From: Defluviitaleaceae bacterium
Lineage (GTDB): Bacteria; Bacillota; Clostridia; Lachnospirales; UBA5962
Assembly: GCA_009787355.1 (NCBI GenBank)
Contig: WRGD01000151.1
Location: 1 to 64,000 of the forward strand
Direction of reading: 5' to 3'
Length of the DNA: 64,000 nt
Shown here: positions 1 through 64,000 of the stretch, piece by piece
How positions within the stretch are numbered: position 1 is the stretch's first letter
Layout of the letters: each line of letters opens with the position of its first letter
Program-made: the position numbers and the translations under genes
The notes under the pieces: model-generated
Seen by the model: only the letters and a program-made list of their open reading frames with translations
What the model was told of the DNA's origin: nothing
Databases searched by the model: none

Positions 1-87
1 GACGCTCTTGCCTTTCGCTAGTAGTTGGCTACGACAAGCCCCTACAGTGGACTTGCACCACCTAGATTTGTACCATGCACGGCACAC
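1..87 (-). mobile_element. Group IIC intron, 5' end (domain I), cut by window edge
   Basis: Read on the minus strand, this GC-richer stretch begins GTGTGCC and continues GCATGG, TCTAGGTGGTGCAAGTCCAC, GTAGCC and GGCAAG. From memory this follows the start of bacterial class C group II introns such as that of Oceanobacillus iheyensis (GUGUGCC..GCAUGG..GUC..GUCC..UAGCC..GCAAGGGUGUC). The intron starts at about 87 (or 89) and runs leftward out of the window, so its reverse transcriptase and 3' end are not visible. It sits directly behind the U-run of the mgtE terminator, which is the insertion site class C introns prefer. Confidence 0.85.
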
Positions 88-89
88 AC

Positions 90-128
90 AAAAAATGCAA
101 TATACATAAAAATATATTGCATTTTTTT
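90..128 (-). terminator. Rho-independent terminator of mgtE
   Basis: Ten-bp stem ATGCAATATA (95-104) pairing with TATATTGCAT (113-122), followed on the minus strand by six T. It lies about 110 bp past the mgtE stop and directly abuts the group IIC intron. Confidence 0.85.
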
Positions 129-235
129 GTTTTTGCAAAGATGTTTTCGCTTTTTGGTATATAAATAATTATAAATAACTATAATTTTGTACCTGCTAAA
201 ATTATAATTATAAATAATTACTTATAGCGATTAAA

Positions 236-1750
236 TTAGTACATACCCTCTAGTATATTTTGTAGTGTATACATAGCTTCTCTTGCAGCGTTCGGCAATT
301 GTTTGTATGCATAATTTTCTAATGCTCCTAGTGCTTCTATTGCATGGTGTACAGCTTCGTATGGAGTTATAGCAGACATTGATTCTATATCTAAAAATAA
401 CATAATTAGCAAAAAATATACCAAAAGACCAGTTATATCTTTTATACTAGTTATAATAGGTCCCGAACCAGCCGCTTGGTCTGCACCAATTTTTATAAGA
501 AAGTTTGGTACTAAAAAACCAGCAGAAGATGCTATTAAACAGTTAACTGCAAGTGCAAGGGAAACGGCAATTGCCAAATTCCAATTTCCGAGCCAAAAAC
601 CAACACCAAAATATGCAAAAAAACCTATAACAGCACCTATAGAAAGACCAACCATTGCTTCTTTTCCAAGCTGTTTTAAAAAATGCCCCGGTTTTATTTG
701 CCCAAGAACAAAAGCACGTGCAAATAAAGTTGTGGATTGTCCACCAACACTACCACCCATGTCCATAATAAGAGGTATAAAAAAAGCTATCATTGTTGCA
801 GCTTCTAGCGTTTTTTCAAATCCTTCTACTATAAGCCCAGCTAAAAAACCACCAGCTAAAACCATAAGTAATATAGGTATTCTTATTTTCCAAATAGCAA
901 GAAAACTACCGTTTACAAGAGTATCACTTCTAAGGGTTTCTTTTTCTTTTACAGAGCTAAGACCAGCAGATTTGTACATATCTTCTGTTGTTTCATCTCG
1001 TATTATATCTAGTGCATCGTCTACTGTAACGATACCAACTAATCTATATTCAGCATCTACTACTGGTACAGATAAAAGGTTTAAATCTTGCAATAGGTTA
1101 GAAACGATTTCTTGGTCTGTATCAGTTTCTACACGTACAACTTGTTTTACCATTATATCTTCTATAACTTTTTCTTCTTCGGTTGTAAGAATTTCTTTTA
1201 GAGATAAAACACCTTCAAGTTTTTTATGAGAATCTGTAACATACAAAGTATATATTGTTTCTTTGTCGTGTGCTTCTTTTTTTATTTTTTCTAGTGCAGC
1301 TTTAACAGTCATATCTTTTTTTAAAGATATGTACTCTGTTGTCATTATCCTACCTGCTGTTTCTGGTTTATAGCCCATCAGTAGGTTTGTAACTTTTCTT
1401 TCTTCTGGTGATAAAGAATTTAAAAGTTTTTTTACAACTATAGCTGGTAATTCATCAAAAAGTCTAACTCTGTCGTCTGGGTTCATTTCATCTATTAATT
1501 CTTTTATATTTTCATCTGTAAAAGAATTGATTAAATTTGCCTGCATAGTAGAATTTAGATTTTCAAAAATATCAAGTGCAACTTTTTTTGATAATAGCCT
1601 AAATGCTATAACTTGATTTTTAGAAGATAATCTATTAAAAGCCTGTAGTATTTCTATTTCTTCTGCTTTGGATAGAACATCTTTTAGAGCATTCATATTT
1701 TTTTCGTTGATGTATTTAAGTATCGTGTGTCTTAAATTGTTTTTTTCCAT
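236..1750 (-). CDS. mgtE: Magnesium transporter MgtE
   Basis: Mg2+-gated Mg2+ channel/transporter of the cytoplasmic membrane. The 504-aa product shows the family order: a helical MgtE N domain (roughly 1-135, with DELPAIVVKKLLNSLSPEE), a CBS pair (about 136-260) and five C-terminal membrane helices (about 285-504) containing GGSVGGQSTT and the ending INCLIAS-type helix. Family members run about 450 aa, so this is slightly long. The start at 1750 follows GGAGGAAATAAATA. A 21-codon ORF ends 3 nt upstream and its last codons contain this ribosome binding site. I see no M-box riboswitch in the 246 bp upstream. Its transcript ends at the hairpin at 90-128. Confidence 0.93.
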   Translation of the reverse strand: MEKNNLRHTILKYINEKNMNALKDVLSKAEEIEILQAFNRLSSKNQVIAFRLLSKKVALDIFENLNSTMQANLINSFTDENIKELIDEMNPDDRVRLFDELPAIVVKKLLNSLSPEERKVTNLLMGYKPETAGRIMTTEYISLKKDMTVKAALEKIKKEAHDKETIYTLYVTDSHKKLEGVLSLKEILTTEEEKVIEDIMVKQVVRVETDTDQEIVSNLLQDLNLLSVPVVDAEYRLVGIVTVDDALDIIRDETTEDMYKSAGLSSVKEKETLRSDTLVNGSFLAIWKIRIPILLMVLAGGFLAGLIVEGFEKTLEAATMIAFFIPLIMDMGGSVGGQSTTLFARAFVLGQIKPGHFLKQLGKEAMVGLSIGAVIGFFAYFGVGFWLGNWNLAIAVSLALAVNCLIASSAGFLVPNFLIKIGADQAAGSGPIITSIKDITGLLVYFLLIMLFLDIESMSAITPYEAVHHAIEALGALENYAYKQLPNAAREAMYTLQNILEGMY

Positions 1751-1753
1751 TAT

Positions 1754-1819
1754 TTATTTCCTCCATTTATTTAATATTTGGTATATTCTATTTTTCTTAG
1801 GAAAATCGCTGTCAATCAT
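1754..1819 (-). CDS. Possible 21-aa leader peptide upstream of mgtE
   Basis: A 22-codon ORF beginning MIDSDFPKKNR and ending NKWRK. It has a better Shine-Dalgarno (GGGAGGTGAT, 5 nt before ATG) than mgtE itself. Its stop lies 3 nt before the mgtE ATG, and its last codons (TGG AGG AAA) form the mgtE ribosome binding site, so the two are probably translationally coupled. The product has acidic residues and a proline first and a basic tail after, like the Mg2+-sensing leader MgtL of enterobacterial mgtA, but no sequence homology is claimed. Too short for codon statistics; support is the SD and the spacing. Confidence 0.55.
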   Translation of the reverse strand: MIDSDFPKKNRIYQILNKWRK

Positions 1820-1925
1820 AGTATCACCTCCCAATTTTTTTATTTTTATATATCTTAAAATTTGTAAATTTTACTTACAACATTATATATACCATAAAAA
1901 TAAATTTTTGTATAGCTTTTGCGAT

Positions 1926-1952
1926 TAAATTTTTTATTATCAATTACGATAT
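1926..1952 (+). promoter_or_regulatory. Sigma-28 (SigD/FliA)-type flagellin promoter
   Basis: TAAATTTT (1926-1933), 11 bp, then TACGATAT (1945-1952), against the consensus TAAAGTTT-N11-GCCGATAA. It lies about 45 bp before the flagellin ATG, as expected for a late flagellar gene. Confidence 0.7.
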
Positions 1953-1996
1953 TTTAATTATAATTGATTAAGCTAATATAGAAAGAGTGATTTCGT

Positions 1997-4900
1997 ATGA
2001 ATACAACAATAAATACCAACATAGGTGCTATAAATACTCATAGGTCTTTACAATCTATTTTTTCTAAACAAAATCAGGCACAGAGACGTTTATCGTCTGG
2101 ATTGCGTATAAATGGAGCAGCGGATGACGCTGCTGGGCTTTCAATATCCGAAAAAATGCGTAACCAAATAAGAGGATTAGACCAAGCTACCAGAAATACT
2201 CAGGACGGTATATCTCTTGTGCAAACGGCAGATGGTACACTTGAAGAAGTACATAGAATGGCTGAGCGTATACGAGAATTAACAGCCCAAGCTTCGAACG
2301 ATACATATACTCCAGATGACCGTGTAAAAATATGGAGAGAAGTAGACAATCTATTAGAAGAAATAGATAGGATTACAGCTAATGCAGAATTTAATGAAAT
2401 AAAAATTTTTCGGGGTGATTTTAAATATGAATTAAAAGCTTTGATACCTGCACCTATAAGAGCAGAAATAAGAGCTTATTATCCTTTTACAGCAAGTGAA
2501 CAAAATCCTATAAGGATACCAAATGGAACTGTACCAACACAATTTTTTCCTGCTTCATCACATAATAGTTCAAATATTCCAAATTCCCATTTGGAGCTTT
2601 TGGGCAATAACTTTCCAAAAGAAGGTCTCTTTATAATACGTGTAACAGACCCCCATAATGAATTAAATCCCGGTACACATGATTTTGTTTTGGATTTTGA
2701 AAAAGAAAATATAAATGGAAATATGACACGTGAAAATTTTGAAGCATTTTTTCAAAATCTTTTTGATGAAGCATTCAGACCAGCAACTACTACACCTAAA
2801 GGCAATGGTGTTACTATAAATACAGAAGGTGGCAAATTACTTGTACAACCTAATAATCTTGGTGGTTCTGGTACCCATGTTACTGTTGGGCTTACTGCTA
2901 CACCTCAATTTGTTATTGATGGCGGTGTTATTTTTGATGAAAATGGCCGTAGCCCTGAAATAATACAATTATCAAGAAATAATACATGGCCAAAAGATAC
3001 TACTATAACTCAAATAACTCCTACAACACAGCTTGCAAATTCTGCTATACTTGGAGCTGTAAATTCCGGTGGTATATCGACTAACTTCCCCGGAGCTGGG
3101 CAATCTGGTGTTACTGGAATGCCTTTAAATGATTGGATATCTGCTAGACAGGCACATCCAACTTTAAGTGGTTTTCCTTTGTATCCTCATAATGTACAGC
3201 CTATAACACCACAAAATCAACATACATTAATTACAGTTCCAGATGGAAGACAATTAACACAGGTAGAAATAAATAGAGAAGCACTTGCTTTTATGCAAAC
3301 CCAAATTTCTAATTGTCCGATATTTTTTGCAAGTTTGCCAGATAGTTTTTCCTTATCTTTTGATGTTTTTGTACAACAAGGCAATATTTCTGGTTTTCAT
3401 TTAAATTATGAAAATGCTAGTATTAATGGGGGTAATTGGCAAAGAGTTCATACAACTACGGTTACACTAGGACAAATAAGACAAGGAGCATCTGCAAATC
3501 CACCATTAACACTTGAATCTGCAAGTGAGAGGCTAAATAGTATTAGAACCGAGCTTGGTCATGCTGGAAACTTTAGTAGAATGACATTTAGTCTCGGTTC
3601 TTCTAATGTAGATAGAGATGGTAATATTGTAGCAGGTATACAAAGAAGTGCTACTTTGGGACGAAATTTGAGTGGGGGGGGGCGTAGATTTGGTAGTATT
3701 GGAGGTTCAAATGCACATGCACAATCATTGATTGGCGGTTCGAGTATACACGTACCATCAGGGGTCAATTCAGTGCCAAATGTAATTAGTAATTTTCCAG
3801 CTAAAGTATCGGACAATGGTATATTTAGAGTAAATATATCTGGTGGCTCTACAAATGGTCAGCCTAATTTTACCGAAGATAGATTTGTAGAAATAGATTT
3901 TGCAAATAAAACACCAGAATTTTTAAATCTGCTTAGTATGGTACCCAGTAGATTTCCTACAAATGAGCATGCAATGGCAGAATACATAACAATGAGATTA
4001 AACGAAGGGCCTTTACCATTAAGAGAATTTCCAAAATTTCATCATACAAACGGCGGAAATCAAGGGTACGATGCAACAAATTTTCCTATAGGTAGAGCTA
4101 GTATAGATAATAATGGTAATTTAGTAATACAAGCTGCAGAAAGAATGTTTCATGTAAGGATTGAAGAGCGTATGTCAGACAAACCTATGTTTGTTAACCG
4201 TAGAGGAACTGCAAGGGGTCAAAATGGTCATACAACGATAGATTTTCCATCTGACGATGGAATACATAGAAATGTAACTCTTACACCGGGATATTATACA
4301 AATATCGATGATTTTATTAATGCAAATGCAGGGAACTTTAACAGGGCTGGGCTTACTATTTCACAGGAAAATGGACAATTAATAGTAAATACTATATATG
4401 GGGGCGATGGTCAAAGTTTTGATACAATTACACCAAATACAGGTGTTTTTGGTAATCGGGTTAGCTCTGGTATTGATTTTAACGAACTTTTAGAAAAATT
4501 AGGTTTTGGAAGTCTTGCTAGAATAAATCAATTGAGTAATGCAGATAGGCAAGCATCAGACCGTAATTCTCAACAAGTTTTTATAGATGGTACATATGAC
4601 AGAGCAAACCCAATACGCCAGTACGAACGTGAATATGCAGGTAATGATTTTTGGATACAATCAGGTGCAAATGCTATGCAAGGTTTTACAATAAAAATAC
4701 CTGCAATTGACCGAATGTTCTTGGGTTTACGTACATTTTCCGATGATTTTTTAAATAATAGTTTATTTGGCGATGGAAAACATTTATCATCTATGTTAAA
4801 CACATTAGATGAAGGTATTAATAGATTGTCCAGAGAAAGAGCAAATCTTGGTGCATGGCAAAATAGGATGGAACATACAATCGAACGTTTGCGTGTATCT

Positions 4901-5059
4901 AGTGAAAATCAATCAGCAGCAAATAGCCGTATAAGAGATGCAGATATGGCAAGAGAAATGATGAATTTAACAAAGGCAGATGTACTGAAGCAGGCAGGTA
5001 TAACTTTACTTGCACAAGCAAATAATTCGGCAAATAATGTTTTAATGCTACTTGAATAA
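1997..5059 (+). CDS. Giant flagellin (1020 aa)
   Basis: Filament subunit, exported by the flagellar type III system. Residues 1 to about 145 are a canonical flagellin D0/D1 (INTNIGAINTHRSL, QRRLSSGLRINGAADDAAGL, ISLVQTADGTLEE). The last ~100 residues are the matching C-terminal D1/D0 (RERANLGAWQNRMEHTIERL, DADMAREMMNLTKADVLKQA, ending NNVLMLLE). The ~775 residues between are a Gly/Asn/Thr/Pro-rich surface domain that I cannot assign. Common flagellins are 270-500 aa, so this is about twice normal size. A run of nine G (3674-3682) lies in frame in the variable region. Expression probably depends on the sigma-28-type promoter at 1926. It stands alone, ending at the hairpin at 5073. Confidence 0.95.
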   Translation: MNTTINTNIGAINTHRSLQSIFSKQNQAQRRLSSGLRINGAADDAAGLSISEKMRNQIRGLDQATRNTQDGISLVQTADGTLEEVHRMAERIRELTAQASNDTYTPDDRVKIWREVDNLLEEIDRITANAEFNEIKIFRGDFKYELKALIPAPIRAEIRAYYPFTASEQNPIRIPNGTVPTQFFPASSHNSSNIPNSHLELLGNNFPKEGLFIIRVTDPHNELNPGTHDFVLDFEKENINGNMTRENFEAFFQNLFDEAFRPATTTPKGNGVTINTEGGKLLVQPNNLGGSGTHVTVGLTATPQFVIDGGVIFDENGRSPEIIQLSRNNTWPKDTTITQITPTTQLANSAILGAVNSGGISTNFPGAGQSGVTGMPLNDWISARQAHPTLSGFPLYPHNVQPITPQNQHTLITVPDGRQLTQVEINREALAFMQTQISNCPIFFASLPDSFSLSFDVFVQQGNISGFHLNYENASINGGNWQRVHTTTVTLGQIRQGASANPPLTLESASERLNSIRTELGHAGNFSRMTFSLGSSNVDRDGNIVAGIQRSATLGRNLSGGGRRFGSIGGSNAHAQSLIGGSSIHVPSGVNSVPNVISNFPAKVSDNGIFRVNISGGSTNGQPNFTEDRFVEIDFANKTPEFLNLLSMVPSRFPTNEHAMAEYITMRLNEGPLPLREFPKFHHTNGGNQGYDATNFPIGRASIDNNGNLVIQAAERMFHVRIEERMSDKPMFVNRRGTARGQNGHTTIDFPSDDGIHRNVTLTPGYYTNIDDFINANAGNFNRAGLTISQENGQLIVNTIYGGDGQSFDTITPNTGVFGNRVSSGIDFNELLEKLGFGSLARINQLSNADRQASDRNSQQVFIDGTYDRANPIRQYEREYAGNDFWIQSGANAMQGFTIKIPAIDRMFLGLRTFSDDFLNNSLFGDGKHLSSMLNTLDEGINRLSRERANLGAWQNRMEHTIERLRVSSENQSAANSRIRDADMAREMMNLTKADVLKQAGITLLAQANNSANNVLMLLE

Positions 5060-5072
5060 AACAAAAAGTTAA

Positions 5073-5117
5073 ACTCCCAGTGTAACGAAATAATTGTTAT
5101 ACTAGGAGTATTTTTAT
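5073..5117 (+). terminator. Flagellin terminator
   Basis: Fourteen-bp stem with two G-U pairs (ACTCCCAGTGTAAC against GTTATACTAGGAGT), followed by ATTTTTAT, 13 bp after the flagellin stop. Confidence 0.85.
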
Positions 5118-5163
5118 ATTGTATGGTTGTTCCATCAAAATCTTTTTTGTTAAAAAAAAATTA

Positions 5164-5190
5164 AAAATATACATGCACTTATGTCGATTA
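5164..5190 (+). promoter_or_regulatory. Possible sigma-28-like promoter for the FliK-like gene
   Basis: AAAA (5164-5167), 15 bp, GTCGATTA (5183-5190), resembling TAAA-N15-GCCGATAA. It lies 104 bp before the ATG at 5294. The match is partial; the flagellar context is the main support. Confidence 0.35.
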
Positions 5191-5293
5191 AATAAGTAAG
5201 GGAATAAAATTATAGAAAGGATGTTTTTTTCAAGGAAAGTCGCTTTGAAAAATCATAAATAAAAATTAAATCGTTTTTATTTATTAAACAAAT

Positions 5294-6883
5294 ATGGACA
5301 TAAATTTAGAAATAAAAAAAAATCAATCGTACGTGAATATGGCAAAAAAAAATAAAAATTTAATTTCTACAGAGCTACCTGAGAATTTAAAAGAAGCCAT
5401 TATTTTAGAAAATTTAGAAAACATACAAAATACAACCTTGCAAAATGTAAACGAAAATATTTCTACTGAAAATTTATTAAAAAATATTTTAAAAGAATTT
5501 AATCTACCAGTAAACGACGAAATTTTAGAAATGTTAAAGGCATTTGTAGGAGAAAATATACCCCTTACAAAAGAAAATTTACAAAAAGGCAAACAACAAA
5601 TGCAGCTTTTTAATATAATTTCTAGGGATGAAAATAGTAATCATCAACATCAAAACCAACAAAATAATATAGAAATGCAAAAAGATAATACAAACATAGG
5701 TGAAAAGGCTTCTAATATTCCTAATACTTCTAATAACAATCCTAATAGCAATATAGAAAAAACGGCATTTGTACTAAAAAACAACCTAATCATAAATAAA
5801 GCTACATCTAATATAGTAAATAATTTTGAAATATCGAACTTGAATTTTAATAGTATGTTTGAAAAACTTGCAAATGCTATTTTAAAAATAGATAATCCAC
5901 ATATTCAAAATTTTATATTAGACAATTTTACTAAAGATATACAAAATAATCAAAATAATTTGGGTGAACAAAATTCATTGTTGAAAAATGAACAAAATGT
6001 TGTTGAAAATAAAAATATGACCGTAAAGGTTACCAATTTTGAAAATATTCAAAATTTAAATATACCCGAAAATTTGGAGATACCAAATAATTTTAATATA
6101 AACAAAGAAGAAATAAATACAAATGATTTGAAAAAAAATATTATACCTTTAGAAAATAATATCGAAAAACCTGTTTTAGAAATACAAGAATTTGTAAAAG
6201 ATAATGAAAAAATCGATAAATCTATTATTAATGATGGAAAAAATATAGAAAACATAAAAAATACAATTGACAATTTACAATTGGACAAATCAATTTCAAC
6301 TGCACCAATTTTATCTGAGAAAGAAATATTTGATAAAATAATACAAAAATATAATATAAATTTTGATGGAGAAGCTGCTGTTATAGACGACATTTTACAA
6401 AATATTAATAGTAATATATCAGAAATACTTGAAAAAATCCCAAATACTTATACAGATACAAAAGAAATACTTACTCAGATATCTAGAACTATAGATTTTT
6501 CTACAAATTTGCAAGATATAATTTATATACCAATACCTATTATAATAAAAAATCAAAAAACAGAAAGTGAATTATACGTATTTAAAGATAAAAAAACAAA
6601 AAAAACAGGAAAAAACAGCAGTGCTTTGCTACTATTAAATACAGCTAATATAGGAAAAATAGAAACTTATGTACAAAAAATAGATGATAAAATAAATATA
6701 CAGTTTAAAACAGAAAATAAAAAGATAGAAAATCTAATAAAACAAAATATCGAAATGTTAACAAATAAAACAAATATAAATAGTATAACATATGGAGTTT
6801 TAGACGAAATTTTTAACCCAATAAAACAGAGTACATTAGGTAAAAAAATAAATGATTTTAGCAAAATAGATATAATAACATAA
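5294..6883 (+). CDS. FliK-like flagellar hook-length control protein (probable)
   Basis: 529-aa soluble protein. The first 110 residues contain LPVNDEILEMLKAFVGENIP, a pattern I associate with FliK-type proteins of Clostridia. The middle (about 115-390) is low-complexity Asn/Ile/Lys and probably disordered, as in FliK rulers. The last 130 residues (IIYIPIPIIIKNQKTESELY.., LLLLNTANIGKIETYV..) match the layout of the Flg_hook C-terminal domain, which switches export specificity. No clear ribosome binding site precedes ATG 5294; the next in-frame ATG is 5339. It follows flagellin on the same strand and ends at a bidirectional terminator. Assignment rests on domain layout; a less specific flagellar protein is the alternative. 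Confidence 0.55.
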   Translation: MDINLEIKKNQSYVNMAKKNKNLISTELPENLKEAIILENLENIQNTTLQNVNENISTENLLKNILKEFNLPVNDEILEMLKAFVGENIPLTKENLQKGKQQMQLFNIISRDENSNHQHQNQQNNIEMQKDNTNIGEKASNIPNTSNNNPNSNIEKTAFVLKNNLIINKATSNIVNNFEISNLNFNSMFEKLANAILKIDNPHIQNFILDNFTKDIQNNQNNLGEQNSLLKNEQNVVENKNMTVKVTNFENIQNLNIPENLEIPNNFNINKEEINTNDLKKNIIPLENNIEKPVLEIQEFVKDNEKIDKSIINDGKNIENIKNTIDNLQLDKSISTAPILSEKEIFDKIIQKYNINFDGEAAVIDDILQNINSNISEILEKIPNTYTDTKEILTQISRTIDFSTNLQDIIYIPIPIIIKNQKTESELYVFKDKKTKKTGKNSSALLLLNTANIGKIETYVQKIDDKINIQFKTENKKIENLIKQNIEMLTNKTNINSITYGVLDEIFNPIKQSTLGKKINDFSKIDIIT

Positions 6884-6887
6884 TAAT

Positions 6888-6928
6888 AAAAAGCGTATTC
6901 CCAAATATTTTATGAGAATACGCTTTTT
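6888..6928. terminator. Bidirectional terminator between fliK-like and NSS genes
   Basis: AAAGCGTATTC pairs with GAATACGCTTT around a 13-nt loop, with A/T runs on both sides. It serves the converging genes ending at 6883 and 6931. Confidence 0.85.
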
Positions 6929-6930
6929 TA

Positions 6931-8313
6931 TTATATTAAATTCGTAAACCTTTGAAGCATACCAAATCCAAATATAAATATCATTGCTATTGGTACTATC
7001 CACGAAAGATAGAATTTGAAACTTTCTGAAATTTCCCAACCATCTACACCTGTATTTACTTCTTCTTTAAATTTTTTCCATCCGAAGCCTCTCTTACTAG
7101 TACAGAATAGCACATATATTAATGAACCCAAAGGAAGAATTATCTCCATTACAATAAATGTAAAAAATGAACCTATATGTGGGAAACCTGTAACGTTAAA
7201 AGATGACCATATATTTCTACCAAAAGAAGCAGGTAATATCAAAATACACATTAATACAAAATTTATTATAATAGATTTTTTTCGGCTAAAACCTAATTTG
7301 TCTACTCCAATAGCTACAATATTTTCTATTACTGCTATAGCTGTAGATATTGCAACAAACATAAGTCCAGTATAAAAGATTATTGAAAAAAATGTAGAAA
7401 ATGGCATATGATAAAACAAGTTTGGCATAGTAACAAAAAGCAATCCTTCTCCAGCTCCTGGATTTATTCCGAGGGCAATAGCAGCAGGTAGTATCATTAA
7501 TAGACAAAGTATGGATGTTGATATATCGATAAATCCAACTGTAAAAGCATCTTTAAAGAGTCTTTTTTCTTTATTTATATAGCTACCAAAAACAGCCATA
7601 GAACCCATTCCAACAGAAACAGAAAAAACAGCTTGACCGAGTGCCATATGCAATACTCTTATAGGATTATTTTCTAAAAATGCTTCTATATTTGGAATAA
7701 ACAAAAATCTAATTCCATACATAGCACCGGGTAAAGTTAAACTTCTAACTATAAGGACTAAAAGTAGTGCAAAAAATATAATCATCATATATTTTGTTAT
7801 TTTTTCTACACCATTTTTTAAGCCTAGAAAACAAACCAAAAAACAAATAATAAGTACAATTAAAGATGTAATATAAGTTGCTATAGGATTTTGTGTAAGG
7901 CTTTCAAATGCTTGCTGTGAATAGGCAACAGAAGAATCCATAGCAAGATTACCCGTTATAGCTTGCCAAAAATAATAAATGGTAAACCCACAAATAATAG
8001 TGTAAAACATCATTAGTATATAATTACCCGATATCATAAAATAACTAGATAAATGCCATTTTGAATTTTTTGGCTCTAAAATTTGAAAATGGTTTGCAAC
8101 AGATTTACCACTAGCACGACCAATTGCAAATTCGGTAACTAATATAGGTATTGCAAACAAAAATATAAAAGCTATAACAAGTGCAATATATATTGCACCA
8201 CCATAAGCACCAGCACGATAAGGCATAAGCCATATATTGCCTAGACCAACAGCACAACTTACAGATACGATTATAAAAGATAATCTTGAACTAAATTTTT
8301 CTCTTTCCTGCAT
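6931..8313 (-). CDS. Neurotransmitter:sodium symporter (NSS/SNF) family transporter
   Basis: Sodium-driven amino-acid importer of the LeuT/MhsT family in the cytoplasmic membrane. The N-terminus SRLSFIIVSVSCAVGLGNIW carries the TM1 substrate/Na+ motif (GLGNIW followed by PYRAGAYGG), and about 11-12 hydrophobic helices follow. I start it at ATG 8313 because GGAGG lies 8 nt upstream and the family signature begins at once; an in-frame ATG at 8451 would add 46 residues overlapping the promoter and leader hairpin. At 460 aa it is normal for bacterial NSS proteins. Monocistronic. The substrate cannot be read from the sequence. Confidence 0.92.
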   Translation of the reverse strand: MQEREKFSSRLSFIIVSVSCAVGLGNIWLMPYRAGAYGGAIYIALVIAFIFLFAIPILVTEFAIGRASGKSVANHFQILEPKNSKWHLSSYFMISGNYILMMFYTIICGFTIYYFWQAITGNLAMDSSVAYSQQAFESLTQNPIATYITSLIVLIICFLVCFLGLKNGVEKITKYMMIIFFALLLVLIVRSLTLPGAMYGIRFLFIPNIEAFLENNPIRVLHMALGQAVFSVSVGMGSMAVFGSYINKEKRLFKDAFTVGFIDISTSILCLLMILPAAIALGINPGAGEGLLFVTMPNLFYHMPFSTFFSIIFYTGLMFVAISTAIAVIENIVAIGVDKLGFSRKKSIIINFVLMCILILPASFGRNIWSSFNVTGFPHIGSFFTFIVMEIILPLGSLIYVLFCTSKRGFGWKKFKEEVNTGVDGWEISESFKFYLSWIVPIAMIFIFGFGMLQRFTNLI

Positions 8314-8333
8314 AATTTCCTCCAAAAAATTAT

Positions 8334-8401
8334 TTATAACGAAGTAGCAACAAAGAATTTTTTTGATTTTTTTCTTTGTTGCTTTCCTTTTTTTGTTATA
8401 A
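8334..8401 (-). promoter_or_regulatory. Large hairpin in the NSS transporter leader
   Basis: Inner stem AGCAACAAAGAA/TTCTTTGTTGCT and outer stem TTATAAC/GTTATAA lie between the promoter at 8433-8461 and the start codon. There is no clean T-run on the minus strand, so it looks more like a leader structure than a terminator. Confidence 0.45.
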
Positions 8402-8432
8402 ATTGTGATTAAAAATATGTAATATTTTATAC

Positions 8433-8461
8433 ATAGTAAATAAAAAAACAAAAAATGTCAA
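8433..8461 (-). promoter_or_regulatory. Sigma-A promoter of the NSS transporter
   Basis: TTGACA (8461-8456), 17-bp spacer, TACTAT (8438-8433) on the minus strand; leader about 113 nt. The remaining 236 bp up to 8697 hold no ORF or promoter I would defend. Confidence 0.75.
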
Positions 8462-8697
8462 TATGAATTAGTAAATTGGTCATGTATCAAAATTTCAGAA
8501 ACAAATATTTTAATACAGACCCTTGCATATTTAAATACATAAAATTTTCAAAATTTATTGTTTAGTTATTTAACAAAAAATACGATAAAAATTTATAACA
8601 ATCTTTAACGAAAAAATAAATCGTACCAAACAGGGTTCGATTTTTTATTAAGCTATTTTATTTTTTTATAAAAATAAATCTTATAATAGGGGGGTTT

Positions 8698-11600
8698 ATG
8701 AAAAGTTTTTTAGCTAAACTTTTAGTAACTATTTTTTTTGTCGGGTATATAATACCTATTTTTAATATTTTTTATGTTTTTGCACAAGATCCAGTTGTTA
8801 TACATAATAGAGATGACGGTATGCAAGTTGGTGGTACAGCTACTTTGTCTCCATCTGTTATAAATACTGTTCCTGTAGACCAAATGTATTTTACCGTACC
8901 ACTATCTGATTCTAGTGCTACTCCAAATTTGTATACTTTATCTTTTTGGATGCCAACGGCAGATGCAGCAACAACAGGTTATCAACGTATACAAATAGAA
9001 ATGGTGCGAAATGCAAATATTCTAGATTTTAGGTATAGAGTATTTAATCAAAATGGCAATCCTATTCCTTTTGCTAATTTTTCTGTTTTTAGTAATACAG
9101 AAGAGGACTTTTTAAATGTTCTTCCACCTGCAGCAGCAAATACATTTTTAGATAGACATCCAAATTTGCATATAAATACTGGAAATTTCGAAAATCCAGC
9201 ACATCCACTAAATCCAAATGACCCTCCAGCAGACCACCAATTTCCAGAAATCCCTAGTCAGGGTGTTATTGTATCTGACAGAAGTGGTACTAATATCGAT
9301 TATCCTGCTTTTAGAATAGACGGTTCTGGCGAATTTCAAAATGGTTTTTCTTTTAGGTTTGCAAATAGAGAAATACACGTAGTATTACAAAACAATACTT
9401 TGCATTTTGCAACTAGTGGTTTCGAACCTGGGTATATATATGAAATAGAACTTGAGAGAAATGGAACCCATATTAGAACATTAAATGTTGTTTCTGATTT
9501 AGATGTGGCAAATGTAAATATTATACCTTTTGCGAATGGTAATAGAACAATTTTACAACAAAACTACAACGAAATAACACCACCTTGGCCAAACAACAAT
9601 CCTGCAATTAGTAGTGAGCCATTTGTTAGCCTTACTACATTAAACAATAGTATGCCCTCTACTTGGCCGAGACTTAATAGGGAACCGATAGATAGAAGAC
9701 ATGGTTATAATACTTTTGAAAATATATGGCCTGGTGAAGAAGATGCAGGTAGTAGACTTATAGGTAATCCTCCTACTCAACAAGATAATGGCTCTGGAAT
9801 TATTTTTCAAATACCGTTACCTAGATTTACAAACCCAACTAGAGTTGCAGGTAATATTATTCCTTTAAATATAAATTTAGAATTTCCTAGAGTAGAAATA
9901 GAGGATATTTTAAGTGCTAATCCGAGTACTGTTTCAGTAGGTGGGGAAACAAGATTAGTAAGAGCTCATAAAATGAACGATGATTATATACTTGTTAGAG
10001 TTGATGATATTCCAGCTGGTTTTTATCTTCCTAATTCTGATATGTGGTTTTCTTCTCCATTGCCTTTTACTGTTGTTTCCACAGTAGTAAGAACAGCACA
10101 AGTAGAAGATGTGCATACATTTTTAAATTATCGTGTTAATAGAACTCCTGCAGGTTACACTATTACAATTATATCTCCTTATGATGTTCCAGCAGGATTT
10201 AACCCCCAGTATAGACTACTTAGAAACGTTGTAGTAGGTGATGAAATGCAGGCGGCAGGTCATGCACAAACACCCGGTCAAGTGCCATGGACAAATAGTA
10301 CAACTTTTGCAATTACAGACCCTGTTGAAAATTATTTTTACTATATACAATTTAGAAGAGCACCCGGAGCAAATATAATATCTAGCCAAAGGATTTTAAT
10401 CTCTACAGACCCAGAGGCTGCTTATATAGAAACACCATTGTTTTTTGAAGCAGAGGGTACGCACGAAAGAATCCCTGGAGATGTATTAGCTACACGTGGA
10501 AATTATGTTTTAAATCTAGCTTGGGATATGGGTTCAGAATTAGATATAGCGAGATTATTTAATAGGTACTCTGTAGAAGTTGGTAATTTTCATGAAATTA
10601 GTTTAGATTACGATGTTATTTGGGGCTTTAGTCCAAGTCAGATATATGAATCTATAGAAAACATGACAGCAACGGGAACTTTAACTACAATACGAGCAGT
10701 TTTGAGAATACCTAATACTGTAACTCTTCCTATGGTAGTTACACCAGAAATTGTTGCAAGTTTACCGTTTCAAGTAGAATACTTTCTTGTGAATAATGCG
10801 GGTGCTGTTTTACCAAATCCGTATATAAGACCAGAACAAGGTACATCACCTGCACTTGAGATACACCCAGATTTTAGAGGACCACTTGCAGAAAATAATA
10901 ATAATATTTTTAGAAGAGCTTTGCCGGGTGGAATAAGAGCTGGTCAGAGAAGTTTTGTGTCTAATATTGTATTAAATGTAGACACAATAAGGGCAGGTTC
11001 TATAGGTTTAGGCCCTCATCAAAGACCTTTTCAATTTCCATATACGTATTTTCTTAGAATTACACCAGTTAGACATTCTTTAGCAAATGGAACTTTACAA
11101 TCTTTGCCTGTAGAATTTCCAAGTGATTTTTCTTCTATTACAATATCTGACCATGATGGAATGCAAGTACCACCTCCGCAAAATTTAAGAACGGGTAACC
11201 CTGTTACATCACATACCCATGTTGGTCAAGAGGTAGACAGAGTTTCTTTTGATGTAAACTTTGGTATAGCTGTAGATTCTATACGAAACTTTGTTACTAA
11301 TTCACATGGGCTTATTTTTAATAACATGGTAGATGATATACAAATAGATATATCATTATATATATCTGAAAATGAAGCCATATTAAGAGATTTAGTAGCA
11401 AATACTTCTGGTGGTGATTGGGATGATGCAAATAATCAAATTTTAAATCCTAATGTAAATTTATTACCAAGACATAGATTTTCGGGTCTTGTAAGAGTTC
11501 CATTTATAGGCTATATACAAGATTATAAGCATCATATGTATTTTTCAAATTTGGGTGATGATATTGGTATGACAGTACCTATAGGGCAATATCCACAAGG

Positions 11601-14202
11601 CAATTTAAGAGATGCACTACGTAATGGAAATATAGTTGCAATAACAGGTATAAATGTAGAGCGTAGCGATTTACAAGATATTTTATTAGACACAAATTTA
11701 GAACCTGTAAATATAACTCTTACATTAGACGGATTAGATGAAAATCAAGAATATTTTGTAGTTTTAGATACGATTATAAGACAAAGAGGTAGTGCAATAG
11801 ATAATAACAATCAAGTACCTTTATATGTTGCAAATGCTTCTGTTTTTTCTAATCTTTCATCTATAATAACAGATGGTACTTTGCAATTGCCAGACGGAGC
11901 AAACCAATATCCATCAGCACCAAATTTACGAGTAGAAGATTATGGGATGGATTATGCTATTTTAGAATGGGACCGCATACCTTATACACCTAGTATGACT
12001 GATGGATATGCAGAAAGAATAGAATACGAGCTTATAAGAGTAAGAGCACCACAGCCTACAGTTAATTTTATGAACAATAGAGCTGATTTATCTGCAATAT
12101 GGCAATTACTTTATCCGCAGCACGCACCAATCCCTGCTAGTTTAACAGCTTTTAGAATGATAAATTCAAATGATGCTAGCAGAACCATACAAGCATTTGA
12201 TGGTTCTAATTGGTCAAATGCTCCTGCTACAGTAAATTATACATCTGAAACAACGTATAACCCTAATACGGGTGTTGGTGTTGTTTCTGTAAGAGATAAT
12301 GGTTTAGCATCTAACACAGCTTATTTTTACTATTTAAGAGCTGTACGAGTAATATATTTTAACGGTACAGAGGTAAGACGATTAAATTCTATATTTGCAA
12401 ATAATACTGTTACAACTACTATATCTGGTGCTCCTATCAATTTAGTCATAGAGGGTGGCAGGGAGTTTGATAGACAACGAGAAGTAATGATAAGTTTTGT
12501 TGCTCCAGTTGCTACTTTAGAAAATATAAGAAATAATAATATACGCTTTCAATACCAAATCCAAATAGATAATGGAGAATGGGGAGAACCACAATATTTA
12601 GATTCTAATTTTTTACTTGCGTCGGGAAATAACGAAAGACGAGAAATAACAATAAATGGTGAAGAAAGTTATCATCATTGGTTTTTATACCATATTAGAG
12701 CTGGGATAGAGCCAGGAAGATTACACAATGTACGTGTACGTATGGTACAAACATTAAACGAAGGTAGAAGTTATTCTATTTGGTCTAATACTGGTGTATG
12801 GCTTGCAGATACAGATACAGCTCAAAATGAAGAAGACCGTATAACAGGTGATTGGCTAGACCATCTTCGTGAAGAGCTTTACAAATTATTGCGTAGTCCA
12901 TATTTACGTATGAGAGATGATAACGGGGCTTTCCATGTTGTTTTAAGACCTAGCTTGTTTGCAGAAATGGTAAATAGTGCTGTAGGTGGTCAAATTGTAT
13001 TACCTTTTAATATGGCAACTCAAACTAGTTATTATATACCTGCTTCCAGTTTTATTACTTTTGTAAATAATGAACTTAGTTTTGTTATACAAGGTAATCA
13101 TATGCAGATTGTAATACCACATAATGCAATAGATATAAATAACAATGGAGCTATAATAAATGCAGTACAAGCATTACGTGCAAATCAAATAGAAGATTAT
13201 TTAGTAAGAGTAAATATAAACTGGAGTATAATGCCACAAATACATGGTTTAGATACTATTACACCAGTTGCTGATATATTATTTACCCTTGTTTCTGTAG
13301 ACGAAAATCTTGGTATTTGGGAACAGTATACTATAGAATATTTAGCAGATAGGATAGATGATTTATCTTCGCTAGAAATGTATGTAAATAATATAATAGA
13401 GGCAATAAGAAATGATGCCGACAATTTTGTACTTCAAAGACACACTTTAAATATAATAGAATATGCTGAGAGAGAATTTGTAGATACAGTTAGAAATAGC
13501 TTTAATAGTATACGTGCTAATAGACCACAACTTCCTGTTGTATTCGATTCTCCTCTTATGTTAAGCGTAAACAATAGTGGCGGTACATTATCTGCTGTAG
13601 AACCTTTCCATTTTGTAAACAATATGTGGGCAAGAGTTGCAACTAGCTTTAACAATGGTAGCTCTGTATTTGCCGCTCATCCAGGTTCTTTTGTTTTTAC
13701 TGGTAGAGAGATAAATATACCTGGTGTTGGGTCAGGTGCAGCAAATACGATGGGTATAGTTGCAAGACATGGATTAGATGAGTTTTTTAATGGTGCTGAT
13801 GGTGTCATAAATATAAACGACACTGCAACAAGAGGTATGCTTGTAGAATCTGTAGCTCGTATGTTAGGGGCTACTAGAGGTACAAATGCGAATACTTGGT
13901 TAAGAAATAATGGTATATCTCTTCCACCGGGTAATGCAAATATGCCAATATCTACTGGAGAAGCATTGCACATGATTATGCTTGTATATTCTGAAAGGCT
14001 TAATACACCAGTAGAAAACATACGTATTACAAATTTTGCACCTACAAATGGTTTAACTTTAAACCCTGCTTTTGCTACTTCGTTTAGGGCAGCTATAGAA
14101 ATAGGGCTTTATAGAGAAACAGACTTACAACCGAATGCCTCTATATCAATAGGAGAACTTTTAGATGTACTTACAAATTTAGATAGACTTATTGGTCTAT
14201 AA
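8698..14202 (+). CDS. Giant secreted protein with Fn3-like modules and SLH-like C-terminus
   Basis: 1834 aa. Residues 1-30 are a signal peptide (KSFLAKLLVTIFFVGYIIPI.., probable cleavage after VFAQ). The body is a chain of beta-rich modules; several look like fibronectin type III repeats (APNLRVEDYGMDYAILEWDR; TAYFYYLRAVRV). The last ~150 residues (GVININDTATRGMLVESVAR.., IGLYRETDLQPNASISIGEL) resemble divergent S-layer-homology repeats, suggesting attachment to cell-wall polymer. No catalytic motif was found. The ribosome binding site is a run of six G (8689-8694) just before ATG. It forms a tandem pair with the paralogue at 14324. Likely a cell-surface scaffold or adhesin. Confidence 0.75.
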   Translation: MKSFLAKLLVTIFFVGYIIPIFNIFYVFAQDPVVIHNRDDGMQVGGTATLSPSVINTVPVDQMYFTVPLSDSSATPNLYTLSFWMPTADAATTGYQRIQIEMVRNANILDFRYRVFNQNGNPIPFANFSVFSNTEEDFLNVLPPAAANTFLDRHPNLHINTGNFENPAHPLNPNDPPADHQFPEIPSQGVIVSDRSGTNIDYPAFRIDGSGEFQNGFSFRFANREIHVVLQNNTLHFATSGFEPGYIYEIELERNGTHIRTLNVVSDLDVANVNIIPFANGNRTILQQNYNEITPPWPNNNPAISSEPFVSLTTLNNSMPSTWPRLNREPIDRRHGYNTFENIWPGEEDAGSRLIGNPPTQQDNGSGIIFQIPLPRFTNPTRVAGNIIPLNINLEFPRVEIEDILSANPSTVSVGGETRLVRAHKMNDDYILVRVDDIPAGFYLPNSDMWFSSPLPFTVVSTVVRTAQVEDVHTFLNYRVNRTPAGYTITIISPYDVPAGFNPQYRLLRNVVVGDEMQAAGHAQTPGQVPWTNSTTFAITDPVENYFYYIQFRRAPGANIISSQRILISTDPEAAYIETPLFFEAEGTHERIPGDVLATRGNYVLNLAWDMGSELDIARLFNRYSVEVGNFHEISLDYDVIWGFSPSQIYESIENMTATGTLTTIRAVLRIPNTVTLPMVVTPEIVASLPFQVEYFLVNNAGAVLPNPYIRPEQGTSPALEIHPDFRGPLAENNNNIFRRALPGGIRAGQRSFVSNIVLNVDTIRAGSIGLGPHQRPFQFPYTYFLRITPVRHSLANGTLQSLPVEFPSDFSSITISDHDGMQVPPPQNLRTGNPVTSHTHVGQEVDRVSFDVNFGIAVDSIRNFVTNSHGLIFNNMVDDIQIDISLYISENEAILRDLVANTSGGDWDDANNQILNPNVNLLPRHRFSGLVRVPFIGYIQDYKHHMYFSNLGDDIGMTVPIGQYPQGNLRDALRNGNIVAITGINVERSDLQDILLDTNLEPVNITLTLDGLDENQEYFVVLDTIIRQRGSAIDNNNQVPLYVANASVFSNLSSIITDGTLQLPDGANQYPSAPNLRVEDYGMDYAILEWDRIPYTPSMTDGYAERIEYELIRVRAPQPTVNFMNNRADLSAIWQLLYPQHAPIPASLTAFRMINSNDASRTIQAFDGSNWSNAPATVNYTSETTYNPNTGVGVVSVRDNGLASNTAYFYYLRAVRVIYFNGTEVRRLNSIFANNTVTTTISGAPINLVIEGGREFDRQREVMISFVAPVATLENIRNNNIRFQYQIQIDNGEWGEPQYLDSNFLLASGNNERREITINGEESYHHWFLYHIRAGIEPGRLHNVRVRMVQTLNEGRSYSIWSNTGVWLADTDTAQNEEDRITGDWLDHLREELYKLLRSPYLRMRDDNGAFHVVLRPSLFAEMVNSAVGGQIVLPFNMATQTSYYIPASSFITFVNNELSFVIQGNHMQIVIPHNAIDINNNGAIINAVQALRANQIEDYLVRVNINWSIMPQIHGLDTITPVADILFTLVSVDENLGIWEQYTIEYLADRIDDLSSLEMYVNNIIEAIRNDADNFVLQRHTLNIIEYAEREFVDTVRNSFNSIRANRPQLPVVFDSPLMLSVNNSGGTLSAVEPFHFVNNMWARVATSFNNGSSVFAAHPGSFVFTGREINIPGVGSGAANTMGIVARHGLDEFFNGADGVININDTATRGMLVESVARMLGATRGTNANTWLRNNGISLPPGNANMPISTGEALHMIMLVYSERLNTPVENIRITNFAPTNGLTLNPAFATSFRAAIEIGLYRETDLQPNASISIGELLDVLTNLDRLIGL

Positions 14203-14240
14203 AAATTAAGTACGGTATTTGAAAAAATCATAAAGTAAAT

Positions 14241-14273
14241 ATAGAAGTGAAATCCTCACATTTTCACTTCTAT
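14241..14273 (+). terminator. Hairpin between the two giant surface genes
   Basis: ATAGAAGTGAAA pairs with TTTTCACTTCTAT, followed by a weak T-rich stretch. It could terminate or attenuate the first gene's transcript before the second. Confidence 0.55.
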
Positions 14274-14323
14274 TTTACTAAATTAATAAATATTAAAATA
14301 TAAAACGGAGGTGTTACTAAAAA

Positions 14324-17300
14324 ATGAGAATACCCAAAATAAAAAAAGTCATTGCTGTATTTTTGGCTATGACTATTTTTGCTGTTTATATGCCTTTTAC
14401 AGTTTTGGCAAATCCGCAAAATCCTATTAACTCAGATTTTCTTTCTATTGAAGATACCGCAGCCACTGGTTCTAGTGGTGCGTGGAATCCAAGATTAACA
14501 TGGCAATGGTTGCAAGATAGAGATGCAGCTGCAGGTCAAAATCCAGCTGATATTCATCCACCAGAACGTTTTAATATACATGTTAGAAATGCTACAACGG
14601 CGGGTCCTTTTACGGGTGCAACTATTAATTCTGACCCTCTTGTGTCCGTGCCTAGAACAGATATAGTTACACATACTGCAGATGTTCCGAGTATACCAAA
14701 TACAGTCGTAACACAGGGTAGTATATTTTCTTATATAGTTGTTCCGGAACATTCACATTGGGTAAATGTTCCCCCAACTGTTGAAAATCCAGCAGGGATT
14801 GCAATGATTCCGGTTAGACCTACAACAGAACAAGTTTTGGCTGTAAACAATTTAACAGGTAGGTCTCCACAAAGACTGTATATGACAGATATAGTTGTTA
14901 CAGAAATAAACACAAATGAACCAGGCATTACAATAGAATGGCATAATCCAACATTTGATGGTATGCAAGTTTTTGATGGTTATAGAATTAGCTTTAGAAG
15001 TAGTGGTAGTCCAAATTTTACAGAGTTAACAAGAATAAATCAAAACAGTTTTGGTGTAACAGTAGTAAGCCGAGGTGGTCGTTCATTTTGGCAATTTGAA
15101 ATACCTACTTTAACAATTGAAAATATACTAACAGTAGGTACAAACTACGATTTTAGAATAGAGCCAATGCACAGTAATAGAATTGTTACTAATTCTTTTA
15201 CTGGTGAAGGATATTTTAACTCTGGTCAATGGATTAGTATAGATGGTATAGAATATCAACTTGCTTTTGGTATAGGTAGAGAGTTTATAGTAGAAGGTAT
15301 CCACCTTGCCCCATCTCTTAGTCTTGTTCCTATAGGTAGTGATTATATATCTTTAAATTGGGATGTTCCTTTATCTGTAAATAGTCAAAATGGTCGTATA
15401 GAGCTTTGGAGTTCTACAGAAGAAGTGTTTGATTTTTCTATATTACCACCGGGAAGACTAGAAACATCTTGGGTTAATACTCCAGCATCAGAACTTGCAA
15501 GTTTTCATGTAATGAGAAGACCAACGGTACCGACATGGTTTATTATAAGGTATATTATGCCTGTTGGTGGACAGCCAGTTAATATTGGACCACAGAATCC
15601 GCCACCTTCTCCACATATGGTTTCAAATTTGGTGTTCTTCGACCCAAATTTCAACGATTTTATTGCATATAGACCGATGATAAGAGATTACGAAATACAT
15701 TCAAATGGTCAGCCTACTATACAATTAGCATGGGATTCATTTGTACGTAGAGCTTTTACAGAAGAAGAGCAAAATCTTGCAAGTCATAACAACGGATACA
15801 TAATAGACCGTGTTATGGAATATGAGTTTTTCGTTACAGACAATTTAGAACATTTACGAGAAATGATAGAATTTGCAAAAGAAAATATTATAACACCAGA
15901 AGAAGCCAATCTTATAATAAGTTCTTCTACTGTAGCAAATATGCCAACAATACCTGGCCCTTTGGCAGTACCTCCAACTTCAGCGTCTGGTGTTAATAGA
16001 TTTTCAAATGCAACTCAACAAATAAGTACATTTTTCAATTCTACGCAAGGACAGAATATGCCTATTGTTGCAAACAATGTTTATTATATAGGTATTCTTG
16101 CCAGAAGAGTTATAAATGGAGAAAGGTCTTTGCAAGTTTCACAAGCTGGTGAGATTGGTATTTTTGTACCACCTACAGACCCAGTAACTACAGCTCCAAA
16201 TGATGTACCAGTAAGAATACAAACGATAAATGGAGAGCCTAATATAACTCATAATTCTATAGGTATAGAATGGAATTTTGTATGGTATGAAGCATTCAAT
16301 CCTATTACAAACAATTGGTACGATAAAATAGGTATACAAAATGGTAATTTAGTTTTTGGTAATGTGCCAAATGCAATTAATTTATGGGAAAATTCTATAG
16401 CTCTACAGCCATACGATGTAGCACGTAATGCTATAATATCAGCACTTGGTACAGACCCTGGTGCAAATCTTGTAATTAGACAGATAGATGTAAATAGAGG
16501 TATGCCTGCTAGTTTTCAATTTCATGTAACACCTTTTACGAGTATTGGAGAAAATCCAGAAGAATATATAAGAACAATTCAAACGAACGATGCACCTTGG
16601 ACAGCTATACCGGGTCAAGGTAGTGAAGTGGAGAATAGTGGAAATCCTGCAAATCATAGGTATCATGTTTTAACAGAATTACAGCCAAATACAACGTACG
16701 CTATATTTTTTAGAGCAGTTAATACAAATGGTCCAGCTATGGGGCCGTCATATGTTTCAGGTACTACTATTATTACAAGACCAGGTTTAGTACCTACTCC
16801 AACATCTCCAATATTAAGTGTTGTTGAAACAACAGATAGCAGTATTAGACTAAGGTGGAACGGAAGCCTTGAAGATTTTAGGTATGAACTTTTTCACTCT
16901 ATGTTACTTGTAGATTATCCAACTGGTGGTGGTAGAGTAGCTATTACTCCAGAATATATAGCACAAAATGCACAGCAAGTAGGAGAGAATATATATTTAA
17001 CAGTAAGTGGTCTTTTTCCAAATACAACTTATCATTTTTGGATAAGAGCATTTAACTCAGAGGATGTATATTCTGGTTGGTCTAACCCAGCAACTGGTAC
17101 AACATTAACTTTACAACCACCTCCACCACCTACAGCAATAAATTTTGCATCTGCTACTAGTCTTAACATTTATAATTTGCAAAATTCTTCGGAGATAGAA
17201 CAAGGGCCATATAATATGATTTTGGAATTTGGTCGTATCCATGCCGATATAGTAAACACTGTCCCGGGACCAGCTAGAACAGCATACCAGTCATCGCCAA

Positions 17301-18844
17301 ATGATAGAGCTAATTGGCTTACTTCTAGTGGTTTACCTAATTCTACTCATCTTGTGAATTTCAGGGGATTGGTAGCGAACAGACGACACTATGTAAGAGC
17401 TAGAACACTACTTACAGTTTTCAGGCAAGGAACAAATATTGTATGGGAATATAGTTATGAATTACAAATATCGGATAATCCAAATTTTCTAGATGCTGTA
17501 AGTATAATATTACCAACACCAACACATACAGCAAATGTACCAGGTGAAGTGCTTGTAATAACAGGTGATTGGAATGTTGTATATCCATTTTGGACACAAA
17601 TGACCGACACAGAATTTGATAGTGATGTAAATCCAGATTTATTTCCATTGCCAGACCAAGATTTTTACTATATAGGACCAAATCCCGGTAATAATTTTAC
17701 ACTTACTTTCCGTATTCGTGGAAATGAAATAGGAGCAGATGGAAATAGAGATAATCAAGTAGACCAAAGATTTATATCTAGACTTGTAACAAATCGTGTA
17801 TTTAATTTTGATGTAGATGTGAGTAGTTGGAATGGACCTTTTCCTATAAGAAATCGTGTTGTAGAAATACCTTTTGGAGTTATAGAGGCTTTCAATGAAA
17901 GACAGATAGACTTAAATATAAATGCTGGAAGTTTATCTCTTACTATACCATATAATAGTATTGTAACAGATGAAGTTTTAAATATGCCAAATATTAATAG
18001 ATTTACTCCAACATTAATAAATCTTAGCGAAGATAATATTACACCTACAGGAGCTGAAAATGGTTTATTTACAACACCACAAAATTTAACTGTTTCGTTT
18101 GGTCGTGGCCCTAATGCTGTAAATATTTCTGAGTTTGAAAGACCAATAGAAGTAAGCCTTGCTATTCCACAGGCTCATAATGTAAATTCTTTCAACCTTT
18201 CTGCATATATAAACAATCCAAATAGTGGTGGATGGAGTAGAATGCCTAGTATATTTAATGCACCACTTGCTACACCAAATGTTCCAACTTTAGATATGCA
18301 AAGAGGAAATATTGTATTTAATACAAGAGAGTTAGGAGCGTATACAGCTATTAGTACAGCACCTGCTGTGGGTATAGCAGGACAGCAAACTCTCGAAGCT
18401 ATGCACCGTGTAAGTACAAATATTCGTATTACAGATTTGGCAAACTACGATGAAAATCAAGTAATACACGCAAACCAGTTTAACCAATTGGTTTATGCAA
18501 TTGCACGTGGCAATGATAGTGTTTCTATAAACACAGCATTAAATTCTACTAATATACAAAGCCTAGGGCGTTCGGGTATGCTTGTTAGTGGCAATAATGT
18601 ATCACAAGAGGCAGGTATATCTTCTCTTGTAAGGCTTTTTGAAGTAAGAGAAGGTAGCCCTGTAACATTCTTCCCAGGTGTAGCTCAAAGCTCTATATCG
18701 AATATAAATACAGCAAACCCTACATTTTTGGAAAATTTGCTAAAAGCTGAAGCCCTCGGATTCTTTAGAGTACAAAATATTGAACCAACAGAACCTATGA
18801 CATTTGGTGATGTTTTTCATATTTTAGATATAATTTTAAACTAA
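14324..18844 (+). CDS. Second giant secreted Fn3-like/SLH-like protein
   Basis: 1506 aa, a paralogue in layout of the upstream gene. It has a signal peptide (KKVIAVFLAMTIFAVYMPF, probable cut after VLA), Fn3-like modules (SLVPIGSDYISLNWDVPLS; SVVETTDSSIRLRWNGSLED; NTTYHFWIRAFNSEDVYSGW) and a C-terminus like that of its partner (YDENQVIHANQFNQLVYAIA.., MTFGDVFHILDIILN) that reads as degenerate SLH. No enzymatic motif recognised. The start follows GGAGGTG with a 10-nt spacer. The terminator at 18868 closes the unit. Presumed wall-bound surface protein acting with its neighbour. Confidence 0.72.
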   Translation: MRIPKIKKVIAVFLAMTIFAVYMPFTVLANPQNPINSDFLSIEDTAATGSSGAWNPRLTWQWLQDRDAAAGQNPADIHPPERFNIHVRNATTAGPFTGATINSDPLVSVPRTDIVTHTADVPSIPNTVVTQGSIFSYIVVPEHSHWVNVPPTVENPAGIAMIPVRPTTEQVLAVNNLTGRSPQRLYMTDIVVTEINTNEPGITIEWHNPTFDGMQVFDGYRISFRSSGSPNFTELTRINQNSFGVTVVSRGGRSFWQFEIPTLTIENILTVGTNYDFRIEPMHSNRIVTNSFTGEGYFNSGQWISIDGIEYQLAFGIGREFIVEGIHLAPSLSLVPIGSDYISLNWDVPLSVNSQNGRIELWSSTEEVFDFSILPPGRLETSWVNTPASELASFHVMRRPTVPTWFIIRYIMPVGGQPVNIGPQNPPPSPHMVSNLVFFDPNFNDFIAYRPMIRDYEIHSNGQPTIQLAWDSFVRRAFTEEEQNLASHNNGYIIDRVMEYEFFVTDNLEHLREMIEFAKENIITPEEANLIISSSTVANMPTIPGPLAVPPTSASGVNRFSNATQQISTFFNSTQGQNMPIVANNVYYIGILARRVINGERSLQVSQAGEIGIFVPPTDPVTTAPNDVPVRIQTINGEPNITHNSIGIEWNFVWYEAFNPITNNWYDKIGIQNGNLVFGNVPNAINLWENSIALQPYDVARNAIISALGTDPGANLVIRQIDVNRGMPASFQFHVTPFTSIGENPEEYIRTIQTNDAPWTAIPGQGSEVENSGNPANHRYHVLTELQPNTTYAIFFRAVNTNGPAMGPSYVSGTTIITRPGLVPTPTSPILSVVETTDSSIRLRWNGSLEDFRYELFHSMLLVDYPTGGGRVAITPEYIAQNAQQVGENIYLTVSGLFPNTTYHFWIRAFNSEDVYSGWSNPATGTTLTLQPPPPPTAINFASATSLNIYNLQNSSEIEQGPYNMILEFGRIHADIVNTVPGPARTAYQSSPNDRANWLTSSGLPNSTHLVNFRGLVANRRHYVRARTLLTVFRQGTNIVWEYSYELQISDNPNFLDAVSIILPTPTHTANVPGEVLVITGDWNVVYPFWTQMTDTEFDSDVNPDLFPLPDQDFYYIGPNPGNNFTLTFRIRGNEIGADGNRDNQVDQRFISRLVTNRVFNFDVDVSSWNGPFPIRNRVVEIPFGVIEAFNERQIDLNINAGSLSLTIPYNSIVTDEVLNMPNINRFTPTLINLSEDNITPTGAENGLFTTPQNLTVSFGRGPNAVNISEFERPIEVSLAIPQAHNVNSFNLSAYINNPNSGGWSRMPSIFNAPLATPNVPTLDMQRGNIVFNTRELGAYTAISTAPAVGIAGQQTLEAMHRVSTNIRITDLANYDENQVIHANQFNQLVYAIARGNDSVSINTALNSTNIQSLGRSGMLVSGNNVSQEAGISSLVRLFEVREGSPVTFFPGVAQSSISNINTANPTFLENLLKAEALGFFRVQNIEPTEPMTFGDVFHILDIILN

Positions 18845-18867
18845 AAATTTAAGCTATAATAATGAGC

Positions 18868-18902
18868 AAAAAAAGGACTGTCTAACGACTAGTCCTTTTT
18901 TT
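18868..18902 (+). terminator. Terminator of the giant surface-protein unit
   Basis: AAAAAAGGACT pairs with AGTCCTTTTTTT around a short loop and ends in a T-run. Confidence 0.88.
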
Positions 18903-18955
18903 GTTACCCATATTTAATATTCATAAAAAACAAAAAAATTTTTTTTAAAAAACTC

Positions 18956-18984
18956 TTGACAAAAAATATAATAAATAGTAAAAT
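18956..18984 (+). promoter_or_regulatory. Sigma-A promoter of the HTH regulator/peptide unit
   Basis: TTGACA (18956-18961), 17 bp, TAAAAT (18979-18984). Predicted leader about 100 nt before ATG 19093. Confidence 0.8.
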
Positions 18985-19092
18985 AATGTTATTAATAATT
19001 GCATTTTACATTAATATAAGATTTTATAGTTTTTTGATGTTCTATGCATAAATTTATTAAAAATTTAATTAAATAGAGCTAGGGGTGAATTA

Positions 19093-20175
19093 ATGATAGA
19101 ACCAGATACCAAAGAAAATTTGCTAAATGCCTTTTTTAATATGAAAGGAAATAGCAGACCAGACTTACTTCCAAGGATTGAAGAAGAATTAAAAGAATAT
19201 AGGCAAAAAAACGGTTACGATAGACAAATTGAAGATGTTTTGCTTTTGTGTACTGCGTTTAAATTGGAATTAGAATTTAATGATTTTGAAGAAGCTTGTA
19301 AAACTCTATTACCAATAATTGAAAGAGAAGCTAATAACCCAAATGAATTAGATTTAACCGATATTAGAATTATAACATTGACACTTGCTCATGTGCCAAC
19401 TTATGTTCAATCTATTTTGATTGGTAAAAAATTATTAAAAAACCTACAAAAATATACTAGTTATAAAGGATATTTTCGTTTAAAAATGGCTATCCATGCA
19501 AATACCGCTTATAGGATAATAAGAGCAAAATATTTTGATGATGTAGAAAATTCTTATGAAGAATTGAAAAATGAATTTTTGACACATATAGACACAGCAC
19601 TTGCAATATGTAATCGTGAAGATTTTTTTGATGCTGCTAAAGGAGTAAATTTAGCAAGAAAAGGTATTTTCTTAGAAGATATGGAGCTTATAAACAAAGG
19701 TTTAAATCTTACTAAAGAAAAAGGAAATGAACATCAATATAAAATGCTTGTAACTGATGTAGATAAATATAAATCATATATTAAATTTCCTACAACAGAA
19801 GCAAAATTAAAATATATAATTGGTAAAAATATCAAATATCATCGTGAAGCTAGAAATATATCCCTAAGTGATTTAGCAAGGGCAATTGGTGTCAGTTATT
19901 CTTTTTTATTTCGTATAGAAAAGGGCGATAAAGTTGTTAGTATATATCACTTATCTAAATTTTCAGAAATTTTAGGAGTAACAACCGATGCACTTATATA
20001 TGGTGTAGATGAAAGTATACCGTACTCATATAAGAATACACAAGAAATAAACGAATTTAATGCTATGGCAATGAATCTTAATTCTGTAGAATTAGGTTTT
20101 GTAATGGCTACAATTAAAGAATTGGTAAGAATGAGAAAAAAAATAATTAAATTTGAAAGGAGAGAAAAAGAATAA
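19093..20175 (+). CDS. Helical-repeat regulator with C-proximal XRE/HTH_3 domain (RRNPP-like candidate)
   Basis: 360 aa. Residues 1 to about 235 are all-helical and TPR-like in texture. Residues 243-304 are a clear XRE helix-turn-helix (GKNIKYHREARNISLSDLAR.., SYSFLFRIEKGDKVVSIYHL). About 55 residues follow. Known peptide-sensing RRNPP regulators (Rgg, PlcR, PrgX) put the HTH first and the helical repeat after it; here the order is reversed. The start follows GGGGTGAA. The stop codon overlaps the ATG of a 24-codon hydrophobic peptide gene (TAATG), the layout expected of a receptor with its own pheromone. A DNA-binding regulator is well supported; the peptide-sensing role is inference from context. 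Confidence 0.8.
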   Translation: MIEPDTKENLLNAFFNMKGNSRPDLLPRIEEELKEYRQKNGYDRQIEDVLLLCTAFKLELEFNDFEEACKTLLPIIEREANNPNELDLTDIRIITLTLAHVPTYVQSILIGKKLLKNLQKYTSYKGYFRLKMAIHANTAYRIIRAKYFDDVENSYEELKNEFLTHIDTALAICNREDFFDAAKGVNLARKGIFLEDMELINKGLNLTKEKGNEHQYKMLVTDVDKYKSYIKFPTTEAKLKYIIGKNIKYHREARNISLSDLARAIGVSYSFLFRIEKGDKVVSIYHLSKFSEILGVTTDALIYGVDESIPYSYKNTQEINEFNAMAMNLNSVELGFVMATIKELVRMRKKIIKFERREKE

Positions 20176-20249
20176 TGGCATTTCTTGTATATTATATAAT
20201 TGTAGGGTATTCTTTTTTTAAACCTTTTGGAGAATTGTTTGGAGAGTAA
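20175..20249 (+). CDS. Overlapping 24-aa hydrophobic peptide (candidate pheromone precursor)
   Basis: ORF of 25 codons starting MAFLVYYIIVGYSFF and ending FGELFGE. Its ATG overlaps the regulator's stop by one base, and GGAGAG lies 10 nt upstream inside the regulator gene. Size, hydrophobic N-terminus and position downstream of a helical-repeat/HTH protein resemble SHP and Phr-type signalling peptides. It is closed by a strong terminator at 20294, so regulator and peptide make one transcript. There is no cysteine and no lantibiotic leader. A tiny membrane peptide with another role is the main alternative. Confidence 0.55.
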   Translation: MAFLVYYIIVGYSFFKPFGELFGE

Positions 20250-20293
20250 TAAAATTTTATTATATTTAATGACAAATATTTAATGACAAATTT

Positions 20294-20339
20294 AAACCGT
20301 CATTTTGGACTAATATCGTTCAAAATGATGGTTTTTTTT
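20294..20339 (+). terminator. Terminator of the regulator/peptide unit
   Basis: AAACCGTCATTTTG pairs with CAAAATGATGGTT (one G-U) and is followed by eight T. Confidence 0.88.
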
Positions 20340-20457
20340 AATTCAAATAAAACCACACTTTTTTTTAAAAATATTATGATAAAATTCTTTTGTAAAAAGC
20401 AAAAAAGTTTTTTTAATGACAATTTATTTTCAATAAAAAAGAAAAGGAAATAAAGTA

Positions 20458-20703
20458 ATGAAAAACGACGCATATAGCTTAACAAAAGGAAAATTTATAA
20501 AAATTAAAAAATACAAAAATTTTGATTTATATGATTATGTAGTTTCTGGTATATCATTATTTAAAGTATCTTTTACAATAGACCAATTTTTAGAACACTA
20601 CAGGAGCAATTCATCTCTTTTTAGTCTTGACGATTATATAGAAGCTAAATTGAAAAAACTAGATAAAAAAGGAAATGAAAAAACATCTAAAAAAATAATA
20701 TAA
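20458..20703 (+). CDS. Small Lys-rich protein of unknown function (81 aa)
   Basis: The product begins MKNDAYSLTKGKFIKIKKYK and ends KGNEKTSKKII. It is strongly basic, has no signal peptide or membrane helix, and matches nothing I recognise. AAAAGGAAATAAAGTA precedes the ATG. It lies between the regulator/peptide terminator and the 142-aa gene on the same strand, 61 bp from the latter, so they may be co-transcribed. The coding reading rests on the ribosome binding site, the uninterrupted frame and codon use like its neighbours. Confidence 0.5.
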   Translation: MKNDAYSLTKGKFIKIKKYKNFDLYDYVVSGISLFKVSFTIDQFLEHYRSNSSLFSLDDYIEAKLKKLDKKGNEKTSKKII

Positions 20704-20764
20704 GCTAAGCTAAGCATATAAATTTACTACCATAGATTTAATTTAGTTCGAATTATTTTAAAAA

Positions 20765-21193
20765 ATGAATGATTACAAAATGCAAATAATAGATAGCGAA
20801 TATACAGTATCATTTCGCAATCTAAACAATGAAATTTTAGATGTAATAGTAACAGAGGAAGTTTACAATGCTTTATTAAAAATTGAGTATAGACAAGACT
20901 ACTTGGATGATAAATTTTATAGAGCAATAACAATAGATAACATATACGAAATAGGAATGGATTTAGATTTGGAAGATATACAAAAAGCATTATCAAAAGC
21001 TGGTTATGTACTTTCTAAATCTTTTCCCAATGATGTTATAATTATGTATATGCTAGAAAATGAATTACGTGGTGTAAGAGGCAGAAAACGTCTACTTAAT
21101 TTAAATGAACTATTACTCGATTTAAATTTACCTTTACTTATGGCAAGGTCTAAAGAAAAAGAAGTAAGTAATTTTAAAAATCCTATGAGTTAA
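20765..21193 (+). CDS. Unknown 142-aa protein, sigma-like architecture possible
   Basis: Contains VTEEVYNALLKIEYRQDYLD, a pattern also seen near the N-terminus of small sigma-factor-like proteins of Firmicute accessory elements, then an acidic helical part and a Leu-rich end (RLLNLNELLLDLNLPLLMAR). The similarity is weak and I would not assign a function. No good Shine-Dalgarno precedes ATG 20765; ATG 20780 is the next option. Its last codons lie inside the first of two perfect palindromes at 21182-21229, which separate it from the convergent phosphoesterase gene. Confidence 0.55.
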   Translation: MNDYKMQIIDSEYTVSFRNLNNEILDVIVTEEVYNALLKIEYRQDYLDDKFYRAITIDNIYEIGMDLDLEDIQKALSKAGYVLSKSFPNDVIIMYMLENELRGVRGRKRLLNLNELLLDLNLPLLMARSKEKEVSNFKNPMS

Positions 21194-21229
21194 CTCATAG
21201 GAAGGGTCTCCCCCTAGGGGGAGACCCTT
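21182..21229. terminator. Two adjoining perfect palindromes between convergent genes
   Basis: A 20-bp palindrome (21182-21201, CCTATGAGTTAACTCATAGG) is followed without a gap by a 28-bp palindrome (21202-21229, arms AAGGGTCTCCCCCT). The second is over 60% GC in a very AT-rich region. They probably end transcription from both sides, although U-runs are poor. Confidence 0.6.
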
Positions 21230-21236
21230 AGATTAT

Positions 21237-24200
21237 TTACCTTACTTGACCGATATATATTACTTCTACTTGAGCAGTTTCAGGAAACCAAGTAACAATT
21301 GCTCCTAAACTTTCACTTGCAAAGCGTAGAGGTACCATAGTTCTATCTTCTATTATTAAATCTGGAATGAAACTTAAATTTAGTAAACTTACTTTACCAG
21401 TATCTGCATTCCAATTTATATCAATACCTAACATATCAGATAAAGCTCTTAAAGGAATATGTGTAAGATTATTTACTATAATAGGTGCTATATCGCTATT
21501 TATACGATTATTTTGTGCTAAATCTATCATAGTTATATTATTTATAGATAGCATAACCCTATTAAGATTTTCTACATATTCTATATCGTAGCGTCCCAGA
21601 GCTGTTGTTTCTAATCTAAATAAACCATTTTCGTATCTACCTCCTAAAAGATTTCTATATTTATACGTGAATCTATTATAACGAGTATAACTTATATTTT
21701 GCATAGCCACTAATCTATAAGTGTTTATTCCCATAGGTATTTCTATATTTGCAATTATTGTAAAAGGCTTTGTTATTCTTATTGTTTCCCCATTTGAATA
21801 TATGTTTACTTCAAAGCTGAGTATATAATCACTTTCTATAATTTTTATTTCTATTTCGAAATTTTCGTTATAGACTTGTAGAAGATATTCTATATATTCA
21901 CTTGAGATAATTACTATTATATTTTCATGTTGTAGCTCTATTCGATTTTCTAAAGAAATAAGATTTCTTATTTCTTCTCCTGTTAGTATTAGTGATTCAG
22001 GATATTCTGTTTGTTCTTGTTCTGTTTGAACTACTTGTGTATTTTGTGTTGCTTGTGGTAAAGATGGTGTTACTGGTATTTGTGGTGTTGAAGTTGGCGG
22101 GTTCGTTGTAACGGGGGGTATAACAATAGGAACTTCTGGTTCTATAGGTTCTATAACTTCAGGAACTTCTGGATTTATAGGTTCTATAACTTCAGGAACT
22201 TCTGGTTCTACAGGTTCTATAACTTCAGGAATTTCTGGTTCTACAGGTTCTATAACTTCAGGAACTTCTGGATTTATAGGTTCTATAACTTCAGGAACTT
22301 CTGGTTCTACAGGTTCTATAACTTCAGGAACTTCTGGCTCTATAGGTTCTATAACTTCAGGAACTTCTGGCTCTATAGGTTCTATAACTTCAGGAATTTC
22401 TGGCTCTATTGGCTTATTTATAGTTATATCTGTGCTATTTGCTATTATCCACACTTCAAAATTTCCAGTATAATTATTACCACGCCAATGCACAGCTGCA
22501 CGTGAAATATTTAAATAATCTCCTGAGTTAGCTATACCATTCAAATTGAACCTTAAATGCACATTTGAATTTTCTATACCTAAAATATTGTTATTGAGTC
22601 CAACTGTAGCATTTGTACTTGCAAGTAATACATTTTCAAAGCTAACGTACATACCTTGCATACCAGTATTTCTTAGCTGCAATACGTCTGTAATAGGCAT
22701 AGGTAGAATAGGATTAGGCTGATTTTCTAATACATTTATAGTTTGTACTGTAAACTGTGGTTGTATAGAATGTGTTGTCCAAGTAGTTCGGAAACCTGTA
22801 ACTTCTACCCATTGTCCTACAAATTGTGCTAAATCACCACTTCGCACATTATCTGTAGCAAAAAGCATAATAGCAGAATTTAGCTCCTGAGAATCTTGTA
22901 AGAAAACACGATTTGTAAGATTTCCAGCTTGAACATTCGTTACATATCCACGAAGTTTTATAATATCATCTGAAGCAGGTCTTGAATTTGCTTCGCTAAT
23001 TGTTAGTAGCTCTATATTTGGAGGAATTACTTCTGGTGTATGCCTTCTTATTGCTGTAGTATCATTTGGCAGTAATCTTAATTGTATTTCATTTCTAGCA
23101 TTCCACCAGTGTACAACTGCACGGTCTATATATACCCAGTCTCCAGACTGTAAACCAAAATCGCTTATATTTGTCGCATTTATTATGGCACTATTAGTAT
23201 TAAATCTTGGTGGTCCCAATGGATTATTTCCATTCATTGCTCCACTACCTTGTTCTGACCAAGATTCTGCACGTATTGGTGTATTTCCAGGTCCTGTTGT
23301 AGTTAAACTATATATTTGTACAGGTTCATTTATAGACACAATCATGGAACTAAATGGACGAGAAGTACCGTTTAAAACTACCAAATCTGATAAATTATTT
23401 ACAACTACTGGACTTGGTAATGAAACATTTTCTTCTATAATTCTTACACTACCATCAATTCCGGTATTTATATTGTCGACACCATTAAAACCATTTGCAA
23501 GATTTGTTGGCAATTGTCTAACACCTGTAACTTCTACATAATGTCCTATAAAATTATTTGCAGATGGATTAGCTGCAGTATTTGTAGCTGTAAGCATAAC
23601 TAAAATACCATCGGTATTAGTTTCACCTGTAGCATCTTGTAAGAAAAAAGAGTTGTTATTTGTAGCATTTGTAGAATAAACGGCTGTAGCAATACCACGA
23701 ACTGTTACCGTTTCTCCTATGTTTGTTGCTCTTGCTTCGCTAACACTTATATAATTGTTCATTGTTTCAGCGTTTTCAAAATGTGCAACTATATGAGTAT
23801 TTTCTCTTATAACAAAACCAAAATTTACCTCTGTAGACACAGGATTTTCACGTTCTGTGTCTGTATGATTAAACCAGCCAACAAATTCATATCCTTGTTG
23901 TGGTGTAGCATTTACTGTAACCCATTGCGGTATTATATTTGTATTTCGGGTTCTGTCGTTTGGAGCAAATGGTGAGCTTATGGCTGCCGTTCCTCCATTT
24001 GTACTCGAAACTCTAAGCTCTGCTTGCCACACATTGTTTGGAGTTATTTGCCTATATTCTGTACTTGCTAATAATGCTGTACGTATCATAGATACTCCAA
24101 GTTCTTCCCAATCTACAGAAGCTGTAGACATTTCTAAAAGTTCTGTCCAAGAAATAGAAGGCATACCATTTTGCATTACAACACGTGGACCATTTGGGTC

Positions 24201-27200
24201 TAATACCTGCATACCTAACTGGTTTCCTCTTTGATTTCCGGGTAATGGATAATTATCTCCACCTACTTCTCCTATACCACCAAATATAAAATTATTAGCA
24301 ATTACATTGAATACTTGACTACGGTCAGCTCTTATTCTTTCATTAGTATCTGTTACGTACCAATTACCGTCGTAATGATATAATCCTGCTCTTACTTGAT
24401 GTCCTGTAAGCCCTGAAATATTTATAAGAGATAGTAAATCTACACCATGCATTCTAAATATCAATATATTATTATCAAACGGCATTGTACTCAATAATTC
24501 TGCCATATTTGTATTTTGATTTGCCGAACGTGGCCAAAATCCAGTATTACGCCAGCCACCTCCGTTGGATATAGCTACAAAACTTTCATTTTGGTATCCA
24601 TTTACTTCTGCCCAGCGAGTTACATAGTCTAAAACCAGCCTAGAAGACCAAACATCACGTTCTGCACGGTTACTAAAATATATACCATGTGGGCCACGTG
24701 GACCTCTTAGTTCTGTATAAGTTTGGTTTATATACGGCATAATTAAATTTGTAACATTGTCGTAGTGATGTTCTACACCAAAAACTACAGCAGCATTACG
24801 TGTAAAATTTTCTATAGCTCCAACTTCTGAAAGCCAGCTATCTACTCGAGTTAAATCACCATTTTCATCAAAGATAAGGCTAAAACGACCCAATGCACGA
24901 CCGTGATGTTGTGCCTCTATTATAGGTGTATCAGCCACATTTCTATGCACTCTAACATGGACATGACCACCTACTATACCATCAAAATCTAAATTTTGAG
25001 CAATATATGTCATAGATGCACTATTACCACCCATATGTGTTACACCTATAACAGCACCTACACCTCGTTCTTCTCTTAAATAGCTTATGAGGTTTTGCAT
25101 TGCTACCGTATATTCTCTTGGATTATTTGGTGCAGGAGTTCTTGCTTCAAAACCAAGTGTACCCCAACCGCTTACAACACTTTGCATATTTGAAGTCATA
25201 AGTCCTACTAATGCAACTGTTATATCGTGGTCTGGAAAAGATACAATGTCGTAAGGTCTTACAAAGTCTGGGCGTTCCCCCGGTACATTTGGAGCATTGA
25301 AAAGGTCGGCTGCAAGGAGTGTTACTCGTGGGTCGTTTCCAAAATCTCTTGCTCTTTGTGGTCCAAAACTAAACTCGTGGTTACCAAGTGCTGTGTGTAT
25401 ACCGCTTTCTCTTTGTGCTGGGCTATTTTCTGCCAAATATCCCATAAGTGCAAGGCTGGGATTTCCCTGTGTTAAAGTAGATACAGCATATCCATGAAAT
25501 TCATCCCCACCTGTAACAACTATAACATTGTTTGGATTTGGATTTTGATAACGTTGATATTGAATGAACGCAGCTAAACGTGCAGCACCTGGATTTTCTG
25601 GAACTGGTTCACCTGTTTCTACATGACCATGAAAATCGTTAAACATAAGTACATCTATACGCTGTGCACTGTCAAAACTACCATCATCTATTAATGGTCT
25701 TGTAGAACGTATTCGTATATCTCTCATGTGATTACGTGCTGTGGCAGATATTTCACCGCCACCAACGGCTATTTGACTTGTTTTTCTCCATCTTACGTAT
25801 ACTACTTCTTGGTCGTTTGCAAGTTCTGGTAATTGTCTAACAATATTGTTATTCCAAAACCCTGTAAGAGTTATAGGTAGCCCAACTGGTAAATAGTTTA
25901 TACCATCTAAAGACATTTCGAATTGCCAATCACGTGGACCATTATTATTAGCTCCAGTACCTGCGGGATCGGACCTGAAATTAAATTCTACTTCTATAGC
26001 AGCTCTACCAAGTGTCGAAAAAGATGTAGTCCAATATGCAGGTTGTGTTAAATTATTTAGACCACCCATAGCAGTACTAGCTGCATTTATAATTGTAGGA
26101 GCTCCAGAATTCCAGTTGAACATGCGTGGTACACCACCGACTAAAAAACGTATGGGCTCTGCATTTCCATATGTTACCGGCAAATATGGGACTCGTACAG
26201 CTGCTAACTGTGCTGCCGTTGCATTATTTGTTCTACCACCCGCTTGCCAATGAAAATATGCTTCTAGCCCAAAGGAAGGGTCTGGATTTGGAGGGGTTCC
26301 AGCATACTGCATAAACCTAGCTATATATCCCGGCATTACAAAATCTGCAGGCATTACTCTAATATTTATAGTAGTTGTTTGTGGTATATTAGATATATTT
26401 AAAATATTGTTCGGTAGCTCTGTTACATTACCGATTATAGTTATATCTTGTATACCAGTATATTCTGGGTCGAAATCCGAACCCTCTATATCCCATTCTA
26501 CATATGCACGTGGTGTACGAACAACAAGTCCGTAGCTATACGGTGCTGCGGCAGCATTTGGTGGTCTTACTTGTCTTGTATCTCCATCTACATTGTTAAA
26601 TAAATTTGTCTCTATTCCAACCGTTTCTGGTAAATCTTCAAAAATGTCTGTAACAGTCGTTATTATTTCTTCTGGGATTGTAATACGTTGAAAAATTTGA
26701 TAGCCCATTTGTGGTAAACTAGTAACAGAAGATGGTACAGAACCATTTTGGGAACGAACTATTGTATAAATATCAACAAGTGTACGACTATAGTCATTGT
26801 TTATTTGATATGTGCGAACGCTAAAAGTATCATCTGTTACATCTACAACACTAAAATTTCTAAGAAAATTTTGGTTGTATACAGATATTTCACGTCGTGG
26901 CATAGCTGCAACATTGTAAAAACCAGAACCAGACATAGAATTAAAATCTATATGAACAATACCAATAGGGTCTAATACGGCATTTGTAGGTTCTTCACCA
27001 TACATTATGTTTGCATTACTATCTAACCATCTTTGTGATAGAACAGTATTTGTACCCTGCATATGATGCGTGCGACTATAACTATGTGCATGACCGTTTA
27101 AAATAATATCAAATCCGAGTCTTTCAAAATGTGGTACAACATTATTTATAAGCTGTTGTTTTTCTGGAATACCCGGCATACGGTATACAGAATATGCAGG

Positions 27201-28310
27201 GTGGTGCCATAAAGCAACAAACCACTTTGCATCACTGTTTTGGCTAACTGCATTTTCTAAAAAATCAAGTCTTGCACCACTCATAGTACGTGGTGTTCCA
27301 TTACTTCCATTACTATCGTATATATAAAAGAAAACGTCCCCCCAACGTACCCAATAATCGAATTGAGTATATAGAGAATCTGAATGTCTAAAAATATTTG
27401 AAAATCTGCCAGATATTTGACCAGGAGTATTTGAAGCGGGTAGATTATAGTGCATATTCCACAAACGAGTATTCGCATTATTATTTAAATATGGTTGTGG
27501 CTGTGTCCAACCGTCGTGATTTCCAACTATAGGTAATAAAGGAATATTTGAAAAAACTGATGGTGAAAACATACGGTCATGCCTATATTGAGAAATATGG
27601 ACATGTTGATTTATATTACTATTGTTTACAGCCGATGTTTGTACTTGGTCTCCCATACTTAAAATAAAATCGGCATGAGGTACAGAATTTACAGCCAAGT
27701 TCAAAGCACTTTGCCATCTCATACCATCTATTGTAGCTTCTACAGTTCCTGTAGCATCTAGACCATCTCCTGTACCTATTTGTGGGTCTCCAGCTATTAT
27801 AAAACTGAAGTTATTACGTCCACCAGTACGAAAAGTATTTATATTTGATGTAAAACCATTTGCTAATATTTGATATGTGTAAGTAGTATCTGGTGTTAAA
27901 TCATATACTGCTACTTGGTGTACAAAATAAACAAATCCTTCACGTGTAGGAATTAAATTGTTTGTAACACCCATAGCTCCAATGCCTGCGTGTGCTAATA
28001 ATTCTCTCCCAGTAGATGTAATATTTCTTACTTCTCCATTTGGAGCTGTAATATTAAGCTGCATATTTTCATGACCACTATGCCATGTAAAACGCATTTC
28101 GGATACTACTGCTCCAGGAGTCATATTAAAATTACGCAAATTACTCCCCATGGTAGATAAAGTAGATATTGACTCTACAATTGTATTTACATTAGGTAAA
28201 TATGTATTTGTATTTGCAAGTAAAACAACATTTTGTGGGACTAAAAAAACTGTAGAAATAGTTAACGATAAAGCTCTTTTTATCCGTAATAATACTTTTT
28301 TTGTAAACAT
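21237..28310 (-). CDS. 2357-aa secreted double phosphoesterase (PAP-like + 5'-nucleotidase-like)
   Basis: Signal peptide at residues 1-35. Next come a purple-acid-phosphatase-type Fn3 and metallophosphatase domain (about 50-480; AGDPQIG, SMGDQV, VGNHDGW, LWHHPAYS, NGHAHSYSR), beta-rich linkers, and a second UshA-type calcineurin domain from about 885 (NDFHGHVE, GGDEFHG, LGNHEFSFG, THMGG, GGHVHV) with its 5'-nucleotidase C-terminal domain (SNGGGWR). Then follow a Listeria-Bacteroides-type repeat (about 1450), two OB-fold-like modules (about 1515-1700 and 1767-1955), nine 11-residue PEVPEVIEP repeats (1969-2067) and a copper-amine-oxidase-N/stalk-type pair at the end (THIPLRALSDMLGI, RTMVPLRFASESLGA). 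Metal-binding motifs of both phosphatases look intact. Probably scavenges phosphate from nucleotides and phosphoesters at the cell surface. Confidence 0.85.
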   Translation of the reverse strand: MFTKKVLLRIKRALSLTISTVFLVPQNVVLLANTNTYLPNVNTIVESISTLSTMGSNLRNFNMTPGAVVSEMRFTWHSGHENMQLNITAPNGEVRNITSTGRELLAHAGIGAMGVTNNLIPTREGFVYFVHQVAVYDLTPDTTYTYQILANGFTSNINTFRTGGRNNFSFIIAGDPQIGTGDGLDATGTVEATIDGMRWQSALNLAVNSVPHADFILSMGDQVQTSAVNNSNINQHVHISQYRHDRMFSPSVFSNIPLLPIVGNHDGWTQPQPYLNNNANTRLWNMHYNLPASNTPGQISGRFSNIFRHSDSLYTQFDYWVRWGDVFFYIYDSNGSNGTPRTMSGARLDFLENAVSQNSDAKWFVALWHHPAYSVYRMPGIPEKQQLINNVVPHFERLGFDIILNGHAHSYSRTHHMQGTNTVLSQRWLDSNANIMYGEEPTNAVLDPIGIVHIDFNSMSGSGFYNVAAMPRREISVYNQNFLRNFSVVDVTDDTFSVRTYQINNDYSRTLVDIYTIVRSQNGSVPSSVTSLPQMGYQIFQRITIPEEIITTVTDIFEDLPETVGIETNLFNNVDGDTRQVRPPNAAAAPYSYGLVVRTPRAYVEWDIEGSDFDPEYTGIQDITIIGNVTELPNNILNISNIPQTTTINIRVMPADFVMPGYIARFMQYAGTPPNPDPSFGLEAYFHWQAGGRTNNATAAQLAAVRVPYLPVTYGNAEPIRFLVGGVPRMFNWNSGAPTIINAASTAMGGLNNLTQPAYWTTSFSTLGRAAIEVEFNFRSDPAGTGANNNGPRDWQFEMSLDGINYLPVGLPITLTGFWNNNIVRQLPELANDQEVVYVRWRKTSQIAVGGGEISATARNHMRDIRIRSTRPLIDDGSFDSAQRIDVLMFNDFHGHVETGEPVPENPGAARLAAFIQYQRYQNPNPNNVIVVTGGDEFHGYAVSTLTQGNPSLALMGYLAENSPAQRESGIHTALGNHEFSFGPQRARDFGNDPRVTLLAADLFNAPNVPGERPDFVRPYDIVSFPDHDITVALVGLMTSNMQSVVSGWGTLGFEARTPAPNNPREYTVAMQNLISYLREERGVGAVIGVTHMGGNSASMTYIAQNLDFDGIVGGHVHVRVHRNVADTPIIEAQHHGRALGRFSLIFDENGDLTRVDSWLSEVGAIENFTRNAAVVFGVEHHYDNVTNLIMPYINQTYTELRGPRGPHGIYFSNRAERDVWSSRLVLDYVTRWAEVNGYQNESFVAISNGGGWRNTGFWPRSANQNTNMAELLSTMPFDNNILIFRMHGVDLLSLINISGLTGHQVRAGLYHYDGNWYVTDTNERIRADRSQVFNVIANNFIFGGIGEVGGDNYPLPGNQRGNQLGMQVLDPNGPRVVMQNGMPSISWTELLEMSTASVDWEELGVSMIRTALLASTEYRQITPNNVWQAELRVSSTNGGTAAISSPFAPNDRTRNTNIIPQWVTVNATPQQGYEFVGWFNHTDTERENPVSTEVNFGFVIRENTHIVAHFENAETMNNYISVSEARATNIGETVTVRGIATAVYSTNATNNNSFFLQDATGETNTDGILVMLTATNTAANPSANNFIGHYVEVTGVRQLPTNLANGFNGVDNINTGIDGSVRIIEENVSLPSPVVVNNLSDLVVLNGTSRPFSSMIVSINEPVQIYSLTTTGPGNTPIRAESWSEQGSGAMNGNNPLGPPRFNTNSAIINATNISDFGLQSGDWVYIDRAVVHWWNARNEIQLRLLPNDTTAIRRHTPEVIPPNIELLTISEANSRPASDDIIKLRGYVTNVQAGNLTNRVFLQDSQELNSAIMLFATDNVRSGDLAQFVGQWVEVTGFRTTWTTHSIQPQFTVQTINVLENQPNPILPMPITDVLQLRNTGMQGMYVSFENVLLASTNATVGLNNNILGIENSNVHLRFNLNGIANSGDYLNISRAAVHWRGNNYTGNFEVWIIANSTDITINKPIEPEIPEVIEPIEPEVPEVIEPIEPEVPEVIEPVEPEVPEVIEPINPEVPEVIEPVEPEIPEVIEPVEPEVPEVIEPINPEVPEVIEPIEPEVPIVIPPVTTNPPTSTPQIPVTPSLPQATQNTQVVQTEQEQTEYPESLILTGEEIRNLISLENRIELQHENIIVIISSEYIEYLLQVYNENFEIEIKIIESDYILSFEVNIYSNGETIRITKPFTIIANIEIPMGINTYRLVAMQNISYTRYNRFTYKYRNLLGGRYENGLFRLETTALGRYDIEYVENLNRVMLSINNITMIDLAQNNRINSDIAPIIVNNLTHIPLRALSDMLGIDINWNADTGKVSLLNLSFIPDLIIEDRTMVPLRFASESLGAIVTWFPETAQVEVIYIGQVR
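22110..22406 (-). repeat. 33-bp coding tandem repeat, nine units
   Basis: Nine in-frame 33-bp units encode (E/N)PE(V/I)PEVIEP(I/V), a stiff acidic Pro-rich spacer between the OB-like modules and the C-terminal stalk-type domain. Unit number could vary by recombination. Not a CRISPR: there are no spacers. Confidence 0.95.
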
Positions 28311-28361
28311 TTAAAAACCTCTTCTTTTATTTTGTTAGTAATGCATAAAATACAATGATTT

Positions 28362-28390
28362 ATTGTATCATAATAACACATTATGTGCAA
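28362..28390 (-). promoter_or_regulatory. Promoter of the double phosphoesterase, with inverted repeat
   Basis: TTGCAC (28390-28385), 17 bp, TACAAT (28367-28362) on the minus strand. ATACAAT and ATTGTAT half-sites (28350-28368) with a 5-bp gap overlap the -10, so a repressor may bind here. The same half-sites, 2 bp apart, cover the lanKC promoter. Confidence 0.65.
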
Positions 28391-28442
28391 ACATATGTTA
28401 AGTTAATGTTAATTTTTTGAATATTTTTAGTGAAATACAATA

Positions 28443-28480
28443 AAAACAGCTTGCAAGTTTTAAAACTTGCAAGCTGTTTT
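28443..28480 (-). terminator. Terminator of the ribosomal superoperon
   Basis: A perfect 38-bp palindrome (arm AAAACAGCTTGCAAGTTTT) directly after the rplQ stop, ending in TTTTTATTG on the minus strand. Confidence 0.9.
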
Positions 28481-28483
28481 GTA

Positions 28484-29020
28484 TTAAACCAGTTCTATGA
28501 TAACCTGAGGAGAGCCGTCTCCTTTTCTCGGTCCAATTTTAATAATACGAGTATAACCACCGTTTCTACCCTCATATTTTGGAGCAATTTCTTCAAAAAG
28601 TTTTTTTGCCATATCTACTTTTACAGTATTCTGCCTTTTTTTACGACCATCTACAGGAACTGCTGTAACAGGATATAAAACACTTAATATTTTACGACGA
28701 GCTACTAACCTAGATGGTTTGTCTTTTTTTATTGTTTTTTCTACTTCATCGTAAACAGTAATACGTTTACCATTTACTTCTTCTTTTACACGTTTACCTG
28801 TGTTATCTTTTCTTGCTACCTTTGACATAACTGTTACTTCTTCAAAGTTGTTTTTTTCTTTTATAGCAAGACTAATTAATTTTTCAGCAATACGACGTGT
28901 TTCTTTTGCTCTCGTATCTGTTGTAACAATTTTACCATGGTATAGTAAATTTGTTGCAAGGTTACGTAGCATAGCTTTACGTTGTGTAGTCGCACGATTC
29001 AGCTTTCTATAAGTAGCCAA
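28484..29020 (-). CDS. rplQ: Ribosomal protein L17
   Basis: Large-subunit protein near the exit tunnel. The N-terminal half is canonical ([40 protein letters not shown]) and the end is the usual [20 protein letters not shown]. At 178 aa it is longer than the common 112-130 because of a central lysine-rich insertion (about 65-125), as in other Lachnospiraceae-type L17. It is the last gene of the operon, 11 bp after rpoA. Confidence 0.96.
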
Positions 29021-29031
29021 TTATATTCCTC

Positions 29032-29997
29032 CTATTCACCCTCACCAGATACTAATGCTAAACCTAGTTCGGCCATTTTGTTAAGCACTTCTTCAAAAGA
29101 TTTACGACCAAGGTTTCTAACTTTCATCATGTCTTCTTCGCTTTTATTTGCTAAATCTTCTACATAATTTATGCCTGCACGTTTTAGGCAATTATAAGAA
29201 CGAACAGAAAGGTCTAATTCTTCTATAGTCAGGTCTAAAATTTTCTCTCTTTTAGTAAAGCTTTTAATACCTTCTTCTTCTCTTCTTATTGTATTTTCTT
29301 GCAAATTTACAAAAAGGTTAAGATGGTTTGTCAAAATTTCAGAACCCAAACTCACTGCATCTTCAGGAGAAATTGTACCGTTTGTCCATACTTCTAATAT
29401 TAGTTTATCAAAATCTGTTGTTTGACCAACTCTTGTATCTTCAACTAAAAAATTAACACGACGAACAGGAGTAAAAATAGAATCTACGGCTATAAGTCCT
29501 ATTTGCTGATTTTCTATAGCCTTATCTTTGTCTACACCTACATAGCCTCTTCCTTTTTTTATAGTAAGTTCTATAAATAGTCTGCTATTTTCGCCACCAC
29601 TAAGCGTAGCAATATGGAGGTTTGGATTCATTACTTGCAAATCACTATCAAGCTGTATATCTTTTGCAAGTACAACGCCTTCACCAGTAACATCTATATA
29701 TGCTTTTTTGGGCTCATCCAATTCGCTTGTGTTTTTTATTGCTAAATCTTTAATATTAAGAATTATTTCTATTATATCCTCTTTTACATGGGGCAATGTA
29801 CTAAATTCATGTACAACACCATCTACAGATATACCTGTAACAGCACATCCGGGAAGCGAGGAAAGAAGTATTCTTCTTAACGAATTTCCAAGAGTTGTAC
29901 CAAAACCTCTTTCCAAAGGTTCAACAACAAAACGAGAATAATTACCATCGGCAGACTTATCTGTAATTTCTATTCGAGGTTTTACAAAATCTAACAA
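29032..29997 (-). CDS. rpoA: RNA polymerase alpha subunit
   Basis: Assembly platform for beta/beta' (N-terminal domain with [20 protein letters not shown]) and promoter/activator contact through the C-terminal domain ([37 protein letters not shown]). I start it at TTG 29997, which gives [11 protein letters not shown], the conserved alpha N-terminus. GGGAGG lies 5 nt before that codon and would lie inside the gene if the ATG at 30030 were used. The resulting 321 aa is close to the usual ~315. It sits in its usual place between rpsD and rplQ. Confidence 0.95.
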
Positions 29998-30100
29998 TAT
30001 TACCTCCCATAAGCTATCTGTGATTCTCATTATCTAAAAAACAATAATTTATAACATACCAAAAACAATAATTTTTACAATAATGATGTCATTTTTTAAA

Positions 30101-30700
30101 CTACATTCTTTTTGAGTAATATTCAACTATTAATATTTCGTTAATAGGTACATCTATATTTTCACGGTTTGGCAAGTTCAAAACAGAACCACTAAGAGAA
30201 CCAAGGTCTCTATTTAACCAAGCTGGTGTTAAACGACTTTCTGTTAAATTTATAATATCTTTAAATCTTACAGATTCTGTTCCTTTTTCTTTTACTTGTA
30301 TTTTATCGCCAGCTTTTAACCTATAAGATGGAATGTTTACTGGCTTACCATTTACTGTTACAAGTTTGTGACCAACTATTTGTCTTGCTTCTCTTCTCGT
30401 TCTTGCAAGACCAAGCCTAAAAATAACATTATCTAATCTAGATTCTAAAGTTCTTAAAAGATTTTCACCACTAATACCTTCTGAATTAGATGCTTCTTTA
30501 AAATAATTTCTAAATTGTTTTTCTAATACACCATAAATAAATTTTGCTTTTTGCTTTTCTCTAAGCTGTAGACCGTATTCACTTATTTTCTTTTTAGAAT
30601 TTGATACTTCTCTTCTAGATTTTTTGTTTATACCCAAAACCTGAGGTTCAATACCAAGGGCTCTACATCTTTTCAAAACTGGCGTTCTATCTATTGCCAT
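30101..30700 (-). CDS. rpsD: Ribosomal protein S4
   Basis: 16S rRNA-binding assembly protein with an S4 RNA-binding domain (LESRLDNVIFRLGLARTRRE, GHKLVTVNGKPVNIPSYRL). The N-terminal zinc-knuckle cysteines are missing (only one Cys), so this is the zinc-free form. 199 aa, normal length; GGAGGAAGAG precedes ATG. Encoded between rpsK and rpoA, which is typical of Firmicute alpha operons. About 100 bp separates it from rpoA. Confidence 0.96.
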   Translation of the reverse strand: MAIDRTPVLKRCRALGIEPQVLGINKKSRREVSNSKKKISEYGLQLREKQKAKFIYGVLEKQFRNYFKEASNSEGISGENLLRTLESRLDNVIFRLGLARTRREARQIVGHKLVTVNGKPVNIPSYRLKAGDKIQVKEKGTESVRFKDIINLTESRLTPAWLNRDLGSLSGSVLNLPNRENIDVPINEILIVEYYSKRM

Positions 30701-30715
30701 GTCTCTTCCTCCTTA

Positions 30716-31123
30716 TTAAACTCTTCTTCTTTTTGGTGGTCTACAACCATTATGAGGTACAGGAGTAACATCTTTTATCATAGTTATATCTAAACCAGCA
30801 GCCTGAAGAGCTCTTATAGCTGCTTCACGTCCACTACCTGGTCCTTTTACAAAAACTTCTACAGTACGTAATCCAAATTCTTTTGCTGCAACTGCAGCCT
30901 TATCTGCTGCCATTTGTGCTGCATATGGAGTAGATTTTCTAGAACCTTTAAAGCCAAGTTCACCTGCACTAGCCCAAGAAAGTGCATTTCCTACTGAATC
31001 TGTTATTGTTACTATGGTATTATTAAAAGTAGACTGAATATGTGCCATACCTCTGTCAACTTGTTTTCTATCTTTACGTCTACGAACCTGACCTACTTTT
31101 TTTGGAGCTTTTTTCACTGCCAT
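30716..31123 (-). CDS. rpsK: Ribosomal protein S11
   Basis: Platform protein of the 30S subunit. Conserved blocks [50 protein letters not shown] and the C-terminal [17 protein letters not shown] are present. 135 aa. Follows rpsM by 17 bp. Confidence 0.97.
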
Positions 31124-31140
31124 GCTTTTTTCACACTCCC

Positions 31141-31509
31141 TTATTTCTTCTTATTAGCTACAGTACGTCTTGGACCTTTTCTTGTTCTTGCATTAGTCTT
31201 AGTTTTTTGACCTCTTACTGGTAAACCTTTTCTATGACGTATACCTCTGTAACAGCTTATTTCTACAAGACGTTTAATATTTAATGCAACTTCACGTCTC
31301 AAATCCCCTTCAACTTTATGATTTTTATCAATAAAATCTCTAAGTTTATTAAGTTCATCTTCTGTAAGGTCTCTAACACGTGTATTTTCATTAACACCAG
31401 TAGCTTTTAGTATTTTTATACTATTTTGCCTACCTATACCAAAAATATAGGTAAGAGCTATTTCTACTCTTTTTTCTCTTGGCAAATCTATACCTGATAT
31501 ACGTGCCAT
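31141..31509 (-). CDS. rpsM: Ribosomal protein S13
   Basis: Head protein of the 30S subunit touching P-site tRNA and L5. [27 protein letters not shown], and the basic tail [19 protein letters not shown] are diagnostic. 122 aa, normal. Confidence 0.97.
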
Positions 31510-31518
31510 AAATATCTC

Positions 31519-31632
31519 CTATCCTTGTTTTTGCTTATGTTTCGGGTTTTCACAAATAACCCTTACGATACCTTTTCGTTTAATAACTTTACACTTTTCA
31601 CACATAGGCTTAACAGACGGCCTAACTTTCAT
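31519..31632 (-). CDS. rpmJ: Ribosomal protein L36
   Basis: A 37-codon gene directly upstream of rpsM. The product starts [20 protein letters not shown] and ends with a Cys and His ([13 protein letters not shown]), giving the Cys3-His zinc-ribbon of the zinc-type L36. GGAGGTACACATC precedes ATG at 31632. Confidence 0.95.
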
Positions 31633-31662
31633 GATGTGTACCTCCTGACTATAACAAAATAA

Positions 31663-31881
31663 TTACTTATCTCGCCAAATTATTCTGCCTTTTGTTAAAT
31701 CGTAGGGAGACATTTCTATAAGAACTTTATCCCCGGGTATTATTTTAATGAAGTTCATTCTTAATTTACCAGACAAATGGGCAACTATTTTATGACCATT
31801 AGAAAGCTCCACATTAAAAGTTGCACTGGGAAGCTTTTCTGTAACAACGCCCTCTACTTCTATCATGTCGCTTTTGGACAA
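31663..31881 (-). CDS. infA: Translation initiation factor IF-1
   Basis: Small OB-fold protein that occupies the 30S A site during initiation. [36 protein letters not shown] and [18 protein letters not shown] are the family blocks. 72 aa. It begins 1 bp after the stop of the KOW protein gene, so they are probably coupled. Confidence 0.97.
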
Positions 31882-31882
31882 G

Positions 31883-32158
31883 TTAGACCCCCTTATTTAA
31901 AAACACTTTAATTGCTGACATTATATCACTATTTTTTACTTTTTTTTGAGTTGTTTCAAAATTTTCAAGTTGAGTAGAAAGATTACTATCTACATAATTT
32001 GTTTTTGAAACGTGCATAATTTTCTTTTTTTTTGGGTTTTCAATTTTTCGTAATTTTCCATCTGAAAGATACAAATATTCATCCTCTATTTTACAAACAA
32101 CAAAAGGTAATGCTTTGTCTCTTCCTTTTTTAGAATATACTATTTGCCCTATTTGCAT
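31883..32158 (-). CDS. KOW-domain RNA-binding protein (L14e-like)
   Basis: 91 aa beginning [20 protein letters not shown], a KOW motif (GQIV.S..GRD), then a basic stretch ([13 protein letters not shown]). Proteins of this kind are often found between map and infA in Clostridia and are annotated as KOW or L14E-like; their exact role is unknown. ATG 32158 is chosen because AAGGA lies 7 nt before it and the KOW motif starts at once; ATG 32188 would add ten residues. Confidence 0.85.
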
Positions 32159-32218
32159 TTTAATATCCTTACTTACTAAAGTAAACATTCCATACTAAAA
32201 TAAGTATTTATTTAGCAC

Positions 32219-32968
32219 TTAAATGGTAAGTATTTCTGGCTCTCCATCTGTAATTACTACAGTATTTTCATAGTGAGCCGAATTTTTTCTATCTTTTGTT
32301 ACAGCTGTCCAACCATCTTCTAAAATAATAGAATCAGATGTCCCAACATTTATCATTGGTTCTATAGCAAGTGCCATTCCAGCACAAAGCCTCGGACCTC
32401 TTTTTTTCATATCAAAGTTTGGTATATCTGGTGCCTCATGTAATTCTTTTCCTACACCGTGTCCTATAAACTCTGATGTAACATGAAAATTATATGATTT
32501 CGCAAAATCTTCTATTGTTTTACACACTTGGTTTAAGTGATACTTAGGCTTTGCATATTTTATGCTTTCAAAAAAAGCATTCTTCGTTACTTCAATTAAT
32601 AATTTATTTTCTTCAGAAATGCTACCTATACCAAAAGTTCTAGCAGCATCCCCATGAAAACCATTAAAATAAACACCAACATCAATGCCTATAATATCTC
32701 CATTTTTTAACTTTCTTAAACCTGGTATACCATGTACTATTACTTCATTTATAGAAGTTGTAATAGACTTGGTATATCCTCTATAGCCCAAAAAAGAAGG
32801 CTGTGCATTTTTACTTGTGATAAATTCGTGTGCAATAGTATTCAGCTCGTCTGTAGTTATGCCTACTTTTAAATATTTTTCGATTAACTCAAGAGTAGCT
32901 CTAACAATATTGCCAGACTTTCGCATTGCTTCTATTTGGTCTTTTGATTTTATAACTATTGATTTAAT
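32219..32968 (-). CDS. map: Methionine aminopeptidase type I, probable non-canonical start
   Basis: Removes N-terminal Met from new proteins. The pita-bread fold metal ligands are visible: GIDVGVYFNGFHGDAART (Asp-Asp), EFIGHGVGKELHEAPDIPNF (His), ALAIEPMINVG (Glu), and ENTVVITDGEPEIL (Glu). The conserved N-terminus IVIKSKDQIEAMRKSG lies upstream of the first in-frame ATG (32926). No ATG, GTG or TTG occurs between that block and the in-frame stop of adk. AAAGGG lies 6 nt before an ATT at 32968, which would give 249 aa, the usual length. ATA 32959 is possible; ATG 32926 would cut the conserved N-terminus. Confidence 0.93.
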   Translation of the reverse strand: MKSIVIKSKDQIEAMRKSGNIVRATLELIEKYLKVGITTDELNTIAHEFITSKNAQPSFLGYRGYTKSITTSINEVIVHGIPGLRKLKNGDIIGIDVGVYFNGFHGDAARTFGIGSISEENKLLIEVTKNAFFESIKYAKPKYHLNQVCKTIEDFAKSYNFHVTSEFIGHGVGKELHEAPDIPNFDMKKRGPRLCAGMALAIEPMINVGTSDSIILEDGWTAVTKDRKNSAHYENTVVITDGEPEILTI

Positions 32969-32986
32969 AACGCACCCTTTAATAAT

Positions 32987-33604
32987 TTATATTACAAGTT
33001 CTTTCAAAATAATATCTGTAACAACATCTATTTCAAGCATACCATTTATCTCTACAAGAAGATTCAAAGATTTATAAAAATTTAAAATAGGTAAAGTTTC
33101 TTTTTCAAATATTTCAAGTCTATTTTCAACAACTTCTTTTTTGTCGTCTTTTCTCTGTGATAAATTCCCACCACATTTTTCACATTTTTGTATAGCTGAA
33201 GATTTGGAATACATAGCACCGCATTCTTCGCAGGTTAGTCTAGAGCTAATTCTATCTATTACAATATCGTTATCTACATTCAAAAATATAACTTTATCTA
33301 TAGCTACCATTTCTGATAAAATGTTTGCTTGATTTATAGTTCTTGGGAAACCATCTAAAATAAAACCATTTTTAACATCGTCCTTAAAAATTCTAGACTT
33401 TAAAATTTCAGATGTAAGAGTATCATCAACATAACTTCCAGTTTCTAGTTTTTGTTTTATTTTAAGACCAATATCAGTTTCATCTTTTATATGCTTACGC
33501 ATTATATCACCTGTAGAAATGTGCGGTATACCAAGCTTTTTAGAAATAATACCTGCTTGTGTTCCCTTGCCACTACCGATTGGTCCCATTATCACTAAAT
33601 TCAT
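32987..33604 (-). CDS. adk: Adenylate kinase
   Basis: AMP + ATP to 2 ADP, cytosolic. P-loop GPIGSGKGTQ, NMP-binding ISTGDIMRKHI, FILDGFPRT and a zinc lid (CEECGAMY, CEKCGGNL; four Cys) place it in the zinc-containing Gram-positive type. 205 aa, slightly short of the usual ~215. Lies between secY and map as in many Firmicutes. Confidence 0.97.
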   Translation of the reverse strand: MNLVIMGPIGSGKGTQAGIISKKLGIPHISTGDIMRKHIKDETDIGLKIKQKLETGSYVDDTLTSEILKSRIFKDDVKNGFILDGFPRTINQANILSEMVAIDKVIFLNVDNDIVIDRISSRLTCEECGAMYSKSSAIQKCEKCGGNLSQRKDDKKEVVENRLEIFEKETLPILNFYKSLNLLVEINGMLEIDVVTDIILKELVI

Positions 33605-33675
33605 AATATATTCCTACCCCTCTCTAACAAAAATGGAATTTAATTTTTAAACTTAAAATATTTTATTTATCTTGC

Positions 33676-34947
33676 CTATTGTAAAAAGCCTTTGTAATGC
33701 CTTGTAATTAATTGACTTTCTAAATTTTTAACAATTTCTAAAGCAACACCAGTAACAATTAAAAGAGTTGTTCCACCAAAACCTACTTCTATACCACTTA
33801 TCCACTGAAAAATAACCGGTATCATAGCAAGAGCAACATAGAAAATAGCACCTATCCAACTAAGTCTATGAACAGTTTTTGATATATAATCACTTGTTGG
33901 TTTTCCTGGTCTTATGCCCGGTATAAACCCACCATTTTTCTTCATGTTTTCTGCCATTTCTGTAGGGTTTATAGCAAAAGATGTATAGAAAAATGTAAAA
34001 GCGATTATCAAAATAACATACAAAATGGCACCAACTGGCATGGTTATTTGTAAATGGTCTACCACCGTGTTAAGTGTATTATTGTTTTGGAAAACTGTTT
34101 GCATTAGAGTCGGAAATTGCAAAAGGCTAAGTGCAAATATTATACTCATAACACCTGCAATATTTACTTTTAATGGTATATAACTTGTGTTTCCTCCTGA
34201 ATTTTGATATGCACCACCAGAACCTATCATTTTTTTTGAATTTTGTACTGGTATACGTCGTTCACCAGCATTTACAAGAACAGCAAAAACAATAAGAGCT
34301 ATAAAAAGTATTACAAGTGCTACAACAAATATAACTGTTACAATATTTCCAAACCTAGCTTCATGATAAAGACCCATAACTCCACCTGGAACACCAGAAA
34401 GAATATTTGCAAATATCATAAAAGAGATACCATTCCCAATACCTTTTTCTGTTATTAATTCTCCAAGCCACATTACAAACATGGTACCTGCAACCATAGA
34501 AATAACTGCAATACTATAAGTTAACATATTAGGATACAAAAACAAACCAGCATTGTTAAAAGCAAAAATCATACCTACAGATTGAAAAAAAGCCATAACA
34601 AGACCTAAATATCGTGTTATTTTTTCTATTTTTTTGTTGCCAGTTTCACCCTCTTTTTTTAATTGCTCGAGGCTAGGTACGGCAACTGTTAAAAGCTGCA
34701 TAATAATAGAAGCAGTAATATACGGTCCTATACCCATTGCAAACAATGTACCAAAACCACCACCAGTAATGGTTGCTATTAGTGTTTGACCTGTAAAACC
34801 TGTTCTTAATATTATCCAACTTTGTATATTAACACCCGGCAAAGGAATATTTGCACCGATTCTATATACAAACAAAATCAAAAGTACATATAATACCTTT
34901 TTGCGTAAGTCCTGAACTTTCCAGACATTAGCGAAAACATTAGACAC
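33676..34947 (-). CDS. secY: Preprotein translocase SecY
   Basis: Channel of the Sec translocon with ten membrane helices. Recognisable blocks: YRIGANIPLPGVN, PYITASIIMQLL, GIGNGISFMIFANI, NAGERRIPVQ, IPLKVNIAGVMSIIFA, NPTEMAENMKKNGGFIPGIR. 423 aa. The start is GTG at 34947 and overlaps the rplO stop (TAGTG), with GAGGTGAT as ribosome binding site inside rplO. Exports the giant surface proteins encoded nearby, among others. Confidence 0.97.
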   Translation of the reverse strand: MSNVFANVWKVQDLRKKVLYVLLILFVYRIGANIPLPGVNIQSWIILRTGFTGQTLIATITGGGFGTLFAMGIGPYITASIIMQLLTVAVPSLEQLKKEGETGNKKIEKITRYLGLVMAFFQSVGMIFAFNNAGLFLYPNMLTYSIAVISMVAGTMFVMWLGELITEKGIGNGISFMIFANILSGVPGGVMGLYHEARFGNIVTVIFVVALVILFIALIVFAVLVNAGERRIPVQNSKKMIGSGGAYQNSGGNTSYIPLKVNIAGVMSIIFALSLLQFPTLMQTVFQNNNTLNTVVDHLQITMPVGAILYVILIIAFTFFYTSFAINPTEMAENMKKNGGFIPGIRPGKPTSDYISKTVHRLSWIGAIFYVALAMIPVIFQWISGIEVGFGGTTLLIVTGVALEIVKNLESQLITRHYKGFLQ

Positions 34948-35387
34948 TATATCACCTCTGCCTCTCCTCCAGCTGCTTTAATTTTTTGGCTTGCTGATTG
35001 GCTAAAGTAATTAACTTTTACAATTAATTTTTTCTCTAATTCGCCGTTACCAAGAATTTTAACACCATCTCTTGGATTACTTAAAAGACCTTTAGATTTT
35101 AAGGCTGCTATATCTACAACATCTCCATTTTCAAAAACATTTAAATGAGAAATATTTATAGCTATAATATGCTTTTCATTTCTATTAGTAAAACCCCTTT
35201 TAGGAAGTCTTCTATAAAGTGGCATCTGACCACCTTCAAAACCTGGTCTAACTCCACCACCACTTCTAGCTTTTTGACCTTTATGTCCTCTACCAGAAGT
35301 TTTTCCATTACCAGAACCGTGTCCTCTTCCAACTCTATACTTCTTTTTCGTTGAACCATAGGCAGGGCTTAGATTATTCAATTCCAT
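34947..35387 (-). CDS. rplO: Ribosomal protein L15
   Basis: Late-assembly 50S protein. The Gly/Arg-rich N-terminal extension ([20 protein letters not shown]) and [20 protein letters not shown] are diagnostic. 146 aa. Overlaps secY by one base. Confidence 0.97.
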
Positions 35388-35396
35388 AACTTACTC

Positions 35397-35576
35397 CTAT
35401 ACTTCTTCTACTTTTAATAAATGTACAACTTGATGTATCATACCACGTGTTGCTGGATTATCTTTTTGTACTACACTACTATTCAACTTTCCTAATCCTA
35501 GTGCTTGAACAGTCTTTTTGTGCTTAGGTTTAGCACCTATGGTTGATTTCACAAGTGTTATTTTCAACTCGCTCAT
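35397..35576 (-). CDS. rpmD: Ribosomal protein L30
   Basis: 59-aa gene filling the gap between rpsE and rplO. The product begins [20 protein letters not shown] and continues [20 protein letters not shown], the standard L30 pattern. GAGAGGTTTTT precedes ATG 35576. The stop is 9 bp before rplO. Confidence 0.95.
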
Positions 35577-35612
35577 AAAAACCTCTCAATCTTATATTAG
35601 TATTTTTATTTA

Positions 35613-36119
35613 CTAGCGAACATAAAATTCTTCTACTTTTTTACCCCTTAAAGCTGCAACTTGTTTTGGCGTTTTTACTTCTGAAAGACCAGCTATTGCT
35701 GCACTTACAACGTTTCTTTTATTATTACTACCAAGAGATTTAGTACGTATATTACGTATGCCAGCAAGTTCCATTACTGCACGAACAGGACCACCTGCTA
35801 TAACACCAGTACCCTCTGCTGCAGGTTTTAATAATACTTGTGCAGCTCCAAAATGACCCATTACAGGGTGATAAAGGCTATCAGAATTATTTCTTTCTAT
35901 ATAAATCATATTTTTCTTGGCATCTTCTTTTCCTTTTCGTATAGCTTCTGGTATTTCTGCTGCTTTTCCAAGGCCTACACCAACATGGCCAGCCTCATCT
36001 CCAACAACAACAATAGCTGCAAAACGAAAAGTTCTACCACCTTTAACAACTTTTGTAACACGGTTTATAGATACAACCTTGTCTTTTAGTTCTAAGGCTT
36101 CTGCGTCTATCTTTTTCAA
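35613..36119 (-). CDS. rpsE: Ribosomal protein S5
   Basis: 30S accuracy protein with a double-stranded RNA-binding N-terminal domain. [40 protein letters not shown], and [19 protein letters not shown] are present. 168 aa. Spectinomycin-site residues are of the usual sensitive type as far as can be read. Confidence 0.97.
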
Positions 36120-36181
36120 AATAACCTCCTATTGTTTGTTTCAATTCACTTGAGATAGTAAGAGAATATACAAAATCTATA

Positions 36182-36550
36182 TTAAAATTTAAGTCCTGCT
36201 TCTCTTGCACCTTCTGCTAGTGCTGCTACTCTTCCATGATACAAATATCCACCACGGTCAAAAACTACTGTTTCTATACCCAAACCAAGCGCTCTTTTTC
36301 CAACAGCGATACCAACAGCTTTTGCAGCCTCTACATCTGCTGTAGATTTTATAGATTCACTAAGCACCTTGTCTTTGGTGGAAGCAGAAACCAATGTTTT
36401 GCCTGCTACATCATCTATAACTTGTGCATATATATGCTTGTTAGACCTAAAAACATTTAGCCTTGGTTTAAGATTTGTACCAGAAATAGAATTACGTAAA
36501 CGCCTATGTCTTTTTTTTCTAGTGGCATTACGTGCCATATTTTTTATCAT
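36182..36550 (-). CDS. rplR: Ribosomal protein L18
   Basis: 5S rRNA-binding protein. [37 protein letters not shown] and the C-terminal [20 protein letters not shown] match the family. ATG 36550 is chosen over 36538 because AAGGGAAGTG precedes it at a suitable distance. 122 aa. Confidence 0.96.
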
Positions 36551-36597
36551 AATTCTTCACTTCCCTTATAGTCTAATATCTCTAATTATTAAATTGA

Positions 36598-37140
36598 TTA
36601 TTTTTTACCAGACTTACCAGCTTTACGTCTTATCTTTTCATCAGAATATTTTATACCCTTACCTTTATAAGGTTCTGGTGGACGTTTTGTTCTTATTGTT
36701 GCTGCATACTGGCCTACTTTTTCTTTATCTATTCCAGAAACAATTATCTTATTTGTTCCTTCTACAGTTGTAAGTATCCCCTCTGGGTCTATCATTTCTA
36801 TAGGGTGAGAATATCCCAAAGTTAAGTTTAATTTGTTTCCTGCTTTTGCTGCTCTATAACCAACACCATTTATTTCTAACGTTTTAGAATAACCAGTTGT
36901 TACACCTTCAACCATATTAAAAATTAAAGTTCTAGTAAGACCGTGCAAAGCTCTAAACCTTTTTAAATCAGATGGACGGCTAACAACTATTTGATTTTCT
37001 TCTACAGAAATATTTATTTCTGATACAAGCCTTCTAACCAATTCACCTTTTGGTCCTTTTACACTTAAAAGATTATTTTCTTCTAAATTTACTGTAACAC
37101 CACCCGGGATAACAACAGGTTGTTTACCTATACGTGACAT
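36598..37140 (-). CDS. rplF: Ribosomal protein L6
   Basis: Two-lobed 50S protein near the factor-binding site. [20 protein letters not shown], the [16 protein letters not shown] block and the C-terminal [19 protein letters not shown] are canonical. 180 aa; 10 bp after rpsH. Confidence 0.97.
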
Positions 37141-37150
37141 AAGCCGCCTC

Positions 37151-37546
37151 CTACCATATAAATGCCAATACTTCGCCGCCTACTTTATTTTTACGAGCTT
37201 CTTTATCTGATACTATACCAATGTTTGTAGAAACGATAGCACATCCTAAACCGTTCAAAACTCTTGGTAAATTATCACTTTTAGCATAAACTCTAAGACC
37301 CGGCTTAGAAACACGTTTAAGACCAGATATTGCTCTTGAGTTTTTGTCGCCTTGCTTTAGTTTTATACGCATTGTTTGTTTAATGCCATCTTCTATTATT
37401 TCGTAACCAGAAATATATCCCTCTTTTAAAAGTATATCAGCTATTTGATTTTTAACTCTTGAAGATGGAACATCTACAGTGTCATGTTTTGCACTGTTTG
37501 CATTTCTAATCCTTGTAAGCATATCTGCAATAGGATCAGTCATCAT
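37151..37546 (-). CDS. rpsH: Ribosomal protein S8
   Basis: Central-domain 16S-binding protein. [40 protein letters not shown] and [20 protein letters not shown] are diagnostic. The start may be either of two adjacent ATG codons. A 114-bp gap to rpsN, T/A-rich, holds no gene I can see. Confidence 0.97.
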
Positions 37547-37660
37547 AGTGAGTCCTCCTTACTGCCTATCGGGAATAACCCTTTAGTCAACTGAAATGCC
37601 AAAAGGCAAATCCTTTTTTATTTTTTAAAACTCTAATTTTTTGTATTTCAAAATTAAAAA

Positions 37661-37846
37661 TTACCAGCTAGCTTTTTTAACTCCGGGTATTTGACCTTTG
37701 TAAGCTAAATTTCTAAAGCAAATACGACAAATACCAAATTTTCTAAGCACAGAATGAGGGCGACCACAAATTTCACATCTTGTATACGCTCTTACTGCAA
37801 ACTTAGGTTTTCTTTTTTGCTTTACTTTCATAGCAGTTTTAGCCAT
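37661..37846 (-). CDS. rpsN: Ribosomal protein S14, zinc type
   Basis: 61 aa with two CxxC pairs ([16 protein letters not shown]), the zinc-binding short form typical of Gram-positives, ending [23 protein letters not shown] precedes ATG. Confidence 0.97.
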
Positions 37847-37870
37847 AAAACACCTCCTAAACTATGCTCA

Positions 37871-38413
37871 TTATCTCTTTATAAATGGCATACCAAACAA
37901 TGTTAGAAGCTCTTTTGCTTCTTCATCTGTTTTTGCAGTTGTAACAAAAACAACATCCATACCACGAATTTTATCTATTTGGTCATAATGTATTTCTGGA
38001 AAAATAAGTTGCTCTTTTATACCCATGGTATAATTTCCACGACCATCGAAAGATTCTCCATTTATACCACGGAAATCACGAACACGTGGTAATGCAACAT
38101 TTATTAATCTATCTGCAAAAGAATACATTCTGTCGCCACGTAATGTTACTTTACAACCTATACTCATGCCTTCTCTTATTTTAAAAGCAGCTATAGATTT
38201 TCTAGCTTTTGTTACAATTGGTTTTTGACCTGCAATAATAGCCATTTCTTTTGTTGCAGATTCTATTACTTTTGCATTATCTTTTGCTTCACCAAGACCC
38301 ATATTTATAACAATTTTAACTAATTTAGGAACTTCCATTTTGTTTTTGTATGAAAATTTTTTCATCATGGCATCCACAATTTCATTGTTATACAGTTCTT
38401 TGTATCTGTTCAT
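37871..38413 (-). CDS. rplE: Ribosomal protein L5
   Basis: 5S rRNA-binding protein contacting S13. [69 protein letters not shown] and [19 protein letters not shown] are present. ATG 38413 is chosen (GGAGG 4 nt upstream, 180 aa); an upstream in-frame ATG at 38443 would add ten non-conserved residues containing that site. Confidence 0.97.
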
Positions 38414-38476
38414 TTTGCCTCCAATTTCTAGGTTTTCTTCCATTAGTTTTTGCCAATGTAATCTAGATTAAAAATC

Positions 38477-38815
38477 CTAGTCAATAACTTCACCAGTAGA
38501 CTTAGCAATACGTTTTTTAATTCTAACTTTTTTTGTTTTTCCGTCTTTTTCTATTTCTTTTTCTTCAATTTTGTAACCAAGTCTTGTAGGTTTGTCTTTG
38601 TGAACATACATAACATTAGAAGCATGGATAGAAAGCTCTGTTTTTACAATTCCACCATTTTGGTTTGCTGCATTTGGTTTTTGATGCTTTGTAGCAATCT
38701 TTACGCCCTCTACAATAACTCTATTTTTCGCTCTATCAACTTGTAAAATATTTCCTTTTTTACCTTTGTCTTTGCCTGCGATTACTTGTACAAAATCGCC
38801 TTTTTTAATTTTCAT
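38477..38815 (-). CDS. rplX: Ribosomal protein L24
   Basis: Assembly-initiator of the 50S subunit with a KOW motif ([20 protein letters not shown]) and [16 protein letters not shown]. 112 aa. 9 bp after rplN. Confidence 0.96.
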
Positions 38816-38824
38816 ATACCCCTC

Positions 38825-39193
38825 CTACAGAACTTCTGGAGCTAAGGACAAAATTTTCATATATTGTTTTTCTCTAAGTTCCCTAGCAACTGGTCCGAAA
38901 ATACGTGTTCCTCTTGGGTTTTTATCTTCTTTTATTATAACAGCAGCATTGTCATCGAAACGAATAAGACTACCATCTGGGCGGTTTACACCTTTTGTTG
39001 TACGAACTATAACAGCTTTTACAACATCACCTTTTTTAACAACCCCTCCTGGTGTGGCATCTTTTACAGACGCAACTATTACATCTCCAACATTTCCATA
39101 TCGCCTTATAGAACCACCCAAAACTCTAATACACAAAAGTTCTTTTGCACCAGAATTATCAGCAGCAACAAGCCTACTTTCTTGTTGTACCAT
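38825..39193 (-). CDS. rplN: Ribosomal protein L14
   Basis: 50S protein forming an intersubunit bridge. [40 protein letters not shown] and [15 protein letters not shown] are canonical. ATG 39193 follows AAAGGAGG and gives 122 aa, the usual size; the ATG at 39226 is too far upstream. Confidence 0.97.
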
Positions 39194-39251
39194 AGTAAAA
39201 CCTCCTTTAAAACTTTCTAAAACCAAAATATTTTAGGTTGTTAGATTTTTA

Positions 39252-39503
39252 TTACTTAGCTTTTTCTAAAATAGATACAAGTCTCCATCTTTTATCTTTC
39301 GAAAGTGGTCTTGTTTCCATTACTTTAACTCTGTCGCCAATGTTACATTCGTTGTTCTCATCATGAGCTTTAAGTTTGTAAGTTCTTTTTACTATTTTTT
39401 TGTAAAGAGGATGCCTAACATTATTAACAACTGCAACAACTATAGTCTTATCCATTTTGTCACTAACTACTTGGCCTATTCTTGTTTTACGATTAGCTCG
39501 CAT
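39252..39503 (-). CDS. rpsQ: Ribosomal protein S17
   Basis: OB-fold 16S-binding protein: [60 protein letters not shown]. 83 aa. 10 bp after rpmC. Confidence 0.97.
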
Positions 39504-39513
39504 ATAGCCTCCC

Positions 39514-39723
39514 TTATGCCAGTTCTTTCGCCTTTATTGTAATAATCGTTTGTATACGGGCGATATTTTTCCTTACTTCTTTTATTCTAGATGTATTGTC
39601 TAACTGATTAGTAGCATTTTGAAATCTTAGGTTAAACAATTCCTTTTTAGCCGTCGTAAGCTCTTCTTTAAGCTGTAGTTGGTCTTTTTTATTTAAATCT
39701 TCAAGATACGATTTCGCTTTCAT
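39514..39723 (-). CDS. rpmC: Ribosomal protein L29
   Basis: 69-aa helical hairpin protein at the tunnel exit: [51 protein letters not shown]-type end. ATG 39723 is preferred to the GTG at 39735, since the GGTGGTGAGG ribosome binding site lies between them. Confidence 0.96.
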
Positions 39724-39739
39724 TAACCTCACCACCTAA

Positions 39740-40186
39740 TTATACTTGGCCATCTTCTTTAGCAAGAGCCTTTTCTTGATCTGCTTTAGAAATGATTTTA
39801 CATTTTAATGGTAACTTGTGAGCTGCTAGTCTAAGAGCTTCACGAGCAACTTCTTCTGCAACACCACTAAGCTCGAACATTACTCTACCGGGTTTAACAA
39901 CAGCTACCCAATGGTCGAGTGAACCTTTACCACTACCCATACGAGTTTCTGCTGGTTTTTTTGTTACTGGTTTATCCGGAAATATTTTTATCCAAACCTT
40001 ACCACCACGTTTAATATAACGTGTCATAGCTATACGAGCAGATTCTATTTGGTTAGATGTAACCCAATTTACCTCTGTAGCAACAAGACCATATTCACCA
40101 TAAGTTATTGTATTACCCCTAAGAGCTCTACCAGTCATACGACCTCTAAACTGCTTACGCCTTTTTACACGCTTTGGCATTAACAT
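39740..40186 (-). CDS. rplP: Ribosomal protein L16
   Basis: 50S protein that orders the A-site tRNA region. [40 protein letters not shown], and [20 protein letters not shown] are conserved. ATG 40186 follows AAAGGAA and gives 148 aa; a long in-frame extension up to 40339 overlaps rpsC and is not part of the family. Confidence 0.97.
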
Positions 40187-40253
40187 ATTTGTGTTTCCTT
40201 TCTTATTACAATTTTTAAAACTCAAATTTTCAAATTTAAAAATTCTTACAAAT

Positions 40254-40961
40254 TTAAGCTTTAGATGTTTCTTTTTCTGAGCTTTTTTTAGATTCTCCAA
40301 CTGTTTCTTTTCGAGGTTCTTTAATAGGAAGAATTTCACCTTTATAAATTAATGCCTTAACACCTATTTTTCCGTAAGTTGTGTTTGCTTCTGCAAATCC
40401 ATAGTCTATATCCGCACGTAATGTGTGAAGAGGAACAGTTCCCTCACTATAATGCTCTGTTCTTGCCATTTCAGCACCACCCAAACGACCAGAAACACTA
40501 GTTTTTATACCTAAAGCTCCTGTTTTCATCGTACGTGACATTGCTTGTTTCATAGCACGTCTAAAGCTTACACGTTGCTCTAATTGATTTGCTATATCTT
40601 CTGCTACTAACTGTGCACTTAATTCTGGACGCTTAATTTCTTCTATGTTTACAAGCACTTTTTTATCTGTAAGTTTTTGTATTTTTGCGGTTAACTTCTG
40701 TATTGAATCACCATTTCTACCGATAACGATACCCGGTGCAGCTGTATATATTGTTATTTTTACACGCTCAGAAGTACGGTGAATAGTTATTCTAGGAACT
40801 TTTGCGTTTTTTGTTTCGTTATAAAGCTCTTTTTTTATAAATTTTCTAAGCTTGTCGTCTTCAACCAAAAATTTACTAAAGTCTTTTTCTGCATACCAAA
40901 CAGAATCCCAATCTTTTATTATACCAACTCGTAGTCCGTGGGGATTTACCTTTTGTCCCAT
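40254..40961 (-). CDS. rpsC: Ribosomal protein S3
   Basis: 30S mRNA-entry protein with a KH domain. [58 protein letters not shown] and [20 protein letters not shown] are present. 235 aa with the usual charged tail. 9 bp after rplV. Confidence 0.97.
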
Positions 40962-40970
40962 ATGCTCCTC

Positions 40971-41393
40971 CTAACTTTTTTTCTTTTGTTGCTTTTGTTG
41001 CTTTTTAGATTTCTCATTTAAATAAATAGAAATATGACTCGAACGTTTAAGTATAGGGTATGCTTTACCTTTTGCTTTTGGACGAATACGCTTCATTGTA
41101 GGCCCTTGATTTGCTATAGCTTCTTCTACATATAGCTCTTCTGCATCTAAATGATGGTTTTCTGCTGCGTTTGCAATTGCACTTTTAAGCACATCTTTAA
41201 CAATAACTGCGGCTCCTCTTGGAGAATAAGTTAAAATAGCCATAGCTGTATTTACATCTTTATTTTTTATTTGTTCTAAAAGTACACGAGCTTTAAGGTC
41301 AGAAACACGAACAAATTTTGCATGGGCTTTAGGTCTTGTGTCTTTTTGGATATTACGTACTGTAGCCTTGTATTTACCACGATTTTGTTTCAT
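40971..41393 (-). CDS. rplV: Ribosomal protein L22
   Basis: Exit-tunnel protein with the family blocks AHAKFVRVSDLKARVLLEQI, KDVLKSAIANAAENHHLDAE and GPTMKRIRPKAKGKAYPILK. 140 aa; a basic Gln/Lys tail (KSKKQQKQQKKKS) extends beyond the usual end. Confidence 0.97.
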   Translation of the reverse strand: MKQNRGKYKATVRNIQKDTRPKAHAKFVRVSDLKARVLLEQIKNKDVNTAMAILTYSPRGAAVIVKDVLKSAIANAAENHHLDAEELYVEEAIANQGPTMKRIRPKAKGKAYPILKRSSHISIYLNEKSKKQQKQQKKKS

Positions 41394-41413
41394 AAAATTT
41401 TACCTCCTTTACT

Positions 41414-41698
41414 CTATCTAACTTTAGAACGTTTTTCTGCATCTTTTCCATGTCCACGATAGCTACGTGTCTGAGCAAATTCCCCAAGCTTGTGTCCTAC
41501 CATATCTTCTGTTATATATACTGGTACATGTTTTCTACCGTCGTGAACAGCTATAGTATGACCTATCATTTCAGGGAAAATGGTAGACCTTCTAGACCAT
41601 GTTTTAACAATATCTTTTGTATTATTTTTATTTTGCAAGTCTATCTTCTTTATTAAATGATCATCTACAAAAGGACCTTTTTTTAAGGAACGTGCCAT
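41414..41698 (-). CDS. rpsS: Ribosomal protein S19
   Basis: 30S head protein: [57 protein letters not shown]. 94 aa. Confidence 0.97.
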
Positions 41699-41754
41699 GT
41701 ATGACTCCTTTCACATTTTAGTTTTAGACTACTTTTTTGAAATCTAAAAACAAA

Positions 41755-42588
41755 TTATTTTTTGTTACGTCTTCTAACAATATATTTGTTACTTGCTTTG
41801 TTCCCTTTACGAGTTTTGTAACCAAGAGCAGGTTTACCCCAAGGAGTACTAGGACCACTACGACCAATTGGAGCTCTACCTTCACCACCACCATGCGGGT
41901 GATCATTAGGATTCATAACAGAACCACGAACAGTAGGTCTTATACCTTTTCTTCTATTACGACCTGCTTTACCTATTTTTATAAGCTCGTGGTCTGTATT
42001 TCCAACCTGTCCAATAGTGGCACGACATTCTATAGGAACCATACGCATTTCACCCGATGGGAGTCTAAGTGTTGCATATGCACCTTCTTTTGCCATTAAC
42101 TGTGCTGCATTACCTGCACTTCTTACTAATTTTCCACCTTGACCCGGACGCATTTCTATATTGTGAATAGTAGTACCTATAGGCATATCACGCATTGCAA
42201 GAGTATTACCAATTCTTATTTCTGCATTTTCGCCATTCATAATTTTGTCGCCAACTTTTAAGCCATTTGGAGCTAAAATATAACTTTTTTCACCATCAGC
42301 ATATACAATAAGCGCAATATTAGCTGTACGGTTTGGGTCGTATTCTATAGAAGAAACTTTAGCAGGAACACCATCTTTTTTTCTTTTAAAATCGACTAGA
42401 CGATATTTCTTTTTACCACCACCACCACGATGACGAATAGTTATTTTACCTTGATTATTTCTACCACTGTGTTTTTTAATGTGAACAACAAGACTTTTTT
42501 CTGGCTTATCCTTTGTGATTTCACTAAAATCAGAAGAAGTCATATTTCTTCTGGAAGGTGTATAAGGTTTATAACGCTTTATAGCCAT
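41755..42588 (-). CDS. rplB: Ribosomal protein L2
   Basis: Core 50S protein at the peptidyl-transferase centre. [13 protein letters not shown]-type start, [40 protein letters not shown], and the catalytic-centre loop [17 protein letters not shown]-type block (here [17 protein letters not shown]) are present. 277 aa. Preceded by an unusual 137-bp gap holding a small basic ORF. Confidence 0.97.
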
Positions 42589-42607
42589 ATTTGTCCTCCT
42601 TTAAAAA

Positions 42608-42712
42608 TTATTTTTTCCAACGATAAGATGATAAAAGACGACTAAAAAACCTATGCACTCTCTTATCTTTCAATAAATCAATTAACAAGCGTTTCAATAA
42701 TCGTTTAATCAT
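42608..42712 (-). CDS. Possible 34-aa basic amphipathic peptide between rplW and rplB
   Basis: ORF of 35 codons, starting MIKRLLKRLLIDLLKDKR and ending SSYRWKK, in the rplW-rplB gap, which is normally only a few bases. Its ATG is 5 bp after the rplW stop, so it could be translated by re-initiation; there is no clear Shine-Dalgarno of its own. Arg/Lys and Leu alternate as in an amphipathic helix. Not a known ribosomal protein. It may be chance. Confidence 0.35.
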   Translation of the reverse strand: MIKRLLKRLLIDLLKDKRVHRFFSRLLSSYRWKK

Positions 42713-42717
42713 AGCAC

Positions 42718-43017
42718 TTACATGCCTTGGAATAATTCTATTTCTTTACTTGCTTCTGTAAGCTGTACTATTGCCTTTTTTCTGTCCGCTTTTTTACCTT
42801 CAGTTTTGCCACGCCTTACAGTTTTGCCTTTTAAGTTTAAGGTATTTACATATTTTACTTTTACACCATCAAACATAGATTCTACAGCTTGTCTTATTTG
42901 TATTTTTGTGGCTTCTGGGTGTACGTAAAAATGATATTTTTTATTTCCCATATCATTCATACTACGTTCTGTAACTACTGGTTTTTTTATAATGTCATAA
43001 TAAGCTAAATTAGCCAT
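42718..43017 (-). CDS. rplW: Ribosomal protein L23
   Basis: Exit-site protein that docks SRP and trigger factor: DIIKKPVVTERSMNDMGNKK, YHFYVHPEATKIQIRQAVE, VKYVNTLNLKGKTVRRGKTE. 99 aa. Its ATG overlaps the rplD stop by one base. Confidence 0.97.
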   Translation of the reverse strand: MANLAYYDIIKKPVVTERSMNDMGNKKYHFYVHPEATKIQIRQAVESMFDGVKVKYVNTLNLKGKTVRRGKTEGKKADRKKAIVQLTEASKEIELFQGM

Positions 43018-43634
43018 TAGTTATAAACCTCCTGTATTTTATTAACAGCATCTACCGTTGCAACGAAAGTATCATATTTCAATATTTCGTATGGACTAAT
43101 AGTATTTACTTGAGCTGTTTTTATACCCGGAATATTATTTGCAGAAAGAACAAGATTTTTATCCAAATCAACTGTAACAAAAAGTGCTTTTTTTAGATTA
43201 AAAGCATTTAAAACATTTTGCATTTGTTTAGTTTTTATTTGCTCAAAAGACAAGTCTTCCAAAACTAATATTTTTCCATTTGCAACTCTAGAGCTTAGAA
43301 CAGATTTAAGAGCAAGTCTTTTTACTTTTTTGTTTAACTTGAAAGAAAAATCACGAGTTTTTGGAGCAAAAACAACACCACCACCACGCCATTGCGGAGC
43401 TCTAATAGAACCTTGACGAGCACGACCAGTTCCTTTTTGTCTCCAAGGTTTTCTACCACCACCACGAACTTCAGCTCTAGTTTTAGTTCCTTTTGTTCCC
43501 TGCCTGTTATTTGCCAAATATTGAACGACAGCCATATGCACAACGTGTTCGTTTGGTTCTATACCAAAAACAGAATCATTAAGTTCTATCACTGAAACTT
43601 TACTTCCATCTTTTTTGAAAACATCTACAGTCAT
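43017..43634 (-). CDS. rplD: Ribosomal protein L4
   Basis: 50S tunnel protein. The extended loop GTKGTKTRAEVRGGGRKPWR QKGTGRARQG and GGVVFAPKTRDFSFKLNKKV are conserved. 205 aa. In E. coli L4 also represses its own operon; whether it does so here is not visible. Confidence 0.97.
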   Translation of the reverse strand: MTVDVFKKDGSKVSVIELNDSVFGIEPNEHVVHMAVVQYLANNRQGTKGTKTRAEVRGGGRKPWRQKGTGRARQGSIRAPQWRGGGVVFAPKTRDFSFKLNKKVKRLALKSVLSSRVANGKILVLEDLSFEQIKTKQMQNVLNAFNLKKALFVTVDLDKNLVLSANNIPGIKTAQVNTISPYEILKYDTFVATVDAVNKIQEVYN

Positions 43635-43658
43635 ATTTTCTCCTTTCTATCCTTAGTA

Positions 43659-44288
43659 TTAAGATTTAACAGTATCCTTGATAAACAAAACATTGTTTTT
43701 AGGACCAGGAACAGAGCCTTTTATAAGAATTAAGTTTTTATCTACATCTACACGTACAACTTCAAGATTTTGCACTGTTACTTTTTCGGCACCCATGTGT
43801 CCTGCCATTTTCTTACCTTTCATAACACGACCCGGGCTAGTAGCAGCACCCATAGAACCAGTACCACGATGATATTTAGAACCATGACTCATAGGACCAC
43901 GACTTTGATTATGTCTTTTTATGGGACCTTGAGTACCCTTCCCTTTAGATATACCACTTATGTCTACTTTATCTCCTGCAGCAAAAACATCAGCTTTTAT
44001 TTCTGCTCCGACTTCGTATCCAGATATATCTTCCAGTTTAAATTCTTTTAAAACTTTTTTAGGTTCTGCACCAATTTTTTTAAATTGACCGATTAAAGGC
44101 TTTATAGCATTTTTGATTTTCACATCTCCAAAACCTACTTTTAAAGCATTGTATCCATCATTTTCTATTGTCTTTTTTTGAACAACAACACAAGGACCAG
44201 CTGAAAGAACTGTAACAGCTATAAGCTCTCCAGTTTCTAAAAAAATCTGTGTCATTCCTAATTTTTTAGCCAATATAGCTTTTTTCAT
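43659..44288 (-). CDS. rplC: Ribosomal protein L3
   Basis: 50S assembly initiator: [60 protein letters not shown]. 209 aa. GGAGGAATAAA precedes ATG. Confidence 0.97.
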
Positions 44289-44306
44289 TTTATTCCTCCA
44301 ATTAGC

Positions 44307-44362
44307 GGATTAAAATTAATAAAAATTTTAATCATAATGTCGGTTTTCTAAAAAAGAAAACC
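44307..44362 (-). promoter_or_regulatory. Two small hairpins between rpsJ and rplC
   Basis: GGTTTTCT/AGAAAACC (44342-44362) and GATTAAAATT/AATTTTAATC (44308-44333) fill the 92-bp gap. They may process or attenuate the message after rpsJ. No T-run terminator follows. Confidence 0.4.
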
Positions 44363-44380
44363 TGATATTTTATTACAAAA

Positions 44381-44692
44381 TTATTGCACAACTTTCAAAG
44401 TTATGTCAACGCCTTCAGGCAAATCTAACCTTGTTAGAGCATCTGCAGTTTTTTGCGTTGGCGATATTATGTCTATAAGACGCTTATGCGTTCGCATTTC
44501 AAATTGTTCACGGCTATCTTTGTGTTTGTGAACAGACCTAAGTATTGTTATTACTTCTCTTTTAGTAGGTAGTGGAATTGGTCCAGATACCTTAGAACCA
44601 GTTTTTCTAGCTGTATCTATAATCAAAGAAACAGACCTATCTATTAACTGATGGTCGTAGGCTTTTAAATTTATTCTAATTTTTTGAGCCAT
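44381..44692 (-). CDS. rpsJ: Ribosomal protein S10 (NusE)
   Basis: First gene of the superoperon; 30S head protein that also links NusB/NusG to transcription. [40 protein letters not shown] and [20 protein letters not shown] are diagnostic. ATG 44692 follows GGAGGACTTTTTTT and gives the usual 103 aa; the upstream ATG at 44767 lies in the leader. Confidence 0.97.
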
Positions 44693-44949
44693 AAAAAAAG
44701 TCCTCCTTATTATGCACTTAGGCTTAAAGTTAGACTGTACAACGTTCTCTAGTGTGTCATAATTCAAAACAAAAACAAACTAAATATTTATATACAGCCC
44801 AAACGCCTTGTTTCAAACAGACTAGCTCCACAAGAAAACCCACATATGCATAAAAACACAAATGGCAACCTCTTGCTTCATAGCTTTGTATTTAAGTTTG
44901 TATTTTACAGATTTTTAGCAAAAACAACGCTCAAAATACGGGCTTACCT

Positions 44950-44978
44950 ATAGTAACATATATTATATTTTTTGACAA
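44950..44978 (-). promoter_or_regulatory. Main promoter of the S10-spc-alpha operon
   Basis: TTGTCA (44978-44973), 17 bp, TACTAT (44955-44950) on the minus strand. It implies a ~250-nt untranslated leader (44693-44943) before rpsJ, long enough for autoregulation. I recognise no known ribosomal-protein leader motif in it. Confidence 0.75.
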
Positions 44979-45046
44979 TAGTTTTTTTGAAAAATATTAA
45001 AATAAATTTTAGAAGCGATGGACGATATGTTATCCATTGTAATATG

Positions 45047-45132
45047 TAAAAAACAAAACCTCTTTCCATGAGTATTAGAAAGAGGTTTTGTTAGAAAGGG
45101 GTTACATGAATAAAACCCAAAATACAAAGCTA
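45047..45132 (-). ncRNA. Candidate ~86-nt small RNA with its own promoter and terminator
   Basis: On the minus strand a promoter (45167-45139) is followed ~86 nt later by a strong stem (45052-45092; AACAAAACCTCTTTC against GAAAGAGGTTTTGTT) and six T. There is no ORF of note (one ATG followed directly by TAA). It ends about 70 bp before the S10 promoter, so it is either a free small RNA or an attenuated upstream leader of the ribosomal operon. Confidence 0.5.
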
Positions 45133-45138
45133 TGATTA

Positions 45139-45167
45139 AGTATACATCTTGTACAAATTATTTTCAA
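45139..45167 (-). promoter_or_regulatory. Promoter of the candidate small RNA
   Basis: TTGAAA (45167-45162), 17 bp, TATACT (45144-45139), minus strand. The rest of the 585-bp gap (44693-45277) holds the S10 leader on the left and a weak plus-strand -10 (TATAAT, 45237-45242) for the next gene on the right. Confidence 0.6.
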
Positions 45168-45277
45168 GTGAAAAATATTGGTAAATATAATATAAAAAAT
45201 GTTCCAAAAACACAATGTTTAAATATAAATATTTTTGATATAATCCGATTGGAATTTAATTTGGAGGTGATTTAAAA

Positions 45278-46147
45278 ATGAAAAAAGCAGAACAAAAACT
45301 TTTCAATAAAATAAAAGGATATGAGCAACGTACTAAAAAACAAAAATACATATACGGAATACTTGGTACCATAATTATTCTTATGCCAATTATATCAAAA
45401 TTTATATTTGACTATGATAATTTTCTTAATTTAGTTTGGGACAGACATCTATTTCATTTTTATTATAGACATTATCGACGTTTTGGTTTTGATATTAGAG
45501 TTGGTACAGTTTTTTTTATTGTGGGAGCTTTATTCTTTATAAATTTTTTATTTCTTTTGATATCTGGCAAAAAAATGTTAGAAGAATTTAAAAATGACTT
45601 AGAACGTATAAAACGTAATCATGGGAATGTAGATGAACAACTTATGGAATTTTGTAAAGAATTTTTTGAAAGCAGAGTTAAATTTAGTGATATTTCATAT
45701 GGTATAAAAAAAATTAAAGGAAACGGCATTTACTCTTTATATCATAATATTCTATATCGTAAAGGGTCTTATATTACAGAAAATTGGTATTTTAATGAAG
45801 TATTCATAAGACCAGTTAAAACAGTAGATATTATAGCTATTTTTACTAAAGATTATCGTAAAAAAACTGGTTTATATATAATACTCGAAAATGGAGAAAT
45901 AATTAGTGATAACTGTGGACTATTTGTACATGAAAAAACTTTAGATTCTTTTAAAGAAAGTAATCCTTATATAATTGTTAATGATGAATTTATTGAATTA
46001 GAGAACGATGAAGTACAGGCCGCCGGTAGTTTATACTTTGAAAATTTTAAAAATCTTACTAAAATAGATGAAAAATTATATAATTTGCTGTCTAATCATT
46101 ATGAAAAAAAAAAGACGTATTGGAGCAATACAATAAATAATTTTTGA
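45278..46147 (+). CDS. Membrane protein of unknown function (289 aa)
   Basis: Two hydrophobic segments (about 26-46, YGILGTIIILMPIISKFIF; about 76-98, GTVFFIVGALFFINFLFLLI) enclose a short loop rich in His/Tyr/Arg. A cytosolic C-terminal part of ~190 residues follows, including IIAIFTKDYRKKTGLYIILE. No family recognised. GGAGGTGATTTAAAA precedes ATG. First of three same-strand genes with 13 and 43 bp between them, probably an operon. Confidence 0.7.
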   Translation: MKKAEQKLFNKIKGYEQRTKKQKYIYGILGTIIILMPIISKFIFDYDNFLNLVWDRHLFHFYYRHYRRFGFDIRVGTVFFIVGALFFINFLFLLISGKKMLEEFKNDLERIKRNHGNVDEQLMEFCKEFFESRVKFSDISYGIKKIKGNGIYSLYHNILYRKGSYITENWYFNEVFIRPVKTVDIIAIFTKDYRKKTGLYIILENGEIISDNCGLFVHEKTLDSFKESNPYIIVNDEFIELENDEVQAAGSLYFENFKNLTKIDEKLYNLLSNHYEKKKTYWSNTINNF

Positions 46148-46160
46148 GGTACTTAAATTT

Positions 46161-47060
46161 ATGAATAAAGATAACAAAGCAAAATTAGCTTTAACTATAT
46201 ATTTCACTGTAGTATTAGTTTTGGCAGCAGGGGCTATTATTAATTTTTATATTAGAATATTCGCATTTAGCTTGCTTGGAATAGGTATATTAATTATTAT
46301 TTGGGTTCTTACTTTTGGTAAAAAAAATATCTATCGCAAAAACAAAGAAATACATATTTCTAAAGATAAAATAAAAGCTTTATCTACTGGTCTCATTTTA
46401 TCTAGTTGGAACCGTGAATATGTTAATAGTCTTGAAATGTATCCAGAAAAAAAAGAAAAGCAAATTAAAGAAGTCGAAGCTAAAAACCTCGAATATATGT
46501 GGGGTATTAATGATACAGATACAGCAATAGATACTTTAGATTGGCTAAAAAATGAAGGTCAAAATTTTATATATGAATTTATTTTTATGGATAAAAATTT
46601 TACTTTCTTCGCACATCCAGAAAATGATATTTATAAAGAAATAGCTAGAGAAAAGCTTTTACAATATAACCCAGATGGAAGTTATTTCAATAGATTTTTA
46701 CAGTATAGAAATAATTTAAAAAATTCTATAAATCTCTTGAAAGAAGAAAAAGTTATAAAAGAATTGAAAGACTTGCATAACATAAAAGCAGTAGCTTGGG
46801 ATATAGGCAGAATAGTAAATGTCGCTAGGTGGTGTTATATGCAAAACTATATAAGTAAAGAAACAGCATGGAACTATATAGAATATGCTTACAAAAAAGC
46901 AAAAGAAAATTATAAATCTTGGGACGAATTTGCAAAAGGATTTATGCTAGGTAGAATACTTTGGTGCGGAAATAATGGAAGTCATGAATTTATGTTTCTT
47001 AGGATAAAAATATTAATTACAGATAAAGAAAGCCCTTGGGTTATGTATCCACTTAATTAA
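46161..47060 (+). CDS. DUF1266-family membrane-anchored protein
   Basis: 299 aa with two N-terminal membrane helices (about 10-28 and 34-52). The C-terminal domain carries the DUF1266 pattern: AVAWDIGRIVNVARWCYMQN, ETAWNYIEYAYKKAKENY, KSWDEFAKGFMLGRILWCGN. The family's function is unknown; other members are often tied to polymorphic toxin or stress loci, but nothing here shows that directly. GAGGTACTTAAATTT precedes ATG. Confidence 0.72.
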   Translation: MNKDNKAKLALTIYFTVVLVLAAGAIINFYIRIFAFSLLGIGILIIIWVLTFGKKNIYRKNKEIHISKDKIKALSTGLILSSWNREYVNSLEMYPEKKEKQIKEVEAKNLEYMWGINDTDTAIDTLDWLKNEGQNFIYEFIFMDKNFTFFAHPENDIYKEIAREKLLQYNPDGSYFNRFLQYRNNLKNSINLLKEEKVIKELKDLHNIKAVAWDIGRIVNVARWCYMQNYISKETAWNYIEYAYKKAKENYKSWDEFAKGFMLGRILWCGNNGSHEFMFLRIKILITDKESPWVMYPLN

Positions 47061-47103
47061 ATAAAACACTAACCGAAATTAAAAATAAAAGGAGCCATAT
47101 AAA

Positions 47104-48144
47104 GTGAAATTCAAAGAACAGGAAGATTTTAAAAATGCAATACTAAAATATGAGGAAGATAAAAATGTAGATATTTCTAGTAAAAGTTTAGGATTTTCTA
47201 CAGATGCCAGCTTTATATTTAGAGATAGGATTTCTATAGGTAAAAATATTTTTGCAAATGTTATAGGCATAATAATAGGTATATTTACAGGTCGCTTTAT
47301 CACTACAATTGATACTAGTACAACTGATGTTGCTTACATAGTAACAGATGAAAGTTTGATTTTATTAAATACTAAAAAAGAAAAGAATGAATTTAAAAAG
47401 AAAGAAACTGTAATAACAAGTCATACATTCCTACCTTTTAATTTAATAAAATCCTATACTATTTTAAAAGTAAGCTTTGTAAAAGGACTAAAAATAGTTG
47501 GAAAAATACCAGATGTATCTGGAACTTATAAAGTTCATTTGTACTATCACAAAGATGAACATAAAGATTTAATTATTAAATTGCAAAATATATTTAAACA
47601 AAAGAAATTAAAAAAAGGTAAAAACATAGCAGGTTTTATGTTTATGCTACTAATGGTTGTTGGTTTTGTATTAATAACGATTACTGTTCTTCCTAGAGTA
47701 TTAAATACATATAGAGAAGTAAATATGGTGGAGTTTGTACGCAATATAAACAGCCCTACTAGAGCTAATGGTGGAGATTATCAGGATAGAACAATTACAA
47801 TACCAGCTCTTATTGTGTCAGAAGTTTTTGAACTAAATGTAAGTGGAATAGGTAATAGTAATTTTTTACTTGCAAGATTACCAGATGCACCTACTAATCA
47901 AAGGAATTTTTTAATACAAATCCCTGAAGGGAGCTATGAACCAAATATTGGTTATGTTTATAATGTACGTGCAATAGGTCAAGGTGCTATTACACAAACA
48001 AGACCAGAAGGTAACTTAGCTTTTACTAATTTTTTTGCTTGGCTAGGAGATGTTAGGTTAAGATATTTACAAAGTCCTTCCGAAAATTTAAGAGGAGATA
48101 GCTACTACCATATAAAATTATTAGATGCAGAGCAAATAAAATAA
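47104..48144 (+). CDS. Unknown protein with two membrane segments (346 aa)
   Basis: GTG start after AAAGGAGCC. A hydrophobic segment at about 57-75 (NVIGIIIGIFTGRF) and one at about 175-200 (GFMFMLLMVVGFVLITITVL) flank a domain with VAYIVTDESLILLNTKKEKN, resembling a PH/YdbT-like beta domain in texture. The outer C-terminal half (about 205-346) is beta-rich with NVSGIGNSNFLLARLPDAPT. No family recognised. Last gene of the three-gene group; ends at the bidirectional terminator at 48203. Confidence 0.68.
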   Translation: MKFKEQEDFKNAILKYEEDKNVDISSKSLGFSTDASFIFRDRISIGKNIFANVIGIIIGIFTGRFITTIDTSTTDVAYIVTDESLILLNTKKEKNEFKKKETVITSHTFLPFNLIKSYTILKVSFVKGLKIVGKIPDVSGTYKVHLYYHKDEHKDLIIKLQNIFKQKKLKKGKNIAGFMFMLLMVVGFVLITITVLPRVLNTYREVNMVEFVRNINSPTRANGGDYQDRTITIPALIVSEVFELNVSGIGNSNFLLARLPDAPTNQRNFLIQIPEGSYEPNIGYVYNVRAIGQGAITQTRPEGNLAFTNFFAWLGDVRLRYLQSPSENLRGDSYYHIKLLDAEQIK

Positions 48145-48202
48145 TTAAAAATTTAGAACACAATTTATTAATGATAAGTAAATAAAGTTTAAAAAAAATA
48201 AT

Positions 48203-48240
48203 CCCTGTGATTTATATATAGAATCGCAGGGTTGTTTTTT
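48203..48240. terminator. Bidirectional terminator closing the lanthipeptide operon
   Basis: CCCTGTGATT pairs with GAATCGCAGGG (one G-U), with T-runs in both directions. It lies between the convergent genes ending at 48144 and 48255. Confidence 0.85.
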
Positions 48241-48254
48241 GTTTAATAATTCTA

Positions 48255-49925
48255 TTATTCAAGGTATATTATTTTATCATATATTAAATCGTTATCTGTA
48301 TCATGGCTCACTATAAAAATTATTTTATCTTTTTTTATAGAATTAAGCATATCATTAAACCATTCTATTCTTTTTGTATCCAAATTTGAAGTTGGCTCGT
48401 CCAAAATAAATAAATCGCTTTCTTTTAATGACCCACACAAAATGGAAATTAACTGTTTATCTCCTCCTGATAAATTATTTATATTTTTATCCCAAACTTC
48501 AAATAAAAAATCACAGATATTCGAGTTAGCACTGTTATGCTCCTTAATCGCATAATTATGTTCTCTATTCGAATTATAATAGTCTTTATTTACCAAAACA
48601 TTTTTACTATTTAAAAGTGTAACCAAATCATCAAAATTTTCAAACTCTAAAATTTCACTAAATATTTCTTTTACAACAATATCTCTAAAAAATATTTTTT
48701 GAGGAACATACGAAATTAATTTATTTCTAAATTTAAAGCTATCTATATCTTTTATATCGTGTTTACCATTAAAAATAATATTTGAATTTTCGTTATTAAT
48801 AATTCCTATTAATAGCTTTAAAAGTGTGCTTTTACCAGAGCCATTTTTCCCTTTTATACATATTAATTCACCTTTTCTTGCCTCTATTTCTAGACCAGAA
48901 AATAACACCTTATTACCTATACTATAAGTTAAATTTGCATGCAATTTATCCAAATTTTCTATTATAGCATAGCCGTCCAATACAACTGGTATATCGATTA
49001 TTTCATCTATTCTATGCAATGCTGATTTTGATACCTGATATTTTTTAGCCAAATCTAAATAATACGATATATTGTTCAAAACTTGATTAAAATATATCAT
49101 CAAAATAGAAAGCATACCAACTGTCGTATTTCCGTTTAACACACTTATTCCACCTACAAAAAATATAATTATCTGCATAAGTGATATAATGAAGCCTTGT
49201 GAAATATTCAAATTGGCATTTACTAAAGTATAATTTCTATATTTACTCCAAAATGTATTAAAACTATCTTCTACAAATTCATTAGACTTTTTATCGTTTG
49301 CTTTAATTATGGTATCTTCCATATCTTCCAATTGATAAGTATAATCTCTAAAAAAATTTGCAGAACTTTCTCTTACTAATAAACTTTTTTCAAATATATG
49401 TTTTTGAAAAATTTTATAAAGATAAAAATAAGCAGGCAAAATTAAAAGCATGGTAAGTCCAATACCCAGATTAATATTAAAAACTAAAAAACTAACAACA
49501 AAAATTTCTATAGTTTTTACAAATACCGTTGTATAATTATCTATAAAAAAATTGGTGATTTGCCTACTATCTTCTTCTATTCTTTTCGATAAATATGATG
49601 GATTGTATTTTTTATAATCTAAAATTGATATTTTTCGGATATGATTTAGTATATAAAATTTAAAATCGTATACAACATTTTCTTTTAAAGGACCTAATAT
49701 ACTAATAACAAAATAGCGTATTACTAAATTTACTATAGATATAGCGAGTATAATCAAGCAAAAAAGGATAATATCGTTTATTTCTGTAGTAGATATTAGT
49801 ATATCTATAAAAATACCAGAATAATATATCGATATTATAGCTACTATAGATGACAATATCGATAATATGGCATAAAAGGAAAGTGTTTTTTTACGTTTTA
49901 TTAAAATATGCAAGTATTTTTTCAT
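48255..49925 (-). CDS. ABC exporter of the lanthipeptide cluster (fused TMD-NBD)
   Basis: Half-transporter of 556 aa: six membrane helices (about 1-310), then an ATPase with Walker A GKNGSGKSTLL (about 361), Q-loop YVPQK, signature NNLSGGDKQ (about 485), Walker B LFILDEPTSNLD (about 508) and H-loop VSHDTD. There is no C39 peptidase domain, so it does not remove the leader itself. The NBD is slightly shortened and carries an Asn-rich insertion before the signature. Last gene of the cluster, 21 bp after the LspA-like gene. Likely exports the modified peptides or gives immunity. Confidence 0.88.
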   Translation of the reverse strand: MKKYLHILIKRKKTLSFYAILSILSSIVAIISIYYSGIFIDILISTTEINDIILFCLIILAISIVNLVIRYFVISILGPLKENVVYDFKFYILNHIRKISILDYKKYNPSYLSKRIEEDSRQITNFFIDNYTTVFVKTIEIFVVSFLVFNINLGIGLTMLLILPAYFYLYKIFQKHIFEKSLLVRESSANFFRDYTYQLEDMEDTIIKANDKKSNEFVEDSFNTFWSKYRNYTLVNANLNISQGFIISLMQIIIFFVGGISVLNGNTTVGMLSILMIYFNQVLNNISYYLDLAKKYQVSKSALHRIDEIIDIPVVLDGYAIIENLDKLHANLTYSIGNKVLFSGLEIEARKGELICIKGKNGSGKSTLLKLLIGIINNENSNIIFNGKHDIKDIDSFKFRNKLISYVPQKIFFRDIVVKEIFSEILEFENFDDLVTLLNSKNVLVNKDYYNSNREHNYAIKEHNSANSNICDFLFEVWDKNINNLSGGDKQLISILCGSLKESDLFILDEPTSNLDTKRIEWFNDMLNSIKKDKIIFIVSHDTDNDLIYDKIIYLE

Positions 49926-49946
49926 GTTGTGTCTTTCCTGTTTGAT

Positions 49947-50507
49947 TTATGTTGGCATACCCAGTTTAAGCCAATTTAAAAAGTTTGTTTGTTTTTTTAA
50001 TTGTTTTCGTTCTGTTTTTGGTAATTTATAATAATTAGTTTCAATGTATACACCAAGAAATATAAATATCAATTTTATTATTTGAGCATAAACATCTGTA
50101 ATATCAAAAATGAACCAATCAAACATTAAAACAAAGTCTAAAACCCCGGGCCAAAAAATAGAATCTGCAACCCTAGATAAAAATGCGGCCATCATAAAAG
50201 TTAAACTTAAATTTAATAAATGTGTATATTTATTAAGATTAGAAACCTGCATATAATAAAATAAGTATTTTGTAACTATAAAAAAAAGTAATGCAAAAAT
50301 AGTAACAAATATTATTGATAGATATGCAGGAATAGTAATGCCAAGTAGACTTGCTATATATCCTCGATATGTATTAAAAGTAGTTGTGAAATAGAAAACA
50401 CGGGGTATGATTGTAAATTCTGCATCCATAAAAAAATTATAAATAATAACTTTTGTTATCTGACAAATAGATGCTAAAATAATAATTGGCAAGATTTTAA
50501 TTTTCAT
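49947..50507 (-). CDS. Divergent signal peptidase II (LspA)-like protein
   Basis: 186 aa with four or more membrane helices. It follows the LspA outline: QITK near the N-terminus (DQxTK in LspA), IIPRVFYFTTTFNTYRGY (usual IPGFFxLTxxxNxGAAF), SRVADSIFWPGVLDFVLMFD (usual GNxIDRxxxGxVVDFID) and FIFDITDVYAQI (usual FPxFNxADxxI). The two Asp at the positions of the catalytic pair are kept, but the surrounding Asn residues are changed. ATG 50507 follows GGAGG; an upstream ATG-like start adds 11 residues. Housekeeping LspA cuts lipoprotein signals before Cys. Inside this cluster it may process a precursor, or be an immunity relative. Confidence 0.68.
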   Translation of the reverse strand: MKIKILPIIILASICQITKVIIYNFFMDAEFTIIPRVFYFTTTFNTYRGYIASLLGITIPAYLSIIFVTIFALLFFIVTKYLFYYMQVSNLNKYTHLLNLSLTFMMAAFLSRVADSIFWPGVLDFVLMFDWFIFDITDVYAQIIKLIFIFLGVYIETNYYKLPKTERKQLKKQTNFLNWLKLGMPT

Positions 50508-50545
50508 AAATATAAACCTCCATAAAATTTGTTCTAACATAATAA

Positions 50546-50583
50546 AACTATGTAGAAATTATAAAAATAATTTCTACATAGTT
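50546..50583 (-). terminator. Hairpin after precursor gene lanA3
   Basis: AACTATGTAGAAATTAT pairs perfectly with ATAATTTCTACATAGTT; TTATTAT follows on the minus strand. A partial terminator or mRNA-stabilising stem inside the operon. Confidence 0.55.
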
Positions 50584-50603
50584 AAAATTTATTTGTTATA
50601 TTA

Positions 50604-50741
50604 CTAGCCTTGACAACCAACTAAACCAGTTAATGTAAGCACAGGTATTATTATAAACGAACTAGAAATATGTGCATTAATCTCTACATCTTCTACTTCA
50701 AGTACTTGTAATTCTAAAACTTCATCTTGATAATCGTACAT
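50604..50741 (-). CDS. Class III lanthipeptide precursor 3
   Basis: 45 aa. Leader MYDYQDEVLELQVLEVEDVE, then core from about residue 24: HISSSFIII.. to TLTGLVGCQG. The leader carries the LELQ motif that class III LanKC enzymes bind. The core has three Ser in a row and one Cys near its end, so a ring would span about 16 residues. LVGC also fits a lipobox (L-x-G-C), which is odd next to an LspA-like gene. GGAGAATATG precedes ATG 50741. Confidence 0.8.
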   Translation of the reverse strand: MYDYQDEVLELQVLEVEDVEINAHISSSFIIIPVLTLTGLVGCQG

Positions 50742-50762
50742 TTCATATTCTCCTTTAGTATT

Positions 50763-51161
50763 TTATTTTTCTTTTTTCAATGCAAATTCTTTTTGTATAA
50801 GATATTGACTTTTTTTCATCCAATAAACAGTAAGTGTCATAAATATAATAGGTATAATAGACATAAATGTAAAATTAATTAATCCATCTCTTACTATTTC
50901 ATGTAATAAACTAATAGAAGGTATGGATATTAAAGTAACATAAATTGCTGTAGCTTTAAGATTTTTATCCTTTATAAGTGAATTTGTATTTAGAGTTCCA
51001 AATAAAGCTAAAAGAAGTATCCCAGCTACAACTATAGAACTAGTAAATATAGCAGTTATAATATCTGTATATAGAAACGTATTTACAAAATAAACAAGTA
51101 TTAATGTAAAAATAATATATAGAACTGATAATTTTAATAAGTCTTTTCTGTTTTCTTTCAT
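50763..51161 (-). CDS. Four-helix membrane protein in the lanthipeptide cluster
   Basis: 132 aa, about four membrane segments (LSVLYIIFTLILVYFVNTFL; TSSIVVAGILLLALFGTL; IYVTLISIPSISLLHEI; FTFMSIIPIIFMTLTVYW) and a basic C-terminus. No family recognised. Position between precursor genes suggests immunity or transport help. 21 bp separates it from the upstream 39-codon gene. Confidence 0.65.
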   Translation of the reverse strand: MKENRKDLLKLSVLYIIFTLILVYFVNTFLYTDIITAIFTSSIVVAGILLLALFGTLNTNSLIKDKNLKATAIYVTLISIPSISLLHEIVRDGLINFTFMSIIPIIFMTLTVYWMKKSQYLIQKEFALKKEK

Positions 51162-51182
51162 ACCATACCTTCTTTCATAATA

Positions 51183-51302
51183 TTAATTCCAAATTGACCA
51201 ATTTGAGATTGCAGTAAATATTAAATAGATAGATAGTAATATAGCAAAAATATCTATTAATATTGATTTTTTAAAATACTTTTTATTTTTAATATCTTTC
51301 AT
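51183..51302 (-). CDS. 39-aa single-helix membrane peptide in the cluster
   Basis: Starts MKDIKNKKYFKKSILID and has one hydrophobic segment (IFAILLSIYLIFTAI). Its ATG overlaps the stop of precursor 2 (TAATG), so it is translationally coupled to it. Candidate self-immunity or exporter accessory peptide. It has no LELQ leader, so it is not another substrate. Confidence 0.55.
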   Translation of the reverse strand: MKDIKNKKYFKKSILIDIFAILLSIYLIFTAISNWSIWN

Positions 51303-51460
51303 TACGGACGAAACCATGTTTGTATTGCATTAGTTATATAATATCCTGCTGCTACTCCAGCTGAAAAAGCTGGTGTTGATGAAAAGAAAGCTTCTATTTG
51401 AGTGTATTCATCTGTTTCTAATGCTTGAAGTTCTAAAACTTCATCTTGATAATTATACAT
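51302..51460 (-). CDS. Class III lanthipeptide-type precursor 2, without cysteine
   Basis: 52 aa. Leader MYNYQDEVLELQALETDEYT, then about 28 core residues beginning near FFSSTPAFSAG and ending TNAIQTWFRP. The leader is nearly the same as in precursors 1 and 3, yet the core has Ser/Thr but no Cys, so no lanthionine can form within it. It may be dehydrated only, cross-linked to another peptide, or not a classical substrate. GGAGGAATAAATT precedes ATG 51460. Confidence 0.78.
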   Translation of the reverse strand: MYNYQDEVLELQALETDEYTQIEAFFSSTPAFSAGVAAGYYITNAIQTWFRP

Positions 51461-51511
51461 AATTTATTCCTCCTTGTTTTATTTTTTAATATAATGTATA
51501 ATGCTTAAATC

Positions 51512-51545
51512 GTTGAAATTCATTTATGCATAAATGAATTTCAAC
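51512..51545 (-). promoter_or_regulatory. Perfect 34-bp palindrome after precursor gene lanA1
   Basis: Arms GTTGAAATTCATTTATG and its complement meet with no loop bases to spare. No T-run follows, so it more likely stabilises the 3' end of the precursor 1 message or lowers read-through into the rest of the operon. Confidence 0.55.
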
Positions 51546-51594
51546 TCTAAACTTAGTCTAGCCAACTTGTATCATTTCCCATAAAGCAAGTTGG

Positions 51595-51732
51595 TTAGAT
51601 TCCTGTTAAGGTTGTTACTATAGTAATAGTAAGACCTACACAAAATGGAGAAGATATAGAATGTGCTTCTATTTCTTGCTCTTCTGCTTCTAGTAGTTGA
51701 AGTTCTAAAACTTCATCTCTGTAGTTATCCAT
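51595..51732 (-). CDS. Class III lanthipeptide precursor 1
   Basis: 45 aa. Leader MDNYRDEVLELQLLEAEEQE, then core from about residue 24: HSISSPFCVGLTITIVTTLT-G-I. SISSPFC fits the class III ring motif Ser-x2-Ser-x2-Cys that gives labionin or a Dha/lanthionine pair. The other core Thr residues could be dehydrated. First precursor, 55 bp after lanKC; GGAGGTAATAAAA precedes ATG. Confidence 0.85.
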   Translation of the reverse strand: MDNYRDEVLELQLLEAEEQEIEAHSISSPFCVGLTITIVTTLTGI

Positions 51733-51787
51733 TTTTATTACCTCCTTATTTTTCATAGACCCTGCCACCCTCCCATGTCTATGTTTG

Positions 51788-54376
51788 TTACAAAATATTT
51801 AAAAGTCCTTTTGATAAAGGTAGCCACAATAGTGGATTTTTATTTTTAGCAGACAAAATTGACAATATTGCACCTGAATTTCCAGTATGAAAATCTAAAG
51901 AAAATTTATAAAAACTTTTACCAGGCATAATTAAACCATCCCTTTTTGGTATTAAAAACATATCTAATTTTTCTAATGTTCTGTTTAAAAAATTATCATC
52001 TATACCATTTATGCAATTAAGGAACATAAAGCTACATAAGCCATCATATAAATTGGCTTCCATAGTAATTCGTGTTTCAGATATTTTTAATATACCTTGT
52101 ATTTCTTTTTCAAAATAATTTGCTTTACAAATTTTGTTTAACATATGTATAGCAATATATACACCTATACTACCAGAGTTTAAAAACGAAAAACTTCTTT
52201 TTAAATTTTCATTGTACAATTGTATCATTTCGTTTATTTCATTTATTTTTAAAGAATCTATATCTCTTTTCAAAAATTTTAGAGAATTTTCTAAATAATA
52301 TTTATTATCTGTTATTTTGTAAAACAAAGATAAAAACAATGATATACCAGAATCTCCATCTAATAAGCCAATGCCTGCACTTTCCCAGTCAAGATTTGTT
52401 CTTTCTATATTAGAGTCGTATGAATTTATAATCAAATCTGCTATTTTCTTTGCTTCAGCTAAATACAAATCGTCTTTTGTGTTATCGTAAAAAGATAACA
52501 TAGCAATACCTATACCAGATAATCCACTGCGTAAAGATAAATCTTTTAAACTTTCTTCATAGCGAGATACTTTTTCAAGCAATTTCTTTGCTTCTTTTAT
52601 ATATCCAAGTTCATATAAAACGCAAGATATACCACTTATACCCGTCAAAAGTCCATTATTGTAATGGTTGTTTTCAAAGTTCTTTATTTGTTTTTCTATC
52701 CAATTATAAATGTTCTGTGAAACTTTGCCTATTCTAAACAATGCTAAGGCTACCCCAAAACCCCCATTTTGAATATTTAACATACCTAAATCTGTTTCAA
52801 ATTGTCTTATATCTCCATTTATCAAACTTTCAGTATTTTCATTCAAATTTTCATTTAAACTAAATACAAGTTTTTCTAACATCGAATCGATATTTATTTT
52901 ATTTATATCTTCATTTAAAGATTTTATTTTTGTATTTGCTTTACTATACGTATCTTTAAATATCTCGTTTGATATTGAGATTTTAGAATTATTTCGCATT
53001 TGAAAATTATAAAAATATTCATATGCTTCTTTTCCAAAATTTTTATATATCCACAAGCAATGTTTTTCGTTTATAGACATATCCATATCGTACACAGCCC
53101 CTATAGGTAGTAAACAAAACTGCACAATACGGTTTAGTGAATACCAATCTCTTTCTTTTGCTATTATTATATTTGCATCTGAAAAACCTCTAGTTGCCAA
53201 AGATGGTATACTCTCATTTTCTGATGGTTCTGCACCTTCAAAATCTATAAGCGTAATTTTAAGATTGTTATCTTCATCTATAAATATATTTTGATGTTGC
53301 AAATCACACATAGCTACATTTTCAAGATGCATTTTAGTTATTATATTTTCTAAATTTTCTGTAATAATTTTTACTTTTTTAAAATAGTCATCTGTATTTT
53401 CAGTTTCAATATATGGATAATTACTAGCTATCCACGTATACAAAGATACCCCATCTGCAAAATCTATTACAAGAAATTGATTTTCCCAAACTTTAAAATA
53501 ATCTAAAACATTTATAACTTCATCGACTTTTTGCAGCTTTACAAGAGAATTATATTCGTTTTCCAAACGCTGCATTGCATTTTTACCAGTTCCATCTATA
53601 CCTATATTATATCTAGCCTCTTTTATAATAACTTTTTTACCATCTGATTTTCTATTTGCAACATATATACCACCAGAATTTGAAAATCGTATTACTTTTT
53701 CTATAGTGTACAATTTTAATCTATTTTCTGTTTTGATATTAGATTTAAAAAAATCTTTTTCAGTATCTATTATTTCTTTTGGCATTTCTACAAAACTAGG
53801 CAAATGAAAATTTGGTTTTCTTACATCTTCTATTAAATTTCCGTTGTTGTCGTATATACAAAGAACTCCATCTTTGTTTTTTATACTTTTAAATGCTCCA
53901 TATCTAAAATAAACATTGCCATCTTTCCAACGTTTATCTGACAGTATGTAAGGACCTTTTGGGATATTTTTTAGAGCATCATGCAATGTATTCATTAAAT
54001 GGGTAAATATATCTTTGTTAGGATATATGGTTATAAACTTGCCCGAACTTATTCTATTACCGTGTTTCGAATACATTTCAAATAGATTGCGTTTGCTTCT
54101 AACGTGTTTAAAAGAAACTTTTAAATCTATTAATATTTTAGATACTATATTTAGTGTTTCTTCTGCGTTTTCGATTGGTGTGCTTATATGTATCTTCCAA
54201 CCTTGAATAGTATCTTCTCTAAAAAAGCTATAAAAAATCCAAAAATCATCATTTGTATCTACAAACCAATTGTTATCTAATCCGTTTACTTCAAAATCGA
54301 TTATGTTTTTACTTGGTTTTTGATAAAACTCCGAATCGTTACTTACATACTTCAAATATTTGAATATATTTTCCAT
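51788..54376 (-). CDS. Class III lanthipeptide synthetase LanKC
   Basis: 862 aa in three parts. The N-terminal lyase-type domain (about 1-205) has GWKIHISTPIENAEETLNIV, GKFITIYP, GPYILSDKRW and VYFRYGAF. The protein-kinase domain (about 220-480) has SNSGGIYVANRKSDGKKVII, the catalytic-loop equivalent CDLQHQNIFID and DFG-equivalent LIDFEGAE. The C-terminal LanC-like cyclase (about 520-862) shows repeated GISGISCVLYELGY and GLSGIGIAMLSF toroid motifs but lacks the zinc-binding Cys and Cys-His of LanC/LanL, which makes it class III rather than IV. It phosphorylates and dehydrates Ser/Thr and cyclises onto Cys. ATG 54376 follows GGAG; the TTG at 54388 is less likely. First gene of the operon. Confidence 0.92.
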   Translation of the reverse strand: MENIFKYLKYVSNDSEFYQKPSKNIIDFEVNGLDNNWFVDTNDDFWIFYSFFREDTIQGWKIHISTPIENAEETLNIVSKILIDLKVSFKHVRSKRNLFEMYSKHGNRISSGKFITIYPNKDIFTHLMNTLHDALKNIPKGPYILSDKRWKDGNVYFRYGAFKSIKNKDGVLCIYDNNGNLIEDVRKPNFHLPSFVEMPKEIIDTEKDFFKSNIKTENRLKLYTIEKVIRFSNSGGIYVANRKSDGKKVIIKEARYNIGIDGTGKNAMQRLENEYNSLVKLQKVDEVINVLDYFKVWENQFLVIDFADGVSLYTWIASNYPYIETENTDDYFKKVKIITENLENIITKMHLENVAMCDLQHQNIFIDEDNNLKITLIDFEGAEPSENESIPSLATRGFSDANIIIAKERDWYSLNRIVQFCLLPIGAVYDMDMSINEKHCLWIYKNFGKEAYEYFYNFQMRNNSKISISNEIFKDTYSKANTKIKSLNEDINKINIDSMLEKLVFSLNENLNENTESLINGDIRQFETDLGMLNIQNGGFGVALALFRIGKVSQNIYNWIEKQIKNFENNHYNNGLLTGISGISCVLYELGYIKEAKKLLEKVSRYEESLKDLSLRSGLSGIGIAMLSFYDNTKDDLYLAEAKKIADLIINSYDSNIERTNLDWESAGIGLLDGDSGISLFLSLFYKITDNKYYLENSLKFLKRDIDSLKINEINEMIQLYNENLKRSFSFLNSGSIGVYIAIHMLNKICKANYFEKEIQGILKISETRITMEANLYDGLCSFMFLNCINGIDDNFLNRTLEKLDMFLIPKRDGLIMPGKSFYKFSLDFHTGNSGAILSILSAKNKNPLLWLPLSKGLLNIL

Positions 54377-54499
54377 ATATTGCTCCAAAGTGTAACTTTA
54401 ATTATTTTTAATATATTGCTCTGTTACTTCGAATACTTTTTACAACTTGTTTTAACTTTTGCAAGAAATATTTCATGACAAATAAAATCATAAAATATT

Positions 54500-54543
54500 T
54501 CTTTTTTATTTCTGACTTTTTTATTTCTGACTTTTTTATTTCC
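54500..54543 (-). repeat. 15-bp tandem repeat in the lanKC leader
   Basis: Almost three copies of AGAAATAAAAAAGTC lie just downstream of the predicted transcription start. Function unknown; slippage could change leader length. Confidence 0.6.
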
Positions 54544-54554
54544 AAGACACTATT

Positions 54555-54583
54555 ATTATACAATGTATTGTATAATTTGTCAA
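54555..54583 (-). promoter_or_regulatory. Consensus promoter with palindromic operator, lanthipeptide operon
   Basis: TTGACA (54583-54578), exactly 17 bp, TATAAT (54560-54555) on the minus strand: a full consensus. A perfect palindrome (54555-54576; ATTATACAAT, 2 bp, ATTGTATAAT) fills the spacer and covers the -10, the position of a repressor site. No regulator is encoded inside the cluster. Transcript starts near 54548, leaving a ~170-nt leader. Confidence 0.85.
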
Positions 54584-54833
54584 CTATTTTTTTCAATAAA
54601 TTTTCAAAATAAAATATATATACCAATCTACTATAATTAGATGATTATATGAAATAGAATAGATAAAATAAATACACAATTAATTAGATAAATTGAAAAA
54701 ATTATTTAACATAAGTATATATAATAAGATATAATGGAACATATTTATAAAGTGTGTTTATAATGCTTTTGATAGAAGTTACAATTACATAAATATGCTA
54801 GGTATAAATGTAAACAAACCATAAATACCTTTT

Positions 54834-54953
54834 GAGGAGGATTTTAAATAATGATATTAATAACTTTGATGACAATATAAATCAATAGACTTGCTTACTT
54901 TAGACGCTTTAGATTTTTTTGAAGAGCTTTTAAATAAATTTGAAAGCGATTAA
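54834..54953 (+). pseudogene. Collapsed, inverted relic of the peptide-pepF locus
   Basis: On the plus strand GAGGAGGATTTTAAATA (54834-54850) and an ATG at 54851 encode MILITLMTI before a stop, matching the ribosome binding site and first codons of the three peptide genes at 57014-57285. Twenty bases later, 54900-54953 encodes LDALDFFEELLNKFESD and stop, nearly the same as the last 17 codons of pepF (LDALDVFEELLNKFEND). Everything between, about 1.8 kb, is gone. A plausible promoter (TTAACA 54706, TATAAT 54730) and the terminator at 54977 still frame it. Confidence 0.8.
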
Positions 54954-54974
54954 TTCAAAAATCTAAATAAACTT

Positions 54975-55057
54975 TAAAAGCCCACCTATTAAAAAAATAG
55001 GTGGGCTTTATTCCTTGTTGGGTTGGTGAGTTCCAACATGGAATTTATGAAAAACCA
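54975..55057 (-). ncRNA. Candidate ~85-nt small RNA or attenuated leader
   Basis: A strong minus-strand promoter at 55092-55064 is followed within ~85 nt by the terminator at 54977-55009. It contains a small stem (TGTTGG/CCAACA) and a 16-codon ORF (starting MLELTNPTRNKA) whose stop falls inside the terminator stem, the layout of an attenuator. No ribosome binding site is clear and no gene follows in this direction until lanKC, which has its own promoter. Confidence 0.45.
54977..55009. terminator. Bidirectional terminator between the relic and the small RNA
   Basis: AAAGCCCACCTATT pairs with AATAGGTGGGCTTT around an A-run loop. T-rich on both sides. Confidence 0.85.
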
Positions 55058-55063
55058 ATTACT

Positions 55064-55092
55064 AATATATCTTATTTTGTTTATTATGTCAA
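55064..55092 (-). promoter_or_regulatory. Sigma-A promoter downstream of pepF
   Basis: TTGACA (55092-55087), 17 bp, TATATT (55069-55064) on the minus strand, starting 42 bp past the pepF stop. Confidence 0.65.
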
Positions 55093-55133
55093 GTGGTTTT
55101 TTTGTTTTTTTATAGATTAATCAACTTTCTTAA

Positions 55134-56927
55134 TTAATCATTTTCGAACTTATTTAAAAGTTCTTCAAAAACATCTAGAGCGTCTAAAATAGGTTTACTT
55201 GTGGTCATATCTACACCAGCTTTTTTTAAAAGCGGTATGGAATAATCACTAGAGCCACTTTTTAGCATCTCTATATATCCTTCTAATGCTCCTTGCTTGT
55301 TTTCTAAAATAGCTTTTCCTATAGCTACAGAAGATGCAAATCCAGTTGCATATTGGTATACATAAAAACTTCTATAGAAATGAGGTATCCTAACCCATTC
55401 ATAAATTATTTTATCATCTAATTCAAAATCTGGACCAAAGTATTTTTCTAGTAGCTCTTTGTAGATTGAACTAAATTCTTCACTACTATCAATTAATGTT
55501 GTATTTTCTACTAATTTATGTGCATCTTTTTCAAATTCTGCAAACATTGTTTGCTTGAAAAATGTAATGTAAAAATTAGTTAGATATTTATTGATTATAT
55601 ATTTTTTAAACTTACTATCTTCCGCAGTTTTTACAAGATAATCTATAAGCAAGCTCTCGTGTATTGTTGAAGCTGCTTCTGCTAAAAATGCAGTGTAATT
55701 TCCATATACAAAAGGTTGATTATTTCTTGTATAATAGCTGTGTGCAGAATGCCCTAACTCGTGTGTTAGAGTAAACAAAGAACGTATATCATCCATATAA
55801 TTCATAAGTATATATGGTGGTGTTCCATAAGTACCACCACTATAAGCACCTGGAAGTTTGTATTTGTTTTCGTACACATCTATCCATTTAGAAGATAATA
55901 TTTTTTTAACTATTCCTACGTATTCTTCACCCATTGGAGCAAGAGATTTCAAAATTATATCTTTTGCTTCTTCATATGTTACTTTATAATCTACACCTTC
56001 CACTATAGGAACAGAAAAATCGAAAGGTTTTAATTTCTCTAATCCAAGTACATTTTTACGTATACTTATGTATTTGTGTAATAAATCCAATCTGCTATTT
56101 ACAGTATTCAAAAGTGTGCTGTAAACTTCTATTGGGATGTTATTTTGGAAAAGAGAACCTTCGATGGAAGAGCTATAGTTTCTAGCTTTAGAATAAAAAG
56201 TCTCTTTTCGGATATAATATTTATACAAACCAGCTAATTCATCTTTTCGTGAAATAAAATAATTAAGGTATGAATTATAAATATTTTCACGTAATACTCT
56301 ATCGTTAGAAGAAATATATTTCGAAAAAGAACCATGTGTAACTTCTATTTTATTGCCGTTTTTATCTAACACTGGTTCAAATACTGCTTTGTTATTATTT
56401 ATAATACCGAAAATTTCATTCGAAAAATTTGCAAAAGATAAAGACTTAGCAAGTAATTCTTCTTGTTCTTTTGGTAGAGTATGTTTAGCTCTGTGAAAAA
56501 CATCATATAAATCATGTTTATATATTTGTAATTCTGGTGTACTTTCTAAAAAGCTATCTATTGTTTCTTTTCCTATTTCTAAAATTTCTGGGTCAATAAA
56601 ACTTTTAGCGGTATTAGCTTTTGTAAATAATTCTAATGCTTTATTTTGTAATCCTTGATAAGAAACATTTTTAGTATCTTGATGATGTTTCATATTTGCA
56701 TATACATAAAGTTGCACTACTTTTTCTATTAGACTAGATACTTTTTTCAATACTTTTAAAAAATATTCACCACTTGTAGCGAGTTTGCCTTTATGCTTAG
56801 AAAAATCATCTAATTTGATTAAAATTTCATTGTAGGATATTTTCCAATCTTCATCTGATGTATAAATATCAGATAAATTCCATTGGTAATTTACATCCAT
56901 TTCCTCTCTTATTTTTAATTTTTTCAT
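55134..56927 (-). CDS. pepF: Oligoendopeptidase F-type M3 metallopeptidase
   Basis: Zinc peptidase of 597 aa cutting oligopeptides in the cytosol. The active site is TLTHELGHSAHSYYTRN (about residue 389, HExxH) with the downstream Glu in FLAEAASTIHESLL. N-terminal helices (YQWNLSDIYTSDEDW, YVYANMKHHQDT) and the C-terminal YQYATGFASSVAIGKAIL are typical of PepF. No signal peptide. The ATG lies only 3 bp after the stop of the last of three tandem small peptide genes, so all four form one operon from the promoter at 57423. In Bacillus, PepF overproduction hydrolyses Phr-type signals (established for PhrA); processing or clearing of the upstream peptides is an inference here. Confidence 0.93.
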   Translation of the reverse strand: MKKLKIREEMDVNYQWNLSDIYTSDEDWKISYNEILIKLDDFSKHKGKLATSGEYFLKVLKKVSSLIEKVVQLYVYANMKHHQDTKNVSYQGLQNKALELFTKANTAKSFIDPEILEIGKETIDSFLESTPELQIYKHDLYDVFHRAKHTLPKEQEELLAKSLSFANFSNEIFGIINNNKAVFEPVLDKNGNKIEVTHGSFSKYISSNDRVLRENIYNSYLNYFISRKDELAGLYKYYIRKETFYSKARNYSSSIEGSLFQNNIPIEVYSTLLNTVNSRLDLLHKYISIRKNVLGLEKLKPFDFSVPIVEGVDYKVTYEEAKDIILKSLAPMGEEYVGIVKKILSSKWIDVYENKYKLPGAYSGGTYGTPPYILMNYMDDIRSLFTLTHELGHSAHSYYTRNNQPFVYGNYTAFLAEAASTIHESLLIDYLVKTAEDSKFKKYIINKYLTNFYITFFKQTMFAEFEKDAHKLVENTTLIDSSEEFSSIYKELLEKYFGPDFELDDKIIYEWVRIPHFYRSFYVYQYATGFASSVAIGKAILENKQGALEGYIEMLKSGSSDYSIPLLKKAGVDMTTSKPILDALDVFEELLNKFEND

Positions 56928-56930
56928 AGA

Positions 56931-57014
56931 CTACTCCCACGGTACTGGCTGTGTAGGTTCTGTTTGACCTCCACCACCAACCCTAATTATTGCCATCAAA
57001 ATTAATATTGTCAT
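56931..57014 (-). CDS. Tandem small peptide 1 (27 aa), upstream of pepF
   Basis: Starts MTILILMAIIRVGGGG and ends EPTQPVPWE. GGAGGATTTTAAACA precedes ATG 57014 and its stop is 3 bp before the pepF ATG. It differs from copies 2 and 3 at the centre (GGGGQT) and end (PWE instead of PGEL). Hydrophobic first ten residues, one Arg, flexible Gly-rich middle, acidic Pro-rich tail. No Cys. Unknown family. Confidence 0.75.
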   Translation of the reverse strand: MTILILMAIIRVGGGGQTEPTQPVPWE

Positions 57015-57062
57015 TGTTTAAAATCCTCCATAAAATGTTTTTGTTATTTAAAATTTCCAAGA

Positions 57063-57149
57063 TTAAAGCTCTCCTGGTACTGGCTGTGTAGGTTCTGGTG
57101 AACCTGTACCACCAGCTCTAATTATTGCCATCAAAATTAATATTGTCAT
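57063..57149 (-). CDS. Tandem small peptide 2 (28 aa)
   Basis: Starts MTILILMAIIRAGGTG and ends SPEPTQPVPGEL. The same ribosome binding site and spacing as its neighbours. Substitutions between copies keep the frame and the tail PEPTQPVP, which argues for selection on the protein. Candidate signal or effector peptide precursor. Confidence 0.75.
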   Translation of the reverse strand: MTILILMAIIRAGGTGSPEPTQPVPGEL

Positions 57150-57198
57150 TGTTTAAAATCCTCCATAAAATGTTTTTTGTTATTTAAAATTTCCAAGA

Positions 57199-57285
57199 TT
57201 AAAGCTCTCCTGGTACTGGCTGTGTAGGTTCTGGTGAACCTCCAGTCCCAACCCTAATCATTGCCATCAAAATTAATATTGTCAT
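57199..57285 (-). CDS. Tandem small peptide 3 (28 aa), first in the operon
   Basis: Starts MTILILMAMIRVGTGG and ends SPEPTQPVPGEL. First translated copy after the promoter at 57423-57451, with a ~130-nt leader. Same layout as copies 1 and 2. No known toxin, lantibiotic or pheromone family recognised. Confidence 0.75.
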   Translation of the reverse strand: MTILILMAMIRVGTGGSPEPTQPVPGEL

Positions 57286-57376
57286 TGTTTAAAATCCTCC
57301 ATAAAATGTTTTTTGTTATCAAACAACTCCCGTATATAGCATACTTATCCACTTAAATTCCCTCAATTCTTTTAAA

Positions 57377-57484
57377 CAGTTATGTAAACTATTATATCGG
57401 ATTTTGTAATCTAACAACTAAAATTTTAGCAATTAAAAAACATTTTGTCAACAGACATATTAAAATTATTTTCAGTTATGTAAA
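57377..57484 (-). promoter_or_regulatory. Promoter of the peptide-pepF operon flanked by 12-bp direct repeats
   Basis: TTGACA (57451-57446), 17 bp, TAAAAT (57428-57423) on the minus strand. CAGTTATGTAAA occurs exactly twice in plus-strand reading, at 57377-57388 (downstream of the start) and 57473-57484 (22 bp upstream of -35), 96 bp apart. This is the geometry of paired regulator sites. The 430-bp gap 57286-57715 otherwise holds only the AbgT terminator. Confidence 0.7.
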
Positions 57485-57666
57485 TTCTGAACCACATATA
57501 TTATCTAGCTTTTAAAAAATTGCTCGTAGTTTTACTTCAAATTTTCATTTTTTAAAATTTATTTAAATTAATACATATATTGTATATTTTACAAAAATAA
57601 TTATGAAATGTTTCAACTTGTGAAAATTATTTTTCATCCTTTTTCTATATAATATACGAAAAAATA

Positions 57667-57707
57667 AAAACTACCTTTAAGAAATGTAAATTTCTTCAGG
57701 TAGTTTT
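57667..57707 (-). terminator. Terminator of the AbgT-family gene
   Basis: AAAACTACCT-AAGAAAT pairs with ATTTCTT-AGGTAGTTTT across a short loop, followed on the minus strand by TATTTTT. Confidence 0.85.
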
Positions 57708-57715
57708 GTTTTTTT

Positions 57716-59251
57716 CTAATAAAACAAACTAACACTAGGTCCTAAAGGTATGCCAAGTAAGAACCAAACAACAAGTAGAAGTATCCAACCTAACAAAAAT
57801 GTAAGAGTATAAGGCAACATTAGAGATATTACAGTACCAATGCCGGCATTTTTGTTGTATCTTTGTACAAATGCAAGCATCATAGGAAAAAATGGCATTA
57901 GTGGTGATATTAAATTTGTTGTTGAATCTCCTATTCTATATGCAAGTTGTGTAAGTTCTGGAGAAATACCTAACATCATAAGCATTGGAACAAAAACAGG
58001 AGCCATCATTGCCCATTTTGCTGTATCTACAGAAAAAACGAGGTCTATTATAGATACTACTATTATTATAGATATAACAAGTGGAAGTCCGACAAAGCCC
58101 AAATTTTCTAATATATTTGCTCCATTTATAGAAATAATAATTCCCATATTTGAAAAATTGAAATGTGCAACAAATTGTGAAGCAAAAAATATTAAAACAA
58201 GAAAGTCTACTATACCTTTTATAGATTCTTCTATCATTTTTATTACTTGGTGGTCGCTTCTTATTGATTTAGTAATAATACCATATACAAGTCCGGGTAT
58301 AAGAAACATAGCCATACTAAAAAATACAATACCATTCATAAAAGGAGAAACTAAAATACCTCCAGTTGTAGCATTTCTGAGTGGACCATTTTCAGGTAAA
58401 ATTAGTGCTAAAACAATACATACATATATTAAAAAAGATATACCGGCATATTTTAGTCCTTTTTTTTCTAGATTTGATATTTCTACATTTTCTTTTTTTT
58501 GAGAATTTTCGTATTTTCCAAGTTTAGGTTCTACTATTTTTTCAGTAACCCATGTACCCAAAATAGTAATAAGTATAGTAGAAACAGACATAAAAAACCA
58601 ATTGCCAGTAGGTAAAACATAGTAGCTATTGTCCAAAATATGTGCAGCTTGTTGTGTCAAACCAGCAAAAACAACATCATTTGGAGCAATAAGTACATTT
58701 GCTGCCCATGCACCAGCAACACCAGCAAATGAAGCTGTAAGACCAGCTATAGGATGCCTACCAAAACTAATAAATAATAGTGCTGAAAGTGGTATCCAAA
58801 CAGCAAAACCAAAAGCAGATGCAACACTAGATATAGTAGCAAGAAATATGACAAGAGGCGTTAAAATTTTTGGATGAGCAGATTTTGCTATTTTTTTAAG
58901 TAATGTTTCTAATAATCCAGATTTATCAGCAACAGCAACACCTATCATTATTACAAATACTATTCCCATAGGTATAAATGTAACAAAATTTGAAACAAAA
59001 GAACTAACCATAAAATCTATACCGTTGCGTGATAGTAGACTTACAGCGTAAATATTATTTTCTGTAAAACTATTTGTAGTAGAGTCGAAACTATAAAAAC
59101 TAATATATGTACCTTGTAAATAAAGAATATGAGATACAAGTATTATGATAAAAGAAAGTATAATAAAAAGAGTAGCAGCATTTGGAAGCTTATTTCCAAA
59201 TCTTTCTACTTTGTCGAGCCATTTTATAAAAAAACTACTATTTGTTTTCAT
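57716..59251 (-). CDS. AbgT-family transporter
   Basis: Inner-membrane transporter of 511 aa with about 12 hydrophobic segments. Family marks: the N-terminal FIKWLDKVERFGNKLPNAAT, VAVADKSGLLETLLKKIAKS, GFAVWIPLSALLFISFGRHP, AGAWAANVLIAPNDVVFAGL, VDTAKWAMMAPVFVPMLM and GDSTTNLISPLMPFFPMMLA. AbgT of E. coli takes up p-aminobenzoyl-glutamate; other members export antifolates, so direction and substrate are open. Monocistronic, behind its own promoter (59350-59378) and a leader hairpin. Lies upstream of the peptide-pepF operon on the same strand but separated by a terminator. Confidence 0.92.
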   Translation of the reverse strand: MKTNSSFFIKWLDKVERFGNKLPNAATLFIILSFIIILVSHILYLQGTYISFYSFDSTTNSFTENNIYAVSLLSRNGIDFMVSSFVSNFVTFIPMGIVFVIMIGVAVADKSGLLETLLKKIAKSAHPKILTPLVIFLATISSVASAFGFAVWIPLSALLFISFGRHPIAGLTASFAGVAGAWAANVLIAPNDVVFAGLTQQAAHILDNSYYVLPTGNWFFMSVSTILITILGTWVTEKIVEPKLGKYENSQKKENVEISNLEKKGLKYAGISFLIYVCIVLALILPENGPLRNATTGGILVSPFMNGIVFFSMAMFLIPGLVYGIITKSIRSDHQVIKMIEESIKGIVDFLVLIFFASQFVAHFNFSNMGIIISINGANILENLGFVGLPLVISIIIVVSIIDLVFSVDTAKWAMMAPVFVPMLMMLGISPELTQLAYRIGDSTTNLISPLMPFFPMMLAFVQRYNKNAGIGTVISLMLPYTLTFLLGWILLLVVWFLLGIPLGPSVSLFY

Positions 59252-59299
59252 ATATGTCTTATATATCTCCTAAGCATTTCAAATTAGATTTTAAAAAGG

Positions 59300-59340
59300 G
59301 TATAACAAAATGAAAACTCCACATTTTCATTTTGCTATAC
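59300..59340 (-). promoter_or_regulatory. Leader hairpin of the AbgT-family gene
   Basis: GTATAGCAAAATGAAAA pairs with TTTTCATTTTGTTATAC around a 7-nt loop, followed by CCTTTTT on the minus strand. It sits between promoter and start codon, so it may act as an attenuator. No known riboswitch recognised. Confidence 0.5.
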
Positions 59341-59349
59341 TTAACCATT

Positions 59350-59378
59350 AATATACATAATAATGTATATTTTTGCAA
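59350..59378 (-). promoter_or_regulatory. Promoter of the AbgT-family gene
   Basis: TTGCAA (59378-59373), 17 bp, TATATT (59355-59350), minus strand. Confidence 0.65.
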
Positions 59379-59449
59379 TAGATTTTGGTTTATGAATTAT
59401 AAAAATATGTAGGAGCGAGGAGCGTAGAACATAGGTAACAAAAAAACTA

Positions 59450-59478
59450 TTGACATATTAAATTAAATAGTATAAAAT
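59450..59478 (+). promoter_or_regulatory. Plus-strand promoter upstream of the V8-like protease region
   Basis: TTGACA (59450-59455), 17 bp, TAAAAT (59473-59478). It lies 325 bp before the protease ATG. The interval contains an AGGAG without a start codon at a fitting distance, a 12-bp-armed hairpin (59550-59593, ATTGTGTATAAA) and a short open frame lacking a start, perhaps a decayed gene. Confidence 0.6.
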
Positions 59479-59732
59479 ATTGATTAGGAGACATATATCG
59501 TATTTACTGAAGAAACTGAGATTTTTTATTATTCAAAAGCCATGCAAAAATTGTGTATAAAACTGTTCTCTCTAAAAATACTTTATACACAATAATCACA
59601 AAACTTATTACATAATAATATATATAATAGGTTTTGTCAAAAGAAAATAGTATCTAGAAAATAGTCTGACTATTTGTGTAATATAAACTGAAACAAATTA
59701 AATACGATATATTGTACATTCCTAAAAATGTT

Positions 59733-59756
59733 TAGATGATTAGTTATAATCATCTA
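59733..59756 (+). promoter_or_regulatory. Inverted repeat upstream of the V8-like protease
   Basis: TAGATGATTA, 4 bp, TAATCATCTA, a perfect 10-bp inverted repeat with a TATAAT in its right half, 47 bp before the ATG. Operator or leader hairpin; no matching -35 is seen. Confidence 0.45.
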
Positions 59757-59802
59757 TGATATATTCATATTTACATTATATCTTAACTGGAGGATATTTA
59801 TA

Positions 59803-60828
59803 ATGAAAAAACGTATTTTTGTAACAACACTTGCTCTAACATTTTTTATTCCGCTATTATTATATGTTTCAATTAGTGGAAATCATCCTACTAACATCGA
59901 TTTAATCCCTCAAATGGACTATGACTTAACTGATTGGGATCCTAATTTTGATGTAATGCAAGATTTTACCCCTGAAATCGTTAATAAGATGGAGATGTTT
60001 AGTGATAGGGCTATCTTTACAAGGAATTTAGATTCACAAGAGCTTGAACTAGAAGAATTTTCAGAACCTCTATTTAGACCTTTCTCAGAAGATGGTTTCT
60101 ATGGCACTGATTCATCTTGGGGCTCTGCAGATCTTCCTTCGATATCTATGTATGACGTTGATTCACGTGTAATTATTGGTTCTGATGACCGTCGTCATAT
60201 TACTAATTTACAGGCTCATCCAAATGGTTATGCAGCGGTAGTTTTCCTTGAAGTAACATTTCCAAACGGCGTTACTGGAACTGGAAGTGGGACTATGGTA
60301 GGACCAACAACAATATTAACTGCTGGTCATGTCCTATTTAGTCTTACTCATGGTTGGGCTACATCAATTCGAGTAACACCAGGTGGTACACAATCAAACT
60401 TTTCATCTGCATGGGCTACATCTTTTTCAACTACCAATGGATGGGTAAATAGTAGTGCGAATAACCCGAATTTTGATTTTGATTATGGTGTAATCAGAAT
60501 TGGGCAAAACTTAAATACTGGTTGGTTTGGAGCTAGAACAGAAACTAATTCAACGTTAAATAATGGTACAGCTATGGTTATCGGTTTTCCAGGTGATAAA
60601 GCTCGTGGAACTATGTGGTATGATACTGGCAGTATTTCGAATGCAGCTACTCGAAGCTTTAGGCATTTTGCAGATACTGTGGGAGGAAATAGCGGAGGTC
60701 CAGTTGTTCTCATAAATAATTGGCAATATGTAGTTGGTATTCATGTTGCTGGAAATCAATCTCAACAGTTTAATCTAGCAGCTAGAGTTACTACTGATGT
60801 CATTGATATGATATTGAATAATCAATAA
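59803..60828 (+). CDS. Secreted V8-like (S1B) glutamyl endopeptidase
   Basis: 341 aa: signal peptide (about 1-25), an acidic propeptide, and a mature enzyme probably starting near 123 (VIIGSDDRRHITN). The catalytic triad is visible: His176 (ILTAGHV), Asp227 (FDFDYGVIRIG) and Ser297 (GGNSGGPVVL). The layout follows staphylococcal V8/GluSE and Bacillus Glu-specific proteases. GGAGGATATTTATA precedes ATG. Such enzymes cut after Glu. The class III leaders 5 kb away are Glu-rich, so a role in leader trimming is possible but unproven. Confidence 0.9.
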   Translation: MKKRIFVTTLALTFFIPLLLYVSISGNHPTNIDLIPQMDYDLTDWDPNFDVMQDFTPEIVNKMEMFSDRAIFTRNLDSQELELEEFSEPLFRPFSEDGFYGTDSSWGSADLPSISMYDVDSRVIIGSDDRRHITNLQAHPNGYAAVVFLEVTFPNGVTGTGSGTMVGPTTILTAGHVLFSLTHGWATSIRVTPGGTQSNFSSAWATSFSTTNGWVNSSANNPNFDFDYGVIRIGQNLNTGWFGARTETNSTLNNGTAMVIGFPGDKARGTMWYDTGSISNAATRSFRHFADTVGGNSGGPVVLINNWQYVVGIHVAGNQSQQFNLAARVTTDVIDMILNNQ

Positions 60829-60833
60829 CATTG

Positions 60834-60872
60834 AAGGAGAGCTTTTCTGGTGAGGTTAGGCTCTCCTTTTTT
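60834..60872 (+). terminator. Terminator of the V8-like protease gene
   Basis: AAGGAGAGC pairs with GCTCTCCTT, followed by a T-run, just past the protease stop. Confidence 0.85.
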
Positions 60873-60920
60873 GAAATAATACTTCTTTATGTTAAATTTT
60901 CGAAATTTAAGAGGTTAGTT

Positions 60921-61205
60921 TTGATTACAAAAAATATTTCATTTAAAGCTATTATACGTAAAATATTAGATAATGCACTATTAGTAGAGCATATACCTTT
61001 TAATTTAGATAGTGAGCTATATCTTCAAAATTTCAAAATATTATTTGTTTTATATTCTAATTATAATATTTTAGACATATTAGGAGATAAAATATGTTTT
61101 TCAGATTTGAAAAACAATGATTTGATTTTAATTACACATAGAGGTATGATTATAGAGTTTAACCCTCCAGAGATTACAGATGTAGTTTCAATTATCCGTT
61201 TTTAA
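60921..61205 (+). CDS. Unknown 94-aa protein, TTG start
   Basis: The frame is open further upstream, but the terminator at 60834-60872 lies there; TTG 60921 with AGAGG 6 nt upstream is the more likely start. The product begins MITKNISFKAIIRKILDNAL and ends PPEITDVVSIIRF. No membrane helix or known domain. It may be a decayed remnant, like the ORFs that follow. Confidence 0.4.
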   Translation: MITKNISFKAIIRKILDNALLVEHIPFNLDSELYLQNFKILFVLYSNYNILDILGDKICFSDLKNNDLILITHRGMIIEFNPPEITDVVSIIRF

Positions 61206-61500
61206 AGATAACAAAATCCATCTTGTCAATATATACCTTATAAAAGTTATGGTTTATTAATTATTAAAAATTTTACTTACAAAATTTATTTACAATAATT
61301 GTTAATTTTTTAACAATATACTGTATATATTTGTTTTGTACCTTGAAACGAGGAAATATAGAATGACGAATAAATTTGTTATAGTTTTATAATAAAATCA
61401 ATCAAAGTATTTAAAGAATTAGTTGTGGCAGATGATTTTGTTACAAATTAAAGTTTTCTGTTCACGGCTAGATTTATATAATGAAAAATTTGGAGGAAAT

Positions 61501-61695
61501 ATGATACCAATACAACTTTTCTTTGTAAGTTTTGCTAAAACAATACTTTTTGTTAGTTGTATCTTACTAATAATAGATATTGCAATATTCTTTTTGGGTT
61601 CAGAGGAAATCCAATTAGAAGTTTCACCAATATCTTTAAATTCTATCCTATTAAGAATGAGTTTTTTTGGCTATTACTTTCATTTATACCTTTAA
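61501..61695 (+). CDS. Small membrane protein (64 aa), unknown
   Basis: ATG 61501 follows TGGAGGAAAT. Begins MIPIQLFFVSFAKTILF and has one or two hydrophobic segments (to IAIFFLGSEE), ending FFGYYFHLYL. An upstream in-frame ATG (61423) lacks a ribosome binding site. No family recognised; it could be the start of a truncated larger gene. 61206-61500 holds nothing else I can support. Confidence 0.45.
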   Translation: MIPIQLFFVSFAKTILFVSCILLIIDIAIFFLGSEEIQLEVSPISLNSILLRMSFFGYYFHLYL

Positions 61696-61726
61696 TTTAA
61701 ATTGTTTTATATAAATTGAAACTTAA

Positions 61727-62014
61727 TCACTCAAATTTAAAGGTGAAAAATATGATGCTAAAGTAGTTTTAATAAATATAAGTAGATTTGTAAAAGCTGG
61801 TGGTTATATGGTTTCTAGCGTGGAATGTATATACCAAAATTCTTTAAAAGAAAACTGTCTTGTAAAAAGTCATTTATATATGTTAAACCCTCAAGATAGT
61901 AAAGAAAATTTAACTCCTATTGTTTATGTAGATATACAAAAACCTAAAAAATACGCTATAGAACTTTTTAGAAATATAAAAGAATTAGAAATAGTAGATA
62001 GAGACTATAGATAG
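61727..62014 (+). pseudogene. Gene fragment lacking a start
   Basis: The frame is open from a TAA at 61724 and encodes SLKFKGEKYDAKVVLINISR.. through KPKKYAIELFRNIKELEIVD. The protein-like stretch extends 27 codons above the only ATG (61808), which has no ribosome binding site. Best read as the tail of a gene whose 5' part is lost. Family not recognised. Confidence 0.5.
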
Positions 62015-62040
62015 TCTTATAATTTACAAAGAAGGAAAAC

Positions 62041-62112
62041 ATGAAATTTTCAAATTATAATCTTTTAATACCAAAATTTACAGACAAAAATTATTTTTTA
62101 TTAAAATCTTGA
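62041..62112 (+). CDS. 23-aa ORF, possibly the stub of a peptide-maturase gene
   Basis: Starts MKFSNYNLLIPKFTDK and ends FLLKS; AAGGAAAAC precedes ATG. The opening resembles the first residues of some SPASM/radical-SAM peptide maturases (a 'KxSxYNxxxP' start), but everything after is missing and the stop lies within the terminator stem. It could equally be a genuine micropeptide. Confidence 0.3.
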   Translation: MKFSNYNLLIPKFTDKNYFLLKS

Positions 62113-62141
62113 TATAAGAACTTTAATCATATCAAGATTTT
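62103..62141. terminator. Bidirectional terminator, fragments versus ECF gene
   Basis: AAAATCTTGATAT pairs perfectly with ATATCAAGATTTT around a 13-nt loop, between the plus-strand remnants and the minus-strand ECF gene. Confidence 0.8.
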
Positions 62142-62166
62142 AAATCATTTTTATACGAAATTTATC

Positions 62167-63135
62167 TTAAACTTTCTTACTTTTTACAGCTATACTTATA
62201 GAATTTCCAAACAAAGATTGGTTTTGTAATAGTCCAAGCAAAATAGCTACAAAATAAGTCATAAGTACAGTAGTAGCTGTTACTTGTATTACTCTAGGTG
62301 CCCATACTGCTATAAAAGGTATTGCTTGCCAAGATGGAAATAATGTGTTCATAAAAATAAATGTATTGATTGTATTAATCAAAATAGCAGGAACAAGCAT
62401 AGCTATTAGAAGTGGTATTGTAGGAACTGTTTTTCTATCTTTTAAAAAATATTTTTCTACAAAAAAATTCAATATAACAAGAAATATAGAAAATATACCA
62501 ATACCTATAATAGTTGTTGTAAACATAGGTATTGTTTCCGAGCTTAGCATTTCAACTGGGTCTCTGTTATTTATTGTTCTTTCTATTGCCATACGAGACA
62601 CAAAAGACATATTTTCCATTTGTTCTCTTATAGCTTCGTTATCTACTGTTCTAACTAAAAGTCCAGCATCGTTATAAGATGTTTCGATAGTATTATTTTG
62701 ATAAAAATTGTTTGTTATACCATCTGTATTTAAATTGTGAAGATTAAAAAATCCTAAAGCTGTTATCGATACACCAAATATTATTATTACATTTTTTATT
62801 ATTTTTTCACTACGATTTTTTATAAACATCCAAATAGCACCTCTTATAAAGCCAGAAAGAGTTGCTGTTAAAGTAAGTTGGGGTAAAAATGCACCAGATG
62901 GGCTAATATGAAAACCTAAAAAATCTGTAAGACCAGAAACTAAAGCACCATATATTGGACCAAATAAAATAGCAGGCATTGCTGTAAAAATACCATGCAT
63001 ACTAAGTCTCATACCACTTTCTCCAAAAATAGGTATATACATTCTAAAAAATGTTCTTACAACTATTGCAAGTGCCAAAAACATTGACGATATTATAATA
63101 CGTCTAATATGTAAAGATGTATTTTTTCTGTTCAC
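62167..63135 (-). CDS. ECF transporter S component (FolT-like family)
   Basis: Substrate-binding membrane subunit of an energy-coupling-factor vitamin importer. RRIIISSMFLALAIVVRTFF, ESGMRLSMHGIFTAMPAILF, GPIYGALVSGLTDFLGFHIS and GAFLPQLTLTATLSGFIRGA follow the folate-type S-component pattern. At 322 aa it is much longer than the usual ~180, owing to an extracellular-type insertion of ~90 residues (about 120-215) between membrane helices. GTG start after AAGGAGATATAAA. No ECF ATPase genes in the window; the substrate is uncertain. Confidence 0.82.
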   Translation of the reverse strand: MNRKNTSLHIRRIIISSMFLALAIVVRTFFRMYIPIFGESGMRLSMHGIFTAMPAILFGPIYGALVSGLTDFLGFHISPSGAFLPQLTLTATLSGFIRGAIWMFIKNRSEKIIKNVIIIFGVSITALGFFNLHNLNTDGITNNFYQNNTIETSYNDAGLLVRTVDNEAIREQMENMSFVSRMAIERTINNRDPVEMLSSETIPMFTTTIIGIGIFSIFLVILNFFVEKYFLKDRKTVPTIPLLIAMLVPAILINTINTFIFMNTLFPSWQAIPFIAVWAPRVIQVTATTVLMTYFVAILLGLLQNQSLFGNSISIAVKSKKV

Positions 63136-63174
63136 TTTATATCTCCTTAAATTTGTATATTTTTAATATTAAGT

Positions 63175-63216
63175 TTTTAGTAGTGTTCTTACTTTTTATT
63201 AAGAACACTACTAAAA
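63175..63216 (-). terminator. Hairpin between the uxaA-like and ECF genes
   Basis: TTTTAGTAGTGTTCTTA pairs with TAAGAACACTACTAAAA. Probably ends the uronate-gene transcript; the T-run beyond it is short. Confidence 0.65.
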
Positions 63217-63228
63217 TATTTCAATTAT

Positions 63229-63522
63229 TTAGTTAAACAATCGATAAGTAAAATCTAAATGTGAATCTAAATTCATTTCTGTATTATGAGTGTGAACTAA
63301 AGAGCCTATAGCTATATCATTTATAGCAGAACCAATAGAAAAGTTAGACTTTATTATAGAATCACCTTTTTTAATATTATTAATCGAGACTTTATTTCCT
63401 CTTTTGATATCTTCTGTTAAAATTATGTTTTTTTCATCAATCTTTATTGTTTCATTTTGTTTAAAATTTCGTAGAAGTGTTATAACATTATCTTTGTTAC
63501 TTAGTTTAATAAAATCATTCAT
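63229..63522 (-). CDS. UxaA N-terminal (SAF-domain) protein, altronate dehydratase small subunit-like
   Basis: 97 aa. NVITLLRNFKQNETIKIDEK, EDIKRGNKVSINNIKKGDSI and the end GSAINDIAIGSLVHTHN match the SAF domain that forms the N-terminus of altronate dehydratase UxaA. In many Firmicutes UxaA is split into this small subunit and a large one; the large one is not in the window. GAGGTTATATTAAA precedes ATG. Downstream of uxaC on the same strand, which fits hexuronate breakdown. Confidence 0.8.
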   Translation of the reverse strand: MNDFIKLSNKDNVITLLRNFKQNETIKIDEKNIILTEDIKRGNKVSINNIKKGDSIIKSNFSIGSAINDIAIGSLVHTHNTEMNLDSHLDFTYRLFN

Positions 63523-63548
63523 TTTAATATAACCTCGGTATAACCTTT

Positions 63549-64000
63549 CTAATTCACTTTGTTAAACTTAAATCCGAAATATTCCATAGAATTATAAAAG
63601 CAAATATTTTTTATGATATTTCCTAAAAACTCAATATCGTTTGGATATTCTCCTGATTCTACATATTCTCCAAATATATTACAAATAATTCTTCTGAAAT
63701 ATTCATGCCTTGGAAAAGATAAAAAACTTCTAGAATCTGTTAACATACCTACAAATTTCGACACTACACCATTTGCAGCTAAATCTTTTATTTGATTTGT
63801 AATACCATCTTTTGTGTCCATAAACCACCAACCAGAGCCAAATTGTATTTTTCCTGGAATGATACCATCTTGAAAACATTGCATAAGAGTAACAATTTTG
63901 TGATTGTCTGATGGATTGATATTGTATATTATTGTTTTTGGTAGTTCATTCTTAATATCTAGTGCATTTAAAAAATTAGATAATTTAACAACATTGATAG
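63549..64000 (-). CDS. uxaC: Uronate isomerase UxaC, C-terminal part (cut by window edge)
   Basis: Glucuronate/galacturonate to fructuronate/tagaturonate isomerase. Visible blocks: LPKTIIYNINPSDNHKIVTL, GKIQFGSGWWFMDTKDGITN, SKFVGMLTDSRSFLSFPRHE YFRRIICN and the end NICFYNSMEYFGFKF. These are the last ~150 residues of a ~465-aa enzyme; the gene begins to the right of the window. With the UxaA-like gene it marks a pectin/uronate catabolic operon. Confidence 0.92.
   Translation of the reverse strand, partial: INVVKLSNFLNALDIKNELPKTIIYNINPSDNHKIVTLMQCFQDGIIPGKIQFGSGWWFMDTKDGITNQIKDLAANGVVSKFVGMLTDSRSFLSFPRHEYFRRIICNIFGEYVESGEYPNDIEFLGNIIKNICFYNSMEYFGFKFNKVN

Follow-up and report, generated by a model that had tools for sequence, protein, structure and literature searches.

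RRNPP systems control competence, virulence, sporulation, conjugation, and phage lysogeny. To our knowledge, almost all of them come from Bacilli and Clostridium, and the helix-turn-helix (HTH) is N-terminal in all. RRNPP propeptides have a basic, hydrophobic N terminus (PMC10075063, PMC9765709), and export without Sec is possible, both for SHPs, which are exported by PptAB (PMC7564271), and for leaderless peptides (PMC10518010). RRNPP_detector (Bernard et al. 2023, PMC10075063) looks for a receptor with an adjacent open reading frame (ORF) of 10 to 100 aa at −60 to 400 bp; it required matches to TPR HMMs together with propeptides that were SignalP-positive or resembled SHPs, and it dropped clusters whose TPR region is N-terminal; the receptor family described here would therefore be missed.

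The window, a stretch of 64,000 nucleotides, comes from a draft genome of 2.25 Mb in 152 contigs (G000) of a Defluviitaleaceae bacterium and contains a regulator gene overlapped at its stop codon by a small peptide gene, both exactly where the preliminary description had placed them (Table 1). We consider it likely that this locus belongs to a family of cytoplasmic peptide-receptor/peptide gene pairs that is RRNPP-like with reversed domain order. The XRE HTH, first read at residues 243–304, is recovered at residues 247–300 by Pfam HTH_3 (E 7e-12), and it is C-terminal in all aligned HTH-bearing members, in agreement with the inverted architecture originally suggested. One promoter and one terminator had been said to enclose both genes. 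The terminator has a stem of 17 pairs, and the promoter stays a candidate: promoter-like matches around the locus are no commoner than in shuffles, and the one at 18956–18984 is still the best of them. The palindrome over its −10 box is possibly an autoregulatory operator; comparison with the receptor loci of the same genome showed it to be absent from the paralogues. A search with Rfam models gave no match. Very large secreted proteins (1834, 1506, and 2357 aa, with fn3 and metallophosphoesterase domains) are encoded on either side of the pair, at 8698–18844 and 21237–28310.

Table 1. Genes and signals of the receptor-peptide locus (positions in the window)
Feature	Position	Strand	Basis
Receptor/regulator gene, 360 aa	19093..20175	+	ORF; relatives in own genome and order
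N-terminal TPR-like domain, residues 1–232, candidate peptide-binding domain	19093..19788	+	AlphaFold2, Foldseek, Rgg_C, hhalign
XRE-type HTH, C-terminal, residues 247–300	19831..19992	+	Pfam HTH_3 PF01381, E 7.2e-12
Peptide gene MAFLVYYIIVGYSFFKPFGELFGE, 24 codons, one-base overlap with receptor stop (TAATG)	20175..20249	+	ORF; related peptides beside 7/7 HTH paralogues
Shine-Dalgarno GAAAGGAGAG (stretch AAAGGAGAG) of peptide gene, within last receptor codons	20153..20162	+	Sequence
Candidate sigma-A promoter TTGACA-17-TAAAAT	18956..18984	+	Consensus scan, 11/12 matches, best of region
Imperfect palindrome GTAAAATAATGTTATT/AATAATTGCATTTTAC over −10 box	18978..19009	.	Repeat search; weak, AT-rich
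Intrinsic terminator ending two-gene unit	20294..20334	+	17-pair stem and T-run

AlphaFold2 predicts the N-terminal domain of the window protein as a TPR-like arrangement of 11 helices (pLDDT 93.4, pTM 0.91), in line with the fold anticipated earlier, and the full protein as this domain with the HTH and a pair of C-terminal helices after it. The Foldseek matches of the N-terminal domain in the PDB include Rgg3 (TM 0.62 and 0.59), Rap (0.54), ComR–XIP (0.51), and Rgg2, together with generic TPR proteins at similar scores (LGN and KLC1) and 14-3-3; none of the PDB matches reaches E < 0.001, so the fold taken alone is only suggestive. A viral fold library gave no match, nor did TPR models match the window protein. 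The Pfam model Rgg_C, run against 11 genomes, produced ten matches at E ≤ 0.01, all ten in N-terminal domains of the receptor family, with best E values from 1e-5 to 1e-2 that all lie under Pfam's curated cut-off and with no match in the window protein itself. Aligned by hhalign, 31 N-terminal domains and 10 true Rgg proteins are colinear across the domain and reach a score of 38.9 (P 1e-4); none of 20 column shuffles exceeds 17.3, and a reversed profile gives 16.9. Added to the predicted fold, these sequence similarities make it probable that the domain and the pheromone-binding domain of Rgg are distant homologues, the one located N-terminal and the other C-terminal to the HTH.

We identified 20 receptor-family matches in a whole-genome search of G000, a lower bound like all our receptor copy numbers, since only some candidates per genome were scored. 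Seven are full-length HTH receptors (L001–L007), six of them 42–46% identical to the window protein, the seventh, over the aligned parts; about eight (L008, L010, and L012–L017) have no HTH and end after the helical domain, at about 230–270 aa, L014 being interrupted by a stop codon; and the rest are pieces at contig ends. A related small peptide gene, its start codon assigned by the Shine-Dalgarno sequence (SD), lies beside all seven HTH paralogues, downstream in four and upstream in three. The latter (L002, L003, and L004) have no peptide gene downstream of the receptor, and their upstream peptides (MALFLCLLSMGYIILPLGEIFSY, MTLFLEFINLGCIIFQPLGEVFWS, and MALLYYIYYVAFRPLGQLSAG, respectively) align with the window peptide and share with it one invariant proline (Pro17 in the window peptide); the window and L007 peptides agree at 48% in the alignment. 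One or two peptide genes also follow six of the HTH-less paralogues, several of them abutting the receptor stop codon (frequently TAAATG or TAGATG) and preceded by SDs like AAAAGGAGG; their products include MIFNYLINTFTVIIGGGGNAPRPNF, MFFLYLIKPFDLIGGGWGSEDRPPEQ, and the tandem pair MFYYLINTFHLVIVGGTDSEKQPPY and MLYYLITPFHIVGGGNTEARPPY. L010 and L012 have no intact peptide gene, and positions 2218–2310 of L012 hold what appears to be a decayed one, the frame LFILFDFVGTCFRPPTS without a start. In the G000 DNA around these loci, an ORF of 15–35 codons with ribosome-binding site (RBS) and ATG stands at −10 to +50 after 10 of 163 long ORFs, and nine of these ten are receptor-family members, which makes the association more than chance. 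A profile of 12 peptides returned 15 matches in G000 at E < 0.01 (five absent from the model), every one either directly behind a receptor 3′ end or at a contig end formed by one.

Among 392 Lachnospirales genomes sampled, 15 carry the receptor family; they represent at least three taxonomic families and include Defluviitaleaceae MAGs within family f19 that were found only with a homologue profile. The own-genome receptor profile matched nothing in viral contigs and GTDB contigs, and relatives of the N-terminal domain were not found in phages or plasmids, where the matches covered the HTH only. The receptor tree reveals lineage-specific amplification in each genome, similar to the lineage-specific amplification and tandem peptide copies of known RRNPP families (PMC9765709, PMC11343458). 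Homologues of the regulator lacking the small ORF had been named as evidence against a pair. On the downstream side this is indeed what other genomes show, with no peptide gene after any receptor homologue; a reading of these homologues as peptide-free came from looking downstream only, and the upstream DNA reversed it. Of the homologues from other genomes, 33 had an intact upstream region, and an RBS–ATG ORF of 15–35 codons is present there in 29 by the strict rule, compared with 5.7 expected from dinucleotide shuffles, and in 32 once L027, L070, and L082 are read by eye (L033 has none), alongside the three upstream genes of the window genome. In most relatives the small ORF precedes the receptor gene by 50–235 nt, often in two or three tandem copies, each with its own SD (MRIEIKIRPLGANITDSFE, MRIKIEIRPLTANISDGWD, and MRIEIKIRPLDANISEGWD, the last from G004; MRTISIIKPNNVLIIGGNSWD with two similar copies; MFFSFIFALMFKDFNPVPIIPFSGGEPPCGF with MFFSFIFALMFSESDFMVIMPFSGPEPPCEF). 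The peptide profile from the window genome finds nothing in the 391 other genomes because the peptides diverge fast, and elsewhere the peptide genes are found by position, not by similarity.

The peptides are 16–33 aa long, and 46 of 50 have a proline after residue 4, mostly as Pro-Phe or Pro-Leu behind a hydrophobic stretch; in many, the N-terminal half is hydrophobic and the tail polar and rich in Gly and Pro. Nine groups of closely related peptide paralogues together give a pN/pS of 0.36, with conservation along the whole peptide, and the amino acids are therefore under purifying selection; the tandem copies of the window genome alone give 0.81. Peptide distance tracks receptor distance (Mantel r = 0.52, p = 0.0002, 39 pairs), a correlation that reflects the shared ancestry of the pairs alongside coevolution and is not significant inside the HTH-less clade alone (p 0.39). 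By eye, the window peptide has no N-terminal Lys or Arg, an N-terminal Lys pair is missing from most peptides, and none has a Sec signal; peptides of G004 are charged throughout and not membrane-like (e.g., MRIEIKIRPLDANISEGWD), so the export route is not evident. The Rgg/SHP-like sensing pair first proposed is partly supported, by the paired genes, the predicted fold, and the distant Rgg_C similarity; the basic N terminus and signal sequence of RRNPP propeptides are missing from the peptides.

Several observations concern the peptides of the HTH-less paralogues (L008 and L013–L017; contigs C121, C79, C62, and C97). Most carry a GG or GGG motif followed by a polar, Pro-rich tail of 8–10 aa (RPPY, RPNF, RPPAQ), reminiscent of a double-glycine cleavage site with the mature signal behind it. 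G000 holds only one C39-like peptidase frame, a stand-alone one of 131 codons on a different contig, which is at most a tentative candidate for the GG-processing enzyme. The same layout (hydrophobic, Gly-rich, Pro-rich tail) recurs in three tandem small ORFs of the window without an adjacent receptor (MTILILMAMIRVGTGGSPEPTQPVPGEL, MTILILMAIIRAGGTGSPEPTQPVPGEL, and MTILILMAIIRVGGGGQTEPTQPVPWE, each with the SD TGGAGGATTTTAAACA; 56931–57285, minus strand), located immediately 5′ of an M3 oligopeptidase F gene (55134–56927) and behind an AbgT transporter gene.

In the mechanism that we propose, the N-terminal TPR-like domain would bind the peptide encoded by the adjoining small gene, either whole or trimmed to the part around and after the conserved Pro-Phe/Leu, and binding would alter the action of the C-terminal XRE HTH on promoters, probably including its own. 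We infer with good confidence that the adjacent peptide is the ligand of its receptor; that it is released and taken up again as a pheromone is a narrower call, which we favor only on balance. HTH-less paralogues with peptides may act like Rap proteins or as decoys; a Rap-like phosphatase function was considered for them and found no partner evidence. ABC exporter genes accompany four HTH-less loci (downstream on the same strand on contigs C80 and C110, adjacent on C115 and C130), with only 24 ABC_membrane matches in all of G000, and they may export the peptide, which we regard as a lead rather than proof. G000 also encodes nine oligopeptide-binding proteins (SBP_bac_5), not specific to peptide re-import, and an M50 protease of the RseP/Eep type. 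Two further loci carry ABC exporter genes. On contig C145 of G000 (L092, 12850–17772), a radical SAM protein adjoins two of them, a few kilobases from the HTH-less receptor-peptide locus L014, and forms a possible RiPP cluster. In the window (48255–54388, minus strand), a class III-type lanthipeptide synthetase (51788–54376; RamC_N, kinase, LANC_like) occurs with an ABC exporter (48255–49925), a signal peptidase II-like protein (49947–50540), and small ORFs.

Among the other readings, the one to be taken most seriously, though we think it rather unlikely, is a variant of our own explanation and shares part of its probability: the peptide would never be exported and would act on its own receptor inside the cell, as a small partner or an inhibitor, in an autoregulatory clock or switch. 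The missing canonical secretion signal and the charge of some peptides agree with this, as does the translational overlap, which would give near-fixed stoichiometry in the window lineage. It accounts less well for the many peptides with a hydrophobic N-terminal half and a polar Gly/Pro-rich tail, for the exporters beside four HTH-less loci, and for the Opp-type binding proteins of G000; moreover, leaderless and SHP peptides dispense with Sec signals (PMC10518010, PMC7564271). We find it improbable that the small ORF is instead a regulatory leader peptide, with translation or ribosome stalling controlling the receptor gene in cis and the released peptide idle. Its position 50–235 nt upstream in most relatives and the proline conserved in nearly all peptides (46/50) are what a leader would predict, but in the window and most loci of G000 the ORF lies downstream of the receptor or overlaps its end, up to three tandem copies with separate SDs would be odd for a leader, amino acids are kept along the whole peptide, and the receptor domain resembles a pheromone-binding domain.

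A toxin–antitoxin-like or bacteriocin/immunity module, in which the helical protein would neutralize a toxic hydrophobic peptide and act as its repressor, is more improbable again. Such a module would fit the repeated occurrence of an XRE regulator with a short hydrophobic peptide next to it, and the ABC exporters close to some HTH-less copies; against it, the peptides of relatives are often charged rather than membrane-like, the N-terminal domain matches a pheromone-binding domain, no Pfam or NCBIfam antitoxin match reaches its cut-off (generic HTH similarity only, far below), and HTH-less versions could not repress. A reading in which the overlapping ORF arose by chance, next to an ordinary XRE regulator, is essentially refuted: this AT-rich genome has many short ORFs, and the window peptide scores weakly with the peptide-family profile (E 0.19), but related peptides with an invariant proline occur at all seven HTH paralogues, profile matches are exclusive to receptor 3′ ends, and pN/pS is 0.36.

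Returning to a receptor-ligand pair as the preferred reading, the family combines RRNPP(A) features with departures from them. It has an adjacent small gene (10–100 aa, −60 to 400 bp), a predicted TPR-like fold, and, in G000, Opp-type binding proteins; it has no N-terminal HTH, no propeptide with a basic N terminus, hydrophobic core, and C-terminal pheromone, and no curated receptor or TPR model above cut-off. By analogy the family would work like an RRNPP system, yet we do not file it as an RRNPP member because the N-terminal HTH, signal-bearing propeptide, and curated-model match are missing. We found no description of an inverted Rgg-like receptor family in the open-licence literature. With moderate confidence, we propose a distinct branch of intracellular peptide communication in at least three Lachnospirales families, missed by current RRNPP detectors, in which an Rgg_C-like domain occurs with a C-terminal XRE HTH or alone, the leaderless peptides have 16–33 aa, their gene switches receptor sides, and one genome holds at least 14 receptors. 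If true, this would amount to a large unread peptide-signal repertoire, carried in many copies by individual Lachnospirales genomes, Defluviitaleaceae MAGs among them, and it would imply that the peptide-binding domain was joined to HTHs more than once, or permuted, and explain why detectors miss the family. Since short peptides are encoded beside the receptors, each pair is directly testable with synthetic peptides.

Compared with Rap/Phr, the HTH-less members likewise combine a helical-repeat protein with a downstream, translationally coupled peptide gene and many paralogues; Rap proteins, however, have a 3-helix bundle, 7–9 TPRs, and no HTH, whereas the window family has about 11 helices with no 3-helix bundle seen, an HTH in the window protein, and no Phr-type Sec signal peptide. 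LCP/RopB also places very short leaderless peptides beside an Rgg-like receptor; here, in contrast, the peptides have 16–33 aa with a conserved Pro-Phe/Leu, and the receptor architecture is inverted. With Rgg/SHP and ComR/ComS, the family has in common a neighboring gene for a small hydrophobic peptide that lacks a Sec signal, an XRE-type HTH, a (here predicted) TPR-like peptide-binding domain, and multiple paralogous pairs per genome; it differs from them in its C-terminal HTH, its sub-threshold Rgg_C scores, the absence of an N-terminal Lys pair from most peptides, and its occurrence in Lachnospirales.
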